DNA from: Branchiostoma floridae
Lineage: Eukaryota; Chordata; Leptocardii; Amphioxiformes; Branchiostomatidae
Length of the DNA: 64,000 nt
Direction: 5' to 3'
Assembly (NCBI RefSeq): GCF_000003815.2
Contig: NC_049985.1
Span: forward strand, 10,924,078 to 10,988,077
Positions 1-64,000 of the stretch are shown here, piece after piece. The notes under the pieces are model-generated. The model was not told the DNA's origin, ran no database searches, and was given only the letters and a program-made list of their open reading frames with translations. Position 1 is the first letter of the stretch. Every line of letters starts with the position of its first letter. A program made the translations under genes and the position numbers.

Positions 1-908
1 AGGAGGTCGTCTGTGAAAACACTTAAGATTTATTTGCTTGAACAATTTCATGAATAGAAATAGAGTTGGGGTCACTCCACTTAACGATAGGTCAGAGTAA
101 CATAACTGTGCATCGACAGAAATTATAGGCCTATGATCTCCAGGATATAATGGTCACAATTTCTGGATCGTCTGCCTCTGAAAACGAACCCACACGTCAC
201 ATTTTAACGATGTCTACGAAAGGTTTATCTATAATCAACTATTCAGAGGCCGTATTCTGATTGATATGGTACTAGGATAGCATCTACACACAAATACCAT
301 TTAATCCGTTGCAATTTTGTGGGGTCACCTGTGAAATGCACGCAAAACAAGAGTTCAAAGACCTCACGCTTCTATAGATATAGTTTCTCCTATGTTTTAT
401 CTAATTGCAATTAATCAATCACGCAAATAACGTTTATATGCATATGGACATTCTATGTCTTCACTTATGGTTTCATGCCACTCTACGGTGAACATGATCA
501 GCATATGGAAGATATTAAACGAAAACGAAACGTGACAGAAAAGACCAAAAACGACACCTCCCTGTGAACTAGTAGCTTCTCCCATTGACCCCATGACCCG
601 GGAATGACAAACTCCACCACTTTCTGACAGCCTGCGCGTGCGGGGAAACAATTTTGTCCTCCAAGTCGACCTTTACATCCTGCGAGTCTTCGGTTATATT
701 CAGACTCACATCATTTCAATCTACTGCTGATATTCAAATAACCACAAGAACACATTCAAGCATTCAGTGACAATAAGGACACCGAAGGAAACGTGGAGCT
801 TTATACACGGAGGAATTAAGGCATTATTGTCCACAACTGTGCAGTCAAATTACTTCTTATGGCGAGTCAGCTGTGCCAAACCTTTTTTTCCTTTCTTCAT
901 TCATTCAG
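1..908. other. upstream or intronic sequence, no gene seen
   Basis: No exon could be supported here. The first recognised Ig exon at 909 enters in phase 1, so at least one upstream coding exon (with signal peptide) must exist, either here unrecognised or left of the window. Confidence 0.5.
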
Positions 909-3900
909 AGCCCCCGAAAGTGTTTGTCGGCCCCGGCAGCCCGTATGTTGTCCGGTGGGGGAAGAACATCACCCTGTCCTGCAGAGTCAAGGCCAAACCA
1001 GAGATCACCAACCTGTACTGGGAGAAGGACGGCCTTCCTGTCCGGTCTTTCCCACGGAGCAAAAAGTACAGGTACGTACGTACGTAGAGGTGTGTCAAGA
1101 ACCAGAAAGTAGACACGGAACAGGATTATTGTGCGAAGGAAAAAGAGGTAATCTGCTGCTAGATCAAGGCATCATCCAGCTGGGATTGCCAGATAATCTC
1201 CAAGCAGATTCTACGTTAGCATAAGATAGTATCAAATGCTGCCAGAGGAATGAATCTTGCATAGGAGTGTGTTTTGCTACCCAGTCAGTTTTGATACAAT
1301 CTTATGCCACGGGTAAATCTGCAAGGAGATTATAATTACTTCCTGGTACTTTTCGGTCAGCCGCCAACTCCACGAGTCACTTGTTCTAATTGAATGGTCA
1401 TTCAGACCTGATGAAGGCTGCACCATGGACAGCCGAACATTTAGTGGGACTCAGTTTCAGCGTAACAGCTTAGATGTCTCATACCTCCGTGTAATAGTGC
1501 AAGTCTTTCTGAATTTCTTTATTCATAATTGTGAATTTCTTGCTGATTCGGTGAAATGCATATTTCCTATTGGTTGTCATAAGGCAGCAGCAGGACGTTG
1601 AAGTCGGGAAATGAATAACCTTTGACCTGAATGTAACTTCTTGTCAGTGTTCCTTAATTGCATATTGGGGACCAACCTCCGAGGGACAAATGTGACCCCA
1701 AATTCGACCTCCACCTCCTGCTGTCCGTTTGGAGTGGCACCATTTTCCTTATCACTTTCTGCCACTCCACAACATGCAAAATAGGCACGCCGAAAACAGA
1801 AACATCCGCCCATGGTGGTTACTGACTGTATTTTATTGCCCTTTTCTATCTACACAGAGGAGGGAACATGCGGAACCCGAACCTGCACGTCATCAACGTC
1901 GGCAAGACGGACGCCGGCAAGTACGGCTGCGTCATAGATCACGTGGTCGAAAGTACCAGAGCCACCCTTGACCTGGAAGTGCTCTGTAAGTACCCATGAT
2001 ATTCCTAGATATGCTATAAGCTGAAATACGGTTCTAATATAGATGTTGCTGTTCCTGTTCTGATTAAAAATGATGCCATAATGAGTCTATGAATATGTTC
2101 TATAATACCACATTCATTGTGGCAATAGCTGTAATGACAGTACACATGCTTTCATCAGAGTAGAAACATTCTGCGTTTTGGGTTCTTTTGCTGGTTCTTG
2201 GTAGAACAATTGATTAAAACAATTCAACCCTCCTTTTCATACAAGGCGAGTGCAGTGAAGGTACTCTCACCTATTTCATCGTTTGTTAACTGTTTTCAGA
2301 AAAAGAATTCGATTCCATTAACTAGTAGGCATTCTTCAAATATAATCGGCCACTAAGGCATCATTGCAGGACAGCGTTCAGAAACCGTTCCAGATTTTCT
2401 ATCAGATGCCTTTTTTAGTTTTGATTGCTGTATGTCAGAGTAAGTAGAAGGCTCTCGCATTTGTTTCTAGATTTGCTGGCTGCCAATATAAAGCTCGCAG
2501 CACACATCCCAATAAAGCAGCCCTGCTTTAAAACCATGATGGATAGCCGGGATGCCTGGAACAGATGGCACGTCATCCATTATAGCGTGTTCCCTAAGCC
2601 TCGCACAGGTGTCATTTTGCAAGCAGCACTTTAAAAAACGATCACTCAATCTTTATCGCGCTTGGAACCGTTCGGAAAACATCGGTCACCTGTACAGACG
2701 TGGATATTCGTGACACGTAGAGATGAAGCAAAGAGCTGTATTTTTGTAAGTTTCTGTAATACACGGTCTTAGAATCACAGTGATTTAAGTGTCACATCGC
2801 AAGCAGCACTTCAAAACTTCGCCAGCACGGATTCCTGTCACGTAGCAATGAATGACTGTATTATTGTCAGTATTTATAGTGCACGGTCTAGGTGAAGGCC
2901 TAGGATCCTATAAGAGAGGTGTGTTATTTTGCAGGTACCAATTAAAAATAATAACATCATTCAAATGTGCACGAACTCACATTCGTGCCACATAAAACTA
3001 TTCAAAGGGCAATGTTGTTGATTGAGTTTTATATTCGTATATATGCGCAATACTGGAATTACAGTAAGGGCGGGATGAACACGCGTGCGGAACATCTTTT
3101 ATTGGATGTAAGCACAGAGAAGGTCGGCTCTGTACCAGCATCATTTTCCGCTCCCGCCAACCGCTTATTGAACTCAATCTCAGATCTGTCCTGTTGCATG
3201 TAACATCAGTAATCTGTCGCTGCACTGTTCGTATGCTAAGACTTATTTCGTCCAAGTACACGGGCATATTACCTGCTTGCGTTGCTTAACGTAAAAAAAT
3301 CTTTGTGAATTGTGATTGTTTCCCCCTCCTCGTTATGTGTTTCGACCTGGTGTTTAATTGTCATATCTTCATTTTTACCTTGCTAGATTTAAAACTATTT
3401 AGTCTCTAGTTACGCTTTCAAGCCTTCCCTTTTGGGTCAAACTGTCGGATTCTTTCATTCTATTTTTTAATTATTTTTTGAAAATCTTCTAAAATCTCTT
3501 CGCCTGACCGAAGAGCAAGTTTAACTGGAAGTTGATAGCCTCCGTTGCTGTCTTCGAACGGGCTGGCTTTTGTTTACAGGGAGGGGGTCGCTGGTTCGTC
3601 ATGTGCATGATTTTGGTCCGGGCGCTGTTTCTAACAAAGCAGCCCCGTTCAAAGACTGCAAAGGAGGCTAGGAAGTTGATTTGTCCAAAAGGTGTGGCAG
3701 TGTCAGTAAACATGGCCCCTGCCACATGAAGTAATCCTACACTTGACCGGTGCTGTGATTACTACCACAGAACTCTCCGGGACAGACGGGATATTAAAGT
3801 CTCTAATGCCAATAACACGCTAGGAATGTTTGGACGGAAATATGATTTTATATGCCAACAAAGTTTGACCTTCAATTCACGTAAAATAATAAGGGAAACA

Positions 3901-6900
3901 TGCACGGAACACTGGTGTCTATTGGTAGACTTCAGTCTTTTCATGTCTATAGTGCAATGAATATCGGTAGTATCACAGGGACTGATATTGAAGGATATGT
4001 TGTTTGTTATTTATTTTACTATTATGTCGCACAAATGAACATAAACAATGAAGTCAGGAAAAGACCCCAAAAGCAAAGTGCAGGGGAAGGAGAAGAGCTA
4101 AATGCTTACACCTCTTAAGCTTGCATTAAACTTCGAAAACACTAATCAAAATACTAATGCAATAATTCTTAGATTAATTAGAAAATATAGTACTTAGATG
4201 TAAAAATATCTAGTACAATTGAATGGATAACTAAAGCATGTACAATTTTCCAATCCGACCTTGAATCTTCGCAAAAATACTGGCGGAATTATGATGTTTG
4301 CTGCATCATATATTAGGGATAGATATCGGTGCTGCCGCATACGGTTTTGGTACAGACGGAATATTAAACACTTCGGGGCATGCAATAACGGGTCATAGAT
4401 ATATGGACGGAAATATAACAATATGTTTAAAATCACACTCTGGTATTTTCTAGCCAGTATAACCTATATAGAATACAAAGTACATTGTTTATAAGAAGAA
4501 GACTATTATGTGTTGGTCGAAATACCATCAGTACAACATTAAACTTCCAGATGGACGGAATGTCAAAGCCTGTCAGGCGATAACACGTCAGGAATATATG
4601 GATGGGAATATAATGTACTTGCCAGCAAATCCTGGCCATTTTATTCCCTCGGGATGTTTCACCAAGGCCAACAGATTGCGAGTACCGATATTCCAACAGA
4701 ACATGTAACTACTACTTCATGTATGTGGCTTCACCACGTCAGGAAATGGCACGATTTCCCATCCTTACAACTAGAGATTAGAATTAATCAACTTTATTGC
4801 ACGACAATTGTACGTGCCACAGTGTATGGCAACAACGTTACACATAGTACAAGATAGAGGTATAGAATCAAACTCAACATCCTAATTAATAGAATTAAAC
4901 AATAAAGGCTAGCATGGGCCGTTGATATAATTTGTTTTAATCGAGTGGGGCTAATCATGACTGTCGGGGTATTTATTTCTAATAACAAATCAGTCGTTTG
5001 CGTGTCATAAGTATAATTGTTACTCAAATTCACATCAATTACAAGTGTGATACAAAATTCTTTAGAATCATTTGAAACGGAGTAGTTATCGAAATAAAGT
5101 CAATGGCACACAATGCACGTTCAGTAAGATGTTTCCGACCGTCTGAAGTACCTTTTCTCACGCAGAGCCTCTGTTAAACCGAGGATTCCACGTTTCTGGG
5201 CAAGCATTCTGACCCCTAGCCAATCAGAGCATCGCCTAACTGCTTTATTAGGTCAAATCGATTCTCTGATTGGCTGATCACTGGTTAGAAACCACGCCCA
5301 CAAAAGTGGAAACCTCAGCCCGGTGTAGCAGAGCCGCCTCAAAGTATATTGTACAAGCCGCGGGCTAGGCTCTGCCTATGAGAAAGTACTTGACTGTGGA
5401 AACACCTTACTGAACGCGGATTGTATGCCATTGACATTCGATAACGAATCCCTTTTAAATGATTATAAAGAATTTTACATCACACTTGTAGGTGCTGTGC
5501 CTCCTGAAGGTATATTATATAGCCCTCGGGCGAGACTCTGCCTATGAGAATACTGAAATACAGCTTTCCTCATTAAAAGCAGGTGTAGGTAACACGCTGA
5601 GGAAGCTTTCCATCGATCCCTGTCAGGAGACACAGCTGTATACTTTCTCTGAGACTGGTACCGTGATCCGTAATTAAAACTGGCAGCGAGGCCACACTAA
5701 TTTAGTTCATTGGCTCTCAAAAATTTTGAATGAAGAAAAATGAAGAAAGAGGTCAAGGTCTTGATACGAAACTTGGATCTGCCAACGATCACTCCTTAAA
5801 ACTGTGAACCAAGGTGCAGACTGTCTGAACAAGGCCACGCCAATTTAGTTCATTGGCTCTGGAACATTTTGGATGAAGAAAAATGAAGGTAAATAAACAA
5901 GACTTGACTCTAGATATGTAAACTCCATGAAACTGTAAACCAGGGCACAAACTACCTCTGTAACCTCTCCATGATCCAGTCTCTGATTTTCAGCCCGTCC
6001 AGTATTTGTTTCTGTAGGTCCTTCTCGCAGACCGTGGCATATCATACAACTTTTCTTACTATTTTTATGGCATGATTTTGTGAGCTGACAGCTACATTTG
6101 TAAAGAGATGTTGCTAGCCATTGAGTCAACCTTATTAACTCCAAGTGTACACTTGGTTAAGGAAGGATTGTGTTTGGTCAGATTTCTGTTTTTTCATTCC
6201 TGAATGAAAACCAATGAAAATCAGGCGTGCCCTGAGGGTGCTCCAGAGTACAGTGACGTGTTCCGTTGTTCCGTCGCACGATGAGTGATGACTGTATGCC
6301 AGAGTCAAGGATGCGGGCCCCATAATAGAGTTATATTACACATATCACACCATGGGAGCTGATATTACCCTCACAGAGCGGCGCACGGGGTGTATTAATA
6401 AGGGAAGAAATCAAAACCTGCTCTGATAGACATCAATAATACAAGTATGACAAATATTATTGCAATATTTACAACTTGCCAATTACAGATACTGGCACAT
6501 TCCATCTTTTATATGTAATTTTGTTCAGGTTTGTGTTGACAATTTCCTTATACCAAGGATGTAATAAACGGGAATGAGTAGTGGTGGCCAGAAATTGGGT
6601 CTTGATTTAGATTCTCATGGAAGCAAATCAAAGAAAATCGTTTTCTCCAACACAATAAAATATCTGTTACCTCTGTATGCACTATTATATAGCGATACCA
6701 ATTTCAACAATCATATCATGTGTTGAGCATCAAAACAGAAAATGTATTTTTTTTCATATTTCTAACCGCCGTGCTGTGCTTCTTAGTAAAAAGATGACAT
6801 AGACACTTTGTGGAAATGCTCAAATTGATATATAACTACAGTTTGAACCAAACAGGTCAAAAGTCACCATGGTCTGATTTTTGTACGTGTTAAAATGCAC

Positions 6901-9900
6901 GTTCACGTTGTTAGGTTTGGTATAATGTGACTCATGCATGTCACAGTTTATGTTGAATGTATTTAGCGCCCGTGGGCATGTGCACGGACACGAACGAATC
7001 AGTGACATTTTATCATTGTGCCTTACAATGCCTAGCCCGTATAAGCTTGTGAATTGAGCATCGTCAATTGAAATTTATGTAAACGGTGCATCATACCTAT
7101 TGAGGGTTTTACCGTTTACGTACAATGAATGTAGATGGCAACTAAGGAGGTATCACCTCACCTATCCCTTTGCCTCTGAATGGGTCGTTGGGGCACCACG
7201 ACACCATAAGGAGGTATAACGAGGTTTATACTGACATTTTTCAAACTTATCAAATACCAATTTATGATCATTTGCCGAGAAGAAAAGTGATCTCGAGCCT
7301 GTTTAGCTCTAATAAAGTCAATGATCAAATATGATTTAATCTTCCACTGGTCGCGACAGAGAACACACATGCTATGTACATCATTTACAGGTTAAATATG
7401 TGGGAGAAATTCCTCTTAGCTCTTTGAATTTCGATATCGGGTATAACACCCCGTCCTAAGGATTACAACAACTTATGGACAGTAGCATGCATGTCGGGTG
7501 AACGACACAGTCGGTATTCGACGTCCTGATCCAGAGACAATACGGGGTCTCTAAGCACTGGACTACGGACGATACCGTTTATAGTTTGTTTCTTTACATG
7601 TTTGTAACTATGAATCCCTGGATCATCTAGCGTTTGTTTGTTTGTAACAATGAATTCCAATCCTCTATTCCCTCCAGACCCCGCCAGTATCACCAGCCTG
7701 ACGGAGTCCGTGTCCGTAGCGCTGACCGACACCATCACACTCCAGTGCTTCGCAGACGGCAACCCCGAACCGAACATCACATGGACCAAGGAAGGAGCGC
7801 CGGTAGAGCGCATGCGTGAAATCCAGACTTTTAGTAAGGGACTTCGCGCAAGCGCCCTCGTGCTCAACTACGCGGAGAGGAACGACAGCGGGAAGTACAT
7901 CTGTACGGCCAGTAACGGGCTGGGCAAACCGGACGTACGGACACTCACACTTAATGTGGAAGGTACGGACTTGTTTCTTATACCTCCGTGTGATCAGGTT
8001 TTGTTTTCGGTGTGTTTGTTTGCCTGTCCGAAGTATTGGTATACGCAAGAGTGGCAGGACGTGAATGGGAACATTGTACAACATGTAGGCTAATGGCAGG
8101 AAGTGGAGGTCCTATGCTGGCATCGCATTTATTATAGGCACTAATGACAATGCTGAGTATCTAAACATACATTTATTAATATGAATATAAACACATAATT
8201 ACACATGGCGATTCACATGTTAATGAAGACATATTGCAGCTGTACCATGAAACCACACACAACGCACCAACCCTCCCCATATCCACCCCAACACAGAAAT
8301 AAACAAGTTACGTTACCAATATTTAGACTACAAAACACAGCGCTAGCATTAGATGATCTGTTAAAATGTTATGATAAAGTGAGAAGTCCCACAACAAATC
8401 CTGACCAATTACTACTATCACAGTCTTATTGTCCACAGTTAATTTTTAGCCTATCCTGCAAGAAAATTCAGCTTTTCCCACCTTGTGTTTCTTCTCATCG
8501 GACTGGACATTTCCTCGCGTTAACATCTTTTGTTGTCTCCTTTCCTGTCGCTGATCTACAAGTTTGTCGGTGATGTCGTTGTCTACGATTACGAGGAAAA
8601 CGTTCCAAACTAAGAGTATATTTCAGGGTTGAATTGTCTTAAGTCAGAATTTGTTGGAAAACATGGACGCAAAACTCGTTGACTGAACTTAGCTAATGGT
8701 ATCGTCTGAAGACCGTACCATTTAGACAGAGGGTCTTAAACAGCAGATCTTAAATACAACGGTGTAATGTCCAGTTATATGATCCGTAAAGGATTATACA
8801 AAGTCTTTGTTTTTGCTGGTTACGAAGGTTAGAGCTGATATTAGAAAGCAGTAAATGTTCTTCAGTCCAAAAAGTTGGCTAAATACCCCTTCACCCAGTT
8901 GTATTGGTACAATCCACCGATTTCCTACCTGATTATCCCAATCTGTCGAAATACACAGGTAAGTGTTGCTAGATTTTATGCAGCAGGATAAAGTAACTTA
9001 ATTTTGCCAACCAACTGTGCATACATGTGTTTTGAAAACCTTTTTTTATGATAAAAGACAATGTGCGATATTATCATTTGTCAATGGACGACGTTATGTC
9101 AAAGATGCTCATAGTTTTGGACACCAATGAACGTTATATACACAGCACGACATAAAGTGATAGATTGTATTCACTTTTTGGAAAAAAAACTTAAAAGAAA
9201 CATACATGTCAAACGATGAGGGTCGTGCTTTTTTCCGGTGTGCGAGAAGTCGACCTGAAAAGCTAAGTCTTTGCCTCACTTTCAATTCTTCACGTGTAGC
9301 GCACTTGTACATGTACTGAGATCACCCAGGAAGTTCAAATGATTTACCATGTTATAAAAGAACGTGTTCGCTATAAAATAAACATGCATCAAGCGATAAG
9401 GATCTTGTTTGCCCCTGTAGGAATGTTGTAGTTCCTTCATGTATTATGTATTCACACTGAGATCACAACCCTCCATGTTCATACATGTGTATGAGAAGGT
9501 TGAAGATGTGATCCCGTTCCTTCGGCTGTGAGAACAAACGATAAAGATCTTGTTTCAACCTTTGTAGGACTAAGTGCTCTCAACATCTATATCTGTAAAA
9601 GAATATCTCGTAAGGATACTCGACCGTGTCTCTATCTTTAGTTTAACACAACACTGATGATGAAGTAAAGGCGGTGGCACGATCGAGCGAAATCAAGTAT
9701 CAGTACAGATATCTTTTTACTAATAAATGTTATTGATCTGTTAATAATTTTATGGGATATTAACTGTGACAGTGTCGGCGGATCGCAAGTTGAAATTCCT
9801 TAGCAATGTAAGAAATTTGATTAGTTTTTCCCACTATAGGAGAAAGTGTGCTTTACAGCTGAAATTAAATAGTTATGGTTAGTGTCCCTTCCCTACTTGT

Positions 9901-12320
9901 GTACATATTTATCATAAATTTTATGTGTGAGAAGATCCACATGTTTTACGATGTGATGTAACGCTCATCTTTATCCGCAAGGTGACCTATATCCGTTGCT
10001 TTTGAAAAATTGAGTATTTAGAGATATCAAGTCGACGGACGGCGGATCGGATTGAAATTGCAATATATTCAAAATACCGCAGTTGGAAACCACCGTCCGT
10101 CGAGTTCATATCCCTACCTACCCTGTTCAGAGACACAACCGATATAGGTTACCCCGCGGATAAAGGTGAACTAGAATTACCTGCTCCTTTGATGTAAGAA
10201 AACATGCATCAGACGATAATGATCTTGCTTTCCCGAACTCCCAGGAGAGCGTGCTTTGAACAGCTACACGCAGATAGCGATCTTTGCCGGAGCTGCAGCC
10301 GGCGGTGCGTGGCTCATCGTCTGTATCATCCTCGTCATAGTCTACGTCAGAAGACGGAACCAACAGAGACTGAGGGACGACTTTGCCTACTACTACGCCG
10401 TCGGACGCCGCCATTTTGAATACCTGACGAAGAAGGAGCTGCCGCCGATTCCACCACACGCGGCTGCCGCCCAACAAGCCAAGAAGATGCCTAAAAACGC
10501 AGGTGTGTGTCAGGTACCATAGTTTTGGAGATCATCAAAAATACCCGTTATTCTTTCGATCATCCTATTACTTTTTGAAGAAAGGATTTTGTCCCATTTT
10601 TCTATATATGACAAGTCAGCTTAAACGCAAATCTGCATAAAAGCTCTTGTGTTGGTTAACTTAGCAAACAGCTAATTTATTATCCAAGACAACAAACAAT
10701 TCTCACCGAAGTTTTAGGCTGTCTGCAATGCAGCCTCCATGATCAGATTCATTTGGTCAATCAGTTAGGACACGTAACCCATAGCTAACGGACACGTGGT
10801 GTCCGATTATACAAGTATTTCTTGTACGAGCTGATCATGATATAAGTAGACAGGTAGAGGACGGTCTGCTGCTAAATATGAAATATCGCTTTCTTTTTCT
10901 GTGGGAATGCGCCCCTTCTCCTACAATCCAGAGAATGCATGTATTTATTGCACAGTCTGATTCTAACCCCTTCCTCCTATCCCAGTGGGCAGGTTAGCCC
11001 GAGTGGTGCACAAGTACGCGCCCCAGGCGGAGGACGAGCTGATGCTGGAGGTGGATGACGTGCTGGAGATCGTGAAGACGGACGAGGGCGGCTGGTGGGT
11101 CGGCTACCTGAAGGGCAAACTGGGCCTGTTCCCCTTCAACTACGTGGACTTGCTGCCCGAGAAAGGTACTGCACTCACACAGTAAACAACTAACTTGGTA
11201 GGAGACACATGTTATATATCCTATTTTCCTTTCATAACAAATGATACATACATATTGTTCAACACAAATTACTGTCTAATGTACAAATATTTTGTCAGTG
11301 TATGTACATCAAACTCCTTGTTCTGAACATGGAACATGGCATACAAATGTACTTATACTGACAAAAACTAGTACATAATATTGTATAGTAGTTTGTGCTA
11401 ACGATGAAAGTGCATTAAAATCTATAAAGGTACCCATGTTCTGTTGTGTTTACTCATTGGCGTGTGGCAATGTTTTTCTACAATCTTTGTACGAATTTAA
11501 TAAAGGTGACAAATCCATAGACAGAAATATTTGAGGACTTGAGGTAACACACCTGTTCTGTACTCAGAAATGTTTAGATATGTATAAAATGTATAAAAGA
11601 TTGGTAGCCGTTTTGCTAGCTGATGAGTCATAGTAATAAAGTATATTTCCCACAGCCACCATGGGAAACGGTAAGGCCAAGTCCCCCCTGAGAGCGGACC
11701 TGACTGACTCGGAGTACCAGGCACTGGACCCGCCCGTGAAACAGGGCCCGCCCGGCTCAGAGAGGGTAAGGGTAAGGCACTTCATCTTCTTCCTTCCTAC
11801 ATCAAAACAAGGATATAGATTGTTTTTAAAAGATACCAAGCTCTTGGGATCAGTTTAGATCAAACAGACACACTCCAGTGTTAAGGTTTCATTGGACGTC
11901 AATCTACATAAGGAAATGGGACAAGGTCAAGGAATCAAAATACTTCACAGAACGTATTTTTACAATACATTTTCTAACTTCTACGAAAGTCCAATGATCT
12001 TTCCTGCTCTCAAAATTAAAACTATTATGACATCATTGGTTTTGGTCAGCCAATACGATATCCTATAAGGAAGAAATTTGGCCTCGAATAATATCTGAAA
12101 GCTTGAACGATTCGTACCGTAATTGTCTACTTCGGTCGCATGATTAGTGAAATATCAGTACAATCCGAATGTTATATATTCCCGTATTTGTACCCTACAG
12201 GACAGCATATCACTGCCGGAGCCTCTGACGGGCGACTCCTTCAGCAAGGCCACCACGCTGGTCGCCGAGAAAAAGGAGAAAGACAACCCGAACCTTGTTG
12301 CATGTAGTGGGAACAGATGA
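909..12320 (+). CDS. Ig-Ig-TM-SH3 receptor-like protein (3' part of gene)
   Basis: Seven exons join in phase: 909-1071, 1858-1985, 7678-7962, 10245-10502, 10986-11165, 11656-11765, 12201-12320 (stop TGA 12318-12320), giving about 413 residues. Order: Ig domain 1 over exons 1-2 (Cys in LSCRVKAKP, Trp in LYWEKDG, then DAGKYGC); Ig domain 2 in exon 3 (LQCFADGNPEPNITW, DSGKYICTASNG); a transmembrane helix in exon 4 (IAIFAGAAAGGAWLIVCII) followed by RRR and a tail with YYY and PPIPP; an SH3 domain filling exon 5 (ARVVHKYAPQAEDEL, GGWWVGYL, FPFNYVDLL), similar in style to CD2AP/CIN85 SH3 domains; then a short tail with SEYQAL. The Ig domains should be extracellular and the SH3 cytoplasmic, so a cell-surface adhesion or signalling adaptor is likely. 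The signal peptide and 5' exons are not found. I know no standard family with this order. Exon structure is strong; function is inference. Confidence 0.88.
3525..3690. repeat. foldback (MITE-like) element in intron
   Basis: The arm near 3538-3580 (cctccgttgctgtcttcgaa) reappears as its reverse complement near 3634-3668 with a few mismatches. Both strands therefore translate to a shared AVFER peptide, which is a palindrome artefact and not a gene. It sits in the 5.7-kb intron of the Ig-SH3 gene. Confidence 0.7.
3775..4615. repeat. three diverged copies of a ~65-bp motif
   Basis: Segments near 3778-3845, 4354-4415 and 4547-4605 share the order gacGGaatattaaa, caataacacg-like, then atatggacggaaatata. 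They lie in the large intron of the Ig-SH3 gene. The spacing is irregular, so this is a degenerate dispersed repeat and not a regular array. Confidence 0.55.
5155..5560. repeat. MITE-like palindromic repeat, family member 1
   Basis: An imperfect palindrome with arms carrying GAGG(a/t)TTCCAC and AGCCAATCAGAG-type sequence spans about 5185-5320. It is followed by a tail (tatattgtac, gccgcgggc, tctgcctatgagaa) that is repeated near 5500-5555. A second family member lies at about 25045-25375. Confidence 0.65.
5690..5960. repeat. two-copy tandem direct repeat, ~140-bp period
   Basis: The segment from about 5692 (aatttagttcattggctct, then gaagaaaaatgaag) recurs at about 5833. The intervening aaactgtgaacca motif near 5800 recurs near 5930. 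This is an intronic duplication without coding signal. Confidence 0.6.
9381..10244 (+). repeat. three copies of the TM-exon acceptor-side motif
   Basis: The intron end before exon 4 (10199-10244: catgcatcagacgataat, gatcttgc, pyrimidines, cag) resembles 9381-9425 and 9530-9572, each with a cgataa-gatcttgttt core and a downstream AG. Only the last copy is followed by coding sequence. Confidence 0.5.
10021..10112. repeat. intronic hairpin with ~22-bp arms
   Basis: gtcgacggacggcgg (10031-10045) pairs with ccaccgtccgtcgag (10090-10104). The complementarity extends outward through gatatcaa and ttcatatcc with mismatches, and the loop is about 45 bp. It lies about 140 bp before the TM exon of the Ig-SH3 gene. 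Confidence 0.7.
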
Positions 12321-14842
12321 AAGGAGCAAGAGTTATGAGTGAAGAGAAATTGTACAGAAACTACTTATGGATACATACGCCAGGAATATATGGTGTTTGC
12401 ACGTGACGCCAGAGCAGCCATGTTGGTTGGCTAAACCTGGCATTGACCGATCCTGACTGTCCATCATGATTAGAATCTCAACCAATGTCCATTAGCGGTC
12501 CGTTTCGACCAATGAAAGAGCATTTTTAGGTTCATTCTTTATTCCTACGTTTTAACGAAGGTGGGCGTGGGTATGGATGGGGCTATTAGAGAATTGTGTG
12601 TAAGGGGCGGCAATCACGTAGGCAAAATCAAATTTGCTTGTCAGCTTCCAGGTTTAACCAATCAGCATGGCGGACAATGATTACGTCAGAGTCACATGAG
12701 TGCAAACACCCTGTAGAGGATGTTGTGGATTTCGTGACGTTTTGTATTTCCTGTCCGACAACTATGTGGGTTCACTGTGCAGTGGAACCGTGTCGAGTAG
12801 CCTGCAGTAATGCCGTGAACCGCAAGAGGGTGTACATAAGATTGCGGTGGATGTCTGCAGATGTTGTACAAAGCTATTGTGGTGGACAAAAGTCCATGTC
12901 TAAGTGTAAAACGGTTAGTAGACTTCAAAGAATCTAAGGCTTCCAAGTCTTTATAATGCCGTTCTCAAAAGAACACGAGTTGCTATGTTCCGTGTCGTTG
13001 AGAAAATGTGATATTTGGTAAGCATGGCGGCAAATGGACCCGCTGCAAATACAGAGAGCGTCAGAGAGCTGACATGCACCTGACATGGCAACAGCAACTA
13101 TTTATGGTGAACCTTTCTCAATCAATTTCGGAAAAGCGCCATCTGACGGTACTATTGTGTAAATGCACATGCCGTCTTCGATGGTGAATCCGAGGTTGGA
13201 TGTTACTGAAGTAAATGATAGCTCAAACGTGCCTGTGTATTGTAGACCCTGTACATATATAGATATAGGCGTATATGATGTGTTGGAGCTGTGATTTTCT
13301 TGTACTCAGTGGATATGGGGTATATTGTACGGCTCGAACCACACCAACCGATAGCACATACATAACCTTGTGATGTCTAGCAAGATATCGACACTAATTC
13401 CCCATAGACGTTGCTGTAGAAGCGAAAAAAAAATGTACAAATTTGGGGGAATGTACGATCAACTGTAAAGTCCGACGGTCTTTACCAAACTTCTTTTGTG
13501 GCTGAAAGTTTTAGAAACTGACCAAACAGGGTGCATGAATAAATAACTAAAAATAGCTATAACTATTCTGCTAAGTCTCTTGGCTCAAAATCATTCGCTC
13601 CATTTGGTCAATCTCTACTATTTGTTTCATTGTCGAAAGAAGTCTGACGAAGACTATATAACGTCTAGCAGTGAATTCTGTGTAGTGGATGTAGTCATTA
13701 GACTAGTTAGATTGGTAATTTTGTACTATCCGTTTGTTTTATCTCTGACATGTCAATGATGTTGCGTTTCTCTGGAAAAAACGGACCAAAGTTTATTAGA
13801 TTTCAGGGTGTCGTTTTGTAATTTTCTATTGGTTTGCACTTGTCTTTGGAAGTCTTTATGGATGTAACGATTTGGGTAGAACATGGTGATACTTTGTAAA
13901 GAAACATTGTAACTGTCGCGTGTTTTGTACTCATTTCTACTCAAGGCCTGGCCACACGCGTTGTGCGATAGTAGGACGATCAGAAACTGTGAGCATTCAT
14001 GAGAAAGTCACGAACTGATACAGAAGTCTTGTTACGGAAAAGGTTGTGTTAGTTCATTGTCAGTTGTTGTTCCTGCCACATCTTGAAAATTATACGACAT
14101 CAAAATCGCACGACGGGTGTGACCAGACATCAGGCTGTGCGTGTCTGTGACGAACTTTCAGACATCGAGCATTGTTTATATTATGGCAAGATGATCGAAC
14201 CAGATGAAGATAGATCTAAATACTACTCGTCAATTTATAAGATATCCAAGAACCTAGATCTTTCATTTCATTCTATTTTTTTCATGCACATCTGACATAA
14301 CACACATATCAAAATGTACTCGATCCGATGCTCTTAGCTACATATGTCAATTTCCACACATTTTTTAACATTGCGTTCCAAGCAAATTAGAATCATAAAT
14401 GATTTGAGTCATTTGACTGAATTTGACTGTTATTTGAATGGCTAAAAGTCTATTGAAAAACTAAAATTTATTTTTCCATCATCATAACAAATACATTGGA
14501 TACAGCATCGAGTAGCTGGGAAAATGGTTGTTGCGTACATTTTACCAAAGGGAACCATAAAATCTGATGTGTGCAGACAAGTGGTAATTACAGACAGGAT
14601 TCTTAATTCTTCTGTAAATACGAACATCATTTTGTGGTCAAATTGCCCAGCAGATTCTTACGTATGAGTGGTAACTTGTACAGGTTTGACGGTACAACAG
14701 AGCACCGAATAAGGGTGTGAATGAACTTACAAATAAGCGAATGGTCTATGAGTGAATTAACATTTGGACATTACAATGACATGAATTAATATTTGGATAT
14801 TATAACAAGCCTATAAGTACCAGCAATGTTCTTGGCCCTACA
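12321..14842 (+). other. 3' UTR of Ig-SH3 gene and intergenic sequence
   Basis: No further coding exon is seen after the TGA at 12320. The first AATAAA I found on the + strand is at 13538-13543, a possible poly(A) signal for a roughly 1.2-kb 3' UTR. The sequence at about 13604-13660 resembles 19108-19165 (caatctctactattt, tcgaaagaagtctgacg), a dispersed repeat. Confidence 0.4.
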
Positions 14843-15595
14843 TTAGATAATTTTCACATGCCAAAAAGGGCTTATTATGGTTTCTGTTGATTTACCTTGA
14901 TCCTGTTTGCTACACGCCAATGCCACAATCTTATTGGCTACGAAGATTCCGCTTGCAACAACGAGAAGCCATACAGTCACGTCCCCAATCATCGCGAGAT
15001 TATGCAAAGTGAATGCCCATAAAAGGATGGGTATATGCGAGGCTACCACCCATCGAAATATGCGGTGGAAGATCAGTTCGACAGAGTACATAAAAATGAC
15101 GCAGACAGCTAGTTGTGTCTGGTGTATAGAAACCACTGTGTCCAGTCCCACGTTGAAATGTCGGACCAGAATGGTGCTGACTGTGGAGGTAGTTTCCGCG
15201 TGACTCCACGTGAGGCTGAAACCCTCGCAGTTCTCGACCAGCAGCAGGTAGCACCAGCGGTGTGCTGTGGACATCTCAGCCATGTGGTTCTCCGCAATGT
15301 TCAGCGTCAGGAACAGGCATGCACACAGGAAGAACGGCGGGAGCATTTTGGCCACACCGGCGGACAGCGGGAAACCATAAAAATCCAAAATGGTGGAGGC
15401 AGCGTTACAGAGGATGCTTACACTGAAGCTGGTGATCACTGGGCTGAGTTCCCGGATGTAGTCGTTCCAGGAAGTTTTGTATACGACCACGAGCCAGTAG
15501 ATTTGAACGACGGCTTGCCAAAAGAACATGAGGGGAAGCAGCATGGGTAGGTACATGTAGGGGATGGTGGTTGCACCCTCTGCATCGTACGGCAT
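14843..15595 (-). CDS. divergent member of unknown seven-helix membrane family
   Basis: One open exon of 250 codons starts at ATG 15595 and ends at 14843. Hydrophobic segments fall at about residues 15-38, 50-68, 78-102, 118-140 and 155-178, plus two further helices before a short basic C-terminus, so about seven helices are expected. It shares with the copies at 17.4, 20.7 and 22.2 kb the central block LLVEN-C-F-LTW, then DTVVS/T-H, VEL-F, FRW-VA and LLWAF/LIWAF. TTTTCCAG lies directly before the ATG, which suggests an intron in the 5' UTR or an upstream coding exon. I do not recognise the family; no catalytic or transport signature is visible. Expression and function are unknown. Confidence 0.75.
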   Translation of the reverse strand: MPYDAEGATTIPYMYLPMLLPLMFFWQAVVQIYWLVVVYKTSWNDYIRELSPVITSFSVSILCNAASTILDFYGFPLSAGVAKMLPPFFLCACLFLTLNIAENHMAEMSTAHRWCYLLLVENCEGFSLTWSHAETTSTVSTILVRHFNVGLDTVVSIHQTQLAVCVIFMYSVELIFHRIFRWVVASHIPILLWAFTLHNLAMIGDVTVWLLVVASGIFVANKIVALACSKQDQGKSTETIISPFWHVKII

Positions 15596-17271
15596 CTGGA
15601 AAATATTTTCGAATTTTTTTGTTAGGTGTGAATTTTCGCTTAAGAGGCTTTCTGTCCGTCTCCCACCCTCTCTCCGATCGATAATGGGCCTCCTATCGGC
15701 GCTCCGTGGTACTCCAGTGGAACGTTCGGTTTTTATGAATAGCTTTCGGAGCAGAGAATACTGGTGTATGTGAGGGCCCCTGGCGACTTTGTTGAAACTG
15801 CAGGGTGCATGAACCGACTATGTTTGAGAATTTGAAAGATCAGCTCAAGAAGTGACGATTTGGGGTATATACCTACATATGTAGGTTACTCCAGCGAAGC
15901 ATCAATTATGCAAATGAGGAAGTCTTTGCCATAGACACGATGTAATACTACATGTATTATAGCAATGCCTTGGTGTTAAATGACGGTAGTTTTATACTTG
16001 GAGCATTTGGAAGTTAAACAAATGTTAACATTATTTGGCATAGATCATGCAAATCAGGGCCTAATTTACATGATCATGATTTATACGTATTTTACGTGTA
16101 GATTCGATAGCAGTAAGCTAACTTAAAGGCTAACGTATTTTATAGATTCGCCGAGTTGCCATGTTAGACATGCTGACCGTCTATTTCGTACAGATGTTAG
16201 CCCGAGCCTATGTTTGTACATATTCACAACTTAACAGATCTTACGATGGGACCTACCTTTTCCTGGTTTTCCTGAGTCTCTGCCCAACCCATATTCTTAC
16301 AGAAAAAGACTCAAAATATTGGCCAAAATATGACCGGCGACCACTCCTGTACAGGGATGACGTGGTGGCAGGGCGTCTGTAAAGTTGTCTGACGAGTCGA
16401 ATGACGTCATAGAGTTTGCCTCGCGGCTCAAAAGGACGAGGCCTTTGTCTTTACCTTTCAGATACATGTTATCAATAAGTCCTCGGCGTCACCCAGAAAT
16501 AATAACCACAACTCTCAAAGCATAGATGTCAAGTATAAAGTCTTAAATGAATGTGTACCAAAAATTCAAATTATTGTGATCATTACTTTGCAGGCGACAC
16601 TCAGTAACGTCAAGTAAGGTAGAAGGGGGAAAACGTGAACAATTGAGCTGCGACTGAGGTGTGCGGGTCAACTTGTAGACGATACCCCACATCATAGCAT
16701 GCAAAATATGTAATGATTACTACTTTTTAAGAACAAGCGACCGGAAAGACTGATGAAACCACCAAGAAAAAGTTGGCAGTGCCGCTGTCTTTGCTTTTAG
16801 GATTCCTATCAGTCATATACGTGATGTACAGTGGAATAGTAGTGGATAAGATAGAAACGACGCAAAGGCATCAAGTACATTATATTATTAGTACAATAAC
16901 ATATATATATAACAAATTACGCAAGTGTCGCGGTAGTCTATTCGTTTGCCTGCAATGAACCTAAGAATCTAAAGCTATTTTCGATAACGAGTCAACCAAC
17001 CAACCATCACCAACCAAACATGTCAGACTGGTAGGTAAGGTCATAGGTCGAAGGTTAAGGGCTTATTAAAGTAAAAGACATAAATTGAAGTAAATGAAAC
17101 AGTGCGTTTTACTTTACATATACAACTGTCTCGTAATAGCTTATTTCTATGTTCCAATGTACATTTTTAGACTCGCATTTGGGTGAAATTAGTAAAGGCG
17201 TATTACACCGTTTATGATACAATGTAGTGGACAACGAGTGAATCGAATGCTGCATAAAATCACAATACACT
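15596..17271. other. intergenic sequence between cluster members
   Basis: No gene is supported. Part of it (about 16919-16980, gcaagtgtcgcggtagtcta) is the duplicate of about 19309-19370, so the right half belongs to a duplicated block shared with the next gene unit. Confidence 0.45.
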
Positions 17272-17390
17272 GACTATTTGTTTACAACACAGTAAAAGTC
17301 CGGTTCAAATATCCTATATATATTATTATGTCGGGTTTCCTTGCATAAAATGTCTATCACTGAAACCTTAATTGAACCATATTTTCACGT
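17272..17390. repeat. duplicated 3' flank of the seven-helix gene (copy a)
   Basis: This ~120-bp stretch (cactgactattt, gtcgggtttc, aaatgtct, ttgaaccatatttt) matches 19893-20012. Here it directly adjoins the gene's stop; at 20 kb about 640 bp of other sequence separates it from the next gene. Confidence 0.7.
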
Positions 17391-17394
17391 AGTT

Positions 17395-18204
17395 TTACTC
17401 AAAGTGTACAGTGTTTTCCCATGTACTGCTGGTAGGGGTTTTTAAAATAACTCCTTTCTCAGAAGAGTCTTGAAAGTTGTTTACAAGATCTGAGTCAGTG
17501 TCAATAATTTCTAACAGCTGATCTTCGACAAATTCCTCTCGCTTACCTCCTTGAAAAAAGTAGGGGCGACTTCGTGTTACCGGAGCAACCTTCGCGAACA
17601 TGACGAGCGCGGTTAGGACGAGTAGGCCGTACAGAAACGTGTCGTCCACACCGCTAGCACGACGGAGACAAAACGCCCATATCAGGAGGGGAGGGAAAAA
17701 CGCTACTGTCCACCTGAATTTATCACGGAAGACCAGCTCAACTGTGACAGTAACAAGGACGCCGATCGCCAGTAGGACCAGGTGAAGGGTCATCACGGTG
17801 TCCGGCACGATATGGAAGTCCTGGACGAGCAGCTCGCTGACCAGCGCCGCGGTCTGGACGTAGTTCCAGGTCAGGTTGAAGGCCACACAGTTCTCAACCA
17901 ACAGGGCGTAACACGCGCGGTGACAAAGGGACATTTGGTGGGAAACCTGCTTCTCCGTGTTCTCGAGCGTTTTGTGCGTAACGAGCAGACATCCAATCAA
18001 AACACACTGATTGAGAACCTTCACTAGCACTGCGTAGGGCAAGTCCAGTGGAAGTACAGTTACCACCCAGTCACACAGTGCGCTTAGACAAAAGGTCCCT
18101 ACGACCAGTTCGGGGTTGGGAGGAATATAAATGTTCTCCCAGGAGTCCCAGTAGATCAGAGCCGCCGCTTTCCAGACGACGCAAACGATGGTTGGAGCAT
18201 CCGC
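17395..18204 (-). pseudogene. seven-helix family copy lacking its start codon
   Basis: The frame is open over the whole length homologous to the copies at 20709-21479 and 22243-23013. Relative to them, a 6-bp deletion at the start removes the ATG (GTCGCCATGGCGGAT becomes GTCGCGGAT). A second in-frame 6-bp deletion removes two residues of the first loop (WLRDSW becomes WDSW). Upstream in frame there is a TAA and no ATG; the first internal Met is after the third helix. A small indel near the end also replaces the stop and adds about 16 residues. The unrelated upstream sequence carries two tandem GTAAGTACTG units. Either it is a young pseudogene, or it uses a non-AUG or spliced start. The lack of internal stops means decay is recent or selection persists. 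Confidence 0.7.
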
Positions 18205-18564
18205 GACAACAGTACTTACCAGTACTTACCAGCGCCAGTTCCGTGTTTTCTTGTGTGAAAAGGTCGGAGGTCACTATTTACACTGTAAATCGTGAAATAT
18301 TCGAGGAGCTTTTATGTTCATGTTTCCTAAGTTTTGGTGGTGAACTTTGGCCGTTAAACTCGTCCTACTGTGAACACATGTGCTACTTTGCTTCTGTAAT
18401 GCCGCTGTGGGTCTATAACCATAATCATCTGGTGTATTTTGCCAGCCAGTAGGTACCTCAAGTATGAGTAATGAGGCTGTTTAACGTGGTCGAGGCACCT
18501 CCTCGAGCACGGGACCCCCGTTTTACGTCCCTCCCGGAAGACGATTTCGTGGAAAACTTCGTGA

Positions 18565-18684
18565 GGCTACAGCAATCCGGACGTCCTTGGTTGGTCCCCC
18601 ATCCAAGCACTATCCGGACCGCGCGTTGCTTAACGTCCGAGATCGAGGGATCGGGTGTACCAACGCGCCACGCGGCCATAATAC
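18565..18684 (-). rRNA. 5S rRNA-like sequence (pseudogene or 5S-derived SINE)
   Basis: Read on the - strand, this ~120-nt segment follows the 5S rRNA order: TATGGCC near the 5' end, GATCTCGGACGTTAAGCA (box A region), GTGCTTGGATGGGGGACC (box C region) and TTGCTGTAGCC at the 3' end. Length and spacing match 5S rRNA. A TTTT run follows about 10 nt later, as RNA polymerase III termination needs. The 5' and 3' ends pair imperfectly and the loop regions differ from typical animal 5S, so a diverged gene, a pseudogene or the head of a SINE3-type element are all possible. Confidence 0.75.
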
Positions 18685-19479
18685 TACATTGTTTCCACTG
18701 CTAAATTGAATGTGTCAGAGAGCGCCTTCTAACACCTGATACTGTAGATAGGGTTAAGTTCTCACAAACTTGGAAAATATTTACAGTAAAAACCCGTTGG
18801 GCAGTTTGGGACCTTGTCCATCATGTGTTAGAATTGATCTTTTGTTGTCATGCGCTGACGGGCCATACATGTAGGTCTCTAATTACAGTCAGCCTGAGGC
18901 TTGTTTGAACCGTCAACCTCCTGAGGTGAAGGTCTTGCAACATGATTGGTGATGTAACACTATGTTTTGAACAACTTTATGTCTAATCTTAGGTTCCACT
19001 GATTGGTAATTCTTTGGTAACAAATAAAAACAGTGACACGAAAGGAGAATGAGATATTCTAACGGTCAAGAACCAAAAACACATTGACTTGTGAGCTCAC
19101 ATAATATCCATTTGGGCAATCTCTACTATTTATTCCAGCCTCGAAAGAAGTCTGACGGAAACTTCTAACGATTGAAGACATTGTCATGATGTACAAACAG
19201 CGCTCGAGGCAATGCAATGATAGGTCAGGGTCTAAAATTTGAAGTAGGATCGTTAGAATGTCGGAATGGGTTACTTATTCATTATAGAGGTATTACAATT
19301 TATCGGTCGCAAGTGTCATGGTGGTCTATTTGTTTATTTGTAACTAAAGAATCTTCATCTATTATACAATCTTTATTGACACGACAAAAGTACAGCAACT
19401 TTCGTAAGGTCTACATGTATAACAACTACTTACAGTACAACTTAACACATATATATGGATATCTACAGGTATGGATACA

Positions 19480-19896
19480 TCAACATAAAGGGTCTAGCAT
19501 GTAATTTACACTATTGGTTCTACGGTATAAACAATCGTGGATATATTTGCCTACTTGTACACAGTGAGGATTATTGCCTCCCAGGATGTAGTTAAGTTTA
19601 TCTATCGAACAGAGAATAGCAAATTCTTTAGAGCAAGCTGAAAGTAATGTGAACAGCTCTGTGCGTTTATCATTATAACGAGAACAATCCATAACAAAGT
19701 GACGTTCGTCTTCGATCTCATTTGGGCAGAATGGACATAACCTCTGGTCACGGGGAATTTTCGAAAATCTTCCGGCTTCTATATTTAGTTTGTGACTACA
19801 GATTCTCATCTTTGTAATTGCTCTACGAAGTTCGAAATTGTGTACATTCGAAAGATACTTCTTTTGTCCGCATCTTTTCTTTAGCGTAGAATACAC
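19480..19896 (-). mobile_element. LINE (non-LTR retrotransposon) ORF2 C-terminal fragment
   Basis: This is an open frame of 138 codons. Its peptide has the pattern RRAITKMRICSHKL, then ETGR-like EAGRFSKIPRDQRLC, then CPFC...DERHFVMDC, which is the zinc-knuckle-like tail that follows reverse transcriptase in many animal LINEs. The RT and endonuclease domains are absent, so it is a 5'-truncated dead copy. It lies inside the block duplicated from 16.9-17.4 kb, so it probably inserted after that duplication. Confidence 0.8.
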
Positions 19897-20012
19897 TGAC
19901 TATTTCTTAACAACGTAGTTAACGATTAGTCCGGTCCAAACATCCTACATATTGTTTTGTCGGGTTTCGGTACATCAAATGTCTTTCACTAAAAGCACTG
20001 TTGAACCATATT
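19893..20012. repeat. duplicated 3' flank of the seven-helix gene (copy b)
   Basis: Match to 17272-17390 with scattered differences and small indels. It marks the duplication that created the 17.4- and 20.7-kb gene units. Confidence 0.7.
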
Positions 20013-20640
20013 TTTAATGATAGCATGCAGGATCATAACATGATAGTATATAGTGGATATATGTGGAGAAGGAGACCTCAAGCCAATCGTTCACACTTAC
20101 GCCACATCTTCAGAAAAGACGCTGGAGCCGCATGTTCCCCGTTTAGGAACTTTATTCGAACCGACACACAACAAACATGTTTCGCCGTGTGGCTTCCTCA
20201 ATGTTATGGGCTCGAATGAGCATAGTACAGCATGTCCTCGCTTTTATAGGCCTAGTGCAAATTGCACTGACCAGATGCAGGGTGCCATAGGTGGCTTAAC
20301 CAATCACAGTACAGCAAAGTAGTGCAGTCTGCTCTATAGGAGCATTACATGTCACATGACCTCACTTGACCTTTAAAGAATGACTTTATCTATTGTTCTA
20401 GAAAAATCATACTTGTCACAAAGCCAATACATAAACCAGAGAGCCCGATGTTGTTTCTCGTGTTGTCTGTGCCGCAGTTGTGCTGTCTTCTTGCTCTGGC
20501 ATTGAAGCTCTGGCGTCTCAGCGCTGCAGGCTTTACCAACAGTGGCGACGTCTTCAGGCTCTCTTCTTTCGCTGTGAAGTCTTGATAGTGTATAGTGCTA
20601 TCATGAGCAAAGTGTATGTATAAAATACATCATGGAGTAT
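20013..20640. mobile_element. inserted repeat, retroelement 3'-end-like
   Basis: It interrupts the duplicated flank. Read on the - strand, 20140-20220 contains GAGGAAGCCACACGGCGAAACATG, a pattern like the 3' tails of Penelope-type or related retroelements that I also see near 49780-49830. No coding domain is present, so the class is uncertain. Confidence 0.35.
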
Positions 20641-20708
20641 TCGGTATCACCCAAGGTACCCTTTACTCTGGTCTGCAGTGTTTACCTATGTACAGCTGGC
20701 AAGGGGGT

Positions 20709-21479
20709 TTAAACAACTCTATTCTCAGAAGAGTCTTGAAAGTTGTTTACAAGATCTGAGTCAGTGTCAACAATTTCTGACAGCTGATCTTCAACCAATT
20801 CCTCTTGATTATCTCCTTGGGAAAAGTCGGGACGACTTCGTGTTACCGGAGCAACCTTCGCCAACATGACGAGCGCGGTTAGGACGAGTAGGCCGTACAG
20901 AAACGTGTCATCCACACCGCTAGCACGACGGAGACAAAACGCCCATATCAGGAGGGGAGGAAAAGACGCTACTGTCCACCTGAATTTATCACGGAAGACT
21001 ATCTCAACTGTAGCAGTAACCAGGACGCCGATCGCCAGTAGGACCAGGTGAAGGGTCACCACGGTGTCCGGCACGATATGGAAGTCCTGGACGAGCAGCT
21101 CGCTGACCAGCGCCGCCGTCTGGACGTAGTTCCATGTCAGGTTGAAGGCCACACAGTTCTCAACCAACAGGGCGTAACACGCGCGGTGACAGAGGGGCAT
21201 TTGGTGGGAAACCTGCTTCTCTAAGTTCTCGAGCGTTTTGTGTGCAACGAGCAGACATCCCATCAAAACACACTGATTGAGAACCTTCACTAGGACTGCG
21301 TAGGGCAAGTCCAGTGGAACTAAAGTTGACACCCAGTCATACAGTGCACTTATACCAAAGGTCCCTACGACCAGCTCGGGGATGGGAGGGGTGAAAATGT
21401 TCTTCCAGGAGTCCCTGAGCCAGTAGATCAGAGCCACCGCTTTCCAGACGACACAAACGATGGTTGGAGCATCCGACAT
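20709..21479 (-). CDS. seven-helix membrane protein, intact copy
   Basis: Intronless 256-codon gene. I chose ATG 21479 (MSDAPTIV) because the upstream in-frame codons begin only at a GTG and the paralogue start aligns here. Predicted helices at about residues 6-21, 35-52, 59-80, 100-125, 138-160, 165-182 and 192-210; the C-terminal 45 residues are hydrophilic and acidic (EELVEDQLSEIVDTDSDLVNNF). Conserved block ENCVAFNLTWNYVQTAALV carries a possible N-glycosylation site NLT. It is nearly identical to the next copy and shares about 70 bp of 5' and 60 bp of 3' flank with it; both units are bounded by TTTACTC direct repeats. Family not recognised; a lineage-specific receptor or channel is only a guess. 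Confidence 0.8.
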   Translation of the reverse strand: MSDAPTIVCVVWKAVALIYWLRDSWKNIFTPPIPELVVGTFGISALYDWVSTLVPLDLPYAVLVKVLNQCVLMGCLLVAHKTLENLEKQVSHQMPLCHRACYALLVENCVAFNLTWNYVQTAALVSELLVQDFHIVPDTVVTLHLVLLAIGVLVTATVEIVFRDKFRWTVASFPPLLIWAFCLRRASGVDDTFLYGLLVLTALVMLAKVAPVTRSRPDFSQGDNQEELVEDQLSEIVDTDSDLVNNFQDSSENRVV

Positions 21480-21545
21480 GGCGACAACAGTACACGCCGA
21501 CGACAGTTGAGGCACAACTAGTCTTCCAAATAGCCGCTTTTACTC

Positions 21546-22196
21546 TGAGCTGCTGGATTTAATGTTGGAACCGGTCAGACGCTTCAGATATCATCTGTCA
21601 TCTTTTGTCTAGGGACATGTTGGGCGGAACGTGCTTCAAGGTGGCCTGAGGCCAGTACTACGTGAAAGCCACCTCTTTGATTCCAGACGAGACAATTGAC
21701 GGTTAAAGCACACATACATATTATGTCAACTTTCTAGCAAATTGCAGGTTTTTTACTGGTACGATAATGTTGAACATAACCGGTGTCCTGATGATGCGTT
21801 TCAGTTTTACACCGTGGGTACGTTCTGTGTTCGATCTGAGACGGGTAATGCCCGCTGATCCGTTACGGAGTGACTTTTGTCTAACCCGCCTAACTACTGT
21901 GCTGTGCAGGTGAGGTAAGCCGTATATTATAAGCTTAGGTCAAAGTGCATCAGGGAACGTCGCACATTAGATCAAACTGAGTACCTGCGTGATCACTTGT
22001 CTTGAGGCACTATTTTAGCCAAGTCGTATAGCCTTTGTTAAGGTGGGTTCACAGTTCGCGCGTGCGTATATATTCAAGTCCGTGTACGTACGTCTTAGCC
22101 TCTACCAGGCTCCTTGGGGCGCTGGAAAAATAATAGATTACAACACGGGGCATTCCATATCACCCGAGGTACGGCCCGACCTCGGATAAAACATCA
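21546..22196. other. intergenic spacer between the two intact copies
   Basis: About 650 bp between the direct-repeat-bounded gene units. No reading frame, RNA gene or clear repeat is recognised; this should hold the promoter of the 20.7-kb copy. Confidence 0.4.
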
Positions 22197-22242
22197 GTTT
22201 TACTCAGTCTACAGTGTATTCTCATGTATTGCTGGTAGGGGT

Positions 22243-23013
22243 TTAAATAACTCCATACTCAGAAGAGTCTTGAAAGTTGTTTACAAGATCTGAGTCAGTG
22301 TCAACAATTTCTAACAGCTGATCATCAACAAATTCCTCTTGCTTCCCTCCTTGGGAAAAGCCGGGACGACTTCGTGTTACCGGAGCAACCTTCGCCAACA
22401 TGACGAGCGCGGTTAGGACGAGTAGGCCGTACAGAAATGAGTCATCCACACCGCTAGCACGACGGAGACAAAACGCCCATATCAGGAGGGGAGGAAAAAA
22501 CGCTACTGTCCACCTGAATTTATCACGGAAGACCAGCTCAACTGTGACAGTAACAAGGACGCCGATCGCCAGTAGGACCAGGTGAAGGGTCACCACGGTG
22601 TCCGGCACGGTGTGGAAGTCTTGGACGAGCAGCTCGCTGACCAGCGCCGCGGTCTGGACGTAGTTCCAGGTCAGGTTGAAGGCCACACAGTTCTCAACCA
22701 GCAGGGCGTAACATGCGCGGTGACAGAGGGACATTTGGTCGGAAACCTGCTTCTCTAAGTTCTCGAGCGCTTTGTGTGCAACGAGCAGACATCCAATCAA
22801 AACACACTGATTGAGAACCTTCACTAGCACTGCGTAGGGCAAGTCCAGTGGAACTTCATTTACCACCCAGTCACACAGTGCACTTATACCAAAGGTCCCT
22901 ACGACCAGCTCGGGGTTGGGAGGAATATAAATGTTCTCCCAGGAGTCCCTGAGCCAGTAGATCAGAGCCGCCGCTTTCCAGACAACACAAACGATGGTTG
23001 GAGCATCCGCCAT
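22243..23013 (-). CDS. seven-helix membrane protein, intact copy
   Basis: Intronless 256-codon gene starting at ATG 23013 (MADAPTIV, in a CGCCATGG context). Same seven hydrophobic segments, same acidic tail (EEFVDDQLLEIVDTDSDLV) and stop as the copy at 20.7 kb; the differences are scattered substitutions, many conservative, which suggests purifying selection. It lies about 760 bp upstream of that copy in the same orientation. The flanks gttttactc (22197-22205) and cttttactc (23071-23079) bracket the unit. Confidence 0.8.
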   Translation of the reverse strand: MADAPTIVCVVWKAAALIYWLRDSWENIYIPPNPELVVGTFGISALCDWVVNEVPLDLPYAVLVKVLNQCVLIGCLLVAHKALENLEKQVSDQMSLCHRACYALLVENCVAFNLTWNYVQTAALVSELLVQDFHTVPDTVVTLHLVLLAIGVLVTVTVELVFRDKFRWTVAFFPPLLIWAFCLRRASGVDDSFLYGLLVLTALVMLAKVAPVTRSRPGFSQGGKQEEFVDDQLLEIVDTDSDLVNNFQDSSEYGVI

Positions 23014-23771
23014 GGCGACAACAGTACACGCCGACGACAGTTGAGGCACAAATTGCCTTCCGAATAGTCGCTTTTACTCAAGCAGCCAAAGTATAGAAGA
23101 ATTCTTTGATGTTACTGTCTTGATAAGGTCACTACTATTGTCACCATCCTTGAATAGGCCTATTCGCGCGATCGCTTTTGTGGATCGGTATTTTTGTCTA
23201 TTGTCTCACTAACCTCGCCGCGAGCAAGGCGGGACAGGAGAGGGCAAGAAGACCGGGGCTGTGCAGTAAATCTCTAATTGGTGCACACCTCACCTCACCC
23301 CAAACATTCTCAGCTTTCAAAACAATGCCGTCGAAGTAAATAAGGTGAAGTCTGTACCTGTGTAATATTATTTCTGGAAATCTGTACTTGAGGGCAGAGA
23401 TCAAACTAAGAAATATTTACAAAGTCCAACTCTTCATCAAGAATGGTTTAATGATGATGACCTTTAATGCCTGCTCTCGATAGAGGCTTTGAGCTAAGGG
23501 TATACTAACAATGTTGCATTGCACAAATTTGGTTGCATAGTTTTGTATTGAATGAATTTCCATCCACAAGTTTATCCTCTAGCACCAACACATCACATTT
23601 ATCTACTCTTGATGTTGTTAGATGTTCAGTAGGCGTAAAATATTTGGCATGGCGTGTTGCACAGCAATGTTCTTGTCAAAGGTCAACGTCCGAGCAGATG
23701 TTGGGGATAGAAAATCAAGAAGCAAACATCTGCAGTTATTTTGTATCAATGAACTTAGGAAAAGTCTGTCG

Positions 23772-26700
23772 TCAAAACGTCCGACTGGCTCCTCCTATGG
23801 GCCCGACTTGGTCGGCTAGACGTTTCTCCGTCCTGAACGGTTCTATGAAAGAGCCGGGGACCATCATCTTGTAGGCAGGTACGGGCCCGGGGTACCGCAG
23901 GGTGTTACTGACCGTCCACTCACGGGCTGACTCGTCGTACACTTGAACCTTGCTGACGTAGTTCATCTCACCGGAAACTGGAAAAATACGGGGAGAGTGA
24001 AGAGATGGATGGATGGGTAATTTGTTGTTGAAATCAGACAAAAATCAGCGCGAACACAGAGTTATCATGACTAATTCTCTCATGCAAATACGGCGAGAGT
24101 GAACACAGATGATATGAATGGATGGATATTTTGTCTTTTAAATTATGCAAAAAGTAGCACGAAAACAGAGCCAATGATGATCATAGTAAAACTAATTCTC
24201 TCATATTCATTCTCTGAAAGTTTGCACCAATTTCCACCCGTTGTTTTCATGTTGATCTTTAGGTTCACCACCATTTTCAAAATTTTGTGGACCACCACAC
24301 CTGCGTGGGGCTGTGTGGTGTTAAGATGCACTCTCACCGCACTTGTGTCAAGCTTGTGTCAATGTGGGGTTCGTTAACTGCGTCACTGTTTTGTTATTTT
24401 CTCCGATTTTATATAATTCTATATACACTATATACACTATAATTCTCCGATATTGCGTAATACGTTAAGTATGACTTAGAATACAACAAAATACAAAAAA
24501 AGTAAGAAATATTTAACTCTGACGCAGTGACGCAAGCGTGACGCAAGCGCAGTGAAAGTGCATCTTAATGAGCAATGAAGATACAGACATGCTACTCACA
24601 TGTGCTCTGGTCACCCCCGAGAACCGTCATGTAGCCCTCCACGACCACGGCGCTGCACAGCCCGGCCGGTACTCTGAGCGGCTCTATGAAGCTCCACTGG
24701 TCCCGCTCGGGACTGTAGCACTCCACCACGTCTAACGGCTCGTTATGGGTCCGCGACAGGGACGTGTAACCTCCTATGGCGAAGATCCTTCCGCTGTACA
24801 CCTACAGGTATGAAAGAATTTTGTTGATTCACAGCTGTATAAGAGCGTTTCACTAATAATTTTACCAACTTCTACAAAATTATCTATTCTACAGGTATGA
24901 AAAGAACACATTGCACATGGATGAAGATAACACAAACAACGTAAACTTTCTTACTAGCAAATCGGGGGCAAGTTACGTATTTTTCAACGCAAGCTTAAGA
25001 GAGTGGACCAACTGAGTAAAGCCTTGCCCTCCGCCTAAAGAACATGCCTTTGGAGGCTCTGTTTATTGTTTATTAAACTTTTGTGGGCATGGCCTGTATA
25101 ACCAGCTGTCAGCCAATCAGGGAATCGTTTACGTGGTTCTCTGATTTGCTGAAAGCTGGTTAGAGGCCATGTCCTCAATAGTGGAAACCTCAGCCCGCTT
25201 TAGCAGGCCTCCCTATATGATAGCCTGTGTTTACACAAGCTCTCGTCGGCTGGGCTTAATGACCCCCTCCCCCCTAGGGCGGCGGCAATCGTAGGGCCGG
25301 CCGCTAGGGGCGCGATTTTAGTCAGGCTACCTATATGATATATTGTATAGGCTGCGGGCAAGGGCCTGTGTAGAACAATAATTTTTAATAATCTGATTTT
25401 AAAAATGTCTATACTAAACTATAGAGACCTGCAATTGTGTGTTTTGATTGTGTTTCATATGTAATTTTTGTCCGGGACTGATTTCTAACTGATCCCACTG
25501 CACCCCATGCTTTGAATGCACCATCATCCTGACCTGACCTTGGTACTGAAAGTGCTATTCAGCAGAAAATGCCATGTAGTATTACTCACCTCCATGGCGT
25601 GGGAGAACCTTGCCACGTGCATGGCGCTCCTCTCCGACCACATGTCCGTGAGAGGGTCGTAGCAGTAGACTGTCGCGGACATGGTAGGGATGCAGGACAT
25701 GTTCACGTTCAGGGTCAGAGAGAAGGCTGCCTCCGTGCGTTTGATCCACCCGCCCGACACGTACAGTCGGTTGTTGTACACGCAGGAGGCTTGGCACCGC
25801 CGACCGTCGGGAATTTCCGAGCAGGGCCACCACAGGTTTTGTATGGGATCAAACCGCTCCACTGAGGACAGGATGCTAGTGTCCTCGTGATCCTCGTCCC
25901 CTCCAACCGCGAAAAGGTTCCCTTCGATGGCGTCCATAGAGAAGCAGCTCCTTTTTGTCGACAAGCTGGAGACTTCCCGCCATTTCGCTGTCCTCAGGTT
26001 GTAGCAGAAGGCGGCGGCGGACCACCGGTCGTATCCGCGCGCCTCCTTGTCCCACTCCCTTCCCCCGACTACGTAAATCTCATCGTCCAGCACGGCTGCG
26101 CAGTAGTTCCTCCTCCGGATGGGAATCTGTGTCATCTCGTACCACGGCTTGTCTCCGTCAGGCGACCTGACGTCACAGAAGCTGACGCAAGTCCTCTGGA
26201 CTGCGGGCCGCTCGTTATACATTAGTCTCCCTCCCACCGCCAGAACCACTTCCCTTGACGCTCGGCAGATCGTGGATTCTCGGGCAGTTTCCGCTGAATC
26301 GTGTCGCCTAGCAACGTGTTCGCCTCCTAATGGTCTGGTCGCTGGGATACCAAAGTTGTCCTCTGCCGGGATACTGTCGATATTCAGGATGCTGGATATT
26401 TCGTCGAGGTACTCGCTTCTCTTGGGATCTCTCGCAACCCATTTGTCTGACATCTCGCACAGCTCTCGATCGGTTGCTTTAACCCAGTCGTTCGACAGCA
26501 ACACAATGAGCTGATCGCAGGACAGTTCCAAAAAGTCGTCTGATTGCGAAGCTTCGATCAGGTTGTTGGTCACGTGGTTCTCCGCGAAATCCTTCAATTC
26601 GTGCAGGTTGAGCGCGCAGGCCAAGTTCCAAATCCCGATGCAGTTGTTCATGTGGATGTTCTCTCTTAGATAAGAGCAGCACATGTCAATCACTGCGTCT

Positions 26701-27041
26701 ACCTGGAGATAACAAGCAGTCGCCAACACGTCTTCCTTATTCTCGTCGTTTAACGTGAGATCTCCGCTGTACAGAAAATCCAATATGGCAGAGAGCCCTC
26801 TAGCGGTCGTGCCGTGCATCTCAACCGTCGTCTCCTCTTTTTCTCTCAAGTCGATTGAAAACATTGACCTGAAGTAGGGGCAGCATGCGGCCAGGAGAGT
26901 CTTGTGTGATCTGAATTCCCTTTTTTCTGCGACCAAACACACGTCACTCAGCAGCTCAGTCTGGTAAAGTTCCCTAAATCCGGCGAGAACTGAGGAACCA
27001 TGGGACGCCAGGGAAAACTTGCGTTCGTTTATTTTCTCCAT
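23772..27041 (-). CDS. Kelch-like protein (BTB-BACK-Kelch)
   Basis: Three exons, 25590-27041, 24600-24801 and 23772-23977, join in phase 0 and phase 1 with GTGAGT donors, giving 619 residues, the usual KLHL length. The BTB domain is at about residues 20-130 (LLSDVCLVAEKREFRSHKTL, LLAACCPYFRSMF, DFLYSGDL). BACK is at about 135-240 (CIGIWNLACALNLHEL). Six Kelch blades follow, with GG doublets in AVGGRL, VVGGRE, AVGGDE, VSGGWI, AIGGYT and VLGGDQ; the last two cross the exon junctions. Such proteins are usually substrate receptors of Cullin-3 ubiquitin ligases. I cannot assign a specific KLHL orthologue. ATG 27041 opens the frame just before BTB. Confidence 0.92.
23981..24210. repeat. two-copy diverged tandem repeat in KLHL intron 2
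   Basis: Units of about 100-115 bp share cggggagagtgaa/cggcgagagtgaa, gatggatgg, aaaat...agc-cgaa-acaga and actaattctctcat. The first begins next to the acceptor of the last exon. Confidence 0.6.
24321..24568. mobile_element. 248-bp foldback MITE with TTAA ends
   Basis: Left arm TTAAGATGCACTCTCACC (from 24321) is mirrored by the right arm ending GTGAAAGTGCATCTTAA at 24568; the arms pair over about 38 bp. TTAA at both ends suggests a TTAA-targeting (piggyBac-like) non-autonomous element. Its right end is about 30 bp from the donor of KLHL exon 2. Confidence 0.7.
25045..25375. mobile_element. MITE-like palindromic repeat, family member 2
   Basis: Arms at about 25085-25124 and 25137-25176 are inverted copies (ggcatggcctgtataaccag against its complement). 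The following gtggaaacctcagcccg and tatattgtataggctgcggg match the element at 5.2-5.4 kb. It lies in KLHL intron 1. Confidence 0.7.
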
Positions 27042-29856
27042 CCTGTCTTATCTTCACCTATAGAGATTCAAAATCAGTGTTATACATTGAAGTATCAAGG
27101 ACATTCACTTGCAGAATACCACATATCATCATGGCTATATAGAAAGATAGTATTAGTTTGTCCTACTGCCACTCTCATGTCATATGTGTTAATAAAGGGA
27201 GAAACGTTCGACTTGAAAGTTCAATAATGATAAGATAGGTAGGCGGTACTGATCATCACTGCAGGATCTCTACCATTGGTGTCCATTTTGTTACATCTGC
27301 GGAAATACATTTCGGTACAAATTCTAGATCTTTGATGAAGCTATTTTCAGTTGCTATGATCATGGCTTGCAGAGTTGCGTACTAGAAATTCAATACATGT
27401 AATCTTATTTCTGGAACAGTCTTTATTGCAAATTGATGTGGAGATAGAGAAACGTTTGAAATAAGGACACTTCTACTATTGAATTAAGGACAGATAAAGC
27501 ACTGTAGTACTATAGTATACGGCACTGCAGGACTGTACGGTACAGCCTTTATCATTGTGTTTGGTGTCGGGTGACCCCCAAATAACCGCCATGAGATCAT
27601 TTCTCTTCCCTTTGTATAGGAATGACCGACTCACCCACATCGTGGGCATGTGGAGTCATGAAGTTTGTTATGGATGCCTGCTATATGTATGGCCCTCACC
27701 CAATGATACATAACTACTGTAACTACAATATAAACGAACACATTTGACAGCTGGTACCACAGATAGCACAAGCAATTGTACATAACAGATGACCCGACAT
27801 GTAAATATTTACAGTTTTTTCAACCCACAAACAAATAAGACCCGCCCATACCCGGGCGTCACGTTACAAACACAACTGAGAGTCACTCGAATAAAAGTAG
27901 GCATCCTAACACTGGAAGCAACTAGGGGTTGCTAATCTATTTTCTACGTCACAATACTAGTACTTACCCGAAAAAACTGGACTTTCAAGTCGCAACTGGT
28001 ATACTGAAACTGTCACAGCACTGATGGAATTACCATGGGCTGAGGGCAAAGAAAGGGTAGAATTTTTTTGTCTTTTGCTCAACCGTAAACAAAACAAAGG
28101 GACAAATACCCTGTCTATTTTTGCACAGGGGCAAATAATCGTCGAAGAGGACGTAACCATTCATTAGTTTTTAAGATGTCGGCACGCATAGTCATATCAA
28201 ACTTGCATTAGGAAAAGCGAATTTTTAAGAAAAAAAAGCATTTGAATGCTGATTGTATAATGCGTTAAGCTCTGCGTATATGTTTATTACATACAGCTGC
28301 CCAGTTTATCAGGGGACCCGGTCACATGCGGCACCTATGTAGCTAGGGAATAGACCATACAATACAGGGTAATTTGTCATGATCAAAACACATATCAAGT
28401 TAACTTAGTAAGTACTGAGAAACAGCCACCACCTACCTGTGCAGTGTTGTTTCACAAACGTGGATTTTTCAACGTTTTCAAGTGAAACAACATTTGACGG
28501 CTTGCCTGCAGAGAAAGAGGTCAACCGGCGGTTGGGCAGCCATGGGTCCAAAGAAGGGCGCAGTCTTCCAGCCGACCATAAATAGCCGCGGTAACTATGG
28601 GGAGAATGCGGATCAAATTTGCCCATCGGCTCAGTTGTCGTGTAGTCTATTTTGGTGGTAGTATAACGTTTTCCTCGTGGGAAGCCATTTGGACTTAATG
28701 CATGATGAAAGTGAAATGGAAAATGGGGTGAAGTTTGGCTCATAAATATTAAGTATGTATGCGATTTAATGGAACGGAAACCCTTTTCCATTCATGTGTC
28801 ATACGTATAGTAACGTATATTGGTAGCGGACTTGATAGCACATCATTGCATGGCCTAAAGGATGGTATTGCTAGTAAGAACAAAGTTGAACTCTTTGACT
28901 TTGGTTTATACGGTCATATGATATCAATGACAGACAAGTTTGATAATAGCGGCGTCTAGCAGTTTGAAAGCGAACTACATTTCAAGCTAATGGCATGCTA
29001 GTATTGTGCACTGCTGTGCGTCAACGATCGACTTTTATTTCCGTCTACAACTGATTCTTTAACCGAAAAAAAAAACATTTGCCACTTCACAACACATATG
29101 TATTCCATGTAGAGACAAAGGGGACAACACATAACAATACAGCTTTTTTTGTGTTTTTATTAAGCCACTGGGATATGACTTACGTACAAACAATTAATTT
29201 GTTACTAACAAGTAGATTCGACAAATTGGATACTTAAAAACTTTTAAAAAACAACGCGTGATAACAAAGGTAGCTTGCTACAGTCACAATACAAATACAC
29301 AATATTCAAACAACAGTCAACACAGTAACTCATCTTCAACAGGACACAACGTAAAGCATTAACATGCCATGTTCTAGGTTCTAAGTCATTGCATTGTTGC
29401 CAATATTCTATCAGACGAGCGACGAACAGAACTCTGTATTGCCATCTATGTCATATAAAATTGCTACACATGTAGTTATGTAGGAAGGACTTTAAACTTT
29501 ATATTAAAGATACCAACAGGCCTGTAGTCGTATAACGATTTTGCTATAATATCATTGCATAGTAACAGGAATCTTGCAGAAATAAAATGTATGATACAAT
29601 TTATATCATAGTGAATAAGAGACACATATCTAGCTATGACATGGGCTCCACGGTAATTTCTGAAGACAGATCCTCTTATCTGAAATCTGAACGGCCTGTC
29701 AAACCTTTGTAATCTAGCTGCAAGTGCTGTTTAAAGCCATCTCATGAGGATGCCATAAATGTATTTGATGGAAACGAGTATGGAAACTAGTACAACACCG
29801 TGATGGTTCTAAGAAAAAACAATCATAGGTTGATAACTCTGTTCTAAGACCCTGTG
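27042..29856. other. intergenic: KLHL 5' side and TMEM45 3' side
   Basis: No gene is supported. A TTTATT at 29157-29162 (AATAAA on the - strand) could be the TMEM45 poly(A) signal, which would make a ~700-nt 3' UTR. A 128-codon open frame at 28405-28791 has no recognisable domain. Confidence 0.4.
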
Positions 29857-30264
29857 TTATAGTCCTCTTGGGAAGCGATAGCCCCGCTTGACGAACTGAT
29901 GTGCGATGGCGTACACGGCAAAGATGATCGCGATGTTCCCCAACAGGTGCCAGCAGAAGGCCAGCGGCAGGAACATGAGGGTGTTGTGTGACTCCAGGTC
30001 CCATCTCCGGGCCGTGTCCAGCGGGTACAGCACACCTGCCACCTGGGGGACAAACAATTACCAAGGTTATCTAAACAATCCTCTTCATAGAATATGGAAT
30101 TATCTGGGAGGGAAGTCTCCGGATTGTTTGTTGCTCTGTGTACCACTCTCTTCCTTTCTCAGTGTGTGCGTGCATGCGCGCGTGCGCGTGTGTGTGTACG
30201 AGTGTATGTGTGTGTGTGCGTGAATCTGTCTGCCATTGTGTGCGTGGCACCTCTGATATATATA

Positions 30265-30339
<75 letters not shown>

Positions 30340-33300
30340 CTCGAAGCGAAAGTGTTGAGCCAGCGGTCACTACGGCGTAGGATGGCACTCAAGCTATGTG
30401 TGTGTATCTTAACTTTGTGAGCCAAACTCTTACGTAAAAGAGCTTATTAATAAGTTATTGTTAGCAACATAAATAAACCTTAACTACTGAAAATTTCCTT
30501 ACCTGCCAGAACCATGTCCCCTGCAACAAGATTAGTGTCGATAGAAGGAGAGGTAACAACTGACTCTCTGGTAGACACGCCCACAACATGGCGGCTACCG
30601 CAGCGCCAAATATGGCGATAAACAGGAGTTGGTGGAGGCGATCTTCAGCCTCGGACCCTCCTGCACAGGGAACAGAATACATGGTGCAGGTTTGAATAAT
30701 ACAGTTCACATAGACAGATGATCTACGCAAGCCAGACCTAGTCTCGTGCTCTCTCGCGAGATCGAGACTAGGTCACTCTCCGTGAATAAGATGGACTGTC
30801 AGCCGTCAAAAATTTGGAGGTATGTACCTTACCTTAAAAATAGTAATTGCTTGAAGAAAATTTGGAGTCACTCTATTCATACGTGACTGATGAACCTCTT
30901 CAACGAAGTTCACAAAGACGTACTTTACGCTTATGTTTTGATAATGGCATACTGTAAAGAGATATTGTGAGATAGAACCACTTGTATCAAAACTTCACGG
31001 TTGAACAGGATATCAAAGGTCTACGCGAAACATTTTTAGTTCTTGTGAATCAGTTGTTTTATTCGTTACTGTGAAATTCTCGTTAATTCTGTCAAATGCA
31101 TTCCCCACTATTGCTCTGATAAGGCAACAGACACAAGCATATAGCAGTAACAAAGGAAAGCTTAAAGGAGAAAAACTATTCTGGGACATTTTGGGACCTT
31201 CTCCGACGTGCCTTACAGGTGGAAACTGGCATACGTGGGGATCCTTTTAACCCAAAATTTGACCTCCACTTCCCCTTCACTTCCAGTCACTCCACTACAT
31301 GTGAGTTACAAATGCACACACAAGCAGACCTACCATGTACACGCGGGTGAAAATGACACATCTTACCTTCATGATAGAAGAAAAAGTAGGACTCGACGAA
31401 CAACGCCAGACTCATGAAGAACTTGTCGCTGTTTGGTGGAATCGGTGACTTCACTCTGACCAAGATGTCCACAAGCCTGTACGGGCAGGAATCAAAGTAC
31501 AGTCAAATGTCTGGTCAACATTCGAGCTTCAGACAACACAAACATCACACAGCACATCCCGTTTGTACATATAGTCCGCCGTAACTGTTAAGTGGACCTT
31601 GGTGTGGCGCTTTGAAATATCATATACTTGGTTGGACAGATGAAAACTTCAGTTATTTCAGGCTGCTGCTTTCATATGTAAGCTTCTTCTTGCATAGACC
31701 TGTTGACGAACCCACGGACTTTGAAAAATGGTAGGTTTACAAAACCGCCACAGTCCCTGATGTTTGGGGCTTTTTGACTAAGAATACTTCTTTTCTTACA
31801 CACCAAAAGAATGGCGATTTTCAGTAGCATCTTAAAGAAGACCTACCCCGAGAAGAAGAAGAAGGAGAACATGGTGACCAGCTGCCAGTCGGCTTGTTCC
31901 ACAAACTCTCCCGTGACCGGGTCACGAAGCCTCCAGTGGGCGCCCAGAGACATCTGGCTTAACATTCCTATATCATGGGAAAAAACGCACACATATCTAT
32001 AAATAACGTTGTACATATATGATTTATATTTTTCAAGTGATTTGCCAAATATAACATATACAACGTTAACGTAAATGTAGCTAATGTTTTGTCAGAAGAG
32101 TCAAAACTCCCCAGTTGTGGTGTTGAAGATCTAAGATCATCTAACTAGATCTATTCAACACCAACCAATCTGACAACAAAAAAGCAAACCCACCAACTAA
32201 ACAAACAAACAAACAAGCAAACAAACAAACAAACAAACAAACGAGAAAGCCCTTACCTATCGTACAAGAGATGATCTTGAACATGGGATCCATGGAGTAG
32301 AGTAGGAATCCCAGCGTACGTTTGGCACAGCCCAGGTGATCTCTCCATGTCTTGTTTCTGGCAGGCTGTTTCCCCTGTCCCTGTGTGTGGAGCCTCTCTA
32401 GCGTGAGGAAGCAGGTCTTCACGGCGTACCACAGCCCGAACACGAAGAAGAACGTCCCCAGGACGGCGTGGCTTCCAAACGTCCCCGATCCCGAATGGTC
32501 TATGGATGAATGAATGAAAAATGCCTTTATTGTACATGTATTATTATTGTAACCCGCAGGGTTAAGAACATGTCGCAACAATAGAATAGTTGACACTCAG
32601 ATACGTGAAGTCAGATACTGTACAATGTTAACCAAAACAACTGTATTCTAATAAGTGACTTCATCTCAGTTCTTTGTGAAACTGAAAAATTAATGTAGAA
32701 AAAGATATCTTCTACAATCAAAGGTTTGCCTAAATTCTTTAGGAATATGAATTTACCTCAGTCTGTTAATTATGTGTGTGAAGTAGGGAAATATATGTTC
32801 TATCAGCTATATCTATAGACAAATAAAAGATATCAATGTCTGCGTTATATCTAACTATAGACTTTCTGTACAGTGATGACTGCCACCGCGTCAAATGCAA
32901 ACTGCCAATGCCTAAACTCCATAACAGACTCTACCCCGTTGTTTTTATTTTGCCGTTTTTGTTGAAGTCATACTGTTTTCTGCTTGTTGTCGTTTCCGGA
33001 TAGCTCCGGTTTTCTGCAAAATTTAGTGGCTTCCATAACCACCTCCTACCTGCCGAAAACAGTGTACTTCCAGCAAAAACTACAGGCGTGCATCTCTTCT
33101 GATATGATAACAAGGAAACCCCAAGCCGCCTGTCTCATAACCGTTGCACTTTTGTGTACGTATATCCATCGTTTATTCCTGTCAGAAGTCACAGTAGCCG
33201 TCACTGTTGTAATCCTCTCAGGCGATCAAAGACGACATAATCCTAACATAAGCTCTAACCCAGGATTATTGTAAAGGTCGCACGGATGTGACCCTGCTGC

Positions 33301-35360
33301 AAATGTAAAATGTCAAACCAATTTGTCTGATCACATTTTATGTCCCACATGGGATGAAGAGGAGAAGTAAGTAAGTAATTTCTCTGATGTCTGCTTTGTG
33401 CAAAGGTTGGGCTACTATGGATCACGTAAATAGAGTCAAAACAAACCAGTCTTTTCAGTGTTTCCCTTATTTTGCCAGCATCTATCACGGAGATATAACG
33501 TTATCCGACACGACATTAAGAGAGCAGAGGCACGCGTATATAGTCAATTGCAGTTCTACAGATATAGTGAACAGAAAACATGTGTAGTATTCTAATATGT
33601 TCACAAAAGACTACAAACAAGAAGCATTTGATGAGGTTACATCACAAGTGCGTATATCATATTGGGAACTTTAACGTATACGTACATGTTGCCACATGGG
33701 CGATATACAGAATTTCATCTACATATGAGTTAATTGGCCTTAATTCGTATTACAGTCTACAATTACAAGTAGTATTTTCAATACTACGACTGCATTGTCT
33801 ATTCACGAAATATTCCGACTGAACCATCTCCCATATGCGTGCGCTGTTCCAACTCCCAAAGGCGGTTTGTTTGAGTGAAGGTAATTACATGGAAATTGAC
33901 CTTTCAGAAACCCTGGCGGTTGCCAAGCTCCGCACAAATGTTTGTATCGCAGGCGCCACATTTAACCACCAAGCATATGTTAGGAGGGAAGGTCGTAAAT
34001 AGTTAATGCATCTTGATAGGCGACCCTTTCGTCAAACCAAAAAAACAGGGCTGTCCGAAAACGATCTTTTCTCCCAACATCTACTTGAAGATTGGCTAGA
34101 CATAGACATAGGGACGAAACTTTGCACCTTGTTCCAAGATGTCAAAGGTCGTATGTTATACCAGTATTATGGGTCCCTCTCCAAGCTGCCAAGCAATATC
34201 ACATTACATTGGAGACTTCATTTGAATGTTTATAATTATGGTGCCATTTACTGTATTTACTTCAATGCTGGCCTTGTTTTAATAGGATGGGAATGTGGTT
34301 GTTCAACATTTAAGAAATTTGTAGCAATGTTTGATAACTAGACGGGGATTAATTCGAGTCGAGGTCAGTTTATGCAAGGGGGTTAAGCAGATGAACGTTA
34401 CAGGGTATTAGAACAACACAAGTCGATACAATGCCATCGGTATCTAGTTTAAAACCCTTTTGAACGTACGGCCATGAAATGATAAAGTTACGACACTTGT
34501 AGCAGCATTGCTTACAGTGTTACACGTGACCTTGGCTGACTCAGTTTTGCGTGACATGAGTCTGTTTAGTACTCAGTCAGGCAAGAAATGGACTACAGGA
34601 CGGATTCGCTATTATCATCATGGCGGACACAATGTTTGTTCAACTCTGGGTATTGTTATACGGGTCGCTGAGCATTGTCTATGGATCCCTAGTTACCACA
34701 GACCCGTCGTTTTCTGTCAATTAACTAGTTAACTTGTTACAATTCATACTGGTAAAGCGTTACCATCTTTGATATGCCAATATGGAGGGTTGAACCGGCA
34801 GGATTCTGCTGTAATTGTTGAGGGATAGAGTGATATGGTGCCAAGACAAACAGGTGTGGGTTTGTGAAACGAAGCCTGACATTCTCCGCATGGTAACAGC
34901 ACTGACACTAGCCCGAGGGGTGGGCACACGGTGTCGTCTGAAGTGGATCCAAAGTTGTCACAACGAATTGTTCGGACAGAAATTCAGACGAGCCACATGT
35001 AACGTTAACTCTGCCCACTAAATGTAGTGGAATATAGCGTTATAGTTATCCCCATTGAATCGATCACTCACAACTTTATTGATACCCTATCAAGTAACGT
35101 TACCATATTCTTTCTTTACGCCCCTCTCCCACCCCATATCAGACAACGTTGCAGTTATATTGGATAAAGCCGTATAAAAGGAAGCACTTGGATACTATCA
35201 TTATGTTACGTAATGAATCCCCGATTCAAACAGAACATAGTTACTGTAGCTAACATCACACCCACCCACCACTATATTCTCCTTCAGGGATAACCATCGG
35301 TTTACCTTGTATAGCATCCGCACCGTGTGAATGGCCGTGGTGCCCGTGGTCCATATCCAT
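29857..35360 (-). CDS. TMEM45: TMEM45 (DUF716) family multipass membrane protein
   Basis: Six exons join in phase: 35306-35360, 32257-32499, 31847-31967, 31367-31476, 30503-30660 and 29857-30042, giving 290 residues against about 275 in vertebrate TMEM45A/B. The first exon encodes a His-rich start (MDMDHGHHGHSHG). Exon 2 begins the family hallmark GSHAVLGTFFFVFGLWYAVK; later hallmarks are DRLHQLLF, LLLSTLILLQGTWFWQ and VAGVLYPLD. Several hydrophobic segments fit a Golgi/endosomal multipass protein. TMEM45 proteins are poorly characterised; links to membrane trafficking and innate immune signalling are reported for relatives. The His-rich N-terminus is an extra compared with the usual start near the GTFF motif. 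Confidence 0.9.
30170..30345 (+). repeat. (GT)n microsatellite
   Basis: Long GT runs interrupted by short variants lie within TMEM45 intron 5 (30043-30502). The open frames that overlap it on both strands are low-complexity artefacts. Confidence 0.95.
30735..30774. repeat. perfect 12-bp inverted repeat in TMEM45 intron 4
   Basis: gacctagtctcg (30735-30746) and cgagactaggtc (30763-30774) flank a 16-bp loop containing tctcgcgaga-type sequence. It could form a short hairpin or be the remnant of a transposon end. Confidence 0.75.
32195..32243. repeat. (AAAC)n microsatellite beside a splice donor
   Basis: aaac repeats end about 12 bp beyond the donor of TMEM45 exon 2 on the - strand. Confidence 0.9.
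32500..35305. other. TMEM45 intron 1
   Basis: 2.8 kb between the His-rich first exon and the first hydrophobic exon. Short open frames here show no domain or phase-compatible exon. Confidence 0.55.
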
Positions 35361-36179
35361 GGTTTAACAGCTTGTCTACTTGTCCACGGGAATCGGCACA
35401 ACAGAAGGAAAATATCCCAGAGACAACACCAGGCTGTGTGTGTGTACCCACTGCCCTTACCTGTTCTGCAAGGTGATATTTAACTTGCCACGCCTCATGG
35501 TAAACAACAGGCCTGATACCGTGGCAGTCACGTGACGCGATTTGAATGGACCGCCAGAATCTGGCGCTGCAGCTAGCACAGGGTAGGCTACGCTCGGCTG
35601 AGTTCACAAATACACCTAGCTATATTTACACCTCCTACTACCACCACGTTAGTGTATATACCGGACTCATTTGGGGCTGAAAATATGGAATCTGTCTGAG
35701 CTTGAAAAAACACATAAAGGGATGCTTTCTTTATATAATGCAAGCAGTGTATCTGGTGCATGTAATTCATGGCCAATTCCGGGGTAACTAATGGACAAAG
35801 GAACACAGGAGCTAACTGTGCTGCTATTACCTTGGTGTTGATTGACATGCGGCAGACGCACACAATATAACATTGATGCTAACTACTCTATTGCACCACA
35901 ACCTTACAACCCCTTAATACAACAAGATTTGTGCGAGCGCATGCACGAATGAAGGAGGAGGAAGATGTCCACATAAATTTCACGGTAACGACGGGTGAGA
36001 ACAGTAATCTTAATTCGTTACATTTTCAAAGAATCCAGATATCAAGGCCTTCAGAGAACACAAATTACTACTTAAACGCAATAAAAGACGGTTTCCCGCT
36101 GTCCCAATACGTCTGCTCGTTTGAACACCTGGTAGATGGGCATACTACTAGAATTATTATGTACTAGCCGGGTGCTGCA

Positions 36180-37973
36180 ATAATGAGCTACTGCAGTACT
36201 TACGAGATATGCAAGAGGGCGTTGTGAGACCGCCGGCGACTCTTTTCAAGAGCGTTTAACCCAACACTCATACAAACGAATTCGACGTGTCTTTCATGCG
36301 ACGTAGTAAATGAAATTTATTTTGTTACACGAGCTTTAATAATTGGCAATATTCTTTGTGCACTTAATGGGGACCACTTCTATACTTTGATGTAATATTA
36401 GCAAGGTATTCTGGCATGTGCATGAAAAGAAATGTAGACCAGATGAAGTACACATGGAAACAATAGAACAGTTCTGAATATGTCTATTATCTTGCCCATG
36501 TTACTTCCAACTTTTGTGATAAATTAAGTACTTAAATCATCTACCAATTGATTGTTCTACTCTTGGTCAAAATTTATCATTGCACAATTTATATCCAACA
36601 AATCGACTCAAATCAATTGCAATACAGCATACTACAGTTTTCTGACACAGCATACAGACATATATAAATTTCATAAACATACGAATTACTTTTCAAATGT
36701 TTCATAATTGCTACACACTTAGGATACAATAATTTATTACCTTGGTCATCAATAAGTACATTGAGTAGAGTGCTTATACATCCTGTATGTTTTGGAATTA
36801 CAATAAATTAAGTTATAGACATCGTCTTAGCAAATAAATAAAAAAAACATCCGGACAAAGAAATGAGACATAGACATAACAACATACCTACGAACTATAA
36901 AAGTGTGTATAAATAACTGCTTCCTTACTGAGACTCTGTTAGTTCATGTATTAAGTATATCACCTCATAGTATAGCATTAAAGTTTAACTTTTACAATTT
37001 TTTTACCACTTGCCTCTCACAACAAAGCTGGAAATAACAAGTAAAGGGTAAAGCACAATACTGTGCGTAGAGTTTACATTATTACTATAATATTAGTAAC
37101 CAATAATTACATGAATCAGTTCCCTACAGTTTCCATTATCACTATCACTATTTGTAATCATTATACATGTATCAGCAATTGTACATAGTAAGTACAGTTC
37201 TCAAAATTTCAGTAACATACAGTAATTGATATACACACAGTCTATCATCTGACTTATCCACAAATACCTTAAGTTTATGGTTATCATATATAAGACGGAC
37301 CATTGCCAAGACTGAAGAGTATTGCAACAATGATAATTCACTGTAACATTATCTTGAATATTGCACAGTATGTGACAGTAATGCAACATTTTATTCTACA
37401 TGTATCAGTGAAACAAGATACATGTATATGCACACTTAAAACTATGATGTTGAAGTAGTCAACATGGACTCTATATACAAAACATCATCTTGATATTCTC
37501 TCATTTAAAGAATGTCTAAATATGTCTATTTATGACACATCTAACAATTAATTGTTATACTAATGAAAACACATGTGACCACTGCACGAATACTAGGACT
37601 GAATACAAAGCTAATCTTAGGCTACACAAATAAACTTTAAAGGTAGTTATTTCTCTGACTGAATGTTTTTAACTGAAGATGGGCTTGTAGCTAAGGGTGA
37701 AATTCAGAATGTGGCAGATTTGCGAGACTTCCAGATACACAGAAAAGCAATGCAGTCTGCCATCCTTTGGCAAAAGCTCATGATTCTAATACATGTTACA
37801 AATGCGATTGGATTATTGTTGTCTTCTAGACTTTCTTACCCAAAGTAGTAAGTGAGCAGCTATTTTAAGCATTAAAAGTGATCTTTTCATCATTTCTTTC
37901 TTAGATCAGAATATCAGTGTCTACTTCAGCATGGGTACATACTGTATAAGAAACAACTTAAAGTAACATTTGT
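36180..37973 (-). other. AT-rich stretch, probable PDZD8 3' UTR
   Basis: AT-rich, with no frame that continues PDZD8 on the - strand. TTTATT at 36316-36321 (AATAAA on the - strand) is a candidate poly(A) signal. The stretch would be a long 3' UTR if the last coding exon lies in the gap. Confidence 0.35.
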
Positions 37974-38531
37974 NNNNNNNNNNNNNNNNNNNNNNNNNNN
38001 NNNNNNNNNNNNNNNNNNNNNNNNNNNNNNNNNNNNNNNNNNNNNNNNNNNNNNNNNNNNNNNNNNNNNNNNNNNNNNNNNNNNNNNNNNNNNNNNNNNN
38101 NNNNNNNNNNNNNNNNNNNNNNNNNNNNNNNNNNNNNNNNNNNNNNNNNNNNNNNNNNNNNNNNNNNNNNNNNNNNNNNNNNNNNNNNNNNNNNNNNNNN
38201 NNNNNNNNNNNNNNNNNNNNNNNNNNNNNNNNNNNNNNNNNNNNNNNNNNNNNNNNNNNNNNNNNNNNNNNNNNNNNNNNNNNNNNNNNNNNNNNNNNNN
38301 NNNNNNNNNNNNNNNNNNNNNNNNNNNNNNNNNNNNNNNNNNNNNNNNNNNNNNNNNNNNNNNNNNNNNNNNNNNNNNNNNNNNNNNNNNNNNNNNNNNN
38401 NNNNNNNNNNNNNNNNNNNNNNNNNNNNNNNNNNNNNNNNNNNNNNNNNNNNNNNNNNNNNNNNNNNNNNNNNNNNNNNNNNNNNNNNNNNNNNNNNNNN
38501 NNNNNNNNNNNNNNNNNNNNNNNNNNNNNNN
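37974..38531. other. assembly gap (558 N)
   Basis: Run of N. It falls where the C-terminal exon of PDZD8 is expected; open frames drawn through it are meaningless. Confidence 0.99.
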
Positions 38532-39221
38532 TCATGTATACATCCTTGTCACTGGCCTGCTTTGTACACACGTCTCTGACTCTGGAAAACAATGAATCAA
38601 GTATAGTAACTTGTAGCCTTAGTTTGTTTTTAAAATGTGATTCTAGCCCAAAATATGAAAATATAGCACAGGAAGAAAACAACAAAACATTGTATTGATT
38701 ATGAATTCAGCACTATCTTTGGTTTGAGATCCTTTCCAAGGCATGGGTGCTCTGCATTAGATACCTGAAGTCTAAAAATACACAATGTTTATTCATAAAT
38801 CTATCATGATCATAGAAATCACAGGTTATGTATCATTTAGGTACAGGCACAGTTCAGAATCCACACCTAAATCTTTGTACTGATACGTGTACCTGTAACC
38901 ACCGGGTATTGCATTTACGTACACAACCCTAATGCTAACAGATGCACCAGTAGATGATGGTACCTGCTGATCTGGGGCATCCTTCTCCTCTCTGTGCAGC
39001 TCCAGTTTGTGCTCAGATTCCATGTCAATCTCCTGCTGAAGCTTGTTGATCTGTCAGGTGAGAAGCAGACACACATGATTGGTACATCACTAATATGACA
39101 CTAACTTAGTCTAGATATATTTCTCTCAATGAATTGCTATTGTTGTTTCTCATAATTGTAGAGACTGAAATTACACCAAGTTGTACACTACAGTCATTAT
39201 GTTATTCCGTGTAGTATGCAG

Positions 39222-39261
<40 letters not shown>

Positions 39262-42200
39262 TTTGTTCAGAAATCATCTTACAAGAGCAACAAACTTTAG
39301 TCCTAGTATACTGTAAGTTGTAATGTTGTACATATATACTATTAGTACACAGTCAAACATGTACACATATTTTATCCGCCAATCATGTCATGAGGTGCAC
39401 TGACCATGGCATCCAGCTTCTGTCTGCGCTCCTCCTGAGGAAGTTCACTGTACAGATCTCTCCCCAGCTGGGACAGGGAACAAACAAAATACTTCATGTC
39501 ATCCACACTTCCTAAACTATCCAATGTGTTGATAAAAAAAGCAACCAGGAACTTGAGCAAATACAGACCACTCAACTCAGAATAGCCAATCAGTATCAAG
39601 CTCTGTCAATTGCCAATCAGTACCAAGGAAAGGGCTGAGGACAGCCAATCAGTAATGAGGAAAGGGCTGAGGATGGCCAATCAGTACCAAGGAAGGACTG
39701 AGGACAGCCAATCAGTAATGAGGAAAGGGCTGAGGATGGCCAATCAGTACCAAGGAAAGGACTAATGACAGCCAATCAGCAATGAGGAGAGGGCCAAGGA
39801 TGGCCAATCAGTACCAAGGAAAGGACTAACGACAGCCAATCAGCAATGAGGAGAGGGCCGAGGATGGCCAATCAGCACCAAGGATGATATCCTGTTACAA
39901 CCTACATACTGGCCTGCACCTGTCTATTTTATGAAGAACCCCACTATGTAGGAATACCACTGGTACTGGTAGGTCCTGCAGTCTTTTGGATGAGATATTT
40001 ATCTTTAGCTACTGGTCTTTTGTCCCTTGTGTCACAACTCCAATAAATTAAAGTTGTTTTTTTGCCCAAAATCATGCCCAAAGGCTAATTGCATGAACAT
40101 TCTCAAGAGGAAACAAAAGAACACTACTGTTTAATCAAGAGCCCACTAAACTTCTCACAAAAGAGTAGGAGAGGAAAACAAGACTGCACCTCTTTAGCCG
40201 CGGTGACGATCAGCGTGTCCACGTCCACGTTGGCAAAGTCGCAGCCCTCCTTCTGTGTCTGCAGGATTTTCTCGCGCAGCGTGCGGCTGCTGTGCATGAT
40301 GCTGTCACTGTCACTGCTGTCCGCCGCCTCCGACAGCTGGGTCTCGCGGAACATCTCTCCTGACAGGTAGCGGCGCGCCATGGTGGGGGAGCCGGCCGGG
40401 GAGTGGCTGGGGGTTGCACGGGGAGAGGAGCCTGGGAGAATGCAGAGGAAATGTGGTGCTGTTACTCACCACTGAAGTGAGACCTAATAAAGTTTTTTCA
40501 ACCTCTACACATTACTCTTCCCAGCCCTGATGTCAATGCTACTGTAGGGGCTGCAAAGACTTTGGAAGGATGTGTAGGATACTAATTTACCTGGTATTGA
40601 CAAACTTGTATTCTGTTGCCATCAGTTATCACAATACTACAACATAGAGTAATATTTAGACATACATACAGACTTTGACATTACTTTAAAACATAACAGC
40701 ATTATGGAAAACAAGAAATATTTCTATTTAAAAAAAACGTTGAAATTTCAAATTTTGAACCCTTCTCACCCGGTGAGGCGTGATGTGCAGTGCTAGCGTT
40801 AGGCACCAGCTGAGGAGCACTGCCCACAGTGTGCAGGGTGGTCGGCTTCCTGGCATGGAGGGGAGATGTACGCTGTCTGGGCTGTCTGCAACATGGACAC
40901 ACCGCATGGTTGGTTTTCTCATTTTCTATACTGCCTCAGTCTACAGAATTTTTGTTCTCAGTGTACGGCCAGTGAGGCTTTGGGACTGGTGAGGTGTCTG
41001 TTTGTTATGTTTGTTTGTGTTTATTTGAAAACACTGTCAGTAGAGTGGGAAGAAGTGAGTACAAAGATGGTGTCAATGCAAAGGTCAGAACTGCAAGACC
41101 TATCAGACATTCCAGGCCACTGGGTCAATGGAAGAGGCTACTTTTTCATGAGGAGGTAATAATTGTTTTTGGTCTGTCTGTTTGTCAGTGTTTTCAAAGT
41201 TATATATAGTCCATGAATTTGTGCTTATCACTCTTACAGTAGAGTGACAAGAAATGATGGCTAGACACATGTAATATTAATCAAATTCTTATTTGCATCA
41301 ATAGGTTGAATGACAATATAAGATGACATACTGTAAGGTATGACATCTTTGAACTCTTCTTATAGATAAAGCTTTCAATGCTTCCAAACTAAGGGACAGA
41401 AAACCTTTACTTTATCAACTAGGTAAGACTGACTACTCACTTTGCAATCATGCTCCTTAGGAGAAGCGCCCTATACAAAATGTGATAAATCATAAATATA
41501 CAAAAAAAGTAATATGAAAACAGCTTAGGCATAAAGAATGAATAACAGAAAATACAAATATTGAACATAGCTTTGATATTTAAAAATCAGACAAAAATCT
41601 AGAAATAATCTTTATAGATAAAGCTAAATTAGTAAGTAACTACTAGTATTGGTCCAAATCAAATCAACTTGGTAGGAGAAATGACTTACTTGGAGCAGTT
41701 GGCCACAGCTTGGCACTTTTCAATACACTTCTTATGGCAGATATAGGAACATAGTCTACATTGGGCAGCAACTTTGGTCCAAACCTGAAAAAAAGCAATG
41801 GAAAGTCAAAACAAGTTAACTAATATCATTAATATGAAGGTGGATTAATCATTGTTGCATAAAACACAGCCAATCAGTGATGAGAAAAGCTTTGAGGATG
41901 GCCAATCAGTACCAAGGAAACAACTGAAGACAGCCAGTCAGTAATTAGGAAATGGCCTAGGATGGCCAATCAGTACCAAGGAAAGGACCAATCAGTATCA
42001 ATGAATGGGGTGCAGATGGCCAATCTGTACCAGGGAAAGGGCTGAAGATGGCCAATTAGTACCGAGGAGGGACCAATCAGTACCAATGAAAGGGCTGTGG
42101 ATGGCCAATCAGTACCAAGGCAAGGACCAATCAGTACCAATGAAAGGGCTTTGGATGACCAATCAGTACCAATGAAAGGGCTGTGGATGACCAATCAGTA

Positions 42201-45200
42201 CCAAGGAAAGGGCTGTGGATGACCAATCAGTACCAAGGAAAGGGCTGAGGATGGCCAATCAGTACCAAGGAAAAGGCTGCAGATGGCCAATCAGCACTGC
42301 AAAAAAGGGCTGAGAACGGCACCTACCTTTTTCATGCAGTAGTCACATCTTGTGTCCCTAGATGTAAATTGTTTCTCTTCAAACTCATGTTTCACAGTCT
42401 GGATGCTGCTGCAACAGATACACAAATGTTCAGAAATAAAGAAAATTTCTATCCTCCCACAACCAAGTAGTAAACTAGTACCCAGCCATGCAAACTATCC
42501 TAACCATGTTAGGTACAACCTTAAACCTTCCGTACTAGCCCCAAAAAGGTCATCTGATTTGTCATCACGAGGTCATGAAGTCAGCAACTTCCATATCATT
42601 TTTGCATCATTTTTGCATCATTATCATAATGAGTCCTACTTTTTACAATTATTGACAGAAGATTTACAATTTTCCTTTTGATGACAAATCAGAGGCCTGT
42701 ACAATAACTATCAGAGGCAAGTGGACACCTAGGTAACAGACTGCTGATGTTAGAGTTAGCCAGGGTTAGGGCAACATAATCTCCAAGCAGACGCGTGACT
42801 TGAAGGCCGAGGTTTGGAACATTCCATTTTGGAGGGGCTCTCCTCCCAGGTCGGACACTATTCATCAATGTGCTTGTCCTTTGAAGTAGATCTTTTACCT
42901 CATTAGTCCTGCGTTCAAGGAAAATAACACATTGATTAATAGTCTAAAATATTTAAAGAATTAAGAGCACTTTGGCAGCCACTGGGCAACCATGCTGTGT
43001 TGATGTCACTGACTGCATGAACCGAATACAACCTTGCACAACCTTAGTCCTTAATTCTTGTATATTGTTTTTTCCAAAGGTAGCAGGGGTGCAGTCATTT
43101 GACTCCTACCTCCTACGGCACCTGCCTGGAGACCATGGCCACACAAATTTCATATCACAGAGTCAGACATCATTTCCTTGACAATTTTTTGCACAGTCAT
43201 GAAGGAATTGTCTCTCCAGCATGTCATTCATTAAGATGAAATTTGTGTGGCAAATATATGAAGATACATTATTGTCCAAGCCACACATGCAGCTGTTAGT
43301 GCAGCCCCACACCCCAATGGTTGGTTGGTTAGTGACTTTGTTTGCTCTGAATGCCAGAAGCTAGCCCTACCCTCGCGATGCAGACGGCAGTTTTGATTCC
43401 GGAGTCTGGCAGACGCTACAAGCAAATGGTAGCAAGGAAGGTCAGCCAAATTAGCAATGTCGGGCACACATGACGTTCTACTGCATCAAGCCCCAGTACA
43501 AGCCAGGTGCTCATATATTCACACAGAACCAGATTGAGTACTTACATAGAAGTGAGAATGCAAGGTAGTCTGTGAAAATGTGCGTAGTCTTAGATGCAAG
43601 TTAGGTAAAATTAAATTTTTTTCTAAGTAAACAGTAACTATAAAAAGAAGTCACATTCATGCATAAAATTTGATATGCACAATCTGTGATTTTTTTACCC
43701 CCTCTGAATGTACATTTTTCAACTCTGACTAGTAACAGTACTACAATACTATACGAACCATTGGTTACCCTACTAATTTATGTACAAAGTATGTGTAAGT
43801 ATAAGGTTTCACAAGCTATTTATAAGTAAGAGTGCTCAACAGCATATTTTGACAGCATCCTAAGGTTCCATATGGGACAGCCACAATGGCTGTGTTTTGC
43901 AGTCATCACATTGATATTAGGTCTAACAATCTTTTAATGTATCCTGTGCATACAGTACGATGAAACTGAAAGAATATAGTATCTGCCAGCCATCTCACCT
44001 GACCCCTGACCCCAGCCCTGCTATCCCCAGTGCGGAGGCAGACTTGCGCCGGATGGCCTGGGTCCTGCGGGAGCCGGGTTTCTTGTTGTCTGTGTGCTGT
44101 TCCCCCTCGGCGTGACACTGGATGTTGGGTGTGTGGTGGAAACGCAGCGTGACGTCCCCTCCGCACAGACGAGCGTTAAAGCCAGGGTGGGTCGCCAAGC
44201 CGGAGCGACCAAGGTGGCGACTGTAAAAAAGGTCCCAACATTACGTCATCTATGTGGTGTCCAGCTGTTAGGGACCAAGCTTCAGGACCACATGAACAAG
44301 ACAGTTTGAATCCTGGATATTTAATGTCATTGCAAAGGACTGCATTCTTATATTTACTCTACTACATCTGTCTAACACCATTCCATCTAAAACAATTTTT
44401 GTTTAAAGAACAATGATGCAGAACTAGTACAGATGGAGACAATACTTCCAACTGCAATGTGACACTAAAAAAACGCAGTTCAGATTGAACTTCATTGCTT
44501 TTGGCTTGACACAGGACAATTTCAAATATCACATGATGTGCACCAACAGATTACAGTAAAATCCAATCAATAAACATTGATTACTGTTTACTAAAATACA
44601 TGAATTCATTTCATTTTAAAAGCTTAACACTGGTTAAGATGAAAGGGAGACAATGTGTGAAATAAAATATTACAAACTAGAGTTCGGCGACCTCATACCT
44701 CCATGAAAATTTAGAGGTTTCGTAAATTTCATGCAATTGACTAAGACATTAACATAATTTATGCATGGTGTTGTTCATCATTGAACAACGTACACATGTC
44801 ACAATTATGAAATTCCCATTATTAATCATAAAGCGGTTTTGCAATTTTTACATAAATTATGCAAATAAGTTCCTCATTACCATATTTGGTATCTGCTTAT
44901 CTTACACCTATCATAATTAACATATGTTACATTTATTGAAGTCCAGTTATTGAAAACAATGGAATTATACAATTTCCTCATCAATTATGCCAATCAAGTC
45001 CTCATTTGCATAACATGTATATCATTATGAACATCTTTGCCTAAGGTACCCGCATGCCTAATATGATGCCAATCCGTCAATCCTTTCTGCAGTTATCCTC
45101 TTTGCAATGTCTTGACAAAAACGCCCCTGCAGTTCCCAAATTAAATGTTAGGGGGCTGAAACTTGCCCCACTTTGTCATGACACTGAAGGCTATCTACCA

Positions 45201-48200
45201 CCCAAATTTCAAAAAGACCATATCACGTCCAAGACAAGAGATACATAGAAAAATCTGATATGATTGAATGTTGTCATTAATTATGCAAATGTACTCCTAT
45301 TTTGCATAATTAGTATTTCATTTTGTACAACATTGTCTGAGGTACCTACATACCAAAAATCATGAAAAACCGTTGTTCCCTTCTTGAGTTATCCTCTTCA
45401 GAAGTTTTTGACAAAAATGCCCCTGCTATCCTAAAACTAGACGCTAGGAGGCCCAAACTTATGTCATTTCTTCCTGAGCACAAGAGCTATCTAACACTCA
45501 AAAATCATGACCATAGCATGTTCAGAACACCGAGATAGCAAAACCGGAAGTTGCGCTGCAGTACCAAGGGAAGCCGCTGGGGGCCCAAAATCTAATCATT
45601 TCCAGCTTTCGTCACACACTACCAACACACCAAGTATGAAACCAATCCACCCGACCGTTCATGAGTTATTTTGTTTACACACAGACACACACACACACAC
45701 AGACAAACACAGGGTAAACTAGAGTTCGGCGACCTCATACCTCCATGAAAATTTAGAGCTTTCGTAAATTTCATGCAATTGACTAACACATTAACATAAT
45801 TTATGAATGGTATTGTTCATCATTGACTAACATACACATGTCACAATTATAAAATTCCCATTATTAATCATAAAGCGTTTTTGCAATTTTTACATAAATT
45901 ATGCAAATAAGTTCCTCATTACCATATTTGGTATCTGCTTATATTCCACCTATCATAGTTAACATGTATTACATTTATTGAAGTCCAGTTATTGAAAACA
46001 ATGGAATTATACAATTTCCTCATTAATTATGCAAATTAAGTCCTCATTTGCATAAAATGTATATCATTATGAACATCTTTGCTTTTAAGGTACCCGCATG
46101 CCTAATATGATGCCAATCCATCAATCCTTTCTGCAGTTATCCTCTTTAGAATGTCTTGACAAAAACGCCCCTGCAGTTCCAAAATTAAATGATAGGGGGC
46201 TGAAACCTGCCCCACTTTCACGTCATGACACTGCAAGCTATCTACCAGCCAAATGTCAAGACCATATCACATCCAGGACAAGAGATACATTGAAAAAACT
46301 GCCATGATATAATGTCCTCATTAATTATGCAAATGTACTCCTATTTTGCATAATTAGTATTCAATCTTGTACAACATTGTCTAAGGTACCTACATACCAA
46401 AAATCATGAAAATCCGTTGTTCCCTTCTTGAGTTATCCTCGTCAGAAGTTTTTGACAAAAATGCCCCTGCTATCCCCAAACTAGACGCTAGGGGGCCCAA
46501 ACTTACGTAATTTTTTCCCGAGCACAAGAGCTATCTAATACTTAAAAATTTTGACCATTGCATGTTCAGAACACCGAGATAGCAAAACCGGAAGTTGCGC
46601 TGCAGTACCATCGTGGTCCATCGTGGTCCATCAAGAGGTTCTCAAGTTATGATGACCACAAATATGCGGACACACAGACACACAAACACACACACACACA
46701 GACACACTCAAAACTATACCTCCATTTTTTCATGGAGGTAAATATAACCTCCATGACATTTCATGGAGGTAACAAGACTTAGTGTTCCATGTACAGTGAG
46801 AGGTCTGACCTGGCAGCAGCCCTGATCTCAGGTGGCTCCAGCAGGTAACAGTTCTGGTACTCCCCAGACAGGTTAGTCAGGCACTGCAGCGCCACATCCA
46901 TCAGGGAGATGCTCACCTAAAAAAATAACACCAACATTACACATTCATTAAACAAACCCTTTGCCTACAAGTACTAAGTACACATTTATGCACCAGGGCT
47001 CCAAATTCAGCAGCTATACGGATCCAGCAGCTTGAAGGATCCAGCAGCTAGACATTAGTACATAATGTAATTGGCAATGACCTACATAAACGTGTACATA
47101 GTGTAATATAGGTGTGTGCAGAATACATACACTGTTAGGTGATTATGTAGTCTACATATAGGTTTAATATTTAGAATTTTTCGTTTTAGTTGGTAATGTC
47201 TTATTGGTTGTGCAGTAGAAGACGCTGAATTGCACACCCCATTTGCCAACGTATTTCGAGCTATTCTCCAGGTGGTGCAACAATGCGAAGTTATCTAGCT
47301 GGACCACATCGATTTGGGACTTTGTGATTCCTACAATCAACAGAAGTGTGCGGTAATCCATTGTGCAATTAACTGGCTTCTGATGTTCCTAAAAGATTGT
47401 GTAGTATGACTCACATGTCCGATGAGTTCTTCTTTGTCTCCCTTCTCCACTCCTTTAGCCCAGATGCAGAAGTTCAAGTACTTGTCTTTATCCTCGATGT
47501 CGAATATAAATGTCTCATCCCAGGAGAGTTCCTGGGACAAACGGTAATAAGAATGTTCCCATCATGAAATATTCTCATGTATTCATCATATGGACAATGT
47601 ATTAGAATTATGCATGGTACTTTTAGTGAAGCATTTTGCCAGGCTCTGAAGATCTCAACAGTGCAAGGCTTTACCAGGATATACCACTTAGGAATGGTGT
47701 GAAGGAGGGAATCTATTACTATTACTAGGTGAGTCACATTTTGTTTTACAATTATCGAGGGTTCTGTTCGGATAGAGGTGGATGTGTACAGATGAGGCAG
47801 TTTTAGAGCCTTGTCTGCAGTTAGTTCTGTCACAGCCAGCTGGAAAACTTAAAAATTGAATTTAAGACCTACAAGCTAAAGGAGTGTAACTATTAGCATG
47901 TCCCAACTTGTTAGGTGTCAAAAATTGTAATAAATTTTACAAAAGAACCAAACCAGGACATACTTGAGAAGCAGTAACAGGGCTGGTAGCCCTGGTCTCA
48001 ATCTTGGTGGCGTCCTCCTCAGCCTGGGCAGGGTGCGAGGCCCCAGCAGCATCCACGTCCCCTCCCGCAAACACTCCATGAAGAGGATCGGTCAGGGCCA
48101 TGTCGTGTACCGGCTCACTCCCGTCAGAGTGCGACCTTCCCCGCGGAGTTCCAAGGGCCTACAAAATGGAGGTAAAAACGTTCATCTGTAGTTATAGAAA

Positions 48201-51200
48201 AGATACCTTCAATATGATCCCTGTATTTATCATGTGATCTCTGATTAGTTTGAGTGAGTTATTCTAAGTACTAGTTAGAATTATGCCTGGTTGGTATCAG
48301 TTTATATCAGTAACTGTTGTAAGACTTCAGCTGGAGGAGCCAGCCATGTGTAAGAACATCATTCTTTTTGATGGCACCTCACAGATCAGTAAACTTTTAA
48401 TATCAGTGATGAAATTAAAAATAGGCAATCATTACTACATGAATTAAAGCTTTAGCAGCTGTTAGCATACCTGATTGTAAGCCAAATCTTACACCAAATG
48501 AGCAGTTAAACAGATTTGGATACCTCTCGTGTGACCATGATGGCAGGAATGTTTGCACCATGAGAAGCGTCAGTTGCTTTGCTCGCATCGTCCGCAGCAG
48601 CTTTCACACCAGGCTCCCTATTGGGTGATGAGGTGGGCGACTGCTGACTACCGCCCAACCCAAGCTTGCGACTCAGCAGTGGCGAAATGTTCGCCTTGGT
48701 TTTGGACGGAGACGACTTCTGCTGTGCTGTTCTACTGGAAATGCCCCTCCCCTCCACAGCAGGGTTTTTGATGCTGATGTTGATGTACTCTTCATTTTCT
48801 GAGTCGGAGTCGGGGAAGTTGTCATGGTCGATGTCGAGTGCATCCATGCCCTTCAGGCTGACTGTGTCCTCCTCATATGTCTGATGGGGACCTTGCAGAG
48901 TTTCCGAGGTGACGTTGTGAGAAAGGTGACGCTCGATACGCAATACCATTCTGAAAATAGGAGAAAGTGTAATGCATTGTAGTGTCAAACACCCTTCAAG
49001 TAGCATGTCAGAACAGTGACAAATGCTGAGAGCTCAACACTCTTTTTCCTTGTGCAGAAGCATAACAATGTGCAGAGTACACTTGAGGAAAAATGCTGAC
49101 TAAGAGTACCATACTGAGGAAATTTGCATGTGTTATTTACTACATTACGTAGTACAAGAATGACTCTGACAAATACTTTTCCTAAGTTTGAAAAATCAAG
49201 ATAACCAGTGATACCAGACTAAGTGCGTTTACAGCAACAGAAAATCTAGCCATTAAATATACAAGACTCCTTACTTGTCCCCTGCTTGGCGGATAAGTTT
49301 AGCTGCATGACTGACATTCATGACTCTAACTCCTCCCACTGTCAGCAGGATGTCACCCTGAAATAGGAGAGAAATAGTGGGTGTTTATTATAATACAATC
49401 TTTTTCTGTTACTTCAAAGTCAAGAAAACAATATGCAGAATTGAGCTGGTAAAAAGCTCTTCCAAGAAAGTTAGGAACTTGCTGTGAGTCCTATCTAGAA
49501 CATTAAGAAATGAGACATTGCAATGATTACACGAGGAGAAATATATGTCTGACTTGTTTTGGCTATCACAAATTGATGAACATGTAATTATCTCTTTATA
49601 TTCAATTCATCCCTGGTATATTACCTTAAAGTCTTCATAAATTCAACGCTCTAGTTTAAATAATGATTTGTCTACTTACTGAAAACAATACCTTTTGGAC
49701 AGGTTTCTGTGATCCGAAAATAGTTTCATCAGGTTGGTAGAATATAGGATGAAGGAGAATTCTTTGTACACAACCAGTGGGTACTTACATAGCTTACGTT
49801 TCGATGTCTCTCAGACACCTTCGTCAGAGCTTCTAACTGGAGTTCTGCTTCTCACCGCTATATGTAGCCGATGTAGGTGGCGCTTTTGCGGTGAGAAAAC
49901 AATCCCAAACGTGGCTACGTGGTTTCTGTGAGTTTCTATTTGACATGACATATACAATCATAGAAGAAAGTTGACGGTACCTTTTGGATGTCCACCCTGC
50001 TGGCAGGAGTGTTGGGGTCGATCCTGTCCACCACCACCTGCTGGTACATGGACCCTTCTATGGGCTCCTGAACAATGCAAGGGGAGGAACAAAGTTACAA
50101 TTACTACAACCTGCTAGTACATGGACCCTTCTATGGGCTCCTGAACAATGCAAGGGGAGGAACAAAGGTACAGTTACTACAACCTGCTGGTACATGGACC
50201 CTTCTATGGGCTCCTGAACAATACAAGGGGAGGAACAAAGTTACAGTTACTACAACCTGCTGGTACATGGACCCTTCTATGGGCTCCTGAACAATGCAAG
50301 GGGAGGAACAAAGTTACAATTACTACAACCTGCTGGTACATGGACCCTTCTATGGGCTCCTGAACAATGCAAGGGGAGGAACAAAGGTACAGTTACTACA
50401 ACCTGCTGGTACATGGACCCTTCTATGGGCTCCTGAACAATGTAAGGGGAGAAACAAAGTTACGGACAACAGATTTATAATCACCACAAATTTTTATCCA
50501 CATTCTAAATTGTAGACATCAGTCATGAATTAAGGAAATTGTAAAAGTTCCTTTTTTTTCTATCCAATACAAATGGAAGGCAACATGGTACATCTCATAG
50601 GGAACATAGAACTTAGAAGCTACAGTACTGAAACATTTGAACATCACCAAAAAAGGAAACACTATTTTGATAATACTAGTTACAGGTAGCAAAAACAGAA
50701 AAGCGACAAAAAAGAAGGTGGTCCAATGTTTGACAAGAACCAAGCATGTTTAAGAACCCACCCAACATATCAAAAAGAATCAGGGATCCTTTCCGGTGTG
50801 AGCGGATCAAACCTTATAGTCTGGTCTTCGGACTGACATCTTGAAAAGGTAATCATAGTAACCTGTCATGTCAATCCTTCAACAAATGTGGTAAGTCTCA
50901 ATGAATGATAGATAAAGATGACAAACTGGGCTGGTACTCACATCTCTGAAGGCGATCCCCAGAGTTTTGGACTCCCCCTTTGCCAGCTCCACATCCTGGG
51001 CAAACCAGAAGGACCGTTTCTTCCCTGTCCACTGGTTCCAGGTGGACTCATCTGTGGGGGAAGTGCAGGAGAACAGGTCAGACACATTGGCAAAGTCAGT
51101 TGGAAAATGGTGCCAAATCTTATAATGCTACGCAACGAAATCACCTAGCCAACATTTTGGTAACCTGTAAGCTGCCTTCATCATAGCATAACGGACTTTG

Positions 51201-54200
51201 CTAAATACTGTTTGCCACTTGTTGGCATTGCAACAAGAATGCCATCCAAAGATGTAGCCATGTGGCAAGGACTATAGTAGAGTTTATCAATGCACTGCCA
51301 TCATCTAAGAGCAGCTATATAACATCAAACATAGGGTCACAAAAAGATGTCAACTCTACAATCAACGTCGAAAGCTGTGACATTTGTTGTACACTTGTCA
51401 CAGGACCAAAATACGGGGCTTTCTTGAGGTACAGTAATCCTTCAGGTGTGTATCTATCTTTAAGTTGTAGATACTTTTTGGCAGTTAATTTTGTCCCAGT
51501 GTGCTTGAAAATGCTATGATATAAATTTGACAATCTACAAGGAACGTGATGGCAGCCTTACCTATACAGAGCGTGCAGTACACCACGCAGTCTGGGAACA
51601 CCCGTGGGAGACGGCTACACTCCACGATGGTGACCTCCAGCTGACCCACCGTGACCTTGTTGTCATGGAGATAGACGTCGTCGGGAGCATTCAGCTGCTC
51701 CTGATAGTCGAAGAACGGTTTGAAGCGCAGCTTGTAGTACGGCAGGGTGTGCTTCTTACGGACGGAACGGCGGATCTGGAACAGAAGGGACGATTTTTCT
51801 TTTCTTTTCTTAGCACACAACAGGCCAGGTGAAGAAATTAGAAACAAGTACAGAAATGAAACACAAGATGATCGAATCTGGGCAACAGACTGAGCAATAA
51901 TGAACCAAAAATCTTCTTGCTGATTTTTCCTGAAATAGAATTATCTTGACAGCTCTTAATCAAATTAAATGAATACATTTGTGAATTACAATAAAACTCA
52001 ACACACCTGGACCAAGGACTTACCTACATGTATCTTGTACCACATTACCCTGATTATGAACATCTTGAAGTTCAATATCAAGAAAGAAAACAACAAACCA
52101 ACCATCCAGGCAACTTACCCACCAGGCCACCAACCATTAATAACCAATCATTATAAACAAGGTAGCATTTAGTACTTTTTTAATTACATGACTCAGTCAT
52201 CACAACAGAAGGTACTTTTCACAGCCAAAGGTAGTGACCTAGAACCTATGACAGGATCAACAGGAATGTTCACCTTGTGAGAAAACATTGTCTACAACTG
52301 TCTACATTTATGTTGTGTACCCAACAATGCCTAAGGAATGCAAAACACACAAAACTGCAGTCCAGCCAATGGCACAACCATTCCCCTGTTGACGTACATT
52401 TGTATTGGTTATGGACTTAGAAGCGAGACAAAGTCATTTGTATCTGTTAAGGTTTCTTATGAGTGCTTTTGGCTGTGATCCCATATGCATCCTGGCCCTG
52501 GATTCTTCCTTTAAGTTAGTAACTTTTAAGGCTGTAAACTTGATACTACCTGAGGCATGTAACACGATAGACTGTCCTGGCAGAGGGTTATGCGTTGATT
52601 TAACAAAAATTACTGATAGACGTCATTCTCATCTCTACACTTCCGTATTTTAGCAACCAGAATTCTTATGTTGTGGTGATGACACTGTGACAGGGTGAAG
52701 GATGTTGCTCAAGACAGACTTACTTGTACTAGAGAAGTGCTCAGATTGAAAGGAAAGATCATTCATAAGGTGTGTGCTTGTCTTCTTAGAAACCTTCCTT
52801 TTTTTAAGGTCAATATATGTCTCTAGACATGTTCCTAGAAAATGGATGAAATATTTGTTTCAGAATAAAATGTCACATACTAGTAGTCAGGGACAAATTA
52901 AATGGAAAACAGGCCCTGGGACACTCATTACGAAGGCTTTATCATTGCAACCACTTTCTGACATTGTCTGACAAGGGATTGTAATAAGTCCACAAATAAT
53001 TGCTATGTTAAGGATATCTGTTTTTCCATGGTCATTGTATATACAATCACTATGATAAAATGGCTACCGGTATAAGACAGTTATGCCAAACCAGTTACTC
53101 AAGCAACTTGATATGATTTTGGTAATGGTCAGACATTTCACGTAGAATCCACTACAATAACCTTTCCTCAGTCACTATAAGCTTCATTGACAAAAAAAAT
53201 ATTGTAATGTTTATCATAGTTATGCCTTCAGTTTAAACAAATGCCTGTCAGTTTCCATTAACATTTACTGTTATATCAATTTCTCCAGAACCAGTCAATC
53301 TAATGAGTATAAAACTTTCAGTATTCGATAATATCTGACAACTGGAGTAATTTGCATTGATTTTCTTTGCACCATTGTACAGACCGTGACTCCTTGAACC
53401 ATGTATTTATTATTCAGCACACATTAGGCAGGCTGTGCTCAGCAGTTTATATGAAGCTTGAGGATTTTGGTCAAGGTAGGTGTAAGTCTCAGTTCTCACA
53501 TTTTTTTAAAGAAAAATAAATCTCTACAAGTACAACTTACAGTACTATACATAAGAGCAATGTTTATCTATATTCTAACAAACTCTCAAGCCAAATGTGT
53601 CTGACTTAAAAGGAACTAACATGATCACAGACATCTAATTCAGCATGAATGTAAAGCTAGATGTATTACTATTAGGCCAAGACTGTTAACAGAAGACAGC
53701 CAGCTTTCTTCAAGAGTCTCAGTGAATGAATTCAATATGAGTACATGTCAAGCCCATGGTACTTCATTATTTTTCCAGAAAAGATGTCCGCTAAGCTTCA
53801 GAAGGTGCTAGTGTTGCTGTTGATGCTCCTGCAGGATTTGCAGCTAACAGGAGCATCTTGCAGCTGTTCAGCATCTACCTGCCACTGCGACAGCCAGAGA
53901 CTTGCCAGCATACCACAGGACCTTCCAGTGTCTATCACATACTTACGTTTGGAATTTGATAATATTACAGCCTTACGCACTACAGACTTTCCAAGGTACA
54001 GAAACTTACACAGCTTATACCTACCAAGAAACCATCTGACTACAATCCACAGCAGGGCATTTTACTGCCTGATTAACTTAACAACCTTAGATCTTCGCTG
54101 GAACCGTTTGACATGTCTCGGGGCTGAAACATTTATTGGGCTTGGTAGCCTGGAGATACTTAACCTTGACTACAATGATATCAGTACCATTGAAGAAGAG

Positions 54201-57200
54201 ACCTTCAGTCCAACTCCTCAGCTTGTTGTGTTACTTCTAGGGTCGAACAAGCTGACATCGATCCCACAGGGCAGTTTTAGAGGTCTCACCCAGCTTCAGA
54301 TGATAGACTTGTTCTCAAACAAAATATCTGAGATTCAGCTGGGCACATTCTCAGATCTACCTCGGCTACAACACCTGTACTTGTACCAAAACCGGATAAC
54401 GGACATTCAACCAGGCACGTTCTCAAATATGACTCAGCTCCAGATTCTGTCCTTGTTCTTCAACAACATGACTGTTGTTCGGTCAGGCACACTCTCAAAC
54501 CTACCTCGGCTCAAAGAGCTGGACCTGGACTTTAACCAGATTGCAGAAATTCAGCCAGGTGCGTTCTCCAACCTGCCACAGCTGCAGCACCTGGGACTGG
54601 GACACAACAGAATGGAGTTCCTTCCCTGGACAGTCTGCTACCAACTGTACTCGAGATCTAGATCAGTCCGTGTGACTCTTGACAACAACCCCTGGAATTG
54701 TGACTGTAGGATGGTTTCCTCCAAAGTGGAGATGACCAAGTATTGTCCCTCAGAGACAATAGACCAGATTACATGTGCAGGACCAGCCAAGTTGTACAGA
54801 CAAAAGCTGCAAGATGTTGCACCTACTGATCTGAACTGTTTAGAACTGACTAATGCTGCAGCAGACAAACATAGCTTGCCATGCCACTTTACCTATATGC
54901 TGATGTTTTGTGCTTTTGCTGTAGAATTAATAGCTAATTGACATAACCCTTAAGTGTCAAGTTTGATGAGAAGATAACAAAACCCTCAGTCAAGTCCAGA
55001 ATTGGACCTTACTTTTTGCACATGTAGCATCATCAACACAATACATGATGCAGGCATACCGCATCGGCTACATGTAAGAAAAATCTAGATGTTCAGATGT
55101 ACACAGTGGAATGTCCCAGCCAGTTGTCAGAATATCTACATCTATAAAAGGCTTATTCTTTATTTCAGATGACTAATTCAGCCTTGCTAGTATAATTCTT
55201 CATCATGGCCAGCATTGTGTATGGAAAAAAAGTACTGGACAGTTAATACAATTAAATGTTTTAAGTAACAATTTTTGTAATTGCATTTTTCTTGATTCCA
55301 TAAGTGTTAGTCAGTTGCTTCAATAACATTAATGTAATCATTTATTTATTGTGCACATAATCTGTGTCATGTCCGCCACACACTCAACTGACCTTCAAAT
55401 CTCAGAACTGCCATATTTTTGTACAGCGACCTAGATACCAGTTTTCAGTGATCAATTACATTTATCACAAGAAGAATTATACTAATTCATAGAACATGTA
55501 AAAATACTAATGTATAAAACAGTCAAATGTTTTGACAATGCCTTGTACCAGTTTGTACCATAACCCAGCATTCTTCACATGCATGCATGTGAAACCAAAC
55601 CTGTGTCACTGTTGTTGTTGTATAAACATAAGGAAACTACTAGTACTGTAACACCTTTAGAACAGGTGTAACAAGAAAAGGATGTCATAAATATATTACA
55701 ACTAAAAACAAGCCCACATGGTTTCAACATTTTTGTTCACGCAATACTAATGCAAAACAATTGACTAAATATATTCAATTTGAAAACCACTCTTCTAACC
55801 ACTGCTTAAAATACAAACATTAAAACTCTTGAAAGAAAACAAACAGCTGTTACTTATTCTGGCATGGTCAGTGTGTTACTTAATTACTATGTTGTCTTTA
55901 GTTGCTAATTACGGAGTGGACAATACTAGTAAATGACCAGGTGTACCAGATCCCCCCCCCCACACACACAAACACCTTTGGCGAGACAGACACAATAGGT
56001 TGTCAGGTGACATTCTTTGTCCTGACACGCCCCAGTACACCTGAAGCAGCAGTCACAGAAGGCGGGCGGCATCACACGACGGGAGGGGAAACAGTACGTA
56101 TCATCTCTATTTTTTTTCATCAGATCTTGTTTCAACAAGATATGATAAGTCACCTGGACTGACTTGGAATCTGTGGATCCTTGTGACTGTGTATATAGTT
56201 GGCAGACAATAGAAATTATGTAGAAATATCATGTAATGGTAATGGTTAGCACAATTGTTTGTACTACAAAAATCTAACACTAGTCATCTTTAGAACCATC
56301 ATGGGCAAATTTGACATGTTCAGAAGGAGGTGTTGAAGTTGAAATGTGATCATGTTGTATCGTGTAACACTCAGTACATGCTATAAGGTGAGAATGGGGG
56401 GCAACAACATTAAATTTTATTATGTGACAGTTGAAAAGGACCCATCTTGTGTACAATATACTGAAGCTGGGGAGGGGGGCAGGTCAGAGCTTTGGCAGGG
56501 GAAAATCACTTAGTTTTGAGCAGAATACCTAAGTTCAAATGACCATTTAGCCTTCTCACAATGTATGATGCAAAATGCAGATAAAACTTTCCAGTTACTG
56601 GTCTAAGACCACTTTAAAAATGTATTTAGCCACCAGCAATCTGTTGCAATCTGTGAGCACGTCTGCCTTAATCAAAGATAATGACAAATTGTCACAATTT
56701 CTATCTCTTAACATCACGTTGATGGCATACATTTACTGCAAGCCATGTAAAATTGTCTACACAAAACTGTCAAAATTTAACTATACAAACAAGAGGTCCA
56801 CTTACTATAAATAGGTACTACATGTAATTTTAGAAGGGTTCTGTTTTCTACAGACAATGTCCCATTCACACACCAGTCTACAACAGACAACAAACACTTG
56901 GCTGGTACAATTGTACATGAAAGACAGCAGACAGCTACACAATTTTGATAAACCTCACAGTGATTCTTGAATTGGAACTGTAAAAGGTTTAACAGAGAAG
57001 TTTTTCCTAGATGAATCCCGTTTCTTAATTTCACATGACATTACATGTAAATGTAACATGTACCTTTTGTTCAAATGGTCAGAGCAGAATACCTAGAGTC
57101 AAACATACTTTCTCTACAAAAAGTACAATGCATGTAGTTCTTTCTCTCATATTTTCTGGAACTGTTAGCCTACTAGCAGAATACATGTTTTCAAAATAAC

Positions 57201-60200
57201 GGATTAAAGCTAACACACTAATGTCTCCAAAGATTTTCAACGTTATGTTCTAAACTCTCTTTCTGGACAATATATAAATATACAATCAAATCTGACAAAC
57301 CTCTATTTCAACAGGCTAGTGTGACGACTTTTTGTGGTTCCTTCATTTAGTTTTCCCATTGACACAAGCACTAAGAATTCTGTCTGTAGTATAGTGATCA
57401 CCTGCATAGACCAGATTCCATTTTGTCCCCTAAGTAATCTTATAGGGCAGTTTTGACTGTTTAAATGCACATTATTTCATTATTTAGCATTTTTAACACT
57501 CACTACTTGTCTTTCAGCAGTGATGGCTGCCAGACAACATGTCCCCATGGTGCACTTGAGTCTACTACTGCTGTTCATCTGTGCCACCACCAGCGCAGAC
57601 AACTGCACCTGTACTTCACAATACTTCTGCAACTGCAACAGCAAAAACCTGACGGGCGTCCCCCAGTCCCTCAACTCCTTTGTCACCATACTCGGCCTCG
57701 GTAACAACCGCATCACCACCCTTGAAAGCGATGACTTGAACAGGTATACCCAGCTGGAGCACCTGTACCTGTACGGCAACCGCATGACCACCATTTCTAC
57801 CGGGGCCTTTAGAAACTTGGAGAAACTGCACGAACTTGAGCTTGAGAATAATGAACTTGATGTTCTGAGAGCAGGAGTGTTTCAAGGACTTGGCAGCTTG
57901 CATACATTAGAGTTGAACATCAACAAGCTAAGGACAATAGAAGCAGGTGTGTTTAACTCTCTGGGCTCTCTAGTTGTTCTATATTTACACTACAATGAAC
58001 TGGAGGTCCTGACACCAGAGATGTTTGATGGGCTGGGCAATCTAAACCAGCTCCATCTGTACAACAACCTCATCACAACTGTGCATCCCAACACGTTCTC
58101 TCACATGACCAAACTGCAGTACCTCTACCTCTTCTACAACAAGATTCACACCTTCGACCTCAGCAGTGTTTCTGGCCTGACCAACCTCCGACGGATCTCC
58201 CTCTACAACAACAACCTGACATCTGTTCCACAGGGAGATACAACACCGAACTTACCCGGCATAACGCACTTTAACATGCTCACAAACAACATTGCAGAAA
58301 TTTCTGCTGACTTCTTTTCTGGGATGGACAATCTGCAATACTTGAGGCTTTCATATAACAAGATCAGCAATATCCATGAGGATGCTTTCAACACCCTTCA
58401 CAACTTAAGAGAGCTCTACTTGAATGGGAACAGTCTAAGATCACTAGATGGACAGATATTTTCTGGGCTCATAAATCTTCGTTCTCTCTCCCTTGAGCAG
58501 AATGAAATAGAATACATCTCGCCTGACGCCTTTACTGGAATGACGGCGCTTGTCAATCTGAAGCTAGAAGATAACAAGTTGAAGATTTTTCCCGTTGAAC
58601 CAATGTCAGGGCTACGAGTGTCCAACTTGTACTTGCAAAGAAACCTCCTCTCAAGCCTGTCGAACATGGCCTACCGTCTGCTGGACCGGACGTCAAGGGT
58701 GATTATTCACCAGAACCCCTGGAAATGTGACTGTCGGATGATAGACTTTCGCAGACTCATGATAGGCCGATCCTTTGAGGACCAGATCGTCTGTGACAGC
58801 CCTGACGAGCTGCGTGGAACGTGGCTAAAAGATGTACCACTTTCCAACCTTACCTGTGACATCCCTTTGATTGCTTGGTTTGAAAGAACAACCAGAAATC
58901 GTCTAGTAGAAGGCAACACCTTACATCTATTTTGTGAAGTCTGGGGGTTCCAGAACCCAGAAATAACTCTGCGACTACCAAATGGCAAACATGTATCCTC
59001 AACACAGGAGCAAACGGGAAGAGTACAAGTCCAGTCCAATGGTACAATCACAATACAGGACATTACACAGAAAGATTCTGGGACATATGTCTGCATCGCC
59101 AACGGCATAGGAGGGGACACAGAGAAATCGCTGTACATCCCTGAAATAATACCCAACCCCTCTGCACTAGTTTCACCCAGCGGAGTCCACATGAGTAAGC
59201 TAGCTGGGGGGATCCTTGGAGCTATTGCTGTGGCGGCAGTTGTTGCCCTTGCAGTGGGTGTAGTCTGGTACAAGAGGAGGGGCACCCAGACAGATGAACA
59301 GGTATTGGTAGACAATGCACAGGTAAATGAGACACCTGAAGCTGCAGGTGAAACAGCAGTGAATGTGGATGGCCAAACAGAAAACACTACCACTGAGAGT
59401 CGTGCATGACAAGACTGTTCAAACATTGTTCACTGTGACAGGAACATTGTGATTGCTTCGAATTTTGAAAAGAACCTCTCTCACAACATGTAAAGTACAT
59501 TTCCATCAAGACCATATTTTGTACATATCATTATCAGGATATTAGATTATACAAGTTTTGCTGTAACCAAGGAGCTTTCATTTCAAAAGAGCAGTAATCA
59601 AGTGCAAATTTAGTGCACGGATGTAACCTAATTAGCAGGGAGACAATTAAACTGACCATTGCTATGCAAGCAAATTTTAGCTTTTATATATACATATCGA
59701 ATGGGAAAAATACATCTCCAAAATGTGTATGATATGTGTAATATAATTTCATGTGCCTGACAGTGTATGTTATGCTAAAAGGAAATTATACTATTTGACT
59801 TATACAGAATACTGGTACCTTCCAAGATGTAGGTAGACTATATGGTAAGTTTTATTGTCCATATAAAATGTTTATGTACAGGACATCTATATTCAACCAG
59901 ATAGGTGTACATTTATGGAAGTAATGGTTGGAAGCTGGTTCTATAACCTTGTTGGCAGCCTGTGAAGTCTACAACTTGCAGTCTTTTGTTCTAATGCTGT
60001 TATATCTTTTTTAATTTCATTGTATCATGCCTAGTTTTTAACAGATGAAATATTATATACATGTGTGCTGCTGGTATGAGTAACAGTGTTTTACTGATGA
60101 ACTTTTTTGCAGATTATATCATATATCTACTGTCTTTCCATGTAGACAGAGAGCAGAGTAAAATTTTAAGTTAGTAAAACCCAGGATCTTCAACATAGCC

Positions 60201-63036
60201 AAAGTCATGACAGAAATAGAAGACTTGTATGTATACTTTATAACCAAGAAGTTATGATATGAATGTACAAATTTCATTATAGCCAATTAGACCTGCTTTT
60301 CTTCAGCTATATCATATACGGTATACATTTTGTACTTGGAATTGTTGCAGTGTTTACCTTACTAAAATGTGTAATATCATATAATCAAAGAGCAGATATC
60401 TTTATCAATAAAGGAAGTCCAACATACCTGGTTGATAATGATGGAGGTTAATTGGGGGAAGACTCGGCTACCAAACTGGGACTGGGCATCAAATTCCAGC
60501 TCTGGTTCCTAGAAAAAAAGGACATTTCATCATGAACTACTATGATTAGGAAACAAATTACTACGATTGGGAAATTATTAACAATAATCAAATTACCTCA
60601 CTTGTCTCATGTAAAAGCATATACTTAGTAACTTCTTAGCAGCTTTAATTAAAGACTTCCCTGGATGGGGCATAAGGTTAGAGGTCCCCTGTTTGATGAG
60701 ATCAGAGCCACACCTCAAGTACAAGTATGCACTTACAAGAGTAGGGATCAATCTGAACTTAGGAAGCTTGTACCTACTGTACAACTTGAGGATGTTTACT
60801 AGTTATCAAAAACAAACAAACAATCAACAAAAGCACAAAGTGTACATTACAGTTACCTCATAGAAAGAGAAGGACCAATGGGAGAAGGGCTCTCTGCTGA
60901 ACTGCAGTCGGACACGACCTTTCAGCTTAGTGACCTTGACAGACAGGTAAGCTGTCCTCCCAAACACAAGGTCAACATCAACAGCCAAGCGGAACCCACC
61001 CTTGTAGTCAACGTCAAGGGAAATGTCTATGGTCTGGTGGGAAACAAAAATGTTAAAAGCAATCATGAAAAGAACCAATCAACAGCCTTGCCGTACATGC
61101 ATTTTGTACCCATGACAATTGCTGTGCAATAACATTCTTATCTATCAAAAAGCTCAATTCTGGTGCCAGAAAGAGGAGGATGAGAAGGAATCACCTGTTG
61201 TCAAGGAACTCCTAGTCTATGATTAAGAGAAAAGAGGCAATTACAATGTACCAAAGAGAAGGGAGGACACACTGGCTCTGGAAGGATTCAATTTGCAGCT
61301 GCCACTCATTTTTGATAGAAAACGATTGTACAGAACCTGTGTGTTACACAATGATAATTATACTTATACTGACAGTTTGTGATAGTGATAGATTGGAAAC
61401 AGCAGGAAAATATACTTGACAGGCTTGTTGTACATAAATCTATTATCTAAGCTTTCTTTTTCACATTTTTCACTTTTTGTGCATAGAGTAGTCCTTACCT
61501 CAGGCATGCCATCCTTAGACTGCTTAACATCCATGATGGTGGCCTTCTCAATGATGGGGAAGGTAGTGCCAAAGGAGTAGTCTCTCAGCTGCACACAACA
61601 AAAGCAGAGTTAAGATTATAACGGAAAAAAAACTGTGGGCTTGGTTAATCATCCACGACTTTGCTCAATGCAAGGCCATTGACCACTCCTGGGAACTGAT
61701 CTACCCTCACTGTAGCAGCATATCTTCTCCCTGTCAGGAACATCAAGCTTTGGCAAGTTTGACTCAACTGTTTGACTCAATAGACAAAGAAAGGGTTACG
61801 TGGATGCTCTGGAAATTCCCTACCGCATCTAACGTCCTATCCGAGGAACGAACCTGAGGAAAGTTGTGCTAAGTGCCTTTCCCAAGGGCACAAGATTGGT
61901 GACATGGCAGGTTTTGAACCCGGGGTCTCTTGGGGCTGAGCCCAACGTGCTGTTGATTATGCCACGCTATCTTACATGTTGTGACATGTCTTATTCCTTC
62001 TCACCCTGATTCTCTCCATCACCCTCCCTGCCGTCTTGCTCTGCACCAGCTCAGCGAACTCCACACTCAGTTTCTTGTTGACCCAGCGGCGGATCCTGCC
62101 AGTGTCCTTCAGCTCGCGGAACAAGAAGGCCAGGATCAGGTTGATCCACTTGCACGACTCCGACGACTTCTTACTCGTCTGGTCCGTCAGGTCGTGCAGA
62201 AGGTTGTCAAGGTTCTGTGCACACACAAAAATGTGACTGTGAGATCAGTGTGAATCTACGGAGAAAAAGCATGTTGGCACTAAGGCTATGTTTGTTCAAT
62301 TGTAGTTAGAAAAGAATATGATGGAAAAAATGACTTTGCAGGGTCTTAAAGTAGTTATTGAAAGGGTTATAATGTTCATGTATTGTATTGTATTGCAGGG
62401 TTGTAGCCAGCCAGAAATCATTTTCCGTCCCCTCGATTTTGAATGGCTTTGGCGCAGGGTGGTCCGCGGACATGCTCCCAAGGAAAATTATGAAATCTAG
62501 ACCCTATGAAATGCTATTTCCTGCATTTTGAAGGTTAAATTTTGCTCACACTCACAGAGGACTGAATGGACAGAAGTTTTTTTTCCATCCCAAGTTACAA
62601 AATTTTGTCAAAGGACGGAAGGACGCGTGCTGGCTACAACTCTGTTGTACTGTAAATAAAAGCTTTTCTCTTTATAAGGCTTTAACATAAGTTATATTTG
62701 GCTGCTTCTTGTCTTTTCTGTCTCTTAGTTTGGATTTTTAAAAAAAGCTCCAAAGAATGACCCCAAAATTCCCAATTGGGTTGGAACTCTAAAAAAACTA
62801 TTAAGTTGCCCTATAGAGAACTCAATGTAATGTGTTTAAAAAAAATGCATAACATAAGTCCCTTTGAGTTTGACATTATGATTTACCTCGTGCAGCCTGG
62901 CTTTCTCGTACTGTTCGTTCTTGGGTTTCTTTGCTAAAGGCTGCCTCTTCAGGTACCAGTAGGCCAGCAGTCCCTGTACCATCAGCAGGACCATGGCTCC
63001 CAGTACCATGGACATGATGACCACTGTCAGCATCAT
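38532..63036 (-). CDS. PDZD8: PDZD8: ER lipid-transfer tether (TM-SMP-C2-PDZ-C2-C1-coiled coil), C-terminus incomplete
   Basis: Twenty-two exons join in phase and give 1029 residues: 62887-63036, 62005-62214, 61499-61588, 60857-61033, 60428-60508, 51562-51775, 50942-51051, 49981-50067, 49275-49357, 48524-48950, 47964-48158, 47738-47839, 47415-47531, 46810-46916, 43999-44220, 42327-42408, 41690-41784, 41441-41470, 40770-40885, 40190-40431, 39405-39467, 38964-39050. The domain order TM, SMP, C2-like, PDZ, C2, C1, coiled coil is that of PDZD8, which holds ER to endolysosomes or mitochondria and moves lipids through its SMP domain. Human PDZD8 has about 1150 residues, so roughly 120 are missing. 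A further exon start at 38579-38581 (VRDVCTKQASDKDVYM on the - strand) runs into the gap, but its phase does not fit exon 22 directly, so a small exon may be missed. ATG 63036 has an ACCATGATG context just before the TM helix. Confidence 0.9.
38964..41470 (-). CDS. PDZD8: PDZD8 part 5: micro-exon, Ser/Pro linker and coiled coil (exons 18-22)
   Basis: Exon 18 (41441-41470) is a 30-nt, in-frame, skippable exon (phase 2 both sides) coding ALLLRSMIA. Exons 19-20 give a Ser/Pro-rich linker and SDSDS acidic stretch. Exons 21-22 are charged heptad-like sequence (ELPQEERRQKLDAM, INKLQQEIDMESEHKLEL), the family's C-terminal coiled coil. The exon 20 donor GTGCAG is weak. Confidence 0.75.
39222..39259. 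repeat. (CA)n microsatellite
   Basis: About 19 uninterrupted CA units in the PDZD8 intron between exons 21 and 22. Confidence 0.97.
39580..39890. repeat. 32-bp minisatellite with alternating monomers (array 1)
   Basis: About nine units start with GCCAATCAG at 39612, 39644, 39676, 39707, 39739, 39771, 39803, 39835 and 39867. Two monomer types alternate (taccaaggaaagg...gaca and taatgagga...gatg), so the higher-order period is 64 bp. The array lies in the PDZD8 intron between exons 20 and 21. Confidence 0.93.
41690..42408 (-). CDS. PDZD8: PDZD8 part 4: C1 zinc-finger domain (exons 16-17)
   Basis: HEF...CDYCMKKVWTK...QCRLCSYICHKKCIEKC...NC gives the H-x12-C-x2-C-...-C-x2-C-x4-H-x2-C-x7-C zinc pattern of C1 domains. 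In PDZD8 this region binds membrane or Rab7-type partners. A minisatellite runs up to the exon 16 donor. Confidence 0.9.
41867..42320. repeat. related CCAAT minisatellite (array 2)
   Basis: Fifteen or so units of the same monomer (gccaatcagtaccaaggaaagg, with a 22-23-bp short form and a 31-32-bp long form) lie in the PDZD8 intron between exons 16 and 17, ending within about 10 bp of the exon 16 donor. Confidence 0.9.
44678..46760. repeat. tandemly duplicated ~1.04-kb element with inverted ends
   Basis: The unit starting agagttcggcgacctcat at about 44680 restarts at 45720, so two copies fill most of a PDZD8 intron (44221-46809). Inside each copy two diverged ~295-bp subunits (ggtacccgcatgcc at 45047 and ggtacctacatacc at 45341; again at 46089 and 46385) show an older internal duplication. 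The outer ends carry tacctccatgaaa and its complement tttcatggaggta, like terminal inverted repeats. Non-autonomous DNA transposon is the likeliest class. Confidence 0.8.
46810..47839 (-). CDS. PDZD8: PDZD8 part 3: second C2 domain (exons 12-14)
   Basis: LAVTELTADKALKLPHLY, then SIIVKQN joined to ELSWDETFIFDIED, then LNFCIWAKG, ELIGH and VSISLMDVALQCL follow the C2 strand order. The donor of exon 12 (GTGACT) is weak but keeps phase and homology. Calcium-binding Asp residues are not clearly present. Confidence 0.8.
48524..51775 (-). CDS. PDZD8: PDZD8 part 2: C2-like, PDZ and Ser-rich linker (exons 6-10)
   Basis: Exon 6 encodes a C2-like start (VGQLEVTIVECSRLP). Exon 7 ends with the PDZ carboxylate-binding loop (TLGIAFRD), exon 8 adds EPIEGSMYQQVVVDRI...TPA, and exon 9 GDILLTVGGVRVMNVSHAAKL; exon 10 starts MVLRIER and runs into an acidic and Ser-rich linker (DFPDSDSENEEY is part of it). 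The PDZ is thus split over four exons. The acceptor side of exon 8 is embedded in a 73-bp tandem repeat. Confidence 0.88.
49700..49975. mobile_element. retroelement 3'-tail-like repeat
   Basis: Read on the - strand, GACGAAGGTGTCTGAGAG then GACATCGAAACGTAAGC resembles the hairpin-rich 3' regions of Penelope-like and related elements. No protein remains. It ends just outside PDZD8 exon 8. Confidence 0.4.
50039..50461. repeat. 73-bp tandem repeat spanning an exon-intron boundary
   Basis: Six copies with exact 73-bp spacing (tacatggaccc at 50045, 50118, 50191, 50264, 50337, 50410). Each copy holds, on the - strand, an intron 3' end, its CAG acceptor and the first ~29 nt of PDZD8 exon 8. Only the copy at 50067 continues into the full exon. 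Confidence 0.95.
53784..54941 (+). CDS. LRR protein, probably GPI-anchored, nested in PDZD8 intron
   Basis: Single coding exon. I chose ATG 53784 (385 codons) because TTATTTTTCCAG ends at 53778, an acceptor that would join a non-coding first exon; the frame is also open to an ATG at 53745. A signal peptide (VLVLLLMLLQDLQL) is followed by a Cys-rich cap (CSCSASTCHC), ten 24-residue LRRs (for example LQHLYLYQNRITDIQPGTF), an LRRCT cap (NPWNCDCRM) and a hydrophobic C-terminus (FTYMLMFCAFAVELIAN) without basic tail, as in GPI signals. A surface recognition or adhesion role is likely by family; no orthologue is assigned. Confidence 0.9.
   Translation: MSAKLQKVLVLLLMLLQDLQLTGASCSCSASTCHCDSQRLASIPQDLPVSITYLRLEFDNITALRTTDFPRYRNLHSLYLPRNHLTTIHSRAFYCLINLTTLDLRWNRLTCLGAETFIGLGSLEILNLDYNDISTIEEETFSPTPQLVVLLLGSNKLTSIPQGSFRGLTQLQMIDLFSNKISEIQLGTFSDLPRLQHLYLYQNRITDIQPGTFSNMTQLQILSLFFNNMTVVRSGTLSNLPRLKELDLDFNQIAEIQPGAFSNLPQLQHLGLGHNRMEFLPWTVCYQLYSRSRSVRVTLDNNPWNCDCRMVSSKVEMTKYCPSETIDQITCAGPAKLYRQKLQDVAPTDLNCLELTNAAADKHSLPCHFTYMLMFCAFAVELIAN
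57523..59409 (+). CDS. LRR-Ig transmembrane protein nested in PDZD8 intron
   Basis: Single coding exon of 628 codons; CTTTCAG at 57511-57517 just before ATG 57523 suggests a 5'-UTR intron. Order: signal peptide (LLLLFICATTSA), Cys cap (CTCTSQYFCNC), about fourteen LRRs, LRRCT (NPWKCDCRM...NLTC), one Ig domain (LHLFCEVWG ... DSGTYVCIANG), TM helix (ILGAIAVAAVVALAVGVVW) and a short acidic cytoplasmic tail. Architecture is that of LRR-Ig neural adhesion or innate recognition proteins (AMIGO, LRRC4, LRIG-like), which are greatly expanded in amphioxus. It shares the CDCRM cap with its neighbour, so the two may be old duplicates. Confidence 0.92.
   Translation: MAARQHVPMVHLSLLLLFICATTSADNCTCTSQYFCNCNSKNLTGVPQSLNSFVTILGLGNNRITTLESDDLNRYTQLEHLYLYGNRMTTISTGAFRNLEKLHELELENNELDVLRAGVFQGLGSLHTLELNINKLRTIEAGVFNSLGSLVVLYLHYNELEVLTPEMFDGLGNLNQLHLYNNLITTVHPNTFSHMTKLQYLYLFYNKIHTFDLSSVSGLTNLRRISLYNNNLTSVPQGDTTPNLPGITHFNMLTNNIAEISADFFSGMDNLQYLRLSYNKISNIHEDAFNTLHNLRELYLNGNSLRSLDGQIFSGLINLRSLSLEQNEIEYISPDAFTGMTALVNLKLEDNKLKIFPVEPMSGLRVSNLYLQRNLLSSLSNMAYRLLDRTSRVIIHQNPWKCDCRMIDFRRLMIGRSFEDQIVCDSPDELRGTWLKDVPLSNLTCDIPLIAWFERTTRNRLVEGNTLHLFCEVWGFQNPEITLRLPNGKHVSSTQEQTGRVQVQSNGTITIQDITQKDSGTYVCIANGIGGDTEKSLYIPEIIPNPSALVSPSGVHMSKLAGGILGAIAVAAVVALAVGVVWYKRRGTQTDEQVLVDNAQVNETPEAAGETAVNVDGQTENTTTESRA
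60428..63036 (-). CDS. PDZD8: PDZD8 part 1: ER anchor and SMP domain (exons 1-5)
   Basis: Exon 1 gives an N-terminal membrane helix (VVIMSMVLGAMVLLMVQGLL) and a basic linker. Exons 2-5, all phase 0, encode the SMP lipid-binding domain: CKWINLILAFLFRELKD, VEFAELVQSK, FGTTFPIIEKATI, TIDISLDVDYKGGFRLAVDV and the repeated beta-strand pattern of exon 4, ending SRVFPQLTSIIINQ. SMP domains are hydrophobic-lined tubes that carry phospholipids or sterols. The 8.65-kb intron that follows holds two LRR genes on the other strand. Confidence 0.88.
61795..61977 (-). mobile_element. tRNA-derived SINE
   Basis: On the - strand, GCGTGGCATAATCAACAGCA (box A-like) is followed about 30 nt on by GGTTCAAAACC (box B, 61911-61921) and then CTTGTGCCCTTGGGAAAGGC, a tail I associate with lancelet-type tRNA SINEs. 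It sits in PDZD8 intron 2. The family name cannot be fixed without a library search. Confidence 0.65.
62398..62642. mobile_element. ~245-bp foldback element in PDZD8 intron 1
   Basis: The ends ggttgtagccagc and gctggctacaac are inverted copies, and the inner ccgtcc/ggacgg extend the match. No coding content. Confidence 0.65.
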
Positions 63037-63957
63037 GGTGGAATATCTTATCCAACCACTGCACTGATACAAGCAGACATTATAATGCATGTAACCATTT
63101 TCATCACAAAGCAGCACTACTTTTAACAGGTAACAATACAAGCTTCTTAATTGTGAGGTTGAGGGTTAGAATTTCAGTCTTTTGATGGGTTTACATATTC
63201 TTTTATGCAAATAGAATTATTCATTTTGACAACACGTATAAATTTTCTTATTTGAGAATCTTAAGAATAAACTTAAGGGCCTAACACTCAGATTATGCAA
63301 AATTATGATGGATGGCCTCTGTCCTTACCTATCCATCAACTTATCACATCGGCACAATGCACAAATATCGTCCAAATTATGAAGATTTACGTAACTAAAA
63401 TGAATGAAGTAAAAAAAATTATGCCCCCCTCCCTCCGTCGTTCGATCAAAATTTCAGTCGTCACTACTGCCTATTAAAGACGGAACCTACCGTATAGATT
63501 TTCAATTCAACATCTAAATAGTGCAACGAGGTATGTTGTCTGGTTCTACTTTGAGCTGTACTGTCAAAATCTTGCTAATTCTCAGCATTCAAAATTATTC
63601 GTCTGCAAAATAAAAATTTTCACCGCCATCTTGGAAGACACCATCTAACCGAGAGACGAAGGGGGGTTCTGAAAAATTCTTTACTTCCGGATTGGATCGT
63701 ACGTCACTTCCGTTTTTTGGCAGGAATGGAAAGATATTCTGCGTTACCGAAGCAAAAATTGCGACAAAAGTCTCTTTGCCTCATGGTTTACTGGTTATCA
63801 CTGCATGAAACAAGAGCTGGAGGGCAGTGCCATCTCCGAGAAAACAATGGTTTGGGTAATTTGATACACTGAACGAGTTTTCAGCCGAAAGAATCCAGCA
63901 GTCATTTGTTGCCCCCCTCCCCATCCAACTCTCTGGATATAAACAACAACATTCAAT
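63037..63957. promoter_or_regulatory. shared divergent promoter region of PDZD8 and TMEM185
   Basis: About 920 bp separate the two start codons. CCGCCATCTTGG near 63623-63635 is a YY1 site (CCAAGATGGCGG on the - strand), and CTTCCGG/CTTCCG at about 63685 and 63706 flank a tacgtcac CRE-like half site; these are typical of TATA-less housekeeping promoters. The PDZD8 5' UTR probably starts near here; a TGCAG acceptor just before its ATG may end a UTR intron. Confidence 0.6.
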
Positions 63958-63995
63958 ATGAACTTGCGAGCGATTTTTCAGGACTTCAATCCAAG
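63958..63995 (+). CDS. TMEM185: TMEM185 first coding exon (partial gene)
   Basis: ATG 63958 opens MNLRAIFQDFNP followed by AG and a GTAAG donor at 63996. The TMEM185A/B family starts MNLRGLFQDFNPSKF, so residues, start and the next Ser codon split agree. The rest of this multipass membrane protein lies right of the window. Short match, but the position downstream of a CpG-type promoter and the perfect donor support it. Confidence 0.85.
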
Positions 63996-64000
63996 GTAAG

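Follow-up and report, generated by a model that had tools for sequence, protein, structure and literature searches.

The stretch of Branchiostoma floridae DNA analysed here (the window; 64,000 nucleotides, contig NC_049985.1, positions 10,924,078 to 10,988,077) contains four homologous open frames on its minus strand, between positions 14843 and 23013. Three of these encode complete members of one protein family, each with an ATG start: g1 (14843..15595), a divergent member of 250 aa, and g3 (20709..21479) and g4 (22243..23013), both of 256 aa. The remaining copy, g2 (17395..18201), has no start codon and an altered C-terminus, its frame being otherwise open. Compared to the sister copies, one 6-nt deletion covers the ATG of g2 and another takes two residues out of helix 1; the first in-frame ATG does not occur before approximately codon 90, upstream there is a stop in the same frame, and the protein runs on further at its C-terminus. 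The 223 aa-long ORF reported for g2 in the program-made listing starts with GTG. We regard g2 as probably a decaying copy. The four same-strand genes of about 250-256 residues described in an earlier sequence-only reading are indeed four homologous frames, of which only g1, g3 and g4 are complete. The g3 and g4 proteins are 89% identical, and g2 shares 88% identity with g3 and 92% with g4, while the identity of g1 to g2-g4 is 31-38%, depending on the alignment. Profile comparison with hhalign nevertheless links g1 to the other subgroups with a probability of 99.7-99.8%, and the subgroups to each other with 99.7-100%; the common origin of the family is thus secure.

Searches of the animal's own 513 Mb genome with three queries, g4 (10 rows), L006 (9 rows) and g1 (12 rows, three of which, at E of 0.36 or worse, were counted as chance), retrieved the same nine loci each time, a number to be taken as a lower bound. 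The family accordingly has at least nine loci: the four in the window (C7), two on contig C9 and three dispersed on C2. The intact C9 copy (C9b) is located at 7975350-7976117, and the broken one at 7977104-7977647, where the first 83 codons are absent and the frame changes, giving two rows with the g4 query. The C2 genes (L006, L007 and L008), near 4.60, 9.65 and 12.81 Mb, have ATG frames of 239-247 aa. Besides g4, frames of 239-256 codons are intact in six loci (g1, g3, C9b, L006, L007 and L008), and even paralogues only 28-37% identical still have open frames. In a tree with a midpoint root only, the three C2 genes group together (support 93/94), as do the young C7/C9 copies (99/98), and g1 sits on a long branch.

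The genes had been described as intronless, which holds for the coding exon; consensus splice acceptors, however, abut the ATG of g1 and of three distant paralogues. In g1 the candidate 3′ acceptor (ttttccag; 15596..15620, minus strand) lies directly before the start codon, and the three C2 genes have the same layout, with a CAG- or TAG-ending stretch, pyrimidine-rich in most of the four genes, adjoining the ATG. For comparison, YAG precedes 81 of the 2662 ATGs (3%) on both strands of the window. The three C2 acceptors are alike and are therefore not independent of each other. No AG is found at this position in g3, g4 or C9b, and g2 has no ATG. We infer from these signals that splicing takes place just upstream of the ATG in g1 and the C2 paralogues, and that the ancestral gene likely had a first exon that was non-coding, followed by one coding exon. 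Comparing L011-L014 with the window in the three coding-strand frames brought out, among the matches listed, no upstream coding exon common to them.

The young copies evidently spread as DNA rather than as processed transcripts, since the matching block on C9 includes the genes together with their flanks. Specifically, g4 with 65 bases upstream and approximately 520 downstream (21719..23078, minus strand) corresponds to positions 2820-4183 of the C9 stretch L014 at 92% identity; g3 with approximately 240 bases upstream (20662..21722, minus strand) matches the same C9 copy (L014 3304-4367) at 91%; and a third match pairs 21823-22765 with L014 4684-5625 at 89%. g3 and g4 themselves are homologous only from 66 bases ahead of the ATG to about 45 bases past the stop, limits that suggested a retrocopy origin; the flanking and intergenic DNA of the C9 block rules this out for the young copies, and the splice acceptor retained before the ATG makes it unlikely for the old ones.

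At the protein level, most of the core VENC..F.LTW...DTV..H....VE..F...FRW.VA highlighted by the sequence-only reading is invariant in the four window copies, yet in the full set of eight aligned members only a part of it remains so: for example, L006 differs at C109 and W116, L007 differs at H144, and FRW is replaced by FQW or YQW in L007 and L008. The residues invariant in all eight proteins include H98, R99, E107, N108, E159, W168 and K208. Weighted hydropathy, computed as a mean across the alignment of all eight proteins, peaks at eight places (g4 residues 8-24, 36-52, 62-78, 100-116 and the overlapping 114-130, 145-161, 168-184 and 194-210). As two of these overlap, the seven hydrophobic segments claimed earlier are a fair reading and would correspond to seven helices, even though a stricter scan of individual proteins returned only five or six segments. 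An AlphaFold2 model of the four window proteins, with a mean pLDDT of 36.5, was not used for any reading.

Lysine and arginine were counted in seven members, given here in the order g4, g3, C9b, g1, L006, L007, L008. They are concentrated mainly in loop 3 (3, 3, 5, 1, 4, 5, 5), loop 5 (3, 3, 3, 2, 2, 1, 0) and the tail (3, 2, 3, 2, 2, 5, 1), and are absent, in at least five of the seven members each, from the N-terminus (0, 0, 0, 0, 0, 0, 1), loop 2 (0, 0, 0, 0, 0, 1, 0) and loop 4 (0, 0, 0, 1, 1, 0, 0); loop 1 has 0, 1, 0, 2, 1, 0, 1 and loop 6 has 1, 1, 1, 0, 1, 0, 1. Under the positive-inside rule this distribution, chiefly that of loop 3, leans towards a protein with its N-terminus outside and its C-terminus inside. 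The topology is not a clean one: loop 1, which would be inside, has only 0-2 basic residues, loop 5 of L008 lacks them altogether, and acidic residues equal or outnumber basic ones in the tail of six of the seven members.

No known family could be assigned to these proteins, in agreement with the sequence-only reading: nothing rises above chance in Pfam, NCBIfam or the PDB sequences. At E≤10, the only Pfam model matching any of the eight proteins was DUF6057, in four of them and far below its cut-off (E of 0.17-2.7), and the family consensus matched none. The best NCBIfam hit of the four window proteins was to a potassium channel model, whose cut-off of 425 bits is far from the 13.9 bits scored (E=0.019). 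Against PDB sequences, g4 gave a single row at chance level (E 0.44), and neither of two profiles gave any. As for G protein-coupled receptors (GPCRs), no Pfam family of these matched the eight members or the consensus at E≤10, nor did the eight-member profile match a PDB sequence. A g4 search of a phage collection found no confirmed relative, and none of the pattern-fitting stretches retrieved with query A2 (18 from prokaryote genome contigs, 462 from viral contigs) encodes one. Such a family is also unnamed in the titles and abstract openings of the papers that literature searches listed, although it may already have been described.

The family could have branched off from a known animal multi-pass family, such as TMEM45 (DUF716), XK-related (XKR) or another, and diverged so strongly that profile comparison misses the relationship, an explanation that we consider somewhat unlikely. 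TMEM45 is likewise multi-pass and, at about 250-290 aa, close in length, differing in that its coding region is multi-exon, and a TMEM45-like gene lies in the window itself at about 29.9-32.5 kb, on the same strand (PF04819, E=5.8e-12 on one exon). XK-related proteins are multi-pass and multicopy in this genome (45 matches, several of them long single-frame copies) and are longer (a 337-position model); they share, judged by eye, an EN......W motif with the family. TMEM26 proteins are multi-pass and are represented by 33 matching stretches. Motif-like resemblances to all three can be picked out by eye. They are, however, no better than chance: hhalign assigned probabilities of 0.7% against five TMEM45 proteins, 0.4% against 19 XKR frames and 0.2% against four partial TMEM26 proteins (PF09772), all from the same genome, and at most 1.4% for any family subgroup, while choosing alignments other than those seen by eye. 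These are the levels of unrelated pairs, given that unrelated families scored 0.1-0.7% and an XKR-versus-XKR control 98.7%. (For XKR, 20 frames from the 45 matching stretches were examined and 19 used, L038 being dropped.) None of the nine family loci appears among the own-genome rows of PF09815 (XK-related; 45 at E≤0.01), PF09772 (33 at E≤1) or PF04819 (11 at E≤10), and PF04819 matched neither the eight members nor their consensus at E≤10. The profile comprises eight sequences with an effective number of only about 2.2, which limits its sensitivity to very distant homologues.

Alternatively, the proteins may have a role other than reception, as a lipid-handling enzyme, a transporter or a channel accessory. 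E107, N108, E159 and K208, invariant in all eight proteins and located inside or beside predicted helices, would suit such a role. Nevertheless, H98 is the sole invariant histidine and no aspartate is invariant among the eight, a pattern unlike that of metal-binding membrane hydrolases, and no transporter or channel family scores above chance, the potassium channel model mentioned above being the best. We think this explanation unlikely. The sequence-only reading named receptor, channel and lipid-handling roles as options rather than as a finding.

The sequence-only reading held the protein to be under selection, with conservative substitutions predominating, and proposed dN/dS between g3 and g4 as a check, a value near 1 counting against it. 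The two genes differ by 14 synonymous and 31 non-synonymous changes, the latter including K>E, L>E, I>N and R>G; for this pair a predominance of conservative replacements is not supported. The ratio is 0.74 by the NG86 method (p=0.38 in a Fisher test on the site counts) and 1.04 by maximum likelihood (ML; p=0.9 versus 1), and the pair is thus not separable from neutrality. The other NG86 ratios are 0.40-0.41 for g2-g4, 0.60 for g2-g3, 0.67 for g3-C9b, 0.85 for g4-C9b, 0.74 for L007-L008, 0.50 for L006-L007 and 0.51 for g4-L007. By the same Fisher test g2-g3 gives p=0.13 and g2-g4 p=0.005, the significance of the latter not being borne out by ML (p=0.12). Codon fits by ML reject an omega of 1 in four of ten pairs and do not in the other six. 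Two of the four are deeper comparisons, L006-L007 (omega 0.46, p=8e-5) and g4-L007 (0.50, p=0.0019); the other two, g1-g4 and g1-L007, are saturated with runaway branch lengths, and their estimates mean little. For L007-L008 omega is 0.79 (p=0.23), and in the five recent pairs fitted it ranges from 0.59 to 1.17, never different from 1. The claim of selection thus fails the check proposed with it and holds only in part: constraint is visible in the deeper pairs, and not in g3/g4.

Constraint may also be unevenly distributed along the protein. Within residues 61-210, dN/dS is 0.31 for g3-g4 against 2.0 in the rest (Fisher p=0.022), and corresponding differences are found for g3-C9b (0.34 against 1.89, p=0.032) and L006-L008 (0.40 against 0.74, p=0.026). 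These are the only three of ten pairs with p<0.05, uncorrected, the other seven not being significant, and the split was set after inspection of the data. Two of the ten pairs do not have faster ends: in L007-L008 middle and ends are alike, and in g4-L007 it is the ends that are slower, if anything. In several pairs, then, there is a weak suggestion that the middle is conserved and that change is faster in the N-terminal helices and the tail.

It is quite unlikely that the family is no longer functional and consists of decaying copies whose frames are not yet broken, as the loss of the g2 start codon, the truncated and frame-changed C9 copy and omega values not different from 1 for g3-g4 and L007-L008 might suggest, since six loci besides g4 keep their frames of 239-256 codons although dS between the main groups is roughly 1 or higher, and L006-L007 and g4-L007 reject neutrality.

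The reading that we prefer, to which as a whole we would give a probability of about one in three, is that of a small birth-and-death family of seven-helix membrane proteins with a receptor-like role at the surface. Family membership, a copy number of at least nine, the open frames and the DNA-level duplication of the young copies are direct observations. At about 240-256 residues the product would be a compact membrane protein, crossing the membrane in seven predicted helices from an outside N-terminus to an inside tail, and the ancestral gene would have had one non-coding and one coding exon. Young copies would arise by local and inter-chromosomal DNA duplication, some of them then decaying, and residues 61-210 would evolve more slowly than the N-terminal helices and the tail. 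A receptor-like function at the cell surface, chemosensory or immune, seems the most likely single function, which is a guess made with low confidence, and naming any ligand would be a guess as well. Like amphioxus GPCRs, these proteins would have seven helices and an N-terminus outside, which the hydropathy maxima and the charge pattern fit on the whole; they differ in being smaller and in matching no Pfam receptor family in any of the eight members. Against a receptor stand the lack of a receptor family match in Pfam, NCBIfam and the PDB sequences and a copy number that is low for chemoreceptors, and the near-neutral rates of the recent copies could reflect decay just as well as diversification. 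A survey of amphioxus GPCRs found no nematode or insect chemoreceptor classes in this animal (PMC2246102). The bolder version of our preferred reading, in which these are new small seven-helix surface receptors, born in the lancelet lineage, unlike described receptors in sequence and diversifying in their N-terminal helices and tail, strikes us as quite improbable.

Judged from its sequences, this is a real, small and fast-evolving family of predicted multi-pass proteins, for which the libraries searched contain no recognised relative. It shares its multicopy nature and the lack of a recognised relative with amphioxus orthogroups that have no vertebrate counterpart. A comparison of amphioxus with vertebrates counts 4559 amphioxus lineage-specific orthogroups and ascribes them to vertebrate loss, new genes or missed homology (PMC9673378); such families are on that count an ordinary find. 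The family is therefore not surprising by itself, gene families without known counterpart being common in such genomes. If real and expressed, it would add to a chordate genome a multi-pass protein without known relative and would serve as a small and clear-cut example of birth-and-death evolution.

Between g2 (17395-18201), the copy of the seven-helix membrane protein gene that lacks a start codon, and its neighbour g3 (20709-21479), the minus strand carries a full-length match to 5S rRNA (18564-18683; 45.7 bits), which could be either a 5S pseudogene or a short repeat derived from 5S. A minus-strand frame of 138 aa lies in the same interval (19480-19896); it found no match in a Pfam search, but its CPFC...H...C pattern resembles that of LINE reverse transcriptases at their tail end. 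The sequence directly downstream of g2 (17264-17385) recurs (78%) at 19890-20014, about 700 bases downstream of g3, a spacing that looks as if material had been inserted behind the latter gene.

The window also contains a multi-exon TMEM45-like (DUF716) gene on the minus strand (29857-32540), with matches to the PF04819 profile in two exons, at 30461-30772 (E=5.8e-12) and at 29857-30057 (E=0.0005, under the family cut-off); further 5' exons probably lie near 31287-31502, 31843-32091 and 32141-32540. XK-related genes (loci L024-L053) are numerous in the genome, with C11, C2 and C7 (at 4.12-4.19 Mb) among the contigs that carry them; the own-genome search with the PF09815 profile returned 45 matches, and several of these genes have long single frames. 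On the plus strand of the window, long single frames encode leucine-rich repeats (53745-54941) and leucine-rich repeats with an Ig domain (57520-59409).

A BTB-BACK-Kelch gene is present on the minus strand (25524-27041). A minus-strand frame at 23772-24041 looks like its last exon, in which case the 3' end of the BTB-BACK-Kelch gene would immediately adjoin g4 (22243-23013).
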